A stretch of DNA of 40,700 bases from Hydrogenophilales bacterium CG_4_10_14_3_um_filter_63_21 (GCA_002784045.1 PFJX01000048.1:1-40700); one strand, 5' to 3'. Shown: positions 1 to 40,700, counted from the first letter of the stretch. Notes: generated from the letters alone by a model not told the origin. Program-made: numbers and translations.

Positions 1-175
1 GTAGTGAATTTGAGCGAAATGCCCGTGGTGACAGGGATTGCGACCAGCTACCTAGTCTCATCACTACTTAATGCGAACTGAGCCAAATTCTAACCTGAAA
101 CAACCGCCATGCCGTAGGAGCGGACCGCGTGGTGGAGCCCTTACGGCGGGTTGCATTTTTCGGCTGGCCGCGCGC
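1..175. other. Gene-poor left edge with one type-A repeat
   Basis: No convincing coding region is visible before eboB ends at 176. The first 66 bases are bracketed by a short inverted repeat (GTAGTGA at 1-7, TCACTAC at 60-66). A copy of the dispersed repeat CCGTAGGAGCGGACCGCGT lies at 112-130. If further ebo genes (eboC, eboE, eboF) follow, they are beyond this edge. Confidence 0.6.
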
Positions 176-1102
176 TTATTTGATGATCAGGTCATCCAGC
201 GAACGCCGGTTTTTCGGCATTTCGATCACCGGCTCGCGACCGCCGCGGAGGATGGAGTTGCCTTCAAACAGCGCGCGCTGATCGATCGGTTGCGGGTCGA
301 GCCAGTCCGCTTCCTTGATCTGGCCGCTCTGGCCGTAGGCATCCAGCGCGTTCTGATAGCAGGCCAGCCGCACCTGATCCTGTGGAATGCCGCTTTGCAG
401 CGCCAGCTTCGCCGTCTTGGCCACCGCCAGCACCTCGGAAATCCCCCAGTCGCAGGCCGAATCGACGATCACCTGGTTGGCGCCGTACTGGCGCAGGATT
501 TCGACCATGCGCACATTGCCCATCTTGGTGCTCGGGTAGATCGAGAACGCCGCCCAGAAGCCGCGATCCAGCACCTCCCGGACGGTCTCCTCGTTGTTGT
601 GGTCGATCACCACCCGGCGCGGGTCCAGGCCATGTTCGAGGCAAACGTCCATCGAACGGGTGGTGCCGCTCTTCTTGTCGCGGTGCGGCGTGTGGATCAT
701 CACCGGCAGATCGAGCTCCTTGGCCAATTCCAGTTGCAGGCGGAAATATTTGTCCTCCAGCGGCGTTTGTTCGTCGTAGCCGATTTCCCCAATGGCCACC
801 ACGCCTTCTTTCAGGGCGAAACGGGGAATCAATTCCATCACCGCCTCGGCCAGTTCTTCATTGTTCGCCTCCTTGGAATTGAGGCCGATCGTGCAGTAAT
901 GGCGGATGCCGAACTGGCTGGCGCGAAACCGCTCGAAGCCGACGATCGAGGATAGGTAATCCAGGTAAGAGCCGGCGTTCGTACGCGGCTGGCCCAGCCA
1001 GAAAGCCGGTTCGATCACCGCCACCACACCAGAAGCGGCCATCGCCTCATAGTCGTCGGTGGTGCGGGAGATCATGTGGGCATGGGGGTCGATCAACATC
1101 AT
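176..1102 (-). CDS. eboB: TatD-like metal-dependent hydrolase, EboB type
   Basis: A 308-residue amidohydrolase-fold protein. Metal-ligand positions of the TatD family are visible: the N-terminal HxH in DPHAHM, the glutamate in GEIGYDE, histidines in VMIHTPH and VIDHNN, and an aspartate in DSACDWG. It is third in the minus-strand order eboD-eboA-eboB, 44 bases after eboA. The name rests on that context, since TatD proteins alone are generic; the ebo cluster is known from cyanobacteria, where it is implicated in moving scytonemin precursors to the periplasm. The substrate here is unknown. Translation could start at either of two adjacent ATGs (1102 or 1099); no strong ribosome site separates them. 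Confidence 0.8.
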   Translation of the reverse strand: MMLIDPHAHMISRTTDDYEAMAASGVVAVIEPAFWLGQPRTNAGSYLDYLSSIVGFERFRASQFGIRHYCTIGLNSKEANNEELAEAVMELIPRFALKEGVVAIGEIGYDEQTPLEDKYFRLQLELAKELDLPVMIHTPHRDKKSGTTRSMDVCLEHGLDPRRVVIDHNNEETVREVLDRGFWAAFSIYPSTKMGNVRMVEILRQYGANQVIVDSACDWGISEVLAVAKTAKLALQSGIPQDQVRLACYQNALDAYGQSGQIKEADWLDPQPIDQRALFEGNSILRGGREPVIEMPKNRRSLDDLIIK

Positions 1103-1146
1103 GGTCGGATTCTCGATGGAGGGATGAAGGGCTGCGTGATTGCGGA

Positions 1147-2037
1147 CTATTCGAGATCGGCCCAGGCAAGCCTGCCCGCCGCGATGTCCGCCGCGATCGC
1201 CGGGGCTTTTTGCAATAACCCGGCGGCGGCGGGATCGGGGCTGGCCGCCAGGGCCAGGGCCGCCGCCCGTTGTTCGGCCGGGTTGGCGGACGCCAGCACC
1301 CGCTCCAGATCCTCCAGCGCGGCGCCACGCGCAAACGGGCCGACGCAGCGCCAGATCTCGTAGGGAATTTCCCGTCCCGCGGCCCAGCGTTCATGGGCGA
1401 AGTCGCGCATGATCCGCGCCAGTTCCGCATTGGCCCGTTCATCCAGCCCCTCGATCGGCGCCAGGCGGCTGCCGATGAACAGCGCCTTCAACACCATGTG
1501 ATTCCAGCGATGGGAGTCGAAGTAGGTCCTGGGATAAGGGTTGTGCTGCGTGATGGCCTCGAACACCGAGCGCATGTTGCCGCGCAGCCCCTCGCCGACC
1601 AGAGGTTCGAGGGCGGCGGGCTCCGGGTACAAAGGCAGGCCGCGATACAGGGAGATCGCTTCGGCCATCTCCGCCGTCTGGCACAACGAGCGAAAACGCG
1701 GGGCGAAGTCCGGGTCTTTGCCCGGCAGCAGCGAGAGCAGCAAGATGCGCCCGGCGTCAGCCAGGCTCCAATTGCCGGGGCGCCAACCGGCGAGGCACGC
1801 TTCGGCGGCCGCCGTTTCCGCCGCCGACAAGCCCAGCGCCCCTTGGCCCAGGCGGCGGGGCACCAGGCCGAAGGCGATATAGAGCGTTGGGTCGGCATGG
1901 TCGCTGGCAAGCAACGCGATCCGGCTCGCCAGCCAATCCTGGCTGGCCGGGTCGAGCCGCTGAAACAGCCACTCACGCAGCAGCGCTATGGCGGCATCGC
2001 GCCGGGCCCCTCCCCCGGTAGACCCGGCCTCAGGCAA
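1147..2037 (-). CDS. eboA: EboA-domain protein
   Basis: A 296-residue soluble, helical, alanine-rich protein with no signal peptide. The segment around SHRWNHMVLKALFIG, preceded by an NPYPRTYFDS-type stretch, is what I recognise as the EboA signature. The molecular role is not known. No ATG is available near the N-terminus: the frame opens with TTG at 2037, overlapping the eboD stop codon, with GGGGA about eight bases upstream. This supports translational coupling to eboD. The identification is strengthened by the flanking eboD and eboB; by itself the family has few diagnostic motifs. Confidence 0.75.
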   Translation of the reverse strand: MPEAGSTGGGARRDAAIALLREWLFQRLDPASQDWLASRIALLASDHADPTLYIAFGLVPRRLGQGALGLSAAETAAAEACLAGWRPGNWSLADAGRILLLSLLPGKDPDFAPRFRSLCQTAEMAEAISLYRGLPLYPEPAALEPLVGEGLRGNMRSVFEAITQHNPYPRTYFDSHRWNHMVLKALFIGSRLAPIEGLDERANAELARIMRDFAHERWAAGREIPYEIWRCVGPFARGAALEDLERVLASANPAEQRAAALALAASPDPAAAGLLQKAPAIAADIAAGRLAWADLE

Positions 2038-3238
2038 TCCGGAGTCCCCGACCGAGCGTATTTGCCGACACGGCCGGTCCCACCCCCTCGCCCGCCTTGC
2101 CGGCGGCGCGCTCCATCAGCAGGGCGATGCAACGCTTCATCAGCGGAAGGTCGATTTGGTGGGCTTCCACCTTCCGGCCGATCCCTTCCAGCAGCGGGAT
2201 CGAGAGATCCCCGCCGAGGTGCTCGCGGAATTCGGATAGCGCCTTTTCCACATCGAGCCAGGACAGCGCCGGGTGGCTGAGGGCAAAGCCCAGCGTCTCC
2301 AGCAGCGTCAGGATGCGGAACAAATCCATTTCGCCGAGGATGCCCAGGTGGCGCGAATACAGCGAGTCGAGGGCGATACCGATGGCGACGGCCTCGCCAT
2401 GCTTGACTTCACTCGCCGACAACTCTTCCAGTTTGTGCGCGACCCAGTGGCCAAAATCGAGGGGCCGCGAAGAGCCGTTCTCGAAGGCGTCGCCGCCACC
2501 GCCGATGTGCTGAAGGTGCAATTCGGCGCAGCGGAAGATCATCTTTTCCATTGCCGCCGGCGCGAAGCGGGACAGGCTGGCGCGTTCCTCATAGAGAAAA
2601 TCGAAGAATTCCCGATCCCGGATCAGCGCGACCTTGACCGCTTCCGCCATGCCGGCGCGCAGGTCGCGCACGGGCAGGCTATGCAGGAAAGCCGCGTCGT
2701 TGATGACCGCGAACGGCGGCGCGAAGGTGCCGAGGAAGTTTTTCCGGCCGAAGGCGTTGACCCCGTTCTTGACCCCGATGCCGGCATCGTTCTGCGCCAG
2801 CACGGTCGTCGGCAAGCGGATCAGCCTAACCCCCCGGTGCGCGGTGGCGGCGGCGTAGCCGACCGCGTCGAGCACCGCGCCGCCGCCGATGGCGATGATG
2901 AAGGAGTGGCGGCAGATCTTGTGCCGCTCCACCAGGGCGTGAATCCGCTCCACCTCGGTGGGTTCATGCTTGCAGACTTCCCCGCCGCGCACCTGGAACG
3001 GCGGGGCGACAAAAGACATCACCGACTGGTGGGCCTCACCGTACTGGCTGATTTGTTCCAGCAAGCCGGGGTTCAGGCGCACCACCTCGCTGTCGATGGC
3101 AACCAGCGCCTGGCTATGCGGGTGCCCGCCCTGGCGGAGGACGTCGGCCAGCACCGGGTTATCCGGCGCGAAGACCTCCCGGGTAAAGATGACCGGGAAG
3201 GTGTAGTTGACGGTGAACCGTTGCTCGATGACTTGCAT
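2030..3238 (-). CDS. eboD: 3-dehydroquinate synthase-like sugar phosphate cyclase, EboD type
   Basis: A 402-residue member of the dehydroquinate synthase fold. The NAD-binding GGGAVLDAVGYAA stretch is followed by the lysine/asparagine-rich active-site segment (GVKNGVNAFGRKN). Metal ligands are visible as Glu in MAEAVKVALI, His in DFGHWVAHKLE and His in VKHGEAV. It is longer than typical AroB (about 360) and has a distinct N-terminus, so it is more likely the EboD paralogue than the shikimate enzyme; the neighbouring eboA and eboB agree. AAAGGGGAAAG lies just before the ATG. It is the first gene of the cluster. The product of the cyclase is unknown. Confidence 0.82.
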   Translation of the reverse strand: MQVIEQRFTVNYTFPVIFTREVFAPDNPVLADVLRQGGHPHSQALVAIDSEVVRLNPGLLEQISQYGEAHQSVMSFVAPPFQVRGGEVCKHEPTEVERIHALVERHKICRHSFIIAIGGGAVLDAVGYAAATAHRGVRLIRLPTTVLAQNDAGIGVKNGVNAFGRKNFLGTFAPPFAVINDAAFLHSLPVRDLRAGMAEAVKVALIRDREFFDFLYEERASLSRFAPAAMEKMIFRCAELHLQHIGGGGDAFENGSSRPLDFGHWVAHKLEELSASEVKHGEAVAIGIALDSLYSRHLGILGEMDLFRILTLLETLGFALSHPALSWLDVEKALSEFREHLGGDLSIPLLEGIGRKVEAHQIDLPLMKRCIALLMERAAGKAGEGVGPAVSANTLGRGLRIA

Positions 3239-3318
3239 GGCTTTCCCCTTTCAAGAAACGCCTTGTGACCCGCTAAACCCGGGCTGTCCAATAAGCTACA
3301 GGGTGGGAGCACCCCACA

Positions 3319-3389
3319 TGTAGCGCCGGCGTCTCGCCGGCTCGTTCTTCTGATCAGCCCTACCAAGCCGGCGAGACGCCGGCGCTACA
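3319..3389. repeat. Inverted pair of type-B repeats (hairpin)
   Basis: Two copies of a GTAGCGCCGGCGTCTCGCCGG-like unit face each other at 3319-3342 and 3366-3389, separated by 23 bases. The 71 bp form a long near-perfect palindrome. It sits between the 3' end of the toroid gene (stop at 3401) and the start of eboD (3238), both on the minus strand, so it may end transcription of the upstream operon. Related single copies occur at 24354, 25570, 29174 and 32735. Confidence 0.85.
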
Positions 3390-3400
3390 GAATCCAAACC

Positions 3401-4564
3401 TCATAGCCCCCGATGCAGGATCTCCATCGTGATCGTGCTGTAGGCCGTGACCAGGGTCGGATCCTTCTCCATCCAGCGTGCATTCTGATTTGCCCAGGAG
3501 CCATCGAGATTCTGCAAATTCAGCAGTCGCTTGGCCAAATCCTGACGCCAGTTGATCTTGCTGCCGTCCTTCAGCGTCAGCGTATCGATACCGGCGGCGG
3601 AGAGCCCCTTGGCCATCGTGTGATAGTAGTAATAAACCCCGGCCTGCTGCATCCCGGGGTTCTCTTCGAGGGTGTAATTCCGGGTAAGCCAGTCGATCAC
3701 CGCCTTCACCCGCGGGTCATTCTTGTCCACTTGCGCGTAGATGAAACTGAGCAGGCCGGCGTAGCTCATGCTGCCGTAGGAACGCAGCGCGGTGCGGCCG
3801 TCGCCCAGTTTCTGTTCCCCGGCCATGCTATGGCCGGGGAAATAGACGAAGCCGCCCTTGTTGTCCGAGTCGTCGCTGGCCCATTTCTGGTCATTCGGGC
3901 CGGGCAGATTCTGGGTGCGGCTGATGAACCGCGTCACCGCCTGCCAGTTGAGATCGCGGGCCTCCGGGTCGTTGGCCACGTCGCTCTTCAGGTAACGGGT
4001 GTAGTGCAGGGCTTCCAGGGCATTGAGGGTGTTATTCAGGTCCGAATGCTTGTAGGTGCCGCCGTAGCCGATCCCGCCATTGACCGCGACATCGTCGCCC
4101 AGATTGTCCTGCAGGCCGACCAGGAAATTACGCGCCTTCTTCATGACCGGCTCGTAACTCGGATCATTGGCCACCAGCAGCGCCATCAGGGAGATCGAGG
4201 TGTTGTAGTTGGCCATTTTCTCGACGTAGATGCCCCCGTCCGGCTTGGCGTTCCTGGCCAACTGTTCATAGCCCTTGCTGATGTTCGCCGCGTACTTGCG
4301 CTTGTAGGAGCCGGACGGGTCGCCCTGAAACGCAGTCAGCGCCAGGGCGGAGAGCGCCGGGTACTCGGCCTGGCCCCAGGTGCCATCCGCCTTCTGTTTC
4401 GCGGCCAGCCAGTCCAACCCCTTGCCGATGGCGTTTTCCAGTTCCAATTTCAGGGAAATATCGGATTTGGAACCCGCGACGATTTTTTCGCCGGCGCCCG
4501 ACGTGGCGGGAAGCAGGGAAAGGGAGAAGAAAACAGCAAAAATGGCGAACAACCTTGATTTCAT
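3401..4564 (-). CDS. Exported alpha-alpha toroid (prenyltransferase/squalene oxidase repeat) protein
   Basis: A 387-residue protein with a signal peptide (basic MKSR, hydrophobic stretch, cleavage near TSGAGE). The rest has several repeats of the toroid type, with QKADGTWG, KPDGGIYV, NGGIGYGG, DNKGGFVYFPG and NLDGSWANQ turns between helices. That fold is shared by squalene cyclases, prenyltransferases and complement-like proteins; no cyclase DxDD motif is seen, so catalysis is not claimed. It is last in the five-gene minus-strand operon starting at 9724. The ATG at 4564, preceded by CGGAG, is preferred over an upstream ATG at 4585 because it gives a clean signal peptide. Confidence 0.75.
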   Translation of the reverse strand: MKSRLFAIFAVFFSLSLLPATSGAGEKIVAGSKSDISLKLELENAIGKGLDWLAAKQKADGTWGQAEYPALSALALTAFQGDPSGSYKRKYAANISKGYEQLARNAKPDGGIYVEKMANYNTSISLMALLVANDPSYEPVMKKARNFLVGLQDNLGDDVAVNGGIGYGGTYKHSDLNNTLNALEALHYTRYLKSDVANDPEARDLNWQAVTRFISRTQNLPGPNDQKWASDDSDNKGGFVYFPGHSMAGEQKLGDGRTALRSYGSMSYAGLLSFIYAQVDKNDPRVKAVIDWLTRNYTLEENPGMQQAGVYYYYHTMAKGLSAAGIDTLTLKDGSKINWRQDLAKRLLNLQNLDGSWANQNARWMEKDPTLVTAYSTITMEILHRGL

Positions 4565-4594
4565 AGCGACTCCGAGTGGGCTCAATGAATGGGT

Positions 4595-5398
4595 TCAGTT
4601 CTTGACGGTGATGGTCAGGGTGATGGGGGTACCGATGGGTGGCAATGCCCCCTCTTTCACGAACCAGACCCGGTCGCTTTCGCCCCCTGGCGAAGCGTTA
4701 TCGAACATCGCGACGGGATCATGGTAGAGGGCGATGATCGAGCCTTGAGCCTGGGCCATGAACTTGCCGTTGGAAAATATCGAGCCGGTAAACACCCAAC
4801 TAAGCGGCTCGCTGTTGGCCATCTTGTCTTCCACTTTCCGGGCTATCCAGTGTTCCGGCTTGAGCGGCACCATCCTGCCGTTCTTGAGGTAGTGGACGGT
4901 GATGTCGACCGGATTCCCTTTCGGCGCCGCCCGGTCGCCCTGATGGCTCAGGGGCCGATCAGTGCCTTCGACGCCAAGCAACAGCATGGCCATTTGCAGT
5001 TGAGTGGGGTCGATAGCGGTACGGAACAGGCTTTCATGGGTCTTGCCGCTGGTCCGTACCAGCAGGTATTCCAGCATGCCCTTGTTCATGTTGACCACGA
5101 CCGGCAAGGAAACGCTGCGAGCACGTTTGCTGATCTGGATGTCACCCAGGCTGAACAAGCCGGGGCCGATCTTCTGGAATACCGGCAGGTCGGGGTTGGG
5201 CTTGCCCGGCCTCGGCGCAAACGGGATAGGGGGCGGCGGCGGAACCGGTTTCACGGCCCCGGCGGGGGCGGCGGCCGGTGTAGGTTTCACCGCGTCCTGA
5301 GCCAGCGTGCCGGTAGTCCAGCACAAAAAGGCCGAAACAATGAGAGGAAGCGCTAATCCTCGTGGGGGTCTTGCGAAGGTCTGTGCGAACGCGTCCAT
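4595..5398 (-). CDS. Exported YdjY-domain protein
   Basis: About 267 residues. The N-terminus has a hydrophobic export segment (LALPLIVSAFLCWTTGTLAQ) followed by a proline-rich linker. The C-terminal domain matches the YdjY family: a VNMNKGMLEYLLV strand, the GKTHESLFRT motif, and a PTQLQMAMLLLG helix. YdjY proteins are often found next to ferredoxin-like or surface proteins, but no function is established. It lies 30 bases upstream of the toroid gene, so the two are probably cotranscribed. The ATG at 5398 has GGAG about 11 bases upstream; a longer frame runs up to 5515 but would bury the signal peptide. Confidence 0.78.
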   Translation of the reverse strand: MDAFAQTFARPPRGLALPLIVSAFLCWTTGTLAQDAVKPTPAAAPAGAVKPVPPPPPIPFAPRPGKPNPDLPVFQKIGPGLFSLGDIQISKRARSVSLPVVVNMNKGMLEYLLVRTSGKTHESLFRTAIDPTQLQMAMLLLGVEGTDRPLSHQGDRAAPKGNPVDITVHYLKNGRMVPLKPEHWIARKVEDKMANSEPLSWVFTGSIFSNGKFMAQAQGSIIALYHDPVAMFDNASPGGESDRVWFVKEGALPPIGTPITLTITVKN

Positions 5399-5523
5399 CG
5401 GTGAGCCAGCTCCAGCAAAAGGTGAAATAACAAAAGCCACAAGACAGGGCCATGACAACGAGTTTGAAATTGTATTAGCGCCCGGCTCGACACGTCCAAC
5501 CCTGACGCAAAACAACGACCCCG

Positions 5524-5548
5524 CCGTAGGAGCGGACCGAGTCCGCGA
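5524..5548 (+). repeat. Type-A dispersed repeat
   Basis: A CCGTAGGAGCGGACCGAGT-CCGCGA unit whose second half (GCGGACCGAGTCCGC) is palindromic. It lies in the 258-base gap between the YdjY gene and the small exported protein. Other copies are at 112, 9927, 10086, 10200, 12593 and 18089. Confidence 0.8.
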
Positions 5549-5567
5549 ACTTTTGCCTCAGAATGAA

Positions 5568-5599
5568 TTGGGGGGTGGACTTTTGCGTACACCCCCCAA
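5568..5599. other. GC-rich hairpin inside the surface-protein operon
   Basis: TTGGGGGGTG at 5568-5577 and CACCCCCCAA at 5590-5599 form a perfect 10-bp stem with a 12-base loop, between the small exported protein and the YdjY gene. No T-run follows on the minus strand. It could lower expression of the downstream genes or stabilise a processed 3' end. Confidence 0.5.
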
Positions 5600-5656
5600 C
5601 CCGATAGCCCGCGGTTCAAGCGGCCGGCCATCAACCCTCGCGAACACTGGCGGGGG

Positions 5657-5974
5657 TTACTTCAACTCCACGGTGAGGAAGCGGCGCTGGTTGCCGACTT
5701 CACAAACGGCGGGGCCGACCGCGGCCGGCATGACAAAGTGGAGCGGAACATTGACGGTCGCGCCTTTATCAAGATGCGCGAAAAGCGCCAGGTTCCTGTC
5801 GTCCAGCCCTTGCAGATACAGCAGGGTCAGTTTGGTCGGCAGGGTGTTGGTCACAGCGACGGATTTCTTGACGTTATCCACTTTCAGAATGAGATCGGCG
5901 GCCAGGGTTGGCAATGCTGAGAGCAGGTACAGCGCGGCCACTCCGAAAACGGCTTTGGCGGTTGTTTTGCCCAT
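5657..5974 (-). CDS. Small exported protein of unknown function
   Basis: About 105 residues. A signal peptide is clear (MGKTTAK, then a hydrophobic core, cleavage after LAA). The mature part is a compact beta-rich domain of about 80 residues with a pattern like small Ig or fibronectin-like folds: VDNVKKSVAVTN, FAHLDKGATVNVPLHF, and a single internal Cys in AVCEVGNQRRF. I do not recognise the family. AAGGAG stands 8 bases before the ATG at 5974; a longer frame from 6199 has no export signal and is disfavoured. It follows the PKD/toroid gene by 85 bases and may partner it. Confidence 0.65.
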   Translation of the reverse strand: MGKTTAKAVFGVAALYLLSALPTLAADLILKVDNVKKSVAVTNTLPTKLTLLYLQGLDDRNLALFAHLDKGATVNVPLHFVMPAAVGPAVCEVGNQRRFLTVELK

Positions 5975-6059
5975 GGTAAGACTCCTTGCGGTAGAGGTTG
6001 AACAGCCAGGCAGCGATGCTGCACCTGCCTGGCTGGGGGTTGGCGACTTGTTGGCCTGG

Positions 6060-8957
6060 TTAAGGCGCGAGCGGCGGAATGTTATTGACGGTGTAATGGC
6101 TGCCGTTGAAATCAAAGTCAGCGGTCCACAGCCAGCCCCCGGTCGGGGCAATCCTGCGGTCCGCCCGCAGCACGAGGTCTGCCGGCTGGGCCGCGGCATC
6201 GCACAGCGTGGTCACCTGGGCGCCGGCCGCCAGATTCCCGAGGTTGGCAACCCCGTCGACAATGGTCAGGTTGCTCGGAGCACTGGTCAAGGTCATCACC
6301 AGGTTGCTGGCAGCACCGGTACCCTGGTTCTGGAACAAGACGCGCAGACCCAGGAGGTCCTGGAAGCGGTTGAGTCGCACCCGATAGCAGGACTCATAGG
6401 CCTGGCCATAGACAATCGCGATCGAGATAACGTTGAGCGAATCGGTCGAGGTGGCCGACACCCCATTGCTATCCGTGACCCGCAGTTTGGCTGACAGCGA
6501 GGTCGGCGCCGGATACTGCTTCTTGACCTTCTTGAAGTCGCCAGCAACAACCGGCACGCCGTCATCACCGTTGGCTTCGTTGAAGAGGCCATCCCCATCG
6601 AGGTCCCATTTGTACGAGACGATGCTGTCACCGAGGCAGGAAGCGCCACTGCAATGCGCCGGATCATTCGGATCGTAGGAAGCCGAGCCGTCGAACACGA
6701 TATCCGTGTTGGGCAGGCCAGACCACGGGCCATTGGTCACCGGCACCGGCGCCACATTGCCGCTGGCTACGTTGACCGTGGCCGTGTCGGTGTCGGTAAG
6801 CGGTGTCGGCGCGGTGTCGTCGATCACCCGCAGGGTCACGGCATAGGCCTGGTCATGGCCGACATCGGGATAGGAGACGGAAGGGGTCAGACCCACCGCG
6901 CCTTCGCCTGCCGGGGGTGCCGGTAGGGTATCCCACCACAGGCCGTTGGAGGCGTCGAAGTCCCATTGCCACAAGACGATATGCTTGGCCGGGTCCTGGT
7001 GATAGGAATTGCCACCGTTCAGCGCCAAAACCTGCCCGGCATTGATGGTCGGGTAGGGGCCGCCGGCGTTCGCGACCGGGGGAAGCGAGGCGACTTCCGG
7101 GGCCAGGATGGCCACGGCGGCGGCGGTGGACGGATACATCCAGCCGCCCAGGTTAGGCCAGGAACCGTCGCCATACTGCGTGTTGATCAGGTTCTGGTCG
7201 TACTGCGCTTCCCAGCCCTGGCCGGTCGTCGGGGTCGAGCCCACATCGGTGCGGCCCATCACCTTCATCGCCTTGTACATGCCGTACATGGAGTAAAGGT
7301 TGTCCATGTTCCAGTCGCCGCCAAAGGTGTTCCAGTTGTCCATCGCGTAGTTCAGCACCCCCTGCACCGCCGGGTCGCTCTCGGGCTTGCCGGCGTACTT
7401 GAGCATGATCAGACCGGCGCCGGCTTTCTGGTAATTGCACCAGGAACCGGGACCGTCATAGCCGAAGGTGTTGAGTGTGCCGGCCGTGGCATCGCCGCAC
7501 TGGCTCCAGGCCAGCCAATGGCCCAACTGCTCGATGACCTTGGGATTGACGTCGATGCCCCAGCGATTCTTGGCTTCGCTCAGGCCCAGCACCGCCCATT
7601 GCGTCAGCGAGTTGTCGCCGCGGGCTTCATTCGGGGTATAGCTCCAGCCGCCGGCGCCATTTTGCGCATCGGCTGCACCACAGCTGGTCACTTCCCCGCT
7701 GACTGTGATCGGGACGTCGACACTGCACAGCGCCGTGGTGGGCGTGCCGGACGCGCCCGTGTAGCTCATGGCGACGGTGTAATTCCCACCTGTGGCATAG
7801 GTATGGTTAACCGTAGTCGAAGTTGCGTAATTGAGTTCTGGGTAGGCCGTGTTGGGGCCACTATAGCCGCAGTAAGTCCCGCTATCCGCGTAGGACGACG
7901 TGGAACCATCGCCCCAATCGAAGTCGAAATTACCAGAGCAACCGCCTAGAGAGGCAATATCGCCGGAGTAGAAGTAGCCGGCAGCGTTCGTGATATCCGA
8001 GCCCGAGTAGTAAATGGAAAAACCAAACTCCGGCGCGGAGCAAAACACAGAACTGCCGCCACCGTTATTACCATTACCGTCGCTCTGCGCCCAGGCCAGC
8101 CAGTCGGTGGCGTCGACCACAATGTCGAACAGCGTCATGCCATTCAGTGCGGTGGAGGTCGCGGCAACATAACTCTGGGCGAAGGCCTGGTCGGCGCTGT
8201 TGACCAGGGCCAGAAGGGCGATGGAAGGATGATAGATGATATTGCCATTGCCGAGGTCCACGCCCTTGCCGTTGCCATTGGTGTCCGGGTTGCCGATGCA
8301 GCGCTGATTGTTGATGTCAACCAGCGCGGCGTTGTTCAGCAGCGACTGGATCCCTTGGCGAACGGTTCTCTTGTAGAGGTCACTATCCGGCGCCTGCAGG
8401 TTGTGGCCATGGTTCTCGAAGGCAATCAAAGCCATGCCGGTATGGCCGGTATCGCCCCAATTGCTGGAACCAGCGCCGTCGTCGTTTTCACCCTGGTAGA
8501 GATTGCGCAGGCCGCGATCGATGGCCGAGTTCTTCTGCCGGTTCAGGCTGTCGCCGCCCGCCGCGATGACCTGCAGGTCGATCTGGGCGGTCGCGGTATT
8601 GGCCGTATTGGCCGCCTCACGCACCGTGAGCCTGGCCCACTGGGTACCCGCGGCGGCGAAGGTCTTGCCCGCGTAGTCGATGTAGCGTGGGTCACCCACC
8701 CCGGCAAAGGCGGTGCTGGTGCCGTCGCTGAACTCCCACTTGAACTCCAGCGCGCCGCAGGCATTGCACTCGGCCCGGCCGAAGTAATCACGCGACTCGC
8801 CTTGCAGCGCATAAGCGTTGGCGAAGGTATTGCCGCTGGGCTGCACCCAGAGCTGCACCGGATCGGCCCACGCATTGCCGGCCAGCGCGGCCAGCATGAA
8901 AGCCACGCATAACCACCAGCGTGACCAGATTGAAATATCCATCCTTTTCGCGTCCAT
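6060..8957 (-). CDS. Large exported PKD-domain / alpha-toroid protein
   Basis: About 965 residues. A signal peptide ends near GNAWA. Then follow a PKD-like domain (about 35-125), a toroid half (about 135-310; NRQKNSAIDRGLRNLY, HTGMALIAFENHG), an inserted PKD-like domain (about 340-425; FDFDWGDGSTSS), the second toroid half (about 430-620; GWSYTPNEARGDNSLTQWAVLGL, YGDGSWPNLGGW), two more PKD domains (about 627-735 and 735-840; SYKWDLDGDG with Asp-rich calcium-type turns), and a CARDB-like C-terminus. No sorting signal is visible. The ATG at 8957 has AGGAG at good spacing; an upstream ATG at 9047 would overlap the PEP-CTERM gene. Likely a periplasmic or surface scaffold; function unknown. Confidence 0.78.
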   Translation of the reverse strand: MDAKRMDISIWSRWWLCVAFMLAALAGNAWADPVQLWVQPSGNTFANAYALQGESRDYFGRAECNACGALEFKWEFSDGTSTAFAGVGDPRYIDYAGKTFAAAGTQWARLTVREAANTANTATAQIDLQVIAAGGDSLNRQKNSAIDRGLRNLYQGENDDGAGSSNWGDTGHTGMALIAFENHGHNLQAPDSDLYKRTVRQGIQSLLNNAALVDINNQRCIGNPDTNGNGKGVDLGNGNIIYHPSIALLALVNSADQAFAQSYVAATSTALNGMTLFDIVVDATDWLAWAQSDGNGNNGGGSSVFCSAPEFGFSIYYSGSDITNAAGYFYSGDIASLGGCSGNFDFDWGDGSTSSYADSGTYCGYSGPNTAYPELNYATSTTVNHTYATGGNYTVAMSYTGASGTPTTALCSVDVPITVSGEVTSCGAADAQNGAGGWSYTPNEARGDNSLTQWAVLGLSEAKNRWGIDVNPKVIEQLGHWLAWSQCGDATAGTLNTFGYDGPGSWCNYQKAGAGLIMLKYAGKPESDPAVQGVLNYAMDNWNTFGGDWNMDNLYSMYGMYKAMKVMGRTDVGSTPTTGQGWEAQYDQNLINTQYGDGSWPNLGGWMYPSTAAAVAILAPEVASLPPVANAGGPYPTINAGQVLALNGGNSYHQDPAKHIVLWQWDFDASNGLWWDTLPAPPAGEGAVGLTPSVSYPDVGHDQAYAVTLRVIDDTAPTPLTDTDTATVNVASGNVAPVPVTNGPWSGLPNTDIVFDGSASYDPNDPAHCSGASCLGDSIVSYKWDLDGDGLFNEANGDDGVPVVAGDFKKVKKQYPAPTSLSAKLRVTDSNGVSATSTDSLNVISIAIVYGQAYESCYRVRLNRFQDLLGLRVLFQNQGTGAASNLVMTLTSAPSNLTIVDGVANLGNLAAGAQVTTLCDAAAQPADLVLRADRRIAPTGGWLWTADFDFNGSHYTVNNIPPLAP

Positions 8958-9043
8958 TTTCTTTCTCCTAGGAAAGACCAAAAACCCTTGACACCCACCC
9001 GCTGTAAACAGCGATACCAACATAGGCAAGGCCGGCGAACCGG

Positions 9044-9724
9044 TCAAACACCCTTGCGTCGCTTCGAGTACACCATCCCGACCAGGCCGGCGCCAAGCAG
9101 CAACAGCGCGGAAGGCTCGGGGACCGCGTTGTTGCAGGCTGGCCCCGTGCAGGGCAACGGCGGGGGTGGCGGCGGGGTCTGGTAATCCGAATAAACGAAG
9201 TTGTCGATGTGGAATGGCTCACCGAGGCTGCTCGCATTCAGATCATCGAAGATGCGCAGGCCGTCAAAACCGCCGGCAATGGTCAGGGCGAGATTCTGAT
9301 AGGTGCTGTCGCTGACCACCACCGAGTCGCTGCCGACCAGCGCGCCCGCCAGGTAGGCCTCAACCCAGAGCGTGGTGTTGCCCCCCCCCATCGGGAAGCT
9401 GTATTCGGACGCGATGTCGAAACTCGCTGAGCCAAACGCGACTCCGGTTTTGCTCACCCCGATGAAGGTATCGTAGCCGGCTGCCGGGCTGTTGCCGGTG
9501 CCGTCGGCATAACCGCTCATCAAGTAGTCATTGAGGGGGGTCACGGAATCGTCGACCAACGTGTCATTTGGCACCAGGGGATCCCCAGCCCAGAAGCTCA
9601 CAGGCCCGACGACCGGATCCGTCACACCGTGAAGGCCCGTGAAGTCGATCGTTGTCGCCTGGGCGCTCGCCGCCAGGAACAAAGCCCCGATTGCGAGGGG
9701 CAACACTTTCTTCAATTTGCTCAT
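9044..9724 (-). CDS. PEP-CTERM sorting-domain surface protein
   Basis: A 226-residue exported protein with an N-terminal signal peptide (MSKLKKVLPLAIGALFLAASAQA). The C-terminus from about residue 201 is a textbook PEP-CTERM signal: VPEPS, a glycine-containing hydrophobic segment and a basic SKRRKG tail. The middle is low in charge with a carbohydrate-binding-like beta pattern (FDGLRIFDD, PFHIDNFVY), then a proline-rich linker. The signal is processed by an exosortase (EpsH family), not encoded in this window, in bacteria that make extracellular polysaccharide. It is the first gene of the minus-strand operon, behind a sigma-54-type promoter. AGGGG precedes the ATG. Confidence 0.88.
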   Translation of the reverse strand: MSKLKKVLPLAIGALFLAASAQATTIDFTGLHGVTDPVVGPVSFWAGDPLVPNDTLVDDSVTPLNDYLMSGYADGTGNSPAAGYDTFIGVSKTGVAFGSASFDIASEYSFPMGGGNTTLWVEAYLAGALVGSDSVVVSDSTYQNLALTIAGGFDGLRIFDDLNASSLGEPFHIDNFVYSDYQTPPPPPPLPCTGPACNNAVPEPSALLLLGAGLVGMVYSKRRKGV

Positions 9725-9804
9725 TTCAATCCCCTAAAAAAGACAAACGGAAAATTTAGAAAACCGCAGCGCGCCACAGCCGCGGCGTACTTGCCGGTTT
9801 AATA

Positions 9805-9820
9805 CGCATGAACCATGCCA
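9805..9820 (-). promoter_or_regulatory. Sigma-54 (-24/-12) promoter of the PEP-CTERM operon
   Basis: On the minus strand TGGCATGGTTCATGCG has GG and GC dinucleotides exactly ten bases apart, matching the RpoN consensus (TGGCAC-N5-TTGC) apart from two positions. Predicted transcription would begin near 9793, about 70 bases before the PEP-CTERM start codon. Two enhancer-like palindromes lie upstream. Confidence 0.72.
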
Positions 9821-9871
9821 ACAAGACAAGCCCTTGTTTTTATGGGGTTTTATTTTTGGCCAAAACAGGAG

Positions 9872-9888
9872 TGTCAAATTTTTCGACA
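9872..9888. promoter_or_regulatory. Upstream activator-type palindrome, copy 1
   Basis: TGTCAAATTTTTCGACA, an imperfect palindrome with TGTC/GACA arms. It is centred about 87 bases upstream of the start predicted from the -24/-12 promoter, the usual range for an enhancer of sigma-54 transcription. PEP-CTERM genes are known to be controlled by the PrsK/PrsR pair with RpoN; assigning this motif to PrsR is inference. Confidence 0.65.
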
Positions 9889-9926
9889 ACGCCACACCTA
9901 CGCGGGCTTGCATAGCCACCACGATG

Positions 9927-9951
9927 CCGTAGGCGCGGACCGCGTCCGCGA
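9927..9951 (+). repeat. Type-A dispersed repeat
   Basis: CCGTAGGCGCGGACCGCGT followed by CCGCGA, with a palindromic GCGGACCGCGTCCGC core. It lies between the two activator-type palindromes. Confidence 0.78.
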
Positions 9952-10024
9952 TGTGTCGGCAGGCGCAAAGGAGCGACGCTGCCAAGACCACACGTTTTAA
10001 GGTTTTTATTTTCGATAGCGGGAG

Positions 10025-10041
10025 TGTCAAATTTTTCGACA
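10025..10041. promoter_or_regulatory. Upstream activator-type palindrome, copy 2
   Basis: A second exact TGTCAAATTTTTCGACA, 153 bases further from the PEP-CTERM gene than copy 1. No -24/-12 element is found at suitable spacing between the copies, so both probably serve the promoter at 9805-9820. Confidence 0.6.
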
Positions 10042-10085
10042 ACGCCACGCATACGCGGACGCAGGCTTGCGTAACAACCACCCCA

Positions 10086-10223
10086 CCGTAGGAGCAGACC
10101 GTGTGATAAAGCCCCTAAGCGAAGGACTAAGCCGCCAAAAGACGGCGGCCAAGTCCCTGCTTATACCCTTCGGTATCCGCGATAGACCTACGCAAAAAAT
10201 CGCGGACGCGGTCCGCTCCTACG
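10086..10223. repeat. Pair of type-A repeats in opposite orientation
   Basis: CCGTAGGAGCAGACCGTGT at 10086-10104 (plus orientation) and the reverse complement of the unit at 10200-10223 bracket about 95 bases that hold small hairpins but no coding region. Confidence 0.65.
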
Positions 10224-10343
10224 AAGGAGGTGGGCGTTTTACGTTAATGGAGGTTCGGCGATGAGCGCTTGCAGCCACGGGTAGATCCGCGACATGTCCC
10301 GCCGGTTTCGCTCCGAGCAGCCATCGGCCTCGTCGAGAGGAAA

Positions 10344-10376
10344 GGCGGATAACGCCTTCGGCTCATCTGCCCTACA
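10344..10376. repeat. Third palindromic repeat type
   Basis: GGCGGATAACGCCTTCGGCT followed by CATCTGCCCTACA. This resembles a very widespread proteobacterial intergenic repeat (GGCGGAT...ATCCGCCCTAC). One base of the stem is mismatched here. It lies just upstream of the vapBC promoter. Confidence 0.6.
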
Positions 10377-10386
10377 TGTGCTTGCC

Positions 10387-10454
10387 TTGTACATAGTAGA
10401 TACATACCTACAAATTCTCGTGCGGCGGCGCGGGTCTGTAGTAACGTACTTACA
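10387..10454 (+). promoter_or_regulatory. Probable vapBC promoter and operator
   Basis: TTGTAC at 10387-10392 and TACAAA at 10409-10414 with a 16-base spacer form a weak sigma-70-type promoter. The following palindrome-like TGTAGTAACGTACTTACA (10437-10454, arms TGTA/TACA around ACGT) is placed where an autoregulating antitoxin would bind. Both are pattern matches only. Confidence 0.4.
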
Positions 10455-10478
10455 ATTCCTGTGAATCCGAGGCCTGCC

Positions 10479-10733
10479 ATGACTATCACGACCCTTTCCA
10501 GCCGCCAGTTCAATCAGGACGCCAGCAAGGCCAAGAAAGCGGCAATGGCTGGCCCGGTGTTCATCACTGATCGTGGCCGGCCGGCGCATGTGCTGCTGAC
10601 GTTTGCCGAGTACAGGAGGATCACCGGTGGGCAGGCGAAGATTGCCGATCTACTGGCCATGCCGGGAAGCGAGGACAGCGAACTCGAAATCCCGTCCTTG
10701 CGCGATCTCGCCCAAGCGGCGGATCTCTCCTGA
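10479..10733 (+). CDS. Phd/YefM-type antitoxin
   Basis: About 84 residues. The N-terminal half has the Phd/YefM pattern: SSRQFNQDASKAKKAAMAGPVFITDRGRPAHVLLTFAEYRRI, the DNA-binding dimer domain of these antitoxins. The C-terminal tail (SEDSELEIPSLRDLAQAADLS) is acidic and would wrap the toxin. Its stop overlaps the toxin start (TGATG), the standard toxin-antitoxin arrangement. An in-frame ATG at 10461 is possible, but starting at 10479 (MTITTLSSRQF) fits the family. It should neutralise the downstream PIN toxin and repress its own promoter. Confidence 0.88.
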   Translation: MTITTLSSRQFNQDASKAKKAAMAGPVFITDRGRPAHVLLTFAEYRRITGGQAKIADLLAMPGSEDSELEIPSLRDLAQAADLS

Positions 10734-11158
10734 TGTACCTGCTCGATACCCATGTCGTGTCCGAGTTGCGGAAAATCCGTCTCGGGAAGGCGGATCGCCA
10801 TGTGGCGGATTGGGCCGACAGCCTGGATGCCAGCGATTTGTATCTATCCGTGATCACCATCCAGGAGTTGGAGATCGGTATATTGCTGGCCGAACACCGT
10901 GACCCCGCGAAAGGGGCGGTGTTTCGGGCGTGGCTGAATGATCACGTCCTGCCCGCCTTCGCCGGCCGCATCCTGTCCGTCGATATCGCGGTTGCGCTGC
11001 GTAGCGCGCGACTCCATGTACCCGACCCTCGCCCGGTCCGTGACGGGCTGATCGCCGCGACGGCGCTGGTTCATGGCATGACCGTCGTGACCCGCAACGT
11101 GGCCGATTTCGAGCCCACCGGGGTTGCCACCCTGAATCCCTGGATTGAACCGACCTAG
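10733..11158 (+). CDS. vapC: VapC-type PIN-domain ribonuclease toxin
   Basis: A 141-residue PIN-domain protein. The acidic residues of the active site are visible: Asp in MYLLDTHVVSEL, Glu in TIQELEIG, Asp in PVRDGLIAATA, and a further Asp in RNVADFEPTG. VapC toxins are magnesium-dependent RNases that usually cleave initiator tRNA or the sarcin-ricin loop; the target here is unknown. It overlaps the antitoxin gene by one base. The pair is isolated between the surface-protein promoter region and the convergent bat operon, among palindromic repeats, consistent with past mobility. Confidence 0.9.
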   Translation: MYLLDTHVVSELRKIRLGKADRHVADWADSLDASDLYLSVITIQELEIGILLAEHRDPAKGAVFRAWLNDHVLPAFAGRILSVDIAVALRSARLHVPDPRPVRDGLIAATALVHGMTVVTRNVADFEPTGVATLNPWIEPT

Positions 11159-11233
11159 CCCAGATATTGGATATTGCATAAATACTCGCGCGCCCTCGCG
11201 GGCCGAATTCCGCGCCGATAGGAAACGTGGATT

Positions 11234-11249
11234 GGCCCGCCAGCGGGCC
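11234..11249. terminator. Short hairpin between convergent vapC and batD
   Basis: GGCCCGC-CA-GCGGGCC is a perfect 7-bp stem placed between the vapC stop (11158) and the batD stop (11252). It lacks a T-run, so it is only a candidate transcription end for either strand. Confidence 0.4.
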
Positions 11250-11251
11250 TC

Positions 11252-12550
11252 CTACGGGGTGGCGATGAGTTCCCGCAATCGCTCGATCGTCCGCGATAGG
11301 TCCTGCCGGTTGCGCCCTGAGCGCCCATAGCGGACCGCATCGCATTCCTGAAACAGGTCGGCCAGGAGCCGCCGCGGCGGCTCCCCTGGCCCGTCTGGGG
11401 GGAGATACGGCTTGAGGCTGCCCACGGTCATGCCGGCTGCGGGCCGCTGGCAACGGGCGGCGGCGGCAGCCTGCGCGAGCCGGAAGGCGGCTTCATAGAA
11501 CCGCTCCGGGTCATTGGCCGCCAGGGCGGCTTCGGCGCGGGCCAGGTGCTGGCGGGCCACGGCGGCGGCCTCCGCGCGGTGGCCCGCCCCCTCCGGCCAG
11601 CGCCGAGTCGCCAGGAAGGCGGTGCTTGCCAAGGCGATCAGCAGCGCGCCGACCCCCCAAAAAAGCGGCCAGGCCGCGGACGGCGTGGCACGCACATGCG
11701 CCGCCGGAAGCGCCGCCGGAAGCGCCACCTCTGCCGGGGTTTGATCCGGGGGGGCGCCGGTCAATACCAGGGAAACGGGCGAACTCATCGCGCTGCGGTA
11801 GCGCTCGCTCAAGGGATCGAAGAAGCTGATGCGCGCGCCGGGAATCTCCAGGCGGGCGGCCGTCTCGGGTAACAGCACTTGCTCACAGGCCAGGTGGTTC
11901 CCGGTTCTTCTGGCCCGCGCGGGATAACCGCGCACCCCAGGTAACGCGATCACGGGGCAAGAAAATCTGTCAAATTTTCCGACACCGGCGATGCGCGTCG
12001 TCACCGTGACCGGGTCGCCCCACTGAATCGCCGTTGGCGTGACCTTGCGGGATACCGTGAAGCGGCCGACCGCGCCGCTGAAATCGGCGGGCCGTCCGCG
12101 TGTCGGCAGCGGCAAGATGGAGAAGCGGATGGGTTTCGAGCGAACCGTCACGGCGCGGGGTTCACTGCCCCCAAAAAAGGCGGCGGCGCCACGGGCGGGG
12201 GCCAGCAGGTCACAACGCAACTCCGCCGGGCCGAGTTCGATTTCGCCCGGCTTGCGTGGCATGAGTGTGGCGGCAAATTGGTAGGCGGTGGCCTCGCGGC
12301 CGGCGCGGATCACGCGGGTCTCGCGCGGCGGGGAAAATTCCGTGACGCGGAATGCCGCACCATCGAGCCGGGGGTAGTGGATGTCACGCACCGGCGTGGA
12401 CCCCGTCAGCAAGGTGACGGTGACGGGAACCGCTTCGTGGAGGTAAACCCGGGGCTTGTCCGGATGCACCTCAAGGATCAACTCGTCAGCGGCCACGCCC
12501 GGCTCCACCGCGCCGGCGTGATGAACGGCGAGCAGCAGCGCCAGGAGCAT
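11252..12550 (-). CDS. batD: BatD-type membrane protein
   Basis: About 432 residues. A signal peptide (MLLALLLAVHHAGA) is followed by beta-sandwich repeats typical of BatD: LILEVHPDKPRVYLHEAVPVTVTLL, a middle domain RFTVSRKVTPTAIQWGDPVTVTTRIAG, then one membrane helix (WPLFWGVGALLIALASTAFLA) and a helical cytoplasmic tail of about 120 residues ending in SRTIERLRELIATP. BatD works with BatA/BatB at the inner membrane in stress tolerance. It is last in the operon. The ATG at 12550 is preferred; the frame is open to 12634 (TTG/GTG) but that stretch carries a type-A repeat. A palindrome like the activator motif lies inside the gene at 11968. Confidence 0.85.
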   Translation of the reverse strand: MLLALLLAVHHAGAVEPGVAADELILEVHPDKPRVYLHEAVPVTVTLLTGSTPVRDIHYPRLDGAAFRVTEFSPPRETRVIRAGREATAYQFAATLMPRKPGEIELGPAELRCDLLAPARGAAAFFGGSEPRAVTVRSKPIRFSILPLPTRGRPADFSGAVGRFTVSRKVTPTAIQWGDPVTVTTRIAGVGKFDRFSCPVIALPGVRGYPARARRTGNHLACEQVLLPETAARLEIPGARISFFDPLSERYRSAMSSPVSLVLTGAPPDQTPAEVALPAALPAAHVRATPSAAWPLFWGVGALLIALASTAFLATRRWPEGAGHRAEAAAVARQHLARAEAALAANDPERFYEAAFRLAQAAAAARCQRPAAGMTVGSLKPYLPPDGPGEPPRRLLADLFQECDAVRYGRSGRNRQDLSRTIERLRELIATP

Positions 12551-12592
12551 GGCCCGGATAAGCCACTCGGTTAACGTGAAACAAACGCCATA

Positions 12593-12606
12593 CCGTAGGA
12601 GCGGGG
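12593..12606 (+). repeat. Partial type-A repeat between batC and batD
   Basis: CCGTAGGAGCGG at 12593-12604, preceded by the AAACAA-N2-GCC-type flank also seen at copies 112, 5524 and 10086. It sits in the 77-base gap before the likely batD start. Confidence 0.6.
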
Positions 12607-12627
12607 CCTTTTCTGGGGTGGTCAGGC

Positions 12628-13419
12628 TCACCAATCCCGCTCCGGTTTCGCCAGCGCTTTATTCTGGTTGCCGCGATGCGGTGGTCCGGCCAGCTTCTCG
12701 CGGCCACGAGCTTCGTTGAGGAGACGCTCGGCCTCGGTCTGGGTCAAATCCCGGCGTGGCTTTCCCGCAGTGGCTGTGGCATCCGCGCGCGCCGCCGCTT
12801 GCGCCGCGCCCGCTGGCGTCTGACTGGCTTGCGCCTTCGCCTTCCCGGTTGCGGCCGGTGGACGGTTGCCGGCGCTGCCCGCGGGCGATCTTTCCGCGCC
12901 GGCCGCGCGAGGGCTCCTGGACTTTGCTGGCCCGTTGCCGAGGGCGGCGAATCGGGCCTGGGCCAGGGCCAGATTGTGGCTGGCATCGACGGCGTTCGCG
13001 GACAGCGCCAGCGCCTTGCCATAGTCGGCGATGGCCGCCTGAAACAGTCCCCTGGCAGCCTGCGGGTCACGGGCGGCAAGCTGCTCGCCGAGGCGGAATT
13101 GGCAGTTGCCCAGGTTGTAATGGAGGGCTTCTCTAAGATTCGGCGCGGCCGTGGCCAGGGCGGCGGCAAACTGTTTCCGCGCCTGGGCATACTCGCCCTT
13201 GCGATACCTGCTCACGCCGAGGTTGTAAGCCAGCGGCGCGGCTTCGCGGCCCAGCGCCACGGCGCGGCCGAATGCCGCTTCGGCGCCGCGCGGGTCGCCG
13301 GCCTGGAGTCGCGCCCGGCCCTGGTACTGAGCCAGATTGGCCAGATCCTGGCGCAGGGCGAGGGCCAGGCCCGCCAGAACGAGCAGGGCCGCGATGACCT
13401 TGGGCAAGCGGCGCTTCAT
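12628..13419 (-). CDS. batC: BatC-type TPR protein
   Basis: 263 residues. An N-terminal membrane anchor (VIAALLVLAGLALALR) is followed by tetratricopeptide repeats from about residue 25 to 160 (RLQAGDPRGAEAAFGRAVALG, YNLGVSRYRKGEYAQARKQF, YNLGNCQFRLGEQ), a low-complexity Ala/Pro/Lys linker, and a charged tail (LTQTEAERLLNEARGREK) that matches the C-terminal motif of Bat TPR proteins. It probably bridges the BatA/BatB VWA domains in the periplasm. It overlaps batB by four bases (ATGA). Confidence 0.85.
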   Translation of the reverse strand: MKRRLPKVIAALLVLAGLALALRQDLANLAQYQGRARLQAGDPRGAEAAFGRAVALGREAAPLAYNLGVSRYRKGEYAQARKQFAAALATAAPNLREALHYNLGNCQFRLGEQLAARDPQAARGLFQAAIADYGKALALSANAVDASHNLALAQARFAALGNGPAKSRSPRAAGAERSPAGSAGNRPPAATGKAKAQASQTPAGAAQAAARADATATAGKPRRDLTQTEAERLLNEARGREKLAGPPHRGNQNKALAKPERDW

Positions 13420-14375
13420 GGTTCGCGGCGTCCACCGAGGAAGGTTTCGATCAGGAGCAAGGCCAGGGCCAATGCCAGCGGCAGTTGGAAGCGCTCGGCA
13501 AGTTGTTGTCGCGTGGCGCTGAGTTCACGCCGTTCCCGCGCGGCCAGTTCCGTGCGGTAGAGCCGGTCCAGCGCTTGGGGGTCGCGCGCCAGGTCGAACC
13601 AGCGGCCGCCGGTGGCCTGGGCCAGTAATTGCAGCGGCGCGGTCCGCAAGCGGCTGCGGACCAGGCCGCCCTGGCGGTTCTTGAGAAATTCACCGCCCGG
13701 CAGCGGGATGAGCCCGCCCGCCGAAGTGCCCACGGCGACGCCATAAGCGGTGACGCCGAGGCCCCGCAAAGCCTTCGCGCTGGCGGCAACATCCCCGCCG
13801 TGATCTTCACCATCACTGATGACAATCAGGAATTTGCCGCGCCCGGGCGTGGCGGCAAACGCCCGCCGCGCCTCGATCAGGGCGCTGTCCAGGGCGGTGC
13901 CACCGAGGGGAATGCTGCCGCCGCCAGTCTCGTCGAGGACGGCGGCGAAGGTGTCGGTGTCGCGGGTCGGCGGGCAAACCATGAAGGCGCTGCCGGCGAA
14001 CGCGATCAGGCCGATGCGGTCTCCCCGCAATTGCCCGAGCAGCCCGCTGACCGCCCGCTTGGCGGCGGCCAGGCGGGTCGGCGGCAGATCGTCGGCGAGC
14101 ATGCTACGGGAGACGTCGAGGGCGATGAGGAGGTCCAGCCCTTGGCTTTGCTGTGGCCGTGCCACCTGGCCCCACTGGGGACGACAAAGTGCTACGACGA
14201 GGAGCAGGAAGGCGGCGGTCGGCAAGAGATAAGCCAGCGGGGAAGGCGCGGGCGGGTGCGCTCCACTCAGCCGGCGCAAGTCGTGGCGCCGCCGCGTTGT
14301 CGCCCGCCGCAGCAGGAAGGCGGCGGGGATGCCCAGGAGAACAAGCCAGGCGTATTCAGGCGCGGCCCAGGCCAT
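13416..14375 (-). CDS. batB: BatB, von Willebrand factor A-domain membrane protein
   Basis: About 319 residues. Two N-terminal membrane helices (YAWLVLLGIPAAFLL and YLLPTAAFLLLVVALCRPQ) precede a VWA domain with the MIDAS motif in LLIALDVSRSMLADD (DxSxS), Thr in CPPTRDTDTF and Asp in VISDGEDHGGD. A C-terminal helix (FQLPLALALALLLIETFLGG) anchors the other end. It starts one base after the batA stop (TGAGATG). With BatA it forms the metal-binding pair of the Bat complex. Confidence 0.9.
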   Translation of the reverse strand: MAWAAPEYAWLVLLGIPAAFLLRRATTRRRHDLRRLSGAHPPAPSPLAYLLPTAAFLLLVVALCRPQWGQVARPQQSQGLDLLIALDVSRSMLADDLPPTRLAAAKRAVSGLLGQLRGDRIGLIAFAGSAFMVCPPTRDTDTFAAVLDETGGGSIPLGGTALDSALIEARRAFAATPGRGKFLIVISDGEDHGGDVAASAKALRGLGVTAYGVAVGTSAGGLIPLPGGEFLKNRQGGLVRSRLRTAPLQLLAQATGGRWFDLARDPQALDRLYRTELAARERRELSATRQQLAERFQLPLALALALLLIETFLGGRREP

Positions 14376-14376
14376 C

Positions 14377-15552
14377 TCAGGGCAACCTGCGCAATCCGGT
14401 GGCGCGCAGCGCCAGTTCCGCCAGGGCAAGCGCCAGCGCGCCGAGGAGCGGCGCGGGAAACAGCTCGCGATAATTGAAATGCACCTTTTCTTCGATCGGG
14501 CGTTTTTCCAGACGATCTATTTCCTGGAAAACCCGCGCCAGGACGCTCCGATCATCGGCCCGGAAATAGCCGCCGCCGGTGATCGCGGCGATCTCGCGCA
14601 GCGTGGTTTCGTCCAGGTCCGCCGCGACCCGGCGATACAGCGTGCCGCCGAGGGGATTTTCCATCGGGATGACAACCTCACCGCGCGCGCCGATGCCGAT
14701 GGTATGAATCCGGATCCGTAACGCCTTGGCCGCTGCCGCCGCCAAACGGGGCTCGCTGGCACCGGCGTTGTTGCGACCGTCGGTGATCAGAATGATGGCC
14801 TGGCCGCGCCGCCTGGCCTGTGCCGGGGCGGCGCGCAGCCGGTTCAAAGCCGCCAGGATGGCGTCGCCCAGCGCGGTGCCGTCTTCGATGCGGCCGGTCT
14901 CCAGCCGCGCCACCGTGTCCTGGAGCCAGGCGTGATCCAGGGTCAGGGGTGCGGCTGGATAGGGGCGAGCGGCGAAGGCGACCAGCCCGATCCGGTCACC
15001 CTGGCGGCCGCGCAGAAAATCGGCCAACACCGCTTTGGCAATGGCCAGACGGTTCTTCCGCGGCGGGCTCGCCTGGCGTTCTTCGGCCAGCATACTGGTG
15101 GACAGGTCGATGGCCACCACCAGATCAACCCCCTCGCTGCGCACCCGGCCCTCCCGTTCGACCGCCTGTGGCCGGGCCAGCGCCACGATGGCCAGGGCCA
15201 GGATCAGCAGGCGCAGGAAGGGGAGCGCGCGGGCGGCGCGGGTGCGAAGTGTTTCCGGGAGCGCCGCGATCTGCGCCGCCTGGCCCAGGCCTAGCAGCCT
15301 GTCGGACTTTGGAATCGTCGGCTGCAAATCGACCGCAGCGGTCCATTTTTCACCGGCTTTTTGCCGCATAGCTGGGCTATGCGGCGGCAAATCCAGCAAA
15401 AATTGGCCTCGCCGGGGCCGATTTTCGCTATCGACGACCAAAGTCCGACAGGCTGCTAGCGCCGGAGCTTGCCGTTTCCGGCGCCATAGCCAATAGCCCC
15501 AGAGCGGCAGCAGGAGCAGCAGCCAGAGTAGTTGTGGATCGTGGAACCTCAT
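14377..15552 (-). CDS. batA: BatA, von Willebrand factor A-domain protein with in-frame insert
   Basis: About 391 residues, around 55 more than the family norm. Residues 1-31 are the first membrane helix (QLLWLLLLLPLWGYWLW) and basic RRKRQ; residues about 32-87 are encoded by a 165-bp MITE-like insertion; the normal protein resumes at GLGQAAQIAALPETLRTR. The second helix (FLRLLILALAIVALARPQ) and the VWA domain with MIDAS motif LVVAIDLSTSMLAEE follow, with Thr and Asp partners (DGTALGD, IILITDGRNN). The start at 15552 overlaps the upstream stop (ATGA). The insert lies in the cytoplasmic loop between the two helices, so the protein may still work. Confidence 0.87.
   Translation of the reverse strand: MRFHDPQLLWLLLLLPLWGYWLWRRKRQAPALAACRTLVVDSENRPRRGQFLLDLPPHSPAMRQKAGEKWTAAVDLQPTIPKSDRLLGLGQAAQIAALPETLRTRAARALPFLRLLILALAIVALARPQAVEREGRVRSEGVDLVVAIDLSTSMLAEERQASPPRKNRLAIAKAVLADFLRGRQGDRIGLVAFAARPYPAAPLTLDHAWLQDTVARLETGRIEDGTALGDAILAALNRLRAAPAQARRRGQAIILITDGRNNAGASEPRLAAAAAKALRIRIHTIGIGARGEVVIPMENPLGGTLYRRVAADLDETTLREIAAITGGGYFRADDRSVLARVFQEIDRLEKRPIEEKVHFNYRELFPAPLLGALALALAELALRATGLRRLP
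15291..15459. mobile_element. MITE-like element inserted in batA
   Basis: A 169-base stretch with CTAG at both tips and perfect 22-base terminal inverted repeats (AGCAGCCTGTCGGACTTTGG inward from the left tip and its complement at the right). The centre holds a second hairpin, GCCGCATAGC-TGG-GCTATGCGGC, at 15363-15385. Taking CTAG as the duplicated target, 165 bases were added, exactly 55 codons. No transposase is encoded. I recognise the end sequence as common in proteobacterial genomes but cannot name the family. Confidence 0.8.
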
Positions 15553-16109
15553 GCCCCGCGCCCTTCCGGCAAGCCGGCGAGAAGACTGGCGGCGCCGCGT
15601 AGCGCCGCCTCGACCTCGCCCTGGCTGGGCTGATGGCCGGCAAATTTGACCCGGTCGCACAGCAACAGGAGTTCATCGAGGCGTACCCGCGCCGCTTCAT
15701 TCAGGCAAGTCGTGGCCGCTTCCCGCAGTTCCGCCGAGGTGCGCCGTTGCGCGGGGATGCCACGGCTCGCGGCCAGGCCGCCGCGCACAATCGCATCCAG
15801 GCGGATCACGAGCTGGTCGCCCGGGCAGTTGCCTTGCTGGTAATCGGCGAAGAGGCGCGCCAGTAAATCGCCTGCATCGGCGCGGGGGGCGGCGGGGGGC
15901 GGCGGCGCGGCGGCGTCATGGCGACGGCGACGGAGACGGAGACGGCGCTGAAGGAGAAACAGGCCTCCGAGCAGGAGCAACATGCCGCCGCTCACGATAA
16001 AAGGCGGCGTCCCCGCCAGCGCGAGTGGCCCGCGGATGTCGCGGAGTTCCGCCGCCGCGAGCGCGTTGGAGGCCACGCATAGCAACAGCAACAGCCCGTA
16101 CCAGCTCAT
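15549..16109 (-). CDS. DUF4381-type membrane protein of the bat operon
   Basis: 186 residues: a signal-like first helix (WYGLLLLLCVASNALA), the ELRDIRGPLAL segment typical of DUF4381, one membrane helix (FIVSGGMLLLLGGLFLLQRRL), an arginine-rich stop-transfer, and a cytoplasmic helical domain of about 120 residues. DUF4381 genes regularly sit between DUF58 and batA. No biochemical function is established; it is probably an accessory subunit. It begins two bases after the DUF58 stop and overlaps batA. Confidence 0.8.
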   Translation of the reverse strand: MSWYGLLLLLCVASNALAAAELRDIRGPLALAGTPPFIVSGGMLLLLGGLFLLQRRLRLRRRRHDAAAPPPPAAPRADAGDLLARLFADYQQGNCPGDQLVIRLDAIVRGGLAASRGIPAQRRTSAELREAATTCLNEAARVRLDELLLLCDRVKFAGHQPSQGEVEAALRGAASLLAGLPEGRGA

Positions 16110-16111
16110 GC

Positions 16112-17008
16112 TCAGCGGCGCGGCCGCCGCTGGCGGCCGCGGAAAAAACTCGTGAGCGCGTGGACGGGGGGAGTATCCGTCGCGATCCGCACGTGCTCGA
16201 CGCCGGTCGCGGCGAAGAGTTGGTCCAGTTCAGCCTGCCGCGCGGACGCATGGCGATGGTAGGCGGCGCGAACACGGGCATCGCGGCTGTCGATCAGGCG
16301 CCGGTGGCCGGTCTCCGGGTCGGCCACCCGCACCAGCCCGACCTCCGGCAACTGGCCATCGAGGAGGTCGGTCAGCGAGACGGCAACCACGTCGTGGCGG
16401 CGGGCCGCGGCGATCAGGGGCAGTCGAAAATCGGCCGCGAGAAAATCCGAAATGATGATCAGGATGCTGGCGCGCCGCTGTACCCGTTCCAGCGTGTTCA
16501 GGGCGCCGGCCAGGTCGGTGCCGCTTCCCTCCGGCGGCCGTTGCATCTCGGCGATGAGGCGTTGCGCATGGCGGGGGCCCTTGGCCGGCGGCAGATAGCG
16601 CTCGATCCGGTCGCTAAAGGTGAGCAGCCCTACCCGGTCGTTGCTGCGCACTGCCGCGAAAGCCAGGAGGGCGCAAATCTCGGCGGCTACCCGGCTTTTC
16701 GCGCCGCGCGGCGCCAGGTAATCCAGGGAGGGAGATTGGTCGAGAAGAAGCATGACGGTCATTTCCCGCTCCTCGACAAACTGTTTGACGAAAGGGCGGC
16801 CGCTGCGCGCCGTGACGTTCCAGTCGATGGCGCGGATATCGTCGCCCGGCTGGTACTCCCTGACCTCCTCGAACTCGATGCCACGGCCGCGAAAAGCGCT
16901 GCGATACTCGCCGGCGAACAGGCTGCTTACCCGCCGTGACGAGAGTATCCGTAGGCGACGGGCGGCCATGGCCGAAGACGGCTTGAGTGGGGAGCGCGCG
17001 GAATTCAT
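16112..17008 (-). CDS. DUF58-domain protein
   Basis: 298 residues. The DUF58 hallmark is clear: FAGEYRSAFRGRGIEFEEVREYQPGDDIRAIDWNVTARSGRPFVKQFVEERE. It is followed by a degenerate VWA-like fold (MTVMLLLDQSPSLDY with DxSxS, ILIIISDFLA). DUF58 proteins are cytoplasmic partners of MoxR ATPases. Its start overlaps the moxR stop by four bases, so the two are translationally coupled. Confidence 0.9.
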   Translation of the reverse strand: MNSARSPLKPSSAMAARRLRILSSRRVSSLFAGEYRSAFRGRGIEFEEVREYQPGDDIRAIDWNVTARSGRPFVKQFVEEREMTVMLLLDQSPSLDYLAPRGAKSRVAAEICALLAFAAVRSNDRVGLLTFSDRIERYLPPAKGPRHAQRLIAEMQRPPEGSGTDLAGALNTLERVQRRASILIIISDFLAADFRLPLIAAARRHDVVAVSLTDLLDGQLPEVGLVRVADPETGHRRLIDSRDARVRAAYHRHASARQAELDQLFAATGVEHVRIATDTPPVHALTSFFRGRQRRPRR

Positions 17009-17997
17009 GGCACCTCGGTCTCGGCCAGGAGCCGGTCGATGATCCAGTCGACCGTGATCCCCTCGGCATCGGCTTCATAGCTGGGGATGATCCGGTGGCG
17101 CAGGACATCCGGGGCGATGTCCTTGACGTCCGCGGGGACGACATAGCCACGGCCACGGAGAAACGCCATGGCGCGAGCGGCGAGCACCAGGTTGATGCTC
17201 GCCCGCGGTGAGGCGCCATAGGTGATGAATCGCCCTAGATCGGCGAATCCATAGCGGGCCGGTTCCCGAGTGGCGAAGACCAGGTCGATGATGTATTTCT
17301 CGATCTTCTCGTCCAGGTAGATGGCGTCGACCAGGGCGCGCATCCGCACGATATCGTCGGGGTGGATCAGCGGGGTCAGCGCTTTCGTCCCGCCGGTGTG
17401 CGCGACCCGGCGCATGATCTCCCGCTCCTCGTCGCGCGACGGATAGGTGATCGCGATCTTCATCATGAAGCGGTCCATCTGGGCTTCCGGCAGCGGGTAG
17501 GTGCCTTCCTGCTCGATCGGGTTCTGGGTAGCCAGCACCAGGAATAAGTCTTCCAGAGGATAGGACGTGTCGCCAATCGTCACCTGCCGCTCTTCCATCG
17601 CTTCCAGGAGGGCGCTATGGACCTTGGCGGGCGCCCGATTGATCTCGTCGGCCAGGACGACATTGGCGAAGATCGGCCCTTTCCGGGTGGTGAAAACGCC
17701 CTCACGCGGGTTGTAGATGAGGGTGCCGACCAGGTCGGCGGGAAGCAGGTCGGGGGTGAACTGGATCCGCTGGAAACGGGCGTCAATCAGGTTGGCCAGA
17801 CTCTTGACCACCTTGGTCTTGGCCAGGCCGGGTACCCCTTCGATGAGGAGGTGTCCGTTGGTCAACAGAGCCACGAGGATCCGCTCCACGAGAAACCGCT
17901 GGCCAACGATGGCGGTCTCGATCGCGGTCAGGATCTGACGAACGAACGCGCTTTCCTTCCGCACCTCCGCGGTGATGCTGGCAATGTCGACGGTCAT
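17005..17997 (-). CDS. MoxR-family AAA+ ATPase
   Basis: About 330 residues. Walker A is GVPGLAKTK (residues 54-62), Walker B VVLADEINRAP, sensor 1 in LVLATQNPIEQEGTYPLPEAQMDRF, and an arginine-rich C-terminal lid. MoxR ATPases act as chaperones that load or activate VWA-domain partners, which here are encoded directly downstream. It is the first gene of the seven-gene operon. The ATG at 17997 is preceded by GAGAG; an upstream in-frame start at 18063 would add a non-conserved tail. Confidence 0.92.
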   Translation of the reverse strand: MTVDIASITAEVRKESAFVRQILTAIETAIVGQRFLVERILVALLTNGHLLIEGVPGLAKTKVVKSLANLIDARFQRIQFTPDLLPADLVGTLIYNPREGVFTTRKGPIFANVVLADEINRAPAKVHSALLEAMEERQVTIGDTSYPLEDLFLVLATQNPIEQEGTYPLPEAQMDRFMMKIAITYPSRDEEREIMRRVAHTGGTKALTPLIHPDDIVRMRALVDAIYLDEKIEKYIIDLVFATREPARYGFADLGRFITYGASPRASINLVLAARAMAFLRGRGYVVPADVKDIAPDVLRHRIIPSYEADAEGITVDWIIDRLLAETEVP

Positions 17998-18000
17998 TTC

Positions 18001-18366
18001 ACTCTCAAAAAGTTTCCTGATTAGCCGCGGGGAAGGTGAGGTGATGCGGTTCGCCGCGCCCACACCCGCTCCCGCAATGTCTGTGGCAGCGGACTCGGTC
18101 CGCGATCGCTACCGTAGCCATCGCGGAGTTCATATCAGTGTTCAACGTTAACGGGTTAAGAAGCCCCTGGAAATTCAGCGCTGCCCGCGAAGTATCTCCG
18201 GCTCCCGCAAGCGTAGGCAATCGCGTTTTCGCGCGCGGCCATGGCTTCGGACCCGGCTGCCGCCGCTCTCGATAATGTGAATTTCGCACACACAAACGAT
18301 TTCCACCTGTTCTCCACCACTGCCGCCTCATTTAGATGCTTATGCAAGGCCAGTAAAGAAAATATT
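18001..18366. other. Divergent intergenic region, moxR / cytochrome
   Basis: About 360 bases upstream of both moxR (minus) and the cytochrome gene (plus). It contains a degenerate type-A repeat at about 18089-18118 (GCGGACTCGGTCCGC core) and no credible small gene. The moxR promoter must lie here, but I see no strong -35/-10 pair for it. Confidence 0.5.
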
Positions 18367-18395
18367 TTGACGTGTAAAATTTTTACACATATGAT
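18367..18395 (+). promoter_or_regulatory. Sigma-70-type promoter of the cytochrome gene with palindrome in the spacer
   Basis: TTGACG (18367-18372) and TATGAT (18390-18395) are separated by exactly 17 bases. The spacer is almost entirely the palindrome GTGTAAAATTTTTACAC (18372-18388). A regulator bound there would cover the polymerase site. Transcription would start near 18402, about 60 bases before the ATG, which has CAGGAGG six bases upstream. Confidence 0.72.
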
Positions 18396-18461
18396 GGCAT
18401 CACCATGTGCTCGGCATGGGGAAACATTCGTTTTTGATGGTTTTACAGCCAGGAGGCTTTC

Positions 18462-20657
18462 ATGACTTCTACCCGATACGTCCATTGGTCGGCGCTGCTA
18501 TTGGCGCCATTCCTGTTATTCACGCAACCCGCCCTGGCTGATTCCAAGCATTCTGAATCCGACCAGGCCAAGACCACTTCGACCAAGGCCAAGCTTCAGG
18601 CTACCCCGACAACGTTGGCGCTCACCGTGGGCGGCTCGGCCAAGGTGAGCCTGGCCAATGTCTCCGGCAGCGTGAAGGTGAGCACTTCCAATGCGAAAGT
18701 CGCCAGCGCCAGCCTGTCCGATAAAAAAATCAAGGTGGCCGCCAAAGCCGCGGGAACCGCGCGCTTGACCGTGCGCGACGCCCGCGGCAGCGTGGCCATT
18801 GCGGTCACGGTCACCGCGGCGGGCACGCCGGCGGCGATGAGCGCCAGCCCGAGCGCACTGAACCTGGCTTCCGGGGCTTCCTCGGCGATCACGCTAGCCA
18901 ATGTTTCCGGCACCCTGAGCGCGAGTTCGTCCAACACCGGGGTCGCCACCACGGCGATCTCCGGCGCGCGCGTCACCGTCTCGGCCAAGCTCGCGGGCAC
19001 GGCGCAAATCAAGATCAAGGACAGCAAGACCACGCTGACCATCCCGGTCACGGTGGCCCAGTCTAGTAGCGGTGGTGGCACTGGTGGCGGCACTGGCGGT
19101 GGCGCGGCAGGCACCTCGTTTACCCTGGTGGCCTGGAACGACCTCGGTATGCACTGCATGGACGCCGACTACTCGGTGTTCTCCATCCTGCCGCCGTTCA
19201 ACAACCTGCATGCGCAATTGGTGGACAGCGGCAACAACAAACTGGTCACCTCCGGCGTGACCCTGACCTATGAGGCCATGGCCGACCTGGATGGCTCGAC
19301 CAACAGCATTTCCTCGACCAAGAGCAATTTCTGGACCTATGCCCAGCCGCTTTTTGGCGCCAGCCTGGCGGACGATGTCGGCCTGACCGGGAACATGGCC
19401 CCGTCGTTCACACCGCGGGCGCTCACCTTCGCGGCGGCCAGTGGCCAGTTCATCGCCGATGGCATTCCCATCACGCCGTATGACGACGCCGGCCGCAAGA
19501 ACTTCTATCCCATGGTCAAGGTGGTCGCGCGCGATGCCGCCGGTACCCAACTGGCCCAGGCCCGCGTGGTGTTGCCGGTATCCGATGAAATGAGCTGCGC
19601 CGCCTGCCATGCCTCGAATTCCGGTGCCGCCGCCAAGCCGGCCGCCGGCTGGGCCAACCTGGCGAGCCCGGATCGTGACTACAAGACGAATATCCTGGTT
19701 CTGCACGACGAGAAATCGCTGAGCGTCAAAGCCTATCAGGACGCGCTGGCGGCCAAGGGCTACGCCGCCGCCGGACTGGCCGCCACCGCCGCCAGTGGCA
19801 AGCCGATCCTGTGCGCCACCTGCCATTCCTCCAACGCCCTGCCAGGCACCGGTGTCGCCGGCATCAAACCCCTGACCACCGCCATCCACAGCCATCACGC
19901 CATGGTGAAAGACCCGGCCACCGGCCTGGTGCTGGACAGCATCAACAACCGCAGCGCTTGCTATCAGTGCCACCCCGGTTCGCAAACCAAGTGTCTGCGC
20001 GGCGCGATGGGTAAAGCCCTGTTGGCCAACGGCCAGGCGGCGATGGATTGCCAGAGCTGCCATGGCACCATGGCCAACGTCGGTAGCGCCACCCGCACCG
20101 GCTGGCTCGACCAACCCAACTGCCAGGCCTGCCACCACGACGGCCAGCGCGATCTGACGGCGGTCAGCAATACCGGCCTCCCGAAGACCTGGCTGGATAC
20201 CCGCTTCGCCACGACGCCGAACGCGCCCGCCACCGGGTTCAGCCTGTATCGCTTCAGCACGGGCCACGGCGGCCTGCAATGCGAGGCCTGCCACGGCAGC
20301 ACCCATGCGGTGTTCCCCAGCGCCCACGCCAACGACAACGTGTTGTCCAATGACGTGCAGGGCCACGAAGGCACCATTAGCGAATGCAGCGCCTGCCACA
20401 AGACGGTGCCGCTGACCGCCGACAAGGGACCGCATGGCATGCATACGGTGGGCAACGCCTGGGTGAAAGGCCATGAGAGCTCCGCCAAGAGCAACAAGGC
20501 GGCCTGTGCCACCTGCCATGGCGCCGATTTCCGCGGCACTGTTCTCTCCGCGGTGAAAGTCGCGCGCACGCTGAACGCCGATGGCAAGACGGTGAACTAC
20601 GTCGCCGGCCAGAAGGCGGGCTGCTACGACTGCCACAACGGTCCGAATGGCGGCTAA
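18462..20657 (+). CDS. Exported nine-heme cytochrome c with Ig-like domains
   Basis: 731 residues. After a signal peptide (cleavage near PALA) come two bacterial Ig-like (BID_2-type) repeats at about 45-115 and 125-200 (TPTTLALTVGGSAKVSLANVSG; SPSALNLASGASSAITLANVSG), a Gly/Thr/Ser linker at about 202-217, a WNDLGMHCMDADYS domain, and nine CxxCH heme sites between about 379 and 725 (CAACH, CATCH, CYQCH, CQSCH, CQACH, CEACH, CSACH, CATCH, CYDCH). Many extra His could be distal ligands. The Ig-like part suggests an outer-surface location. It is transcribed alone, with a terminator behind it, and precedes a type II-like secretion cluster that could export it. Electron transfer to or from an extracellular partner is inferred. 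Confidence 0.88.
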   Translation: MTSTRYVHWSALLLAPFLLFTQPALADSKHSESDQAKTTSTKAKLQATPTTLALTVGGSAKVSLANVSGSVKVSTSNAKVASASLSDKKIKVAAKAAGTARLTVRDARGSVAIAVTVTAAGTPAAMSASPSALNLASGASSAITLANVSGTLSASSSNTGVATTAISGARVTVSAKLAGTAQIKIKDSKTTLTIPVTVAQSSSGGGTGGGTGGGAAGTSFTLVAWNDLGMHCMDADYSVFSILPPFNNLHAQLVDSGNNKLVTSGVTLTYEAMADLDGSTNSISSTKSNFWTYAQPLFGASLADDVGLTGNMAPSFTPRALTFAAASGQFIADGIPITPYDDAGRKNFYPMVKVVARDAAGTQLAQARVVLPVSDEMSCAACHASNSGAAAKPAAGWANLASPDRDYKTNILVLHDEKSLSVKAYQDALAAKGYAAAGLAATAASGKPILCATCHSSNALPGTGVAGIKPLTTAIHSHHAMVKDPATGLVLDSINNRSACYQCHPGSQTKCLRGAMGKALLANGQAAMDCQSCHGTMANVGSATRTGWLDQPNCQACHHDGQRDLTAVSNTGLPKTWLDTRFATTPNAPATGFSLYRFSTGHGGLQCEACHGSTHAVFPSAHANDNVLSNDVQGHEGTISECSACHKTVPLTADKGPHGMHTVGNAWVKGHESSAKSNKAACATCHGADFRGTVLSAVKVARTLNADGKTVNYVAGQKAGCYDCHNGPNGG

Positions 20658-20676
20658 GCCAAACGGCATCACCAGG

Positions 20677-20712
20677 AAAAGCGGGTGGGGGGAGCTCCAC
20701 CCGCTTTTTTTC
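20677..20712 (+). terminator. Rho-independent terminator after the cytochrome gene
   Basis: GCGGGTGG (20681-20688) pairs with CCACCCGC (20697-20704), extended by flanking A and T runs, and is followed by eight T residues. It lies 20 bases after the cytochrome stop codon. Confidence 0.9.
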
Positions 20713-20727
20713 TGGCGGCCAGTCGCA

Positions 20728-20798
20728 TTAACGAGGTCAGATACGCCTTCTCCGCGATCCGATCGGATTGTGGAGAAGGCGTATCTGACCCCATTAAC
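20728..20798. repeat. Long palindromic repeat (REP/RAYT-like)
   Basis: GGTCAGATACGCCTTCTCC (20735-20753) and its exact complement (20772-20790) form a 19-bp stem, extended outward by ATTAACG / ATTAAC-like arms. The loop itself contains ATCCGATCGGAT. GGGGTCAGA-type ends are typical of repeats moved by REP-associated tyrosine transposases; none is encoded in the window. Confidence 0.7.
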
Positions 20799-20901
20799 CC
20801 TACGCGTTCTGGCTCTTTTTCGAATGATCTGTGCCCCCGGCTCGGAAAAATCGCCCAAGCGGCCCGGCGAACGACTGGAGAGCCATAGGGGCACGCCTGA
20901 T

Positions 20902-21768
20902 ATGATTTCAAAAATGGATATGCCCGCCCGCGCCTCCTTGGTCACCTCACCCGCGCTGTTGCAGGCCGTACAGCGCCTGTTGCGCCCACTGGCGCGGCTG
21001 CTGATGGCTTATGGCGTCAATTTTGTGGCGTTCAGCAACCTCGCCAAAGGCGTATTCGTGGATGTCGCCGCGCGCGAGTTTCACGCCGACGATGGCGTGG
21101 TCACGGATAGCCGGGTGAGCCTGCTCTCCGGCGTGCATCGCCGCGAGGTCAAGCGCTTGCGCGAGGAAATGCTCTATCAGATGCCGCCGCCGCCCGTGGT
21201 TTCTCTGGGCGCTCAGGTCGTTTCACGCTGGTGCGCCGAAGCGGCCTTTCTCGATCACCAGCGCCGACCGCTACCCCTGCCGCGACTGGCCAGCCAGGGC
21301 GGCGACGTCTCCTTCGAGCGCCTGGTGGAGAGTGTCAGCAAGGACATCCGCCCGCGCGCCGTACTCGACGAATGGCTGCGCCTGGGCGCGGTCACCCTCG
21401 ACCAGGACGACCAGGTGCATCTGGTGGAACACGCTTTCGTGCCGGCGCGGGGGATGGAGGAAAAGAGCTTCTATCTGGGCAAGAACATTGGCGACCACCT
21501 GGCGGCGGCAAGCCATAACCTGCTCGACGGCCAGACGCCCTTCCTGGAGCGCAGCGTCTATTGCGACGGCCTGTCGCCAGAGTCGGCGGAACAACTGCGC
21601 GGCCTGTCGCGCGAGTTGGCGATCGATGCCATGCAGGCGATCAACCGCCGCGCCCTGGAATTGCAGGAAGCGGACAACGGCCGGGCCAATGCCAGCCAGC
21701 GCATGACCTTCGGCGTCTATTACTACGCGGAAGACACCAGGCCGGTGGAGCGCAAGGAAGGGCGATGA
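20902..21768 (+). CDS. DUF6502-family protein
   Basis: About 288 residues, cytoplasmic, no signal peptide or membrane helix. The N-terminus (ALLQAVQRLLRPLARLLMAYGVNFVAFSNLAKGVFVDVA) and following SRVSLLSGVHRREVKRLRE resemble a winged-helix module and match what I know as DUF6502. A regulatory role is plausible but unproven. Several ATGs are close together (20902, 20914, 20920); 20902 is chosen because AGGGG lies upstream at workable spacing. Its stop overlaps the DUF5666 gene start (ATGA). Confidence 0.72.
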   Translation: MISKMDMPARASLVTSPALLQAVQRLLRPLARLLMAYGVNFVAFSNLAKGVFVDVAAREFHADDGVVTDSRVSLLSGVHRREVKRLREEMLYQMPPPPVVSLGAQVVSRWCAEAAFLDHQRRPLPLPRLASQGGDVSFERLVESVSKDIRPRAVLDEWLRLGAVTLDQDDQVHLVEHAFVPARGMEEKSFYLGKNIGDHLAAASHNLLDGQTPFLERSVYCDGLSPESAEQLRGLSRELAIDAMQAINRRALELQEADNGRANASQRMTFGVYYYAEDTRPVERKEGR

Positions 21769-23084
21769 TCCGATTCCGGCGCGCGCTGCTGCTCGCTTTG
21801 CTGTTCCTGTGCGACGGGGTCCAGGCCAATCCCTGCGCCCTGCCCGGCCTGAATCTGGACGGCGCCGGGATGGGCGGCAGCGGCCATGATGGCAGCGGCA
21901 TGGGCGGCAGCGGCCATCAAGCGGATGGTGGCGGCATGGGCGGCAGCGGCCACGACAGCGATGGCCAGGGCATGGGGGGGACCGGGATCGTCGGCGTCAT
22001 CACGGGCTTCGGCAGTATTTGCGTCAATGGCCTGCGCGTGACCTATGACGCCCAAACACCGCTGAGCGTCGACGGCGAGCCCGGCGACAGCGGGCAACTC
22101 GCCATCGGCCAACTGGTGTCGGTGGCCGCGGAGGGCAGCGGCGATACGCTGCGTGCCCGCCGTATCGCGCTGATCTCGGCACTGGTCGGGCCGGTGAGCT
22201 GGGTTGCCCCGGGGGGAGATCGCTTCATGGCGATGGGCCAGATGGTGCGCCTGGCAACCGAAGGCGCGCCGCTGGGGCGGGCGCGTGGGGCGGTGCCGAA
22301 GACCGGCGATTTCGTCCGCGTCAGCGGGCTGCGCGACGCGGCCGGCAGCGTGCTGGCGACGCGAGTGGAACGGCTTAAACCCAGACCCCAGGTATCGGTG
22401 ACGGCGGCGCTGGATCATCAGTCCGGCAAGGTGGCGCGGATCGGCGCGCTCAATGCGGTCGGGGTGAAAACGCTGCCGCCGGGGCAAGTGGTGCGTCTGG
22501 CCGGCGTGCTGAAAAACGGCGTCCTCGCGGTACGCGAGACCCACCTCGACCCCGCCCTGGATTTCCAGGCCAAGCCGGAACGGCTGGTGTTGCAAGGCGT
22601 GGCACAAGCGGAAACAGGTTCGCGATTGCTGGATATTGGCTATGCCCGCATGGCCGTGAAACCGGGTGTCGCGCGCGCCAGTCCGGGCCAGTGGGTCAGG
22701 GTGGAAGTGCGGATCCATGGCCATGGCAGGCTGGAAGCCGTCCGTCTCGATGTCGGCCGCGCGAATTTCGCCAGCCATGAAGCGCGGCACAAACATGGCG
22801 CCGGCGGGGGGCGCCCCGCGCCGGATGAGCGGGAGCACGCGGAGGAACGGGTTTCCTTGCCTGCGGGAACCCGCGAGAAAGCAGATAAAGTAGAGCGGCC
22901 CGAGGTTCCGGAAATGCCCGAGAAAGCGGAAAAGGCCGATAGGATCGAGAAAATCGAGAAGGTGGAGAAGATTGAAAGAGTCGAGAAAGTCGAGCGGGTA
23001 GAAAAGCCTGAAAAGATCGAGAAGCCTGAGAAGGTCGAAAAGCCTGAGAAAGTCGAAAAGCCGGAAAAGCTGGAGAAGGAGTAG
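21765..23084 (+). CDS. Exported DUF5666 protein with low-complexity ends
   Basis: About 439 residues. A signal peptide (IRFRRALLLALLFLCDGVQA) is followed by four GMGGSGH-like repeats (about residues 35-75), then tandem beta-barrel-like DUF5666 domains (GIVGVITGFGSICVNGLRVTYDAQTPLSVDG; further copies around QVSVTAALDHQSGKVARIGALNAVGVKT and RLVLQGVAQAETGSRLLDIG). The last about 75 residues are a highly charged repeat built from (K/R)(V/I)EKPEK-type units. DUF5666 domains have no known enzymatic function. It is coupled to the DUF6502 gene and followed by the predicted barrel protein. Confidence 0.78.
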   Translation: MIRFRRALLLALLFLCDGVQANPCALPGLNLDGAGMGGSGHDGSGMGGSGHQADGGGMGGSGHDSDGQGMGGTGIVGVITGFGSICVNGLRVTYDAQTPLSVDGEPGDSGQLAIGQLVSVAAEGSGDTLRARRIALISALVGPVSWVAPGGDRFMAMGQMVRLATEGAPLGRARGAVPKTGDFVRVSGLRDAAGSVLATRVERLKPRPQVSVTAALDHQSGKVARIGALNAVGVKTLPPGQVVRLAGVLKNGVLAVRETHLDPALDFQAKPERLVLQGVAQAETGSRLLDIGYARMAVKPGVARASPGQWVRVEVRIHGHGRLEAVRLDVGRANFASHEARHKHGAGGGRPAPDEREHAEERVSLPAGTREKADKVERPEVPEMPEKAEKADRIEKIEKVEKIERVEKVERVEKPEKIEKPEKVEKPEKVEKPEKLEKE

Positions 23085-23087
23085 CCA

Positions 23088-23876
23088 TTGGAACGATCCG
23101 AATTGAGCAGAAGGCGCGTCTGTATCGCCGCCGCGGCGCTGCTTGCGTCACCGGCCGGGGCGGGGGAGTTCACCCTGACCAGTGGCCTCGACACCAGCAG
23201 CGGCAAATATGGCGCCAGCCAGGCCACGGAAATCTGGTATGTCCCGCTGACCGGCAAATACGAAACCGGGGCGTCCACCTTCAAATTGGCGGTCCCCTAT
23301 GTGCGTATCAACGCCGCCATCGGCGGCAATCTGATCGGCGTCGATGCCCAGGGCCGCCCGCTTTATGACGGCACGGGCGCCAGGACCAGCCAGGAAGGCA
23401 TCGGCGATGTGGTGGCCAGTTACAGCCACAGCTTGTTCGAAAAGCCGGTGCGCGGCCTGCTGTTGGATCTGGCGGCCAAGGCCAAACTGGCCACAGCCGA
23501 TGCGAACAAGGGGCTGGGCAGCGGCAAGAACGACTACACCGTGCTGGCCGACCTCTACTACCTGGCCGGCACCTGGACGCCTTTCGCCAGCGTGTCCTAT
23601 CGCTTCACCGGCGACCCGGCCGGCAGCAACCTGAAAGATGTCTGGGGCGGCACCCTGGGCCTGGGCTACAAACAATCGTCGGAACACAGTCTCGGCCTGA
23701 TGTGGGACAGCCGCCAGGCCAGCACCAGCAGCGGCATCGCCAGCAACGAGGCTACCGCTTACTGGGTGCATAAATACGCCGGAGGGATGAAACTCCAGGC
23801 CTATGCCGTCAAAGGCTTTTCCGACGGCAGCTCCGACTGGGGCCTGGGCCTCATGTTCAGCAAGACCTTCAATTGA
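23088..23876 (+). CDS. Predicted outer-membrane beta-barrel protein
   Basis: 262 residues. A signal peptide (RRRVCIAAAALLASPAGAGE) precedes alternating amphipathic strands ending with a terminal Phe-Asn (GLGLMFSKTFN), as in outer-membrane barrels. The pattern FTLTSGLDTSSGKYGASQATEIWYVPLTGKYET and GIGDVVASYSHSLF resembles the phenol-degradation MetA-type/transporter family. It has a TTG start at 23088 with GGAGAAGGAG seven bases upstream, inside the end of the previous gene. It may form a pore or cytochrome partner for the exported cytochrome; that is inference. Confidence 0.65.
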   Translation: MERSELSRRRVCIAAAALLASPAGAGEFTLTSGLDTSSGKYGASQATEIWYVPLTGKYETGASTFKLAVPYVRINAAIGGNLIGVDAQGRPLYDGTGARTSQEGIGDVVASYSHSLFEKPVRGLLLDLAAKAKLATADANKGLGSGKNDYTVLADLYYLAGTWTPFASVSYRFTGDPAGSNLKDVWGGTLGLGYKQSSEHSLGLMWDSRQASTSSGIASNEATAYWVHKYAGGMKLQAYAVKGFSDGSSDWGLGLMFSKTFN

Positions 23877-23884
23877 AGACCCTC

Positions 23885-24310
23885 ATGAAAACGACGAATC
23901 CGCGCCGCATCACCGGCTTCACCCTGCTGGAACTGCTGGTGGTTCTGGTCATCCTCGGCCTGCTGGTGGGTTATGTGGCGCCGCGCTATTTCGCCCAGGT
24001 GGGCAAGTCCGAGGTCAAGGTGGCGCGCGCGCAGGTGAAGGCGCTGGAAGACGCGCTCGACCAATATCGTCTCGATGTGGGCCGCTATCCGGCTTCCCAA
24101 CCGGGCCTCGCCGCGCTCAACGACGCCCCCGCCGGCGAGGCCCGCTGGCAAGGGCCGTATCTGAGAAAGGCAGTGCCCAACGACCCCTGGGGCCACCCGT
24201 ACCAATACCGGGCGCCGGGCGAACACGGCGAATACGACCTCTGGTCCTTCGGCCGCGATGGCCAGGCCGGTGGCAGCGGCGAAGACGCGGATATCACGAG
24301 TTGGCAATGA
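23885..24310 (+). CDS. gspG: Type II secretion major pseudopilin, GspG-like
   Basis: About 141 residues. The prepilin cleavage site and helix are clear: RRITG|FTLLELLVVLVILGLLVGYVAPRYF with Glu at position +5. The GspG core follows (QYRLDVGRYPASQPGLAALNDAP, WQGPYLRKAVPNDPWGHPYQYRAPG, and the Asp-rich calcium site SGEDADITSWQ). The ATG at 23885 is preferred; a TTG at 23873 overlapping the previous stop is possible. It is the first gene of the secretion set and would form the pseudopilus. Confidence 0.93.
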   Translation: MKTTNPRRITGFTLLELLVVLVILGLLVGYVAPRYFAQVGKSEVKVARAQVKALEDALDQYRLDVGRYPASQPGLAALNDAPAGEARWQGPYLRKAVPNDPWGHPYQYRAPGEHGEYDLWSFGRDGQAGGSGEDADITSWQ

Positions 24311-24353
24311 GCGCGCGGACAGCCGCTGGTTGGGTCAATGAAACCGCCCCCGT

Positions 24354-24368
24354 AACGCCGGCGCTACA
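24354..24368 (-). repeat. Partial type-B repeat
   Basis: ACGCCGGCGCTACAG, half of the type-B repeat in the minus orientation, in the 70-base gap between gspG and gspF. Confidence 0.5.
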
Positions 24369-24380
24369 GCACACTGAAAC

Positions 24381-25565
24381 ATGATCTTCCACATCCGCGC
24401 CCTCAACGCCGGCGGCCGCGTCAGTCTGCGCCTGGAGGCCGCCAGTGCCGCCGAGGCGGCCGCGCAGGCGCGTGGCGACGGGCTGACCGTGCTGAGGGTG
24501 CGCCCCGACCGCGGGCTGGAAAGCCTGTTCGCCCGGCGTGCGCGTTTCCCCTTGCTGCTGTTCACACGCGAACTTCTGGCCCTGCTGTCCAGCGGTTTGA
24601 CGCTGATCGAAGCGCTGCAAACCCTGCTGGAAAAGGAAACCCGCGGCGAACCTCGCCAGGTGCTGACCGGGGTGCTGGAACGGCTCAATCAGGGTGAAAC
24701 CTTCTCCGCCGCACTCGGCCATTTTCCCGAAGTATTCCCCCCCCTCTACGCCGCCAGCGTCCGCGCCGCCGAGCGCAGCGGCGACCTGGCTCCCGCGCTG
24801 GCGCGCTATGTGGCCTGGCAGGAGCGACTGGACACAGTGCGCCGGCGGGTCATTTCCGCGTCCATCTACCCGCTCATGCTGCTCGTGTTGGGCGGGCTGG
24901 TGGCGCTGTTCCTGATCGGCTTCGTCACGCCGCGCTTTGCTTCCATCTACGCCGACAACCTGCAGCGCCTGCCCTGGGCCTCGCGCCTTTTGCTGGGCCT
25001 GGGGGTCTGGATCGACGCGCATGGGCTGGGCGCCGCCCTCGGCTTCGCGGGCGCCTTGCTCACTTTTGCCTGGGCCGCTTCTCGTCCCACCGCGCGCACC
25101 GCCGCGGCCCGCCTGGCCTGGCGCCTGCCGGCCCTGGGCGAGCGCCTGCGGGTGTTCCAGCTCACCCGTTTCTACCGCACCGTGGGCATGCTGTTATCCG
25201 GCGGCACCCCCATCCTGCCCGCCTTGGGACTGGCGGCGGGCCTCCTGACGCTGGAATTGCGTGCCCGGGTGGCGGTCGCCGCCGGCCATATCCGCGCCGG
25301 CCAGCCCATCTCCGAGGCCATGCAACAGGCCGGCCTCACCACGCCGGTGGCGGGGCGCCTCCTGCGGGTAGGCGAAAAAAGTGGGCAGATGGGCGAGATG
25401 ATGGAAAACATCGCCAGCTTCCACGACGAGGAAACCAGCCGCTTCGTGGACAGCTTTACCCGCGTCTTCGAGCCCCTGCTGATGGCCGTGATCGGCCTCC
25501 TGGTGGGCGGAATCGTTGTCCTGCTGTATCTGCCCATCTTTGAATTGGCGGGGAGCATCGAATGA
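24381..25565 (+). CDS. gspF: Type II secretion inner-membrane platform protein, GspF-like
   Basis: 394 residues with the duplicated T2SSF domain: ELLALLSSGLTLIEALQTLLE (first) and YRTVGMLLSGGTPILPALGLAAGL (second), each followed by ERSGDLAPAL / EKSGQMGEMMENIA. Three membrane segments are visible (SIYPLMLLVLGGLVALFLIGFV, GLGAALGFAGALLTFAWAA, PLLMAVIGLLVGGIVVLLYLPIFEL). It would connect the assembly ATPase to the pseudopilus. Its length matches the family. Confidence 0.94.
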   Translation: MIFHIRALNAGGRVSLRLEAASAAEAAAQARGDGLTVLRVRPDRGLESLFARRARFPLLLFTRELLALLSSGLTLIEALQTLLEKETRGEPRQVLTGVLERLNQGETFSAALGHFPEVFPPLYAASVRAAERSGDLAPALARYVAWQERLDTVRRRVISASIYPLMLLVLGGLVALFLIGFVTPRFASIYADNLQRLPWASRLLLGLGVWIDAHGLGAALGFAGALLTFAWAASRPTARTAAARLAWRLPALGERLRVFQLTRFYRTVGMLLSGGTPILPALGLAAGLLTLELRARVAVAAGHIRAGQPISEAMQQAGLTTPVAGRLLRVGEKSGQMGEMMENIASFHDEETSRFVDSFTRVFEPLLMAVIGLLVGGIVVLLYLPIFELAGSIE

Positions 25566-25569
25566 ACTC

Positions 25570-25593
25570 TGTAGCGCCGGCTTCCAGCCGGCT
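25570..25593 (+). repeat. Type-B repeat between gspF and gspE
   Basis: TGTAGCGCCGGCTTCCAGCC followed by GGCT: a small hairpin with GCCGGC/GCCGGC arms in the 105-base gap between gspF and gspE. Confidence 0.75.
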
Positions 25594-25670
25594 GTTTTCA
25601 AAGACGCCGGCAAGGGTGCCCGCGCAATAGTTGGCTTCCCTGCCGGCCCGCGTCTCCTGACCATACCCCC

Positions 25671-27326
25671 ATGACCATTACCTCCGATCTCGTCCACCAG
25701 GCGCGTGAACAGGCCGCCGCCCGTGGCGAGGCGCCGCTGGCCGCGCTGGAGCGCCTGGCCGGGCTGGACGGCCAGGCGTTTCAGCGCGCCCTGGCCGATG
25801 CCTTTTCTTTTCCCACGCTGGATATGGCGGGTTTACGTGGCTTGGCGCCGGCCTTCGACCTGCTGCCGTTCGCGCAGTCGCTGGCGCGCGAGTGCGCGGC
25901 CTGCCGCGATAGCGACGGCCGCCTCTGGTTTGTCTTTGCCGATCCGCTCAAGCCCGAGTTGCTGGAGTGGGCCGAACGCCGCCTCAACTCCGCTTTTTCC
26001 CCGGTGCTGGCGCGGCGCGAGGACATTCTGGCCTGGCTACATCGCCTGGAGGTGAACCTCAAGGCAATGGATAGCGCGCTCGGCGAATCCGCCGCCGGGG
26101 TCGATGACGGCCGCGCCGAGGAACTCTCCCTGCAAGCCATCGGCGCCGATGCCTCGCCGGTGATCAAGCTGGTGCACTCCACCCTGTATGACGCGCTGTC
26201 CAGCGGCGCCTCCGACATCCACCTGGAAAATGACGCCCAGGGCCTGACCATCAAGTACCGCATCGACGGCGTGCTCAATCGCATCGCCCAGCCCGCCGGC
26301 CGGGAGATGGCGGAACAGGTAATCTCGCGGGTGAAGGTGATGGCCGAGCTGGACATCGCCGAGCGGCGCATTCCCCAGGACGGCCGCTTCAAAGTGAAAC
26401 TGCGTGGCCGCGAGGTGGACATCCGCGTCTCCATCATGCCCGGCGTGTTCGGTGAGGATGCCGTGCTGCGCGTGCTCGACCGCCAGCAACTCAATGACGA
26501 GCTCTCCGGCATCACCCTGGAGCGCCTCGGTTTCGCGGGCGAGACGCTGGCGGCCATCCGCCACTTGGCGCGCGAGCCCTACGGCATGTTCCTGGTCACC
26601 GGCCCGACCGGCTCCGGCAAGACCACCACCCTGTATGCCGCGCTGTCCGAAATCAACACCGGGCGCGACAAGATCATCACCATCGAGGACCCGGTGGAAT
26701 ACCAGTTGGCCGGCGTGTTGCAGATTCCGGTCAACGAGAAAAAAGGCCTGACCTTCGCCCGCGGGCTGCGCTCGATCCTGCGCCACGACCCGGACAAGAT
26801 CATGGTGGGTGAAATCCGCGACCCGGAAACCGCGCAGATCGCCATTCAGTCCGCGCTCACCGGCCATTTGGTATTCACCACCGTGCACGCCAACAACGTG
26901 TTCGACGTGATCGGCCGCTTCATGCACATGGGGGTCGACCCCTACAGTCTGGTTTCCGCCCTCAACGGCGTCCTGGCGCAGCGCCTGGTGCGGGTCAATT
27001 GCCCGTATTGCAGCACGCGGGTGGCGCCGGAGGCCGAACTGCTCGCGCTTTCCGGCATTGCTGGCGGCGGCGGCTGGAACTTCCAGGCCGGCAGCGGCTG
27101 CGCCCAGTGCCGCGGCAGCGGCTACAAGGGGCGCCGCGCCATCGCCGAACTGATGCGGCTGAACGACGAACTGCGCGAACTCATCGTCGCCCGCGCGCCC
27201 ATCCGCCAGCTCAAGGAAGCCGCCGCCCGCGCCGGTGTGCGGCCTTTGCGCCACGCCGCCCTTGATCTGGTGCGGCAGGGCGTCTCCACACTGGAGGAGG
27301 CCAATCGTGTCACTTTCGTTGGCTAG
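25671..27326 (+). CDS. gspE: Type II secretion assembly ATPase, GspE-like
   Basis: 551 residues. An N-terminal GspE-N1-like domain (about 1-130), then the RecA-like core with SSGASDIHLEN, Walker A GPTGSGKTT (about 311-319), the Asp box (IIT-IEDPVEYQL), Walker B (KIMVGEIRDPETAQIA) and the His box (TTVHANN). Four cysteines in CPYC (about 444) and CAQC (about 478) form the zinc site of the GspE C-domain. It ends 19 bases after the start of the next gene. A cytoplasmic motor of the system. Confidence 0.95.
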   Translation: MTITSDLVHQAREQAAARGEAPLAALERLAGLDGQAFQRALADAFSFPTLDMAGLRGLAPAFDLLPFAQSLARECAACRDSDGRLWFVFADPLKPELLEWAERRLNSAFSPVLARREDILAWLHRLEVNLKAMDSALGESAAGVDDGRAEELSLQAIGADASPVIKLVHSTLYDALSSGASDIHLENDAQGLTIKYRIDGVLNRIAQPAGREMAEQVISRVKVMAELDIAERRIPQDGRFKVKLRGREVDIRVSIMPGVFGEDAVLRVLDRQQLNDELSGITLERLGFAGETLAAIRHLAREPYGMFLVTGPTGSGKTTTLYAALSEINTGRDKIITIEDPVEYQLAGVLQIPVNEKKGLTFARGLRSILRHDPDKIMVGEIRDPETAQIAIQSALTGHLVFTTVHANNVFDVIGRFMHMGVDPYSLVSALNGVLAQRLVRVNCPYCSTRVAPEAELLALSGIAGGGGWNFQAGSGCAQCRGSGYKGRRAIAELMRLNDELRELIVARAPIRQLKEAAARAGVRPLRHAALDLVRQGVSTLEEANRVTFVG

Positions 27327-28500
27327 TTCCATCCTTTATCTCGCTCCCGACCGCGCCACTCTGCGCGCGCGCGGCGCGATGCATACCGCCGCCGTGCCAG
27401 GGGCGCCCGGCTGGGCGGGCGCCCTGGCGGCGCTGCAAACCCTGCTGGAAACACAGCGGCCGGCCGGCCAGGTGGCGGTCCTGCTGTCTTCGCATTTCGC
27501 CCCACTCTGGCTGCTGCCCGGCGCCCCCACCCGGCTGAATTACCAGGAAACCCGCGGCTGGGTGGAAGCTCAAGCGGCGGAACGCTTCGGCGAACTGGCG
27601 GCGAACTGGCGCCTCGCTTTCCGCCCCGCGCCGGCCGGCGAACCCCTTCTGGCTTCCGCTATCGACGCGGCGCATTGGGCGGAACTGCTGCACACCCTGG
27701 CGGAAGCGGGTCTGCGCATGGCGGCCGTGGCGTCCTGGCCGGCGCTGGCCCTGGCGCGCTATGGCAAACACGGCACGGCGCGCCTGGCATTGGTAGAAAG
27801 CGGGCGCCTGACGCTGGTGAGCCTGCTCCGCGGCGAACCGGTCGCGCTCGACAGCGTGCGTGGCGAAGCAGATGCGCTGACCGGCCTGTTGACGCGCGCG
27901 GCGCTGGTCGATGGCCTGGGGGATGCGCCGCTGCACCTGGTCGGCACCGGCGTGGCGGGTGAGTTGGCAAGCGCTTGGGCTGGCGCCCAGGTGCTTGCCA
28001 ATGCCGCAGAGACCGCGGTCCTCAGCGGGCGCGCCGAACCCGACTTTCTCCAAACCCGGCCACGCCCGCCCCTGGTGGCCTGGCTGCTGCTGGCCGTGGG
28101 GCTGGGGCTGGCCGCCCTGGCCGGCACTCGCTACACGGCGCTGGCGGAACAACTCGACACCCTGTCCGTTCCGGAAACCACCGTATCCGCCAAACCGCGC
28201 GGGGCGCGCGTCGTTGCCAGCCCGGAAGCCTCGGCGCGCCCGTGGGGCGATCTGCTGAATCGCCTGGAAAGCCAGCGGCCCAAGCGAATCGCCCTGTTGT
28301 CCCTGCGTGGCGACGCCCTCCGGGGCGAAGCGAGGATTACCGCCGAAGCGCGTTCCCCGGCCGACATGCTGGCCTGGTTCAAGGCGCTGCGCGCGGATCC
28401 CGATTTACACGAGGTCAGCCTGGTGCGGCACGAACTTCAGGTAGAAGACGAGCAGCAGCCGCTGCGCTTCGAGCTACGTCTGGCTTGGGGGGAGCGATGA
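27307..28500 (+). CDS. GspL/PilN-like assembly protein
   Basis: About 397 residues. A soluble N-terminal half (about 260 residues, Ala/Leu-rich, remote ASKHA-like layout) precedes one membrane helix (LVAWLLLAVGLGLAALAGTRY) and a short periplasmic ferredoxin-like domain (about 100 residues; LLNRLESQRPKRIALLSLRGD, MLAWFKALRADPDLHEVSLV), as in GspL or fused PilM/PilN proteins. The start is GTG at 27307 with GGAGGAGG just upstream, inside the gspE end; a longer frame exists but lacks this ribosome site. Sequence is too divergent for a firm symbol. Confidence 0.7.
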   Translation: MSLSLASSILYLAPDRATLRARGAMHTAAVPGAPGWAGALAALQTLLETQRPAGQVAVLLSSHFAPLWLLPGAPTRLNYQETRGWVEAQAAERFGELAANWRLAFRPAPAGEPLLASAIDAAHWAELLHTLAEAGLRMAAVASWPALALARYGKHGTARLALVESGRLTLVSLLRGEPVALDSVRGEADALTGLLTRAALVDGLGDAPLHLVGTGVAGELASAWAGAQVLANAAETAVLSGRAEPDFLQTRPRPPLVAWLLLAVGLGLAALAGTRYTALAEQLDTLSVPETTVSAKPRGARVVASPEASARPWGDLLNRLESQRPKRIALLSLRGDALRGEARITAEARSPADMLAWFKALRADPDLHEVSLVRHELQVEDEQQPLRFELRLAWGER

Positions 28501-29018
28501 AAGCCGCGCGCATCCTCTTTCAATTCACCCGCCTCGGCTGGCCCGGCGCGCTCGGTGCCGTTCTGCTGCTGGCCGCCCTGGCGGCCGACCGGCTGGTCAA
28601 CACCCCGCTGGAAGAAAACCTCGCGGCCAGCCAGGCCGCCACCGCCCGCCGCGCCCTCCTGCCGCCAGCGGCGGAGCGGATACAGAAGCCGATTGTCCTG
28701 CCGCGCGAACGTGCGGAAGCCGCCTTGCCACGCCTGTTCGCCGCCGCCCGCCATCACGGCCTGAGCCTCGACGAAGGCCGCTACGCGGAGACCGTCAAAC
28801 CCGGCCAAAGCGGCAAGGTGGGAGAGGACGGCCGCCGTCTGCGGATCGACCTGCCGGTGAGCGGCCCCTATCCGGCCCTGCGCGCCTTCCTGGCGGAAGT
28901 GCTTGACGAAAACCCGGCGTTGCGCCTGGAAAGCCTGGAACTGCGGCGCGACGACATCGAGACAACCGATCTTGAAGCGCGCCTGCGTTTCGTGCTGAAC
29001 CTGGAGGCCGCGCCATGA
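28497..29018 (+). CDS. GspM/PilO-like assembly protein
   Basis: About 173 residues: a short cytoplasmic start, one membrane helix (GALGAVLLLAALAADRLV), a coiled-coil-prone stretch, and a PilO-type ferredoxin-like domain (GLSLDEGRYAETV, RLRIDLPVSGPYPALRAFLAEVLDENPALRLESLELRR). The start overlaps the previous stop (ATGA). It would form the inner-membrane platform with the preceding protein. Confidence 0.75.
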   Translation: MKAARILFQFTRLGWPGALGAVLLLAALAADRLVNTPLEENLAASQAATARRALLPPAAERIQKPIVLPRERAEAALPRLFAAARHHGLSLDEGRYAETVKPGQSGKVGEDGRRLRIDLPVSGPYPALRAFLAEVLDENPALRLESLELRRDDIETTDLEARLRFVLNLEAAP

Positions 29019-29524
29019 AGCCGCGCCAGGTTTTGATTGCCCTGGCCCTGGGGGTGACCCTGGCGGCCGCGTTCTGGCCGCGGCCAGAGGAAGAAGTCGT
29101 GGAGGCGGTGGCGCGCTCGGGTGGTGGAACACAGACGACTGGAACACAGAGGACTCACCGGCCCGGAAATGGTGCGCCGGCGTCTCGCCGGCCAACAACG
29201 CCGGCTGAGGCTCCTCCACAACTCGGCGCCTCGCGCGTTGACCTGTTCCCGGCGCAGACCTGGCGGCCGCCACCCCCGCCTCCACCGAAGGTGGTGCCCT
29301 TGCCGCCACCGCCCCCGATGGCGCCCCCCCTGCCGTTCCAGTACCTGGGGCGCTGGCAGGAAGAGGACAAGGAAGTGATTTTCCTGGCTCAGGGTAGCCG
29401 CGTGCTGCACGCGCGGGTCGGCGACACCCTGGCCGGATGGCATCTGGACCAGGCGAGCGAGTCCGCGCTCACCTTCACCTGGACCGCTTTGAACATGCGG
29501 CAAATATTGAGGATCGCGCCATGA
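29015..29524 (+). CDS. GspC/PilP-like protein with type-B repeat in its linker
   Basis: 169 residues. An N-terminal membrane helix (VLIALALGVTLAAAFW), a low-complexity linker (GTQTTGTQRTHRPGNGAPASRR and a Pro-rich run), and a small C-terminal domain resembling the PilP/GspC homology region (PFQYLGRWQEEDKEVIFLAQGSRVLHARVGDTLAGWHLDQ). Part of the linker is encoded by a type-B palindromic repeat at 29174-29192. It overlaps both neighbours by four bases. It should link the inner platform to the secretin. Confidence 0.72.
   Translation: MKPRQVLIALALGVTLAAAFWPRPEEEVVEAVARSGGGTQTTGTQRTHRPGNGAPASRRPTTPAEAPPQLGASRVDLFPAQTWRPPPPPPPKVVPLPPPPPMAPPLPFQYLGRWQEEDKEVIFLAQGSRVLHARVGDTLAGWHLDQASESALTFTWTALNMRQILRIAP
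29174..29192 (+). repeat. Type-B repeat inside coding sequence
   Basis: GCGCCGGCGTCTCGCCGGC lies in the linker of the GspC/PilP-like gene, translated as GAPASRRP. The reading frame is kept. Confidence 0.75.
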
Positions 29525-31407
29525 AACGGCTGTTGTTGCTGATCACCCTCTCCCTCGTCGTGGCCGCCTGCGCCAGCGACCCGGCCTACCGCGAAGGCGA
29601 AAAACTCCTGGCCGAGGGCAAGGACGCGGCCGGAGTCGCCGCGTTGGAAAAGGCCGTGAGCAAGCATCCCGGTGATGCCCAGTACCGCACCACCCTGGTG
29701 CGGGCGCGCGAGGGCCTGTTGCAGAAGGGGCTGCTCGCCGCCGAGGAGCAGACTCGCGCCGGCAAGCTGGAGGAAGCCGCGGCGTCCTACCACGAACTGG
29801 CCCGGCGCTATCCCGACGACGCCCGCATCGTCAGCGGCTTGAGCAACCTTCAGATGCGCCTCGACAACGAGGCGCTGGTGAAGATGGCGGCGGAGGCCCT
29901 GGCGAAGAACGAGCCGGAAGCCGCGCGCGCGAAACTTCGTGCCGTGCTGGCGCGGGATCCGGGCAATGTGGCAGCGCTAAGCCTGCTCAAGCAAGCCGAA
30001 GAGAAAACCGGACATGCGCGCGGAGTGGATACGCCGCGGCTGGGCGCCACTTACCGCCGCCCGGTGAAACTCGAATTTCGCGATGCGCCGCTGAAACAGG
30101 TGTTCGACGCCTTGAGCCGCCAATCCGGGCTGAATTTCGTGTTCGACAAGGACGTGCGGGTGGACCAGAAAACCACTGTGTTCGCGCGCGACACCGCCAT
30201 CGCGGACGCCCTCGATGCGCTGCTGGCCACCAGCCAGTTGGCGAAGAAAATTCTCAACCCCAACACCGTGCTGATCTACCCCAACCAACCCAACAAGGTG
30301 AAGGACTACCAGGAACAAGTGGTGAAAAGCTTCTTCCTCGCCCACGCCGAAGCCAAGAATGTGATGACCCTGCTGCGCACCATGGCGCGGATCAAGGACG
30401 TCTATGTGGACGAAAAGCTGAACATGGTGGCGGTGCGCGACACCCCGGAAGTGGTGCGTCTGGCGGAAAAACTGGTGAACATGGCCGACCGGCCGGATGC
30501 CGAGGTGATGTTGGAAGTGGAGATCATGGAGGTGAAAAGGAGTCGTTTTCAGGATCTGGGGGTGCAGTGGCCGAACCAGTTCTCGGTTCTCAGCCGTGAA
30601 ACCCAGAGCCAGATTCTCGGAGCGGGCACCACCAGTGCCTCAACAGTGGATACCAAGGTCAATGCGCCGCTCACCATCCAGTTGCTAAAAGGTGTCGACG
30701 CCTCGGACATCCTTGTTGGCCCGTCGCCCGCCCTGAACCTGCGCAAGGATGCCAGCGACGTCAATCTCCTCGCCAACCCACGCATCCGGGTGAAGAGCCG
30801 GGAGAAAGCCAAGGTCCACATCGGCGACAAGGTGCCGGTGATTACTTCCAACGTCACTTCCACCGGGGTGACCTCCGAATCGGTCGCCTATCTCGATGTC
30901 GGCCTCAAGCTCGACGTGGAGCCGCAGGTGGGCCTGGAAGGCGATGTCACCATCAAGGTCGGCATGGAAGTTTCCAATATCGTGCGCGAAGTGAAGAGCG
31001 CCACCGGCACGCTCACCTATCAACTCGGCAGCCGCAACGCCAACACCGTGCTGCGCCTGAAAGACGGCGAAACCCAGGTGCTCGCCGGCCTGATTTCCGA
31101 CGAAGACCGCGCCGGCGCCAGCAAGGTGCCCGGCCTCGGTGATCTGCCCATTTTTGGCCGCCTGTTCTCCAGCAACCGCGACGAACTCAACAAGACCGAG
31201 ATCATCCTCACCATCACCCCGCGCATCCTGCGCAACATCGAACGCCCGGAACTGGCCGACGCCGAATTTTTCGCCGGCACCGAAAGCCATACCAGCGATC
31301 AGCCCCTGCGCCTGCGCGCGGGCAGCCCGTTCCCCGAGCCAGCCGCCGGGGAACCCCCTTCGGCCCCGGAACTGCCGGTGGTCATGGTTCCGCCCATTGC
31401 GCGATGA
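29521..31407 (+). CDS. gspD: Lipoprotein secretin, GspD-like with N-terminal TPR region
   Basis: About 628 residues. A lipobox (LVVAACASD) marks a lipoprotein. Residues about 25-165 are helical TPR-like repeats (YREGEKLLAEGKDAAGVAALEKAVSKHPGD), not found in classical GspD. N0/N1 domains follow (KLEFRDAPLKQVFDALSRQSGLNFVFDKDV; VVKSFFLAHAEAKNVMTLLRTMARIKDVYVDEKLN) and the secretin core (RVKSREKAKVHIGDKVPVITS, VLAGLISDEDRAGASKVPGLGDLPIFGRLF, EIILTITPRIL). The self-lipidation may remove the need for a pilotin. It overlaps the previous gene (ATGA). It forms the outer-membrane channel. Confidence 0.92.
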   Translation: MKRLLLLITLSLVVAACASDPAYREGEKLLAEGKDAAGVAALEKAVSKHPGDAQYRTTLVRAREGLLQKGLLAAEEQTRAGKLEEAAASYHELARRYPDDARIVSGLSNLQMRLDNEALVKMAAEALAKNEPEAARAKLRAVLARDPGNVAALSLLKQAEEKTGHARGVDTPRLGATYRRPVKLEFRDAPLKQVFDALSRQSGLNFVFDKDVRVDQKTTVFARDTAIADALDALLATSQLAKKILNPNTVLIYPNQPNKVKDYQEQVVKSFFLAHAEAKNVMTLLRTMARIKDVYVDEKLNMVAVRDTPEVVRLAEKLVNMADRPDAEVMLEVEIMEVKRSRFQDLGVQWPNQFSVLSRETQSQILGAGTTSASTVDTKVNAPLTIQLLKGVDASDILVGPSPALNLRKDASDVNLLANPRIRVKSREKAKVHIGDKVPVITSNVTSTGVTSESVAYLDVGLKLDVEPQVGLEGDVTIKVGMEVSNIVREVKSATGTLTYQLGSRNANTVLRLKDGETQVLAGLISDEDRAGASKVPGLGDLPIFGRLFSSNRDELNKTEIILTITPRILRNIERPELADAEFFAGTESHTSDQPLRLRAGSPFPEPAAGEPPSAPELPVVMVPPIAR

Positions 31408-31895
31408 ACCCCACGCCGCTCCCCTGCCCCGCCAAAGGCTTCACTTTGATCGAACTGGTGGTGGCCGTGGCCATCGTCGGCATCCTCGCCTGGATGGCCG
31501 TGCCGCTGCTGGAAGTCACCCAGCAACGCCGCCAGGAAGCCGAGCTTCGCCTGGCCCTGCGGCAGATTCGCGGCGGCCTCGACGCCTACCGCCAGGCCGT
31601 GCTCGACAAGCGCATCGAAGCCCCCGCCGATTCCACCGGCTACCCGCCGACACTGGAACACCTGGTCGCAGGCGTGCCCGACATCACCCAGCCTGACAGC
31701 CGCCCGATCTACTTTCTGCGCCGCCTGCCGCGCGACCCCTTCGCCACCGACGGCGATGCCAGCGCCAGCGACACCTGGGGCAAGCGCAGCTACGCCAGCC
31801 CGCCGGACGATCCCAAGGAGGGCGAGGACGTGTTCGATGTCTTTTCCCGGTCGGAGAAAATCGGGCTCAACGGTACGAGGGTTCGGGAATGGTAG
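31404..31895 (+). CDS. Type II-like pseudopilin
   Basis: 163 residues. Prepilin cleavage at PAKG|FTLIELVVAVAIVGILAWMAVPL with Glu +5. The C-terminal globular part has YRQAVLDKRIEAPADSTGYPPTLEHLVAGVPD and a PRDPF motif, like GspG-type pseudopilins with a longer insert; an Asp-rich region (DGDASASD) may bind calcium. It overlaps the secretin stop and the next gene. It may be a minor pseudopilin or a cargo-specific one. Confidence 0.85.
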   Translation: MNPTPLPCPAKGFTLIELVVAVAIVGILAWMAVPLLEVTQQRRQEAELRLALRQIRGGLDAYRQAVLDKRIEAPADSTGYPPTLEHLVAGVPDITQPDSRPIYFLRRLPRDPFATDGDASASDTWGKRSYASPPDDPKEGEDVFDVFSRSEKIGLNGTRVREW

Positions 31896-32263
31896 CGGCG
31901 CGGGGCAAGGGTTTCACCTTGATCGAACTCCTGGTGGTGCTGTCGATCATCGCCCTCCTCCTCTCCATCGCCGCGCCGCGCTATTTTCAGCACGTGGACC
32001 GCTCGAAAGAGGCCGTACTGCGGGAAAACCTCGCCACCCTGCGCGATGCGCTCGACCAATACCACGCCGACAAGGGCCTCTGGCCAGACAGCCTGGAAAC
32101 CCTGGCGCAGGAGCACTACCTGCGCGCCATACCGACCGACCCCGTGACCGGCCAGACCAATACCTGGGTGACCGAGGCGGGCGAGGATGGCAGCGGTGTG
32201 CGCGACGTGAAAAGCGGCGCGGCAGGCGAGGACGCCGGCGGGAAACCCTATGCGGATTGGTAA
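31889..32263 (+). CDS. Type II-like pseudopilin, GspG-like
   Basis: 124 residues. ARGKG|FTLIELLVVLSIIALLLSIAAPRYF with Glu +5, followed by the GspG core (LRDALDQYHADKGLWPDSLETLAQEHYLRAIPTDPVTG). Shorter than the first GspG at 23885 but clearly paralogous. The start codon overlaps the end of the previous gene and its own end overlaps the next, so the three pseudopilins are coupled. Confidence 0.86.
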   Translation: MVAARGKGFTLIELLVVLSIIALLLSIAAPRYFQHVDRSKEAVLRENLATLRDALDQYHADKGLWPDSLETLAQEHYLRAIPTDPVTGQTNTWVTEAGEDGSGVRDVKSGAAGEDAGGKPYADW

Positions 32264-32705
32264 ACAGACGGGCTTCACGCTGCTCGGCTTGCTCTTCCTG
32301 GTGGCCGTTTTCGGTGTGGGTCTGGCCGCTCTGGGCAGCATCTGGCAAACGGCGACGGCGCGGGAAAAGGAAGCCCAACTCCTGTTCGTCGGCGACCAAT
32401 ACCGCCGCGCGCTCGCCAGCTATTACCGGCAGGCGCCGGGCGCCGATAAGCGTTATCCGAAGAAACTGGAAGATCTTTTGCGCGATCCTCGCTTCCCGCA
32501 CACCGTGCGCCACCTGCGCCACCTCTGGCCGGACCCCATCACCGGGGGTGGCTGGGTGCTGGAGCGGGATGCCGCGGGTGGCATCAAGGGCCTGCACAGC
32601 CCGTCCCTCGCTACGCCAAGAAAAATCGCCGGCTTCCCCAAGGAATACGCCACGTTCGAAGGTGCCGGCCGCTACGCGGACTGGGTATTCCTGGCGGCGC
32701 CGTAA
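32250..32705 (+). CDS. Type II-like pseudopilin without Glu5
   Basis: 151 residues. The N-terminus KQTG|FTLLGLLFLVAVFGVGLAALGS has the cleavage site and hydrophobic helix but Gly at +5 where Glu is normal. Lack of Glu5 is a feature of tip pseudopilins such as GspK, so this may cap the pseudopilus, although it is much smaller than GspK. The C-terminal region has RYPKKLEDLLRDPRFPHTVRHLRHLWPDPITGGG. Last gene of the plus-strand cluster. Confidence 0.78.
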   Translation: MRIGKQTGFTLLGLLFLVAVFGVGLAALGSIWQTATAREKEAQLLFVGDQYRRALASYYRQAPGADKRYPKKLEDLLRDPRFPHTVRHLRHLWPDPITGGGWVLERDAAGGIKGLHSPSLATPRKIAGFPKEYATFEGAGRYADWVFLAAP

Positions 32706-32734
32706 CTCGGCCATGAACGAATGTGCGCCCCCAC

Positions 32735-32758
32735 TGTAGCGCCGGTTTCATCAACCGG
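32735..32758 (+). repeat. Type-B repeat between convergent operons
   Basis: TGTAGCGCCGGTTTCATCAA followed by CCGG, a hairpin (CCGGTT/AACCGG) between the last pseudopilin (stop 32705) and pssA (stop 32852, minus). It may serve as a bidirectional end of transcription. The remaining bases of the gap hold nothing recognisable. Confidence 0.7.
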
Positions 32759-32851
32759 GGTGGCCTCAATCCATGCCCGTTAGTGTGTTTCTTGAGAACT
32801 TTGCCCATCGCGGCCTGGGCCTCGCTTATTTACTGTACGCCACCCGGTGTT

Positions 32852-33643
32852 TCACTCGGCGGGGGCAGCCCATGGGCGTCTGCGCAGGCGCCGATACGCC
32901 CAGATCACATATCCGGAAAAGCCATAGGCGACCAGCAGCAGCAGCAGAACGATGGGTGGGTCGATGGCGACCAGGGCAATCGACAGCGCGATCAGGACGA
33001 TGACGAGGAACGGCACGCTGCGCTTGAGATTGATGTCCTTGCCGCTATAGAAACGCAGGTTGGTCACCATGCTGATGCCGGCGAACAGGGTCAGCGCCCA
33101 AGCCAGCCAGCGGATGTCGGGACCGGTGACATGGTTGTCCACCATGACCCAGACCAGGCCGGCCACCAGGGTTGCCGCCGCCGGGCTGGGCAGCCCCTGG
33201 AACCAGCGCTTGTCCTGCACGCCGAGCAGGGTGTTGAAACGCGCCAGGCGCAGCGCGGCGCCGGCGCAAAAGACGAAGGCGGCGATCCAGCCCAGCTTGC
33301 CCATGCCTTTCAGGGCGAAGCTGTATATGACCAGGGCGGGCGCGACACCGAAGGAGACCATGTCGGAGAGCGAGTCGTATTCCGCGCCGAAGGCACTCTG
33401 GGTGTTGGTGAGGCGCGCCACCCGGCCATCCAGCCCGTCCAGAATCATGGCCACGAAAATGGCGATGGCGGCCTGTTCAAAGCGGCCATTCATGGCCTGG
33501 ACGATGGAGAAGAAGCCGGCAAACAGGGCACCGGTGGTGAACAGGTTGGGCAGCAGGTAGATGCCGCGGTGACGCGGCAGGGTGGATTGATCTTCCTCGC
33601 TGGATTCCGGTTCTGTTGGCAAACCGGTGTCGTGCTCATCCAT
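32852..33643 (-). CDS. pssA: CDP-diacylglycerol-serine O-phosphatidyltransferase
   Basis: 263 residues. The CDP-alcohol phosphatidyltransferase signature is complete: DGLDGRVARLTN followed by FGAEYDSLSD (DG-x2-AR-x8-G-x3-D-x3-D). About eight membrane helices are predicted. It makes phosphatidylserine, substrate of Psd encoded two bases upstream. The order ilvIHC-psd-pssA is typical of betaproteobacteria, where leuA often follows; here the convergent secretion cluster follows instead. Confidence 0.95.
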   Translation of the reverse strand: MDEHDTGLPTEPESSEEDQSTLPRHRGIYLLPNLFTTGALFAGFFSIVQAMNGRFEQAAIAIFVAMILDGLDGRVARLTNTQSAFGAEYDSLSDMVSFGVAPALVIYSFALKGMGKLGWIAAFVFCAGAALRLARFNTLLGVQDKRWFQGLPSPAAATLVAGLVWVMVDNHVTGPDIRWLAWALTLFAGISMVTNLRFYSGKDINLKRSVPFLVIVLIALSIALVAIDPPIVLLLLLVAYGFSGYVIWAYRRLRRRPWAAPAE

Positions 33644-33645
33644 AT

Positions 33646-34314
33646 TCAGAGTTGCGCCAGAACGTCACTGGACGCGCTTACCTTGTCGCCAAGCGCAACG
33701 CGCGGGCGGGCGTCGAGCGGCAGGTAGACGTCCACGCGCGAACCGAAACGGATGAAGCCGTAGCGCTGGCCGCGTTGCAGGGTGGCACCGGGTTCGACGT
33801 AACAAAGGATGCGGCGGGCAATGAGGCCAGCCACTTGCACACAGGTGACATCCTTGCCCTCGCGCGTCTGGAACCAGAGCGCATTCCGCTCATTTTCCGT
33901 GGAGGCCTTGGCCAGGTCGGCATTGAGGAACTTGCCCGGGGTGTACCAAGCCCCTTTCACCTCGCCATCTACCGGGGCGCGGTTGGAGTGGACGTTGAAA
34001 ACGTTCATGAACACGCTGATCTTGAGCGCGCGGCGCTTCAGCCAGGGATCGTCGGTTTCTTCCACGGCGACGATGCGGCCATCGGCCGGGGAGAGCACCA
34101 GGCCTTCACCCACCGGGGCATAACGCGGTGGATCGCGGAAGAACTGGAGCACGAACAGGGTAATCAGCCAGAACGGGGCAGCCCAGAGCCAGCCCAGCCC
34201 GGCCGTGGTGACCATGGCCAGAACGCCGGAAATCGCCAGAAATGGGCGCCCCTCCCGGGCAAAGAGCGGATGCGGCCAGGGGGCCCTGGGGGGAGGAGCG
34301 ATGCCGATGCACAT
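33646..34314 (-). CDS. psd: Phosphatidylserine decarboxylase, short form
   Basis: About 222 residues, the short proenzyme class. One or two N-terminal membrane helices ([32 protein letters not shown]) and the core motifs [33 protein letters not shown]. Autocleavage to the pyruvoyl enzyme should occur at the Gly-Ser of [12 protein letters not shown]. The ATG at 34314 ([22 protein letters not shown]) fits family N-termini better than an upstream start at 34368. It converts phosphatidylserine to phosphatidylethanolamine. Confidence 0.94.
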
Positions 34315-34384
34315 GGTGCGGAAGTTGGCGCTAGGCAGCGGGCAGCCGGCAGAAACTGCCGGCCTCATACCGCCTACTGACGAC

Positions 34385-35913
<1,529 letters not shown>

Positions 35914-35922
35914 CGTGGAGCC

Positions 35923-37632
35923 TTACACCAGAATCATTTCGGAGAGACCTTTGCCGGCGGGAATCATGGGGAATACGTTCTCGCGCGGGTCGGTCAGGAA
36001 GTTGATGAACACCAGCCGATCCTTGTATTTGCCGAAAGCATCGCGCAGGGCGGGCTCCACGTCCTCGGGCTTCTCCACCCTGATGCCGACGTGGCCGTAG
36101 GCCTCGGCCAGCTTCACGAAGTCCGGCAAAGAAGTCATGTAGGACTCGGCGTAACGCTCCTCGTAGAAGAACTCCTGCCACTGCCGCACCATGCCAAGAT
36201 AACCGTTGTTGAGCAGAATCACCTTGATCGGCAGCTTCCATTCCTTGCAGGTGGACAGTTCCTGGATGTTCATCTGGATGCTGCCTTCGCCGGTGACGCA
36301 GGCCACCTGGGCATCGGGATGCGCCATCTGCACACCCATCGCGGCCGGTAGGCCGAAGCCCATGGTGCCGAGGCCACCGGAGTTGATCCAGCGGCGCGGC
36401 TGGTCGAATGGGTAATACTGGGCCGCCCACATCTGATGCTGGCCGACATCGGAAGTGATGTAAGCCTGGCCGCCGGTCACCTCATACAACTTCTCGATGA
36501 CGTACTGCGGCTTGATCAGAGCCGACTCGCGGTCGTACTTCAGGCAGTCCTGGGCACGCCACAGTTCGATCTGCGTCCACCAGGCCTTGAGCGCCGCCTG
36601 GTCGGGCTGTTCGGTGCTGGCTTGAATCAGCTTCTGCATTTCGTCGAGCACCTGCGCCACTTCGCCGACGATGGGCACATCGACCCGGACGCGCTTGGAG
36701 ATGGAGGAGGGATCGACGTCGATATGGATAATGCGGCGCGCTTCCTTGGAGAAGTGCTTGGGATTGCCGATCACGCGGTCGTCGAAGCGCGCACCCACGG
36801 CCAACAGGACATCGCAATGCTGCATGGCCATGTTGGCTTCGATGGTGCCGTGCATGCCCAACATACCGAGGAACAGAGGATCGGGCGCCGGGTAGCCACC
36901 CAGCCCCATCAAGGTGCTGGTCGCGGGATAACCGAGCGTGCGCACCAGATCGGTGACTTGCGGCGCGGCATTGCCCAGCACCACCCCGCCGCCGGTGTAG
37001 ATCATCGGCCGCCTGGCTTCCAGCAGCATCTGCACGGCCTTCTTGATCTGGCCGGCGTGCCCCTTGCCGGTGGGGTTGTAAGAGCGCATGGAAACGCTCG
37101 CGGGGTATTCGTAAGCGCAACGGTGCTGGGTAATGTCCTTGGGAACATCGACCACCACCGGGCCGGGGCGGCCGGTCGCGGCGATATAGAAGGCTTTCTT
37201 GAGGGTGATCGCCAGGTCGCGCACATCCTTGATCAGGAAATTGTGCTTCACGCAGGGGCGGGTGATGCCCACGGTGTCGACTTCCTGAAACGCATCCTGG
37301 CCGATGGCGGCGGTCGGCACCTGGCCGGAAATCACTACCAGAGGAATGGAATCCATGTAGGCGGTGGCGATGCCGGTCACCGCATTGGTGGCACCCGGCC
37401 CGGAGGTGACAATCGCCACGCCTACTTGCCCGGTGGAACGCGCATAAGCATCCGCGGCATGCACGGCCGCCTGTTCATGGCGCACCAGAATGTGCTCAAA
37501 AGCGGTCTGCTTGTAGATTGCGTCGTAGATATCGAGAACGGCGCCGCCGGGATAGCCGAAGACGTGCTTGATACCTTCATCCCGCAAACAGCGGACGACG
37601 ATCTCCGCACCAGTCAATTCCATGTCCGCCAT
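35923..37632 (-). CDS. ilvI: Acetolactate synthase large (catalytic) subunit
   Basis: About 569 residues with the three thiamine-diphosphate-enzyme domains. The catalytic Glu is in LVRHEQAAVHAADAYAR; the ThDP motif begins TGEGSIQMNIQELST and ends LLNNGYLGMVRQW; PEP-linked FAD-site residues (GARFDDRV) are present. Makes acetolactate and acetohydroxybutyrate. The ATG at 37632 (MADMELTG) is chosen, as the frame further upstream (to 37725) runs through the promoter; 37623 is an alternative. No leader peptide or attenuator is evident. Confidence 0.97.
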   Translation of the reverse strand: MADMELTGAEIVVRCLRDEGIKHVFGYPGGAVLDIYDAIYKQTAFEHILVRHEQAAVHAADAYARSTGQVGVAIVTSGPGATNAVTGIATAYMDSIPLVVISGQVPTAAIGQDAFQEVDTVGITRPCVKHNFLIKDVRDLAITLKKAFYIAATGRPGPVVVDVPKDITQHRCAYEYPASVSMRSYNPTGKGHAGQIKKAVQMLLEARRPMIYTGGGVVLGNAAPQVTDLVRTLGYPATSTLMGLGGYPAPDPLFLGMLGMHGTIEANMAMQHCDVLLAVGARFDDRVIGNPKHFSKEARRIIHIDVDPSSISKRVRVDVPIVGEVAQVLDEMQKLIQASTEQPDQAALKAWWTQIELWRAQDCLKYDRESALIKPQYVIEKLYEVTGGQAYITSDVGQHQMWAAQYYPFDQPRRWINSGGLGTMGFGLPAAMGVQMAHPDAQVACVTGEGSIQMNIQELSTCKEWKLPIKVILLNNGYLGMVRQWQEFFYEERYAESYMTSLPDFVKLAEAYGHVGIRVEKPEDVEPALRDAFGKYKDRLVFINFLTDPRENVFPMIPAGKGLSEMILV

Positions 37633-37666
37633 GGCGAGAGTTTCTTGATCTTTAGAAAGGGGGTGA

Positions 37667-37695
37667 ACACTAGCGATTGCGACCCCTCCGGTCAA
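37667..37695 (-). promoter_or_regulatory. Probable ilvI promoter
   Basis: On the minus strand TTGACC (37695-37690) and TAGTGT (37672-37667) are 17 bases apart, about 35 bases before the ilvI start codon. It lies just beyond the terminator of the truncated tRNA. Confidence 0.55.
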
Positions 37696-37727
37696 GCCGG
37701 GACACGCTTCGCAAGAGGCAAACAAAG

Positions 37728-37753
37728 AGGGGTTTGGCCTACGCCAAACCCCT
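37728..37753 (-). terminator. Rho-independent terminator of the former tRNA gene
   Basis: AGGGGTTTGGC and GCCAAACCCCT form a perfect 11-bp stem with a four-base loop, followed on the minus strand by CTTTGTTT. It is seven bases after the CCA end of the tRNA fragment, as expected for the original tRNA transcript. Confidence 0.82.
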
Positions 37754-37759
37754 GATTTC

Positions 37760-37805
37760 TGGTGGGTTGTGTCAGATTCGAACTGACGACCGACGGATTA
37801 AGAGT
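37760..37805 (-). pseudogene. tRNA-Lys (CUU) 3' fragment, likely att site
   Basis: Reading the minus strand, the sequence runs from an anticodon loop CTCTTAA, through the 3' anticodon stem TCCGT, variable loop, a complete T arm (GTCAGTTCGAATCTGAC), the 3' acceptor strand ACAACCC, and ACCA. No D arm or 5' acceptor strand is present: homology stops at the loop. This is the usual remnant when a tyrosine integrase inserts into a tRNA 3' half; the intact gene should be at the other end of the element. Confidence 0.85.
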
Positions 37806-37872
37806 TCTCAAGAGTGGCCATTTATCGACATTGAAGCGCATCACTAAACCCATATAAATCATGATGATAGGT

Positions 37873-37972
37873 ATGTAAGCAAATAATCCGAAGTTGCTTT
37901 ACGTTGATCAATATCCCATAATCCACTTACAAATGGCTTACATGAAAACAGCCACCCGATTTTCGGATTATT
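37873..37972. repeat. Paired inverted repeats, candidate integrase arm sites
   Basis: AATAATCCGAA (37882-37892) is complementary to TTCGGATTATT (37962-37972), and ATGTAAGC (37873-37880) to GCTTACAT (37936-37943); a further CTTACA lies at 37926. The region is strikingly AT-rich compared with its surroundings and lies between the att site and the integrase gene. Confidence 0.6.
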
Positions 37973-37990
37973 CACGGACTGGGATGAAAC

Positions 37991-39289
37991 ATGGCACGCA
38001 TCAAACTTACCGCCGGCCGGATTCGCGACTTCGCCACCAATAAGGCACAGGCTTTTCTATGGGATGCTGACGTTTCAGGCTTCGCGCTGCGAGCCACTGC
38101 CGCCGGGAGCAAGGCCTTCGTCTTCCAAGGCAAGCTGGACGGCCGGGATATGCGCGTCACCATCGGCGACGTTCGCTCATGGGGCATTGATACCGCCCGC
38201 GCCGAAGCCCGCCGTATGGGCACCCTGATCGACCAGGGCATCGACCCGCGCCAGGAAAAGGCCGAGCGCCTGGAAGCCGTCGAAACAAAGCGAGTCGAAG
38301 CCCGGCGCCAGGATGTGACCGTGGCCGAGGCCTGGGGCGCGTACCTTGAGGCCCGCAAGGCGAAATGGAGCGAGCGCACCCTGTACGACCATATCGCGGT
38401 AGCGCGAACCGGCGGGGAGGTACGCAAGCGCGGTCCTGGCACCATCGAACCCGGCCCGCTGGCATCGCTGATGCTGCTCATGCTATCCGACCTGACAGCC
38501 GATCGCGTGAGCGCCTGGCTCGAACAAGAGAACACCCGCCGCCCTACCCGTGCAGCACTGGCCTATCGCCTGATGCGCGCCTTCATTCGGTGGGCAGCGG
38601 GAATGCCCGAGTATCAGACCGCCGCCCACTTGGAGGCCGTGGGAAGCCGCGTGGCACGTGACCACCTGCATCGCGTGAAGGCGAAGGAGGGCGACTGTTT
38701 CCAGCGTGAACAACTGCCGGCATGGTTCAAGGCCGTGCGCGAACTCAGCAACCCGGTACAGGCCGCCTACCTGCAAGCCCTGCTGTTGACTGGCACCCGC
38801 CGCGAGGAACTGGCAGGGCTACGCTGGGAGGATGTGGATTTCCAGTGGAAGAGCCTGCACATTGCCGACAAGGTGGAAGAGACCGGCCGCATCATCCCGC
38901 TCACGCCTTTTGTCGCCGCGCTGCTGGCCAGTCTGCCGCGCCGGAGTGAGTGGGTATTCAGTAGTCCCACCGCCGCCACTGGACGCATCCAGGAGCCGCG
39001 CATAGCCCATAACCGCGCCCTCGCTATCGCCGGCCTGCCGCACCTGTCGCTTCATGGCCTGCGCCGCTCATTCGGCACCCTGAGCGAGTGGGTGGAATGC
39101 CCCGTGGGCATCGTGGCGCAAATCATGGGGCACAAGCCATCCGCCATTGCCGAGAAGCATTACCGCCGCCGCCCGCTCGACCTGTTGCGGATGTGGCACG
39201 CCAGGATTGAAGCGTGGATTCTGGAACAGGCCGGCATCGAGCAGCCCGAGGAAGTCGCGGCCGGCTTGCGGCTGGTGAAGATCGCCTAA
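37991..39289 (+). CDS. int: Tyrosine-type site-specific integrase
   Basis: 432 residues. An N-terminal arm-binding domain of the DUF4102 type (DADVSGFALRATAAGSKAFVFQGKLDGRDMRVTIGDV), a SAM-like core-binding domain (about 100-215), and the catalytic domain with Arg in LLTGTRREELAGLRWEDVD, His-x2-Arg in LSLHGLRRSF, His in IMGHKPS and the nucleophile Tyr in AEKHYRRRP. It should integrate at, and excise from, the neighbouring tRNA-Lys 3' end. GGGATG is upstream of the ATG. Confidence 0.95.
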   Translation: MARIKLTAGRIRDFATNKAQAFLWDADVSGFALRATAAGSKAFVFQGKLDGRDMRVTIGDVRSWGIDTARAEARRMGTLIDQGIDPRQEKAERLEAVETKRVEARRQDVTVAEAWGAYLEARKAKWSERTLYDHIAVARTGGEVRKRGPGTIEPGPLASLMLLMLSDLTADRVSAWLEQENTRRPTRAALAYRLMRAFIRWAAGMPEYQTAAHLEAVGSRVARDHLHRVKAKEGDCFQREQLPAWFKAVRELSNPVQAAYLQALLLTGTRREELAGLRWEDVDFQWKSLHIADKVEETGRIIPLTPFVAALLASLPRRSEWVFSSPTAATGRIQEPRIAHNRALAIAGLPHLSLHGLRRSFGTLSEWVECPVGIVAQIMGHKPSAIAEKHYRRRPLDLLRMWHARIEAWILEQAGIEQPEEVAAGLRLVKIA

Positions 39290-39393
39290 ACGGCAACCGA
39301 GTAAGCCCGCCCCTATCTCGACGGAGAGAAAAGCCGGAAACCTTCACCGGCCTGGGATGGGCACCTGATTGAAGGCGCTTTGAAGGAAGCGCA

Positions 39394-40023
39394 ATGACAG
39401 AAAAAAGACCGAAACTGCCCAACTTGAAGGGCCTTGCTCTCTCAATGTTGGGAGAGTCCGGGCAGCCTGACATACCGCTGGGCATCGTCGATTTAGTTGT
39501 GTTGGACCGTAATGAAGAGCGGGTATGGCTTGCCTGCGTTATCAAGAACACCGCCGGCCATCGCATCGGCCAATTCATCGGGCCGTCATGTGGAATACGC
39601 ATAGCAGACCTGCCCCCACCGAACAAAGGTGGCGCTCCCAAAAAGGTGGCCGAACATATGGCCTTGTGTCTCGCCTGGCGCATCAACTACGAGTTGAAAT
39701 CGTCGGTTATTGCGGCGGACATGGAAACCATGCGCCAATTTCATCGCAAAGGAACCGGCAGACTTGCCGAGATAAGGCGAGCATTCGAGCAGAAGGTAAA
39801 ACATCGCATCGTCGCCACCGGCCCCGACCGCGTGGCCGTCTTCATTGAGCGCCCGACCGTTTACCGTGATGGCCAGCAATACACAGTGCTGGGGCTTGGC
39901 TGGGCATGGCATTCCCGACTAGGGAACGTCGCCGTACATGGCGCACTCAAGATAGAGGGGACCCCTGCTGATGGTGAACTGCTACCACTAGGCCACGGCT
40001 CGATACTGCTGATTCAACGCTAA
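39394..40023 (+). CDS. Element-borne protein of unknown function
   Basis: 209 residues, soluble, no signal peptide. It has a beta-rich N-terminus (GIVDLVVLDRNEERVWLACVIKNT), a helical middle with a GGAPKKVAEHMALCLAWRI segment and a basic FHRKGTGRLAEIRRAFEQKVKHRI stretch, and a beta-rich end. I do not recognise the family. GGAAGCGC stands before the ATG. It is the first gene after the integrase, so probably an element-specific function. Confidence 0.6.
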   Translation: MTEKRPKLPNLKGLALSMLGESGQPDIPLGIVDLVVLDRNEERVWLACVIKNTAGHRIGQFIGPSCGIRIADLPPPNKGGAPKKVAEHMALCLAWRINYELKSSVIAADMETMRQFHRKGTGRLAEIRRAFEQKVKHRIVATGPDRVAVFIERPTVYRDGQQYTVLGLGWAWHSRLGNVAVHGALKIEGTPADGELLPLGHGSILLIQR

Positions 40024-40029
40024 ATCGCC

Positions 40030-40059
40030 ACCCCGAAACTTGAATTGAAGTTTCGGGGT
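40030..40059. terminator. Perfect 12-bp hairpin in the mobile element
   Basis: ACCCCGAAACTT, a six-base loop GAATTG, then AAGTTTCGGGGT, seven bases after the stop of the unknown protein. No T-run follows, so it may be a terminator, a processing site or a protein-binding site. Confidence 0.5.
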
Positions 40060-40134
40060 AAATCGGGGTGCGCGCACATTGATAGTCTGGCTGCACCGTC
40101 GCTGAACAGAGCGGCATTTAACAAGGTGCAAGCC

Positions 40135-40350
40135 ATGAGACATACCGCCACACCCGGCACCGCGAACGCGGTTCGCCTTTCGACCGAAGAAGCCGCCGGG
40201 CTTCTCAAAATCAAACCTCAAACCCTGCGCGCCGCGCTTTGCCGTGATGGCCATTACTGTGGCCTGCGCCCGGTCAAGATGCCGAACCGGTTTCTTCTCT
40301 GGCCGGGTGATGCCGTTGAGCGCCTGGCCGCTGGTGAGGCTCTGAAATGA
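40135..40350 (+). CDS. Small helix-turn-helix (excisionase-like) protein
   Basis: About 71 residues. RLSTEEAAGLLKIKPQTLRAALCRDGHYCGLRPVKMPNRFLLWPGDAVERLAAGE follows the MerR/AlpA-type winged-helix pattern of excisionases and small element regulators. AAGGTG precedes the ATG at 40135. It overlaps the next gene (ATGA). Probably controls excision or early element genes. Confidence 0.72.
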   Translation: MRHTATPGTANAVRLSTEEAAGLLKIKPQTLRAALCRDGHYCGLRPVKMPNRFLLWPGDAVERLAAGEALK

Positions 40351-40697
40351 GCGCGGCCGCCGAAAGCCTTGGGGAAGGTGGCGACCGCATGGAAGAGCCG
40401 GGAAATCATAGCACCATCGAACTTTTCCCGGGTGACCCGCCGCCCGCCGCCGGGCCGACCATGCCCACCCCTACAAAAGAAACGCCCCGGCGCCAGGGGC
40501 ACCAGGGCGAGCGGACTACAGACTCCCGCAAGCATACCGAATTCCCAAAAGACGCGCGCGGCCTGCCGATCTTCGACCATGCCGGGTTGGAAGTGCTGAA
40601 AGCCTGGCGCTATTTCTCTACTGTGCCCGGCGACGCTCCCGCCATCGTGGCGGCGCTGCTGGTGATTGCCTGGGCAATCAAGGGGCGGCTGTCATGA
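40347..40697 (+). CDS. Element-borne small membrane protein of unknown function
   Basis: 116 residues: a polar, Pro-rich N-terminal two-thirds (PGDPPPAAGPTMPTPTKETPRRQGHQGE) and one C-terminal membrane helix (AIVAALLVIAWAI) followed by KGRLS. Family not recognised. Its start overlaps the helix-turn-helix gene and its stop overlaps an ATG at 40694, where the next gene of the element appears to begin before the window ends. Confidence 0.6.
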   Translation: MSAAAESLGEGGDRMEEPGNHSTIELFPGDPPPAAGPTMPTPTKETPRRQGHQGERTTDSRKHTEFPKDARGLPIFDHAGLEVLKAWRYFSTVPGDAPAIVAALLVIAWAIKGRLS

Positions 40698-40700
40698 CCG

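Follow-up and report, generated by a model that had tools for sequence, protein, structure and literature searches.

In Shewanella, the decaheme cytochromes MtrC and OmcA reach the outer surface of the cell by a route that depends on the type II secretion system (T2SS) (PMC1974784). The atypical Pul/OxpG T2SS of Geobacter is reported to secrete OmpB, a multicopper protein (Mehta 2006, as cited in PMC3543383), and is linked to metal reduction by phenotype. A 2026 study of Methylobacter reported that an outer-surface partner was missing beside its MtrAB-like complex (PMC13322032). Here we analysed a stretch of 40,700 nucleotides from Hydrogenophilales bacterium CG_4_10_14_3_um_filter_63_21 (GCA_002784045.1 PFJX01000048.1:1-40700; referred to as the window), in which a nine-heme cytochrome gene precedes a DUF6502–DUF5666–barrel cassette and a set of T2SS-like genes. 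The initial annotation had listed an Ig-domain cytochrome with nine CxxCH sites, DUF6502, DUF5666 and barrel genes, a gspG-F-E-L-M-C-D set and three extra pseudopilins, and every one of these was recovered:

18367–18395, + strand: sigma-70-like promoter match TTGACG-17-TATGAT upstream of the cytochrome (consensus match alone; 1 found against 1.6 expected by chance)
18462–20657, + strand: c-type cytochrome of 731 aa with nine CxxCH (nonaheme); Sec signal peptide but no lipobox, a pair of Ig-like domains of Big_2 type, beta domain with 'AWNDLGMHC'
20674–20711, + strand: intrinsic terminator (17-bp hairpin with T-run; -27.5 kcal/mol, z -6.1) immediately 3' of the cytochrome gene
20914–21768, + strand: DUF6502 protein, probable HTH regulator; start placed by alignment with relatives, weak wHTH fold matches
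21765–23084, + strand: DUF5666 protein, joined to DUF6502 by an ATGA overlap; signal peptide, GMGG[ST]G repeats and a charged tail (KEK/PEK)
23088–23876, + strand: putative small outer-membrane beta-barrel-like protein; no Pfam match, same family as the barrels of other DUF5666 cassettes
23873–24310, + strand: GspG major pseudopilin; TIGR01710 183.4 bits against a curated cut-off of 88.85
24381–25565, + strand: GspF; Pfam T2SSF 167 bits
25671–27326, + strand: GspE/PilB-like ATPase with MshEN domain; Pfam T2SSE 425 bits
27307–28500, + strand: GspL-like protein; weak PilN match just below cut-off, true start uncertain
28497–29018, + strand: GspM; T2SSM_b above cut-off
29015–29524, + strand: GspC-like/PilP-like protein, assigned by position; no Pfam match
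29521–31407, + strand: TPR-bearing lipoprotein secretin (GspD-like); Pfam Secretin 134 bits, lipobox 'LVVAAC', TPR repeats
31404–31895, + strand: minor pseudopilin 1; N_methyl
31889–32263, + strand: minor pseudopilin 2, GspG-like; N_methyl
32250–32705, + strand: minor pseudopilin 3; no Pfam match, position and sequence conserved in relatives

The window cytochrome resembles MtrC and OmcA in being multiheme and extracytoplasmic, in carrying an MtrC/MtrF II/IV domain and in that a T2SS was found in nearly all genomes with the cytochrome. It differs from them in having nine hemes, not ten, and an Ig-like N-terminus; it is not lipidated, as judged from the missing lipobox; and it lies outside any mtrCAB operon context, the MtrAB-like genes being on another contig (C9). 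The secretion cluster can be likened, by description, to Pul/OxpG of Geobacter, as both are second, atypical systems beside a canonical Gsp system, but a multicopper oxidase was not recognised among the genes from the cytochrome to the last pseudopilin. It is also like Burkholderiales-type T2SSs with a TPR-lipoprotein secretin (L042–L060, L187–L203), which have the same genes, mostly in the order gspG-F-E-L-M-C-D-pp1-pp2-pp3; however, only the window group has DUF6502–DUF5666–barrel in front of gspG.

The cytochrome and its transcription unit

The nine CxxCH sites all fall in the cytochrome open reading frame, every other frame of the window having at most one. They were invariant across six aligned homologues, and of 80 wider homologues 79 had exactly nine, so they are not a chance occurrence. 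Pfam matches above cut-off were obtained to Cytochrome_C7 and to the MtrC/MtrF II/IV heme domain (PF22113; 44.1 bits against a cut-off of 30), the latter being matched in 6/6 of the aligned members; Big_2 was matched by homologues of the cytochrome. A sequence search of the PDB returned S-layer and other Ig-like domains as the sole matches, with nothing significant outside the Ig part, and a fold search with the modelled core (pLDDT 82) gave weak beta-sandwich matches and none below E 0.001; in this, too, the protein differs from MtrC and OmcA. A lipobox was present in many homologues of a sister clade, as expected for surface cytochromes, and its presence showed no significant relationship to that of the window-type secretin (P 0.19, by a lipobox rule that misses some forms). 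Members were found in beta- and gamma-proteobacteria and in Campylobacterota, and the family, apparently widespread and uncharacterised, keeps a constant nine-heme pattern; a search of titles, abstracts and selected passages found nothing relevant on a T2SS-linked nine-heme cytochrome.

About 256 bp separate the cytochrome from the DUF6502 start, and the terminator hairpin lies within this interval. Two named loci that share this gene order, L081 and L082, have equivalent hairpins 3' of the cytochrome. Because this strong terminator lies ahead of DUF6502 and recurs in two relatives, the cytochrome is predicted to form its own, monocistronic transcription unit. Beyond the terminator there is a palindrome with a 26-bp stem (20735–20790).

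The cassette and the secretion cluster

The DUF6502 protein (Pfam match 97 bits) was modelled with low confidence (pLDDT 68), and a fold search with this model gave weak matches, at E 0.15 or above, to winged-helix regulators such as PcaR, RovA and those of MarR/IclR type, which is a hint, and only a hint, that it may be a regulator. DUF5666 matched its family with 61 bits, and the barrel is 262 aa long. Among the 200 genomes sampled from the order, 31 encoded DUF6502, and DUF5666 lay within 2.5 kb of it at 24 of the 36 loci. When 20 sampled DUF6502–DUF5666 loci were inspected in full, no gsp cluster was near any of them; DUF5666 was directly downstream of DUF6502 in nearly all, and a barrel of the same family was nearby in several. 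These comparisons indicate that DUF6502–DUF5666(–barrel) is an autonomous cassette that occurs without a T2SS. We considered whether DUF5666 generally travels with T2SS genes and rejected this, as the two were on the same contig within 10 kb in just three sample genomes. Lipoprotein-like DUF5666 homologues (for example L220, L221 and L223) also have no neighbouring T2SS, so that DUF5666 needs none nearby. A search of titles, abstracts and selected passages on DUF6502 and DUF5666 found nothing relevant; the cassette is a recurring unit for which we found no description in the literature searched.

GspG of the window (T2SSG 148 bits in Pfam) exceeds its curated cut-off, whereas the curated equivalogs for GspD (171 against 351 bits), GspE (497 against 630) and GspF (264 against 424) were not reached, and on these scores it seems fair to call the set an atypical T2SS-like cluster rather than a canonical one, as the initial annotation had done; its lipoprotein secretin was likewise borne out by the lipobox. 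The same annotation had the genes largely joined by overlapping codons. This held for DUF6502/DUF5666, for barrel/GspG and for GspE through the last pseudopilin, with DUF5666 and the barrel 3–4 bp apart, but gspF is flanked by gaps of 70 and 105 bp and the cytochrome is not joined at all. From gene order and overlaps, the cassette reads into the gsp genes as one apparent operon. The window genome has a second, canonical T2SS, with gspC-D-E-F on contig C171 and the remaining gsp genes on C102, and there are therefore at least two possible exporters for the cytochrome.

Distribution of the secretin and the cytochrome

The window-type secretin was found in 78/200 genomes of the order sample and 73/117 of the family sample, and the cytochrome in 7/200 (one of the seven being a distant, partial match) and 17/117, so that in both samples most carriers of the secretin have no cytochrome. 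Only two genomes of the order sample, that of the window and that of a congener, had them adjacent. Isolates that carry both cytochrome and this secretin type include Parasulfuritortus cantonensis LSR1 and Sulfuricella sp. T08; Methylomonas sp. LW13 has the cytochrome and a GspG but not this secretin. About 35 gsp clusters from the order sample largely kept their gene order, and just the congener (G088, L041) had the cassette and the cytochrome in front; in one complete genome (G182) both cytochrome and secretin were present, 1.6 Mb apart. In a secretin tree, a single supported clade united the linked and unlinked clusters of the window group, and the Accumulibacter clusters belonged to a different clade. 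The window cluster is best regarded as the ordinary second T2SS of its lineage.

Association of the cytochrome with T2SS genes in general was examined across genomes. All six full-length-cytochrome genomes of the order sample carried the window-type secretin (Fisher P 0.003); in the family sample there was no clear association, with the secretin in 13 or 14 of 17 cytochrome genomes against about 60 of 100 others. GspG was detected in 49 of 50 cytochrome genomes against 126/200 (63%) of the order sample (Fisher P 6.5e-8), the search of the 50 having used a looser threshold (48/50 and 126/200 exceed the family cut-off). In taxonomy the two sets differ, the 50 genomes covering other orders and classes, and because this confounds the comparison, co-occurrence of a T2SS with the cytochrome is suggestive only.

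Most of the 80 named cytochrome loci had neither the cassette nor a gsp cluster nearby. A window-type gsp cluster lay within 10 kb at six of them, L081–L084 and two in Accumulibacter (L104, L137), and adjacency in a further genome (G213) is inferred across a contig break, the contigs of L094 and L164 both ending inside DUF5666. Other T2SS genes were near the cytochrome in a Campylobacterales locus (L158) and in Sulfurimonas (L159), where gspG is divergent from the cytochrome with less than 100 bp between the open frames; L091 has a more distant GspE/GspF pair. On the cytochrome tree, T2SS adjacency arose in four lineages against 0.7–1.3 expected by a rough, post hoc count (Poisson P ~0.006–0.04). 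The suggestion that linkage of cytochrome and T2SS is confined to one genus was too strong and was dropped, as the named loci show further lineages. Besides the window, DUF6502 adjoins the cytochrome at 11/80 loci (L081–L085, L090, L091, L094, L126, L127 and L156), in more than one clade and divergently in nine. The cytochrome thus appears to travel separately from the cassette and the gsp genes, but not randomly.

Explanations for the arrangement

We think it rather likely that the window holds three separately conserved modules side by side, a T2SS operon with DUF5666 as cargo standing next to a cytochrome that can use any T2SS. We infer localisation, cargo identity, regulation by DUF6502 and a role in electron transfer as follows. 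The first module would be the monocistronic nonaheme cytochrome, whose family is uncharacterised and has heme domains of MtrC/MtrF type; this protein is probably situated on the outer membrane or beyond it, where it would exchange electrons with extracellular substrates. Plausibly it acts as outer-side partner to an MtrAB/MtoAB-type conduit of the same genome, as contig C9 encodes an MtrA-like cytochrome with 10 CxxCH and an MtrB/PioB porin (MtrB 9.5e-128). The second would be DUF6502–DUF5666–barrel, with DUF6502 the probable regulator, DUF5666 secreted and the barrel in the outer membrane, and the third the lineage's ordinary second T2SS with its TPR-lipoprotein secretin. In the window genus the second module appears to have been placed in front of gspG, reading into the third as one apparent operon, which makes the DUF5666 protein the best cargo candidate; its export by the gsp cluster would fit the operon better than export of the cytochrome does. 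Export of the cytochrome probably depends on whichever T2SS the cell has, and a general, non-exclusive T2SS dependence is most likely; GspG in nearly every cytochrome genome, adjacency in more than one lineage and the precedent of MtrC and OmcA in Shewanella speak for this. Weighing against the three-module arrangement are the taxonomic confounding of the T2SS co-occurrence, the DUF5666 homologues that do without a neighbouring T2SS, the unclear association of cytochrome and secretin within the family, the low-confidence DUF6502 model and the cytochrome model without a significant fold match.

Another possibility is plain neighbourhood, the cytochrome being functionally untied to either the cassette or the gsp operon. 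The absence of all these genes around most cytochrome loci would fit this, but DUF6502, a gene carried by only 31/200 order genomes, stands beside the cytochrome in several distinct cytochrome clades, mostly divergently, and we consider the explanation unlikely.

An extension of the three-module arrangement, which we regard as speculative and quite unlikely as a whole, is that the nonaheme family may be the so far unrecognised counterpart of MtrC for those MtrAB/MtoAB-type conduits which seemingly have no outer-surface cytochrome. In this genus it would have been joined to a T2SS operon under DUF6502 control, with the DUF5666 cargo aiding the cytochrome at the cell surface. Apart from this extension, the family is a concrete candidate for the missing outer-surface partner reported in Methylobacter (PMC13322032); it is present in genomes of that genus (L101, L106, L125, L150), which may not include the strain studied.

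The initial annotation had proposed that the gsp genes serve exclusively to export the cytochrome, the DUF5666 protein or both, forming a single extracellular electron-transfer unit, and this interpretation is only partly supported. Adjacency in the window, in L081–L084 and, by inference, in G213, its independent recurrence in Accumulibacter, Sulfurimonas and Campylobacterales at more than the expected number of lineages, and the secretin in all six full-length-cytochrome genomes of the order speak for such a unit. However, in two genomes (G272 and G273) with secretins 84% and 82% identical to that of the window, the operon from DUF6502–DUF5666–barrel–gspG to pp3 is intact and no cytochrome match was found in either genome, a cytochrome c/flavocytochrome c-like gene pair occupying the divergent position. 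The window-type secretin was not seen in 29/50 cytochrome genomes and was found in 21 (22 with the incomplete G203, whose gspG-F adjoin the cytochrome in L084), and in G205 a T2SS of the same clade stands among other genes, unlinked to the cytochrome. With the terminator after the cytochrome, the canonical T2SS in the same genome and a cytochrome neighbour for only two of the 78 order genomes with the secretin, a dedicated cytochrome exporter is distinctly improbable. Homologous secretion clusters rarely neighbour the cytochrome, which is the outcome that the initial annotation had named as refuting its proposal; since cytochrome, cassette and secretion machine behave as three separately inherited modules, the claim is not supported and should not be carried forward. 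That the cytochrome instead uses the barrel as its own porin to cross the outer membrane or dock there, as a porin–cytochrome pair, is very improbable. A barrel gene is part of the adjoining cassette and also remains close to the cytochrome in L083, L084, L090 and L091, but the protein has just 262 aa and belongs to DUF5666 cassettes without cytochromes. It has no MtrA-like periplasmic cytochrome beside it, and the MtrAB pair of this genome is encoded elsewhere.

Giant Ig-repeat or RHS-type proteins are encoded beside several window-type clusters (L053, L055, L069, L168, L171), which suggests variable local cargo.

Genes flanking the secretion clusters

Type II secretion clusters of the window type, in which gspG-F-E-L-M-C-D, with gspD coding for a TPR-lipoprotein secretin, is accompanied by three further pseudopilins, are flanked in six loci of other genomes (L053, L055, L056, L069, L168 and L171) by very large exported proteins of Ig-repeat or RHS type, and it is possible that these giant neighbours are cargo of the adjoining systems. 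In Accumulibacter, a lytic-transglycosylase-like gene lies immediately before gspG and separates the cytochrome from the secretion genes (L104:6759-7589 and L137:12241-12972).

Surroundings of DUF6502 and DUF5666

Between the nonaheme cytochrome gene and DUF6502 lies the following element:

20735-20790, near-perfect palindrome (stem 26 bp, -51.7 kcal/mol, z -12.4)

It is REP-like in appearance, and its arm has a single further near match genome-wide, with 2 mismatches. Two close relatives without the nonaheme cytochrome carry, divergent to DUF6502, a cytochrome c gene paired with a flavocytochrome-c-sulfide-dehydrogenase-like gene (L184:15639-17626 and L185:228-2248). In L126, L127 and L156 the cytochrome takes lipoprotein forms, and DUF6502 alone is divergent to them. 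DUF5666 proteins commonly open with several G[MIV]GGTG repeats, placed behind the signal peptide or lipobox (L204-L223).

Other genes in the window

No tRNA was detected in the 40,700 nt of the window. Its remaining genes include:

37991-39289, phage-type integrase, adjoining ilv genes
6060-9724 (-), PKD-domain protein and PEP-CTERM protein
11252-18063, MoxR-DUF58-VWA-BatD set, near the PKD-domain and PEP-CTERM genes
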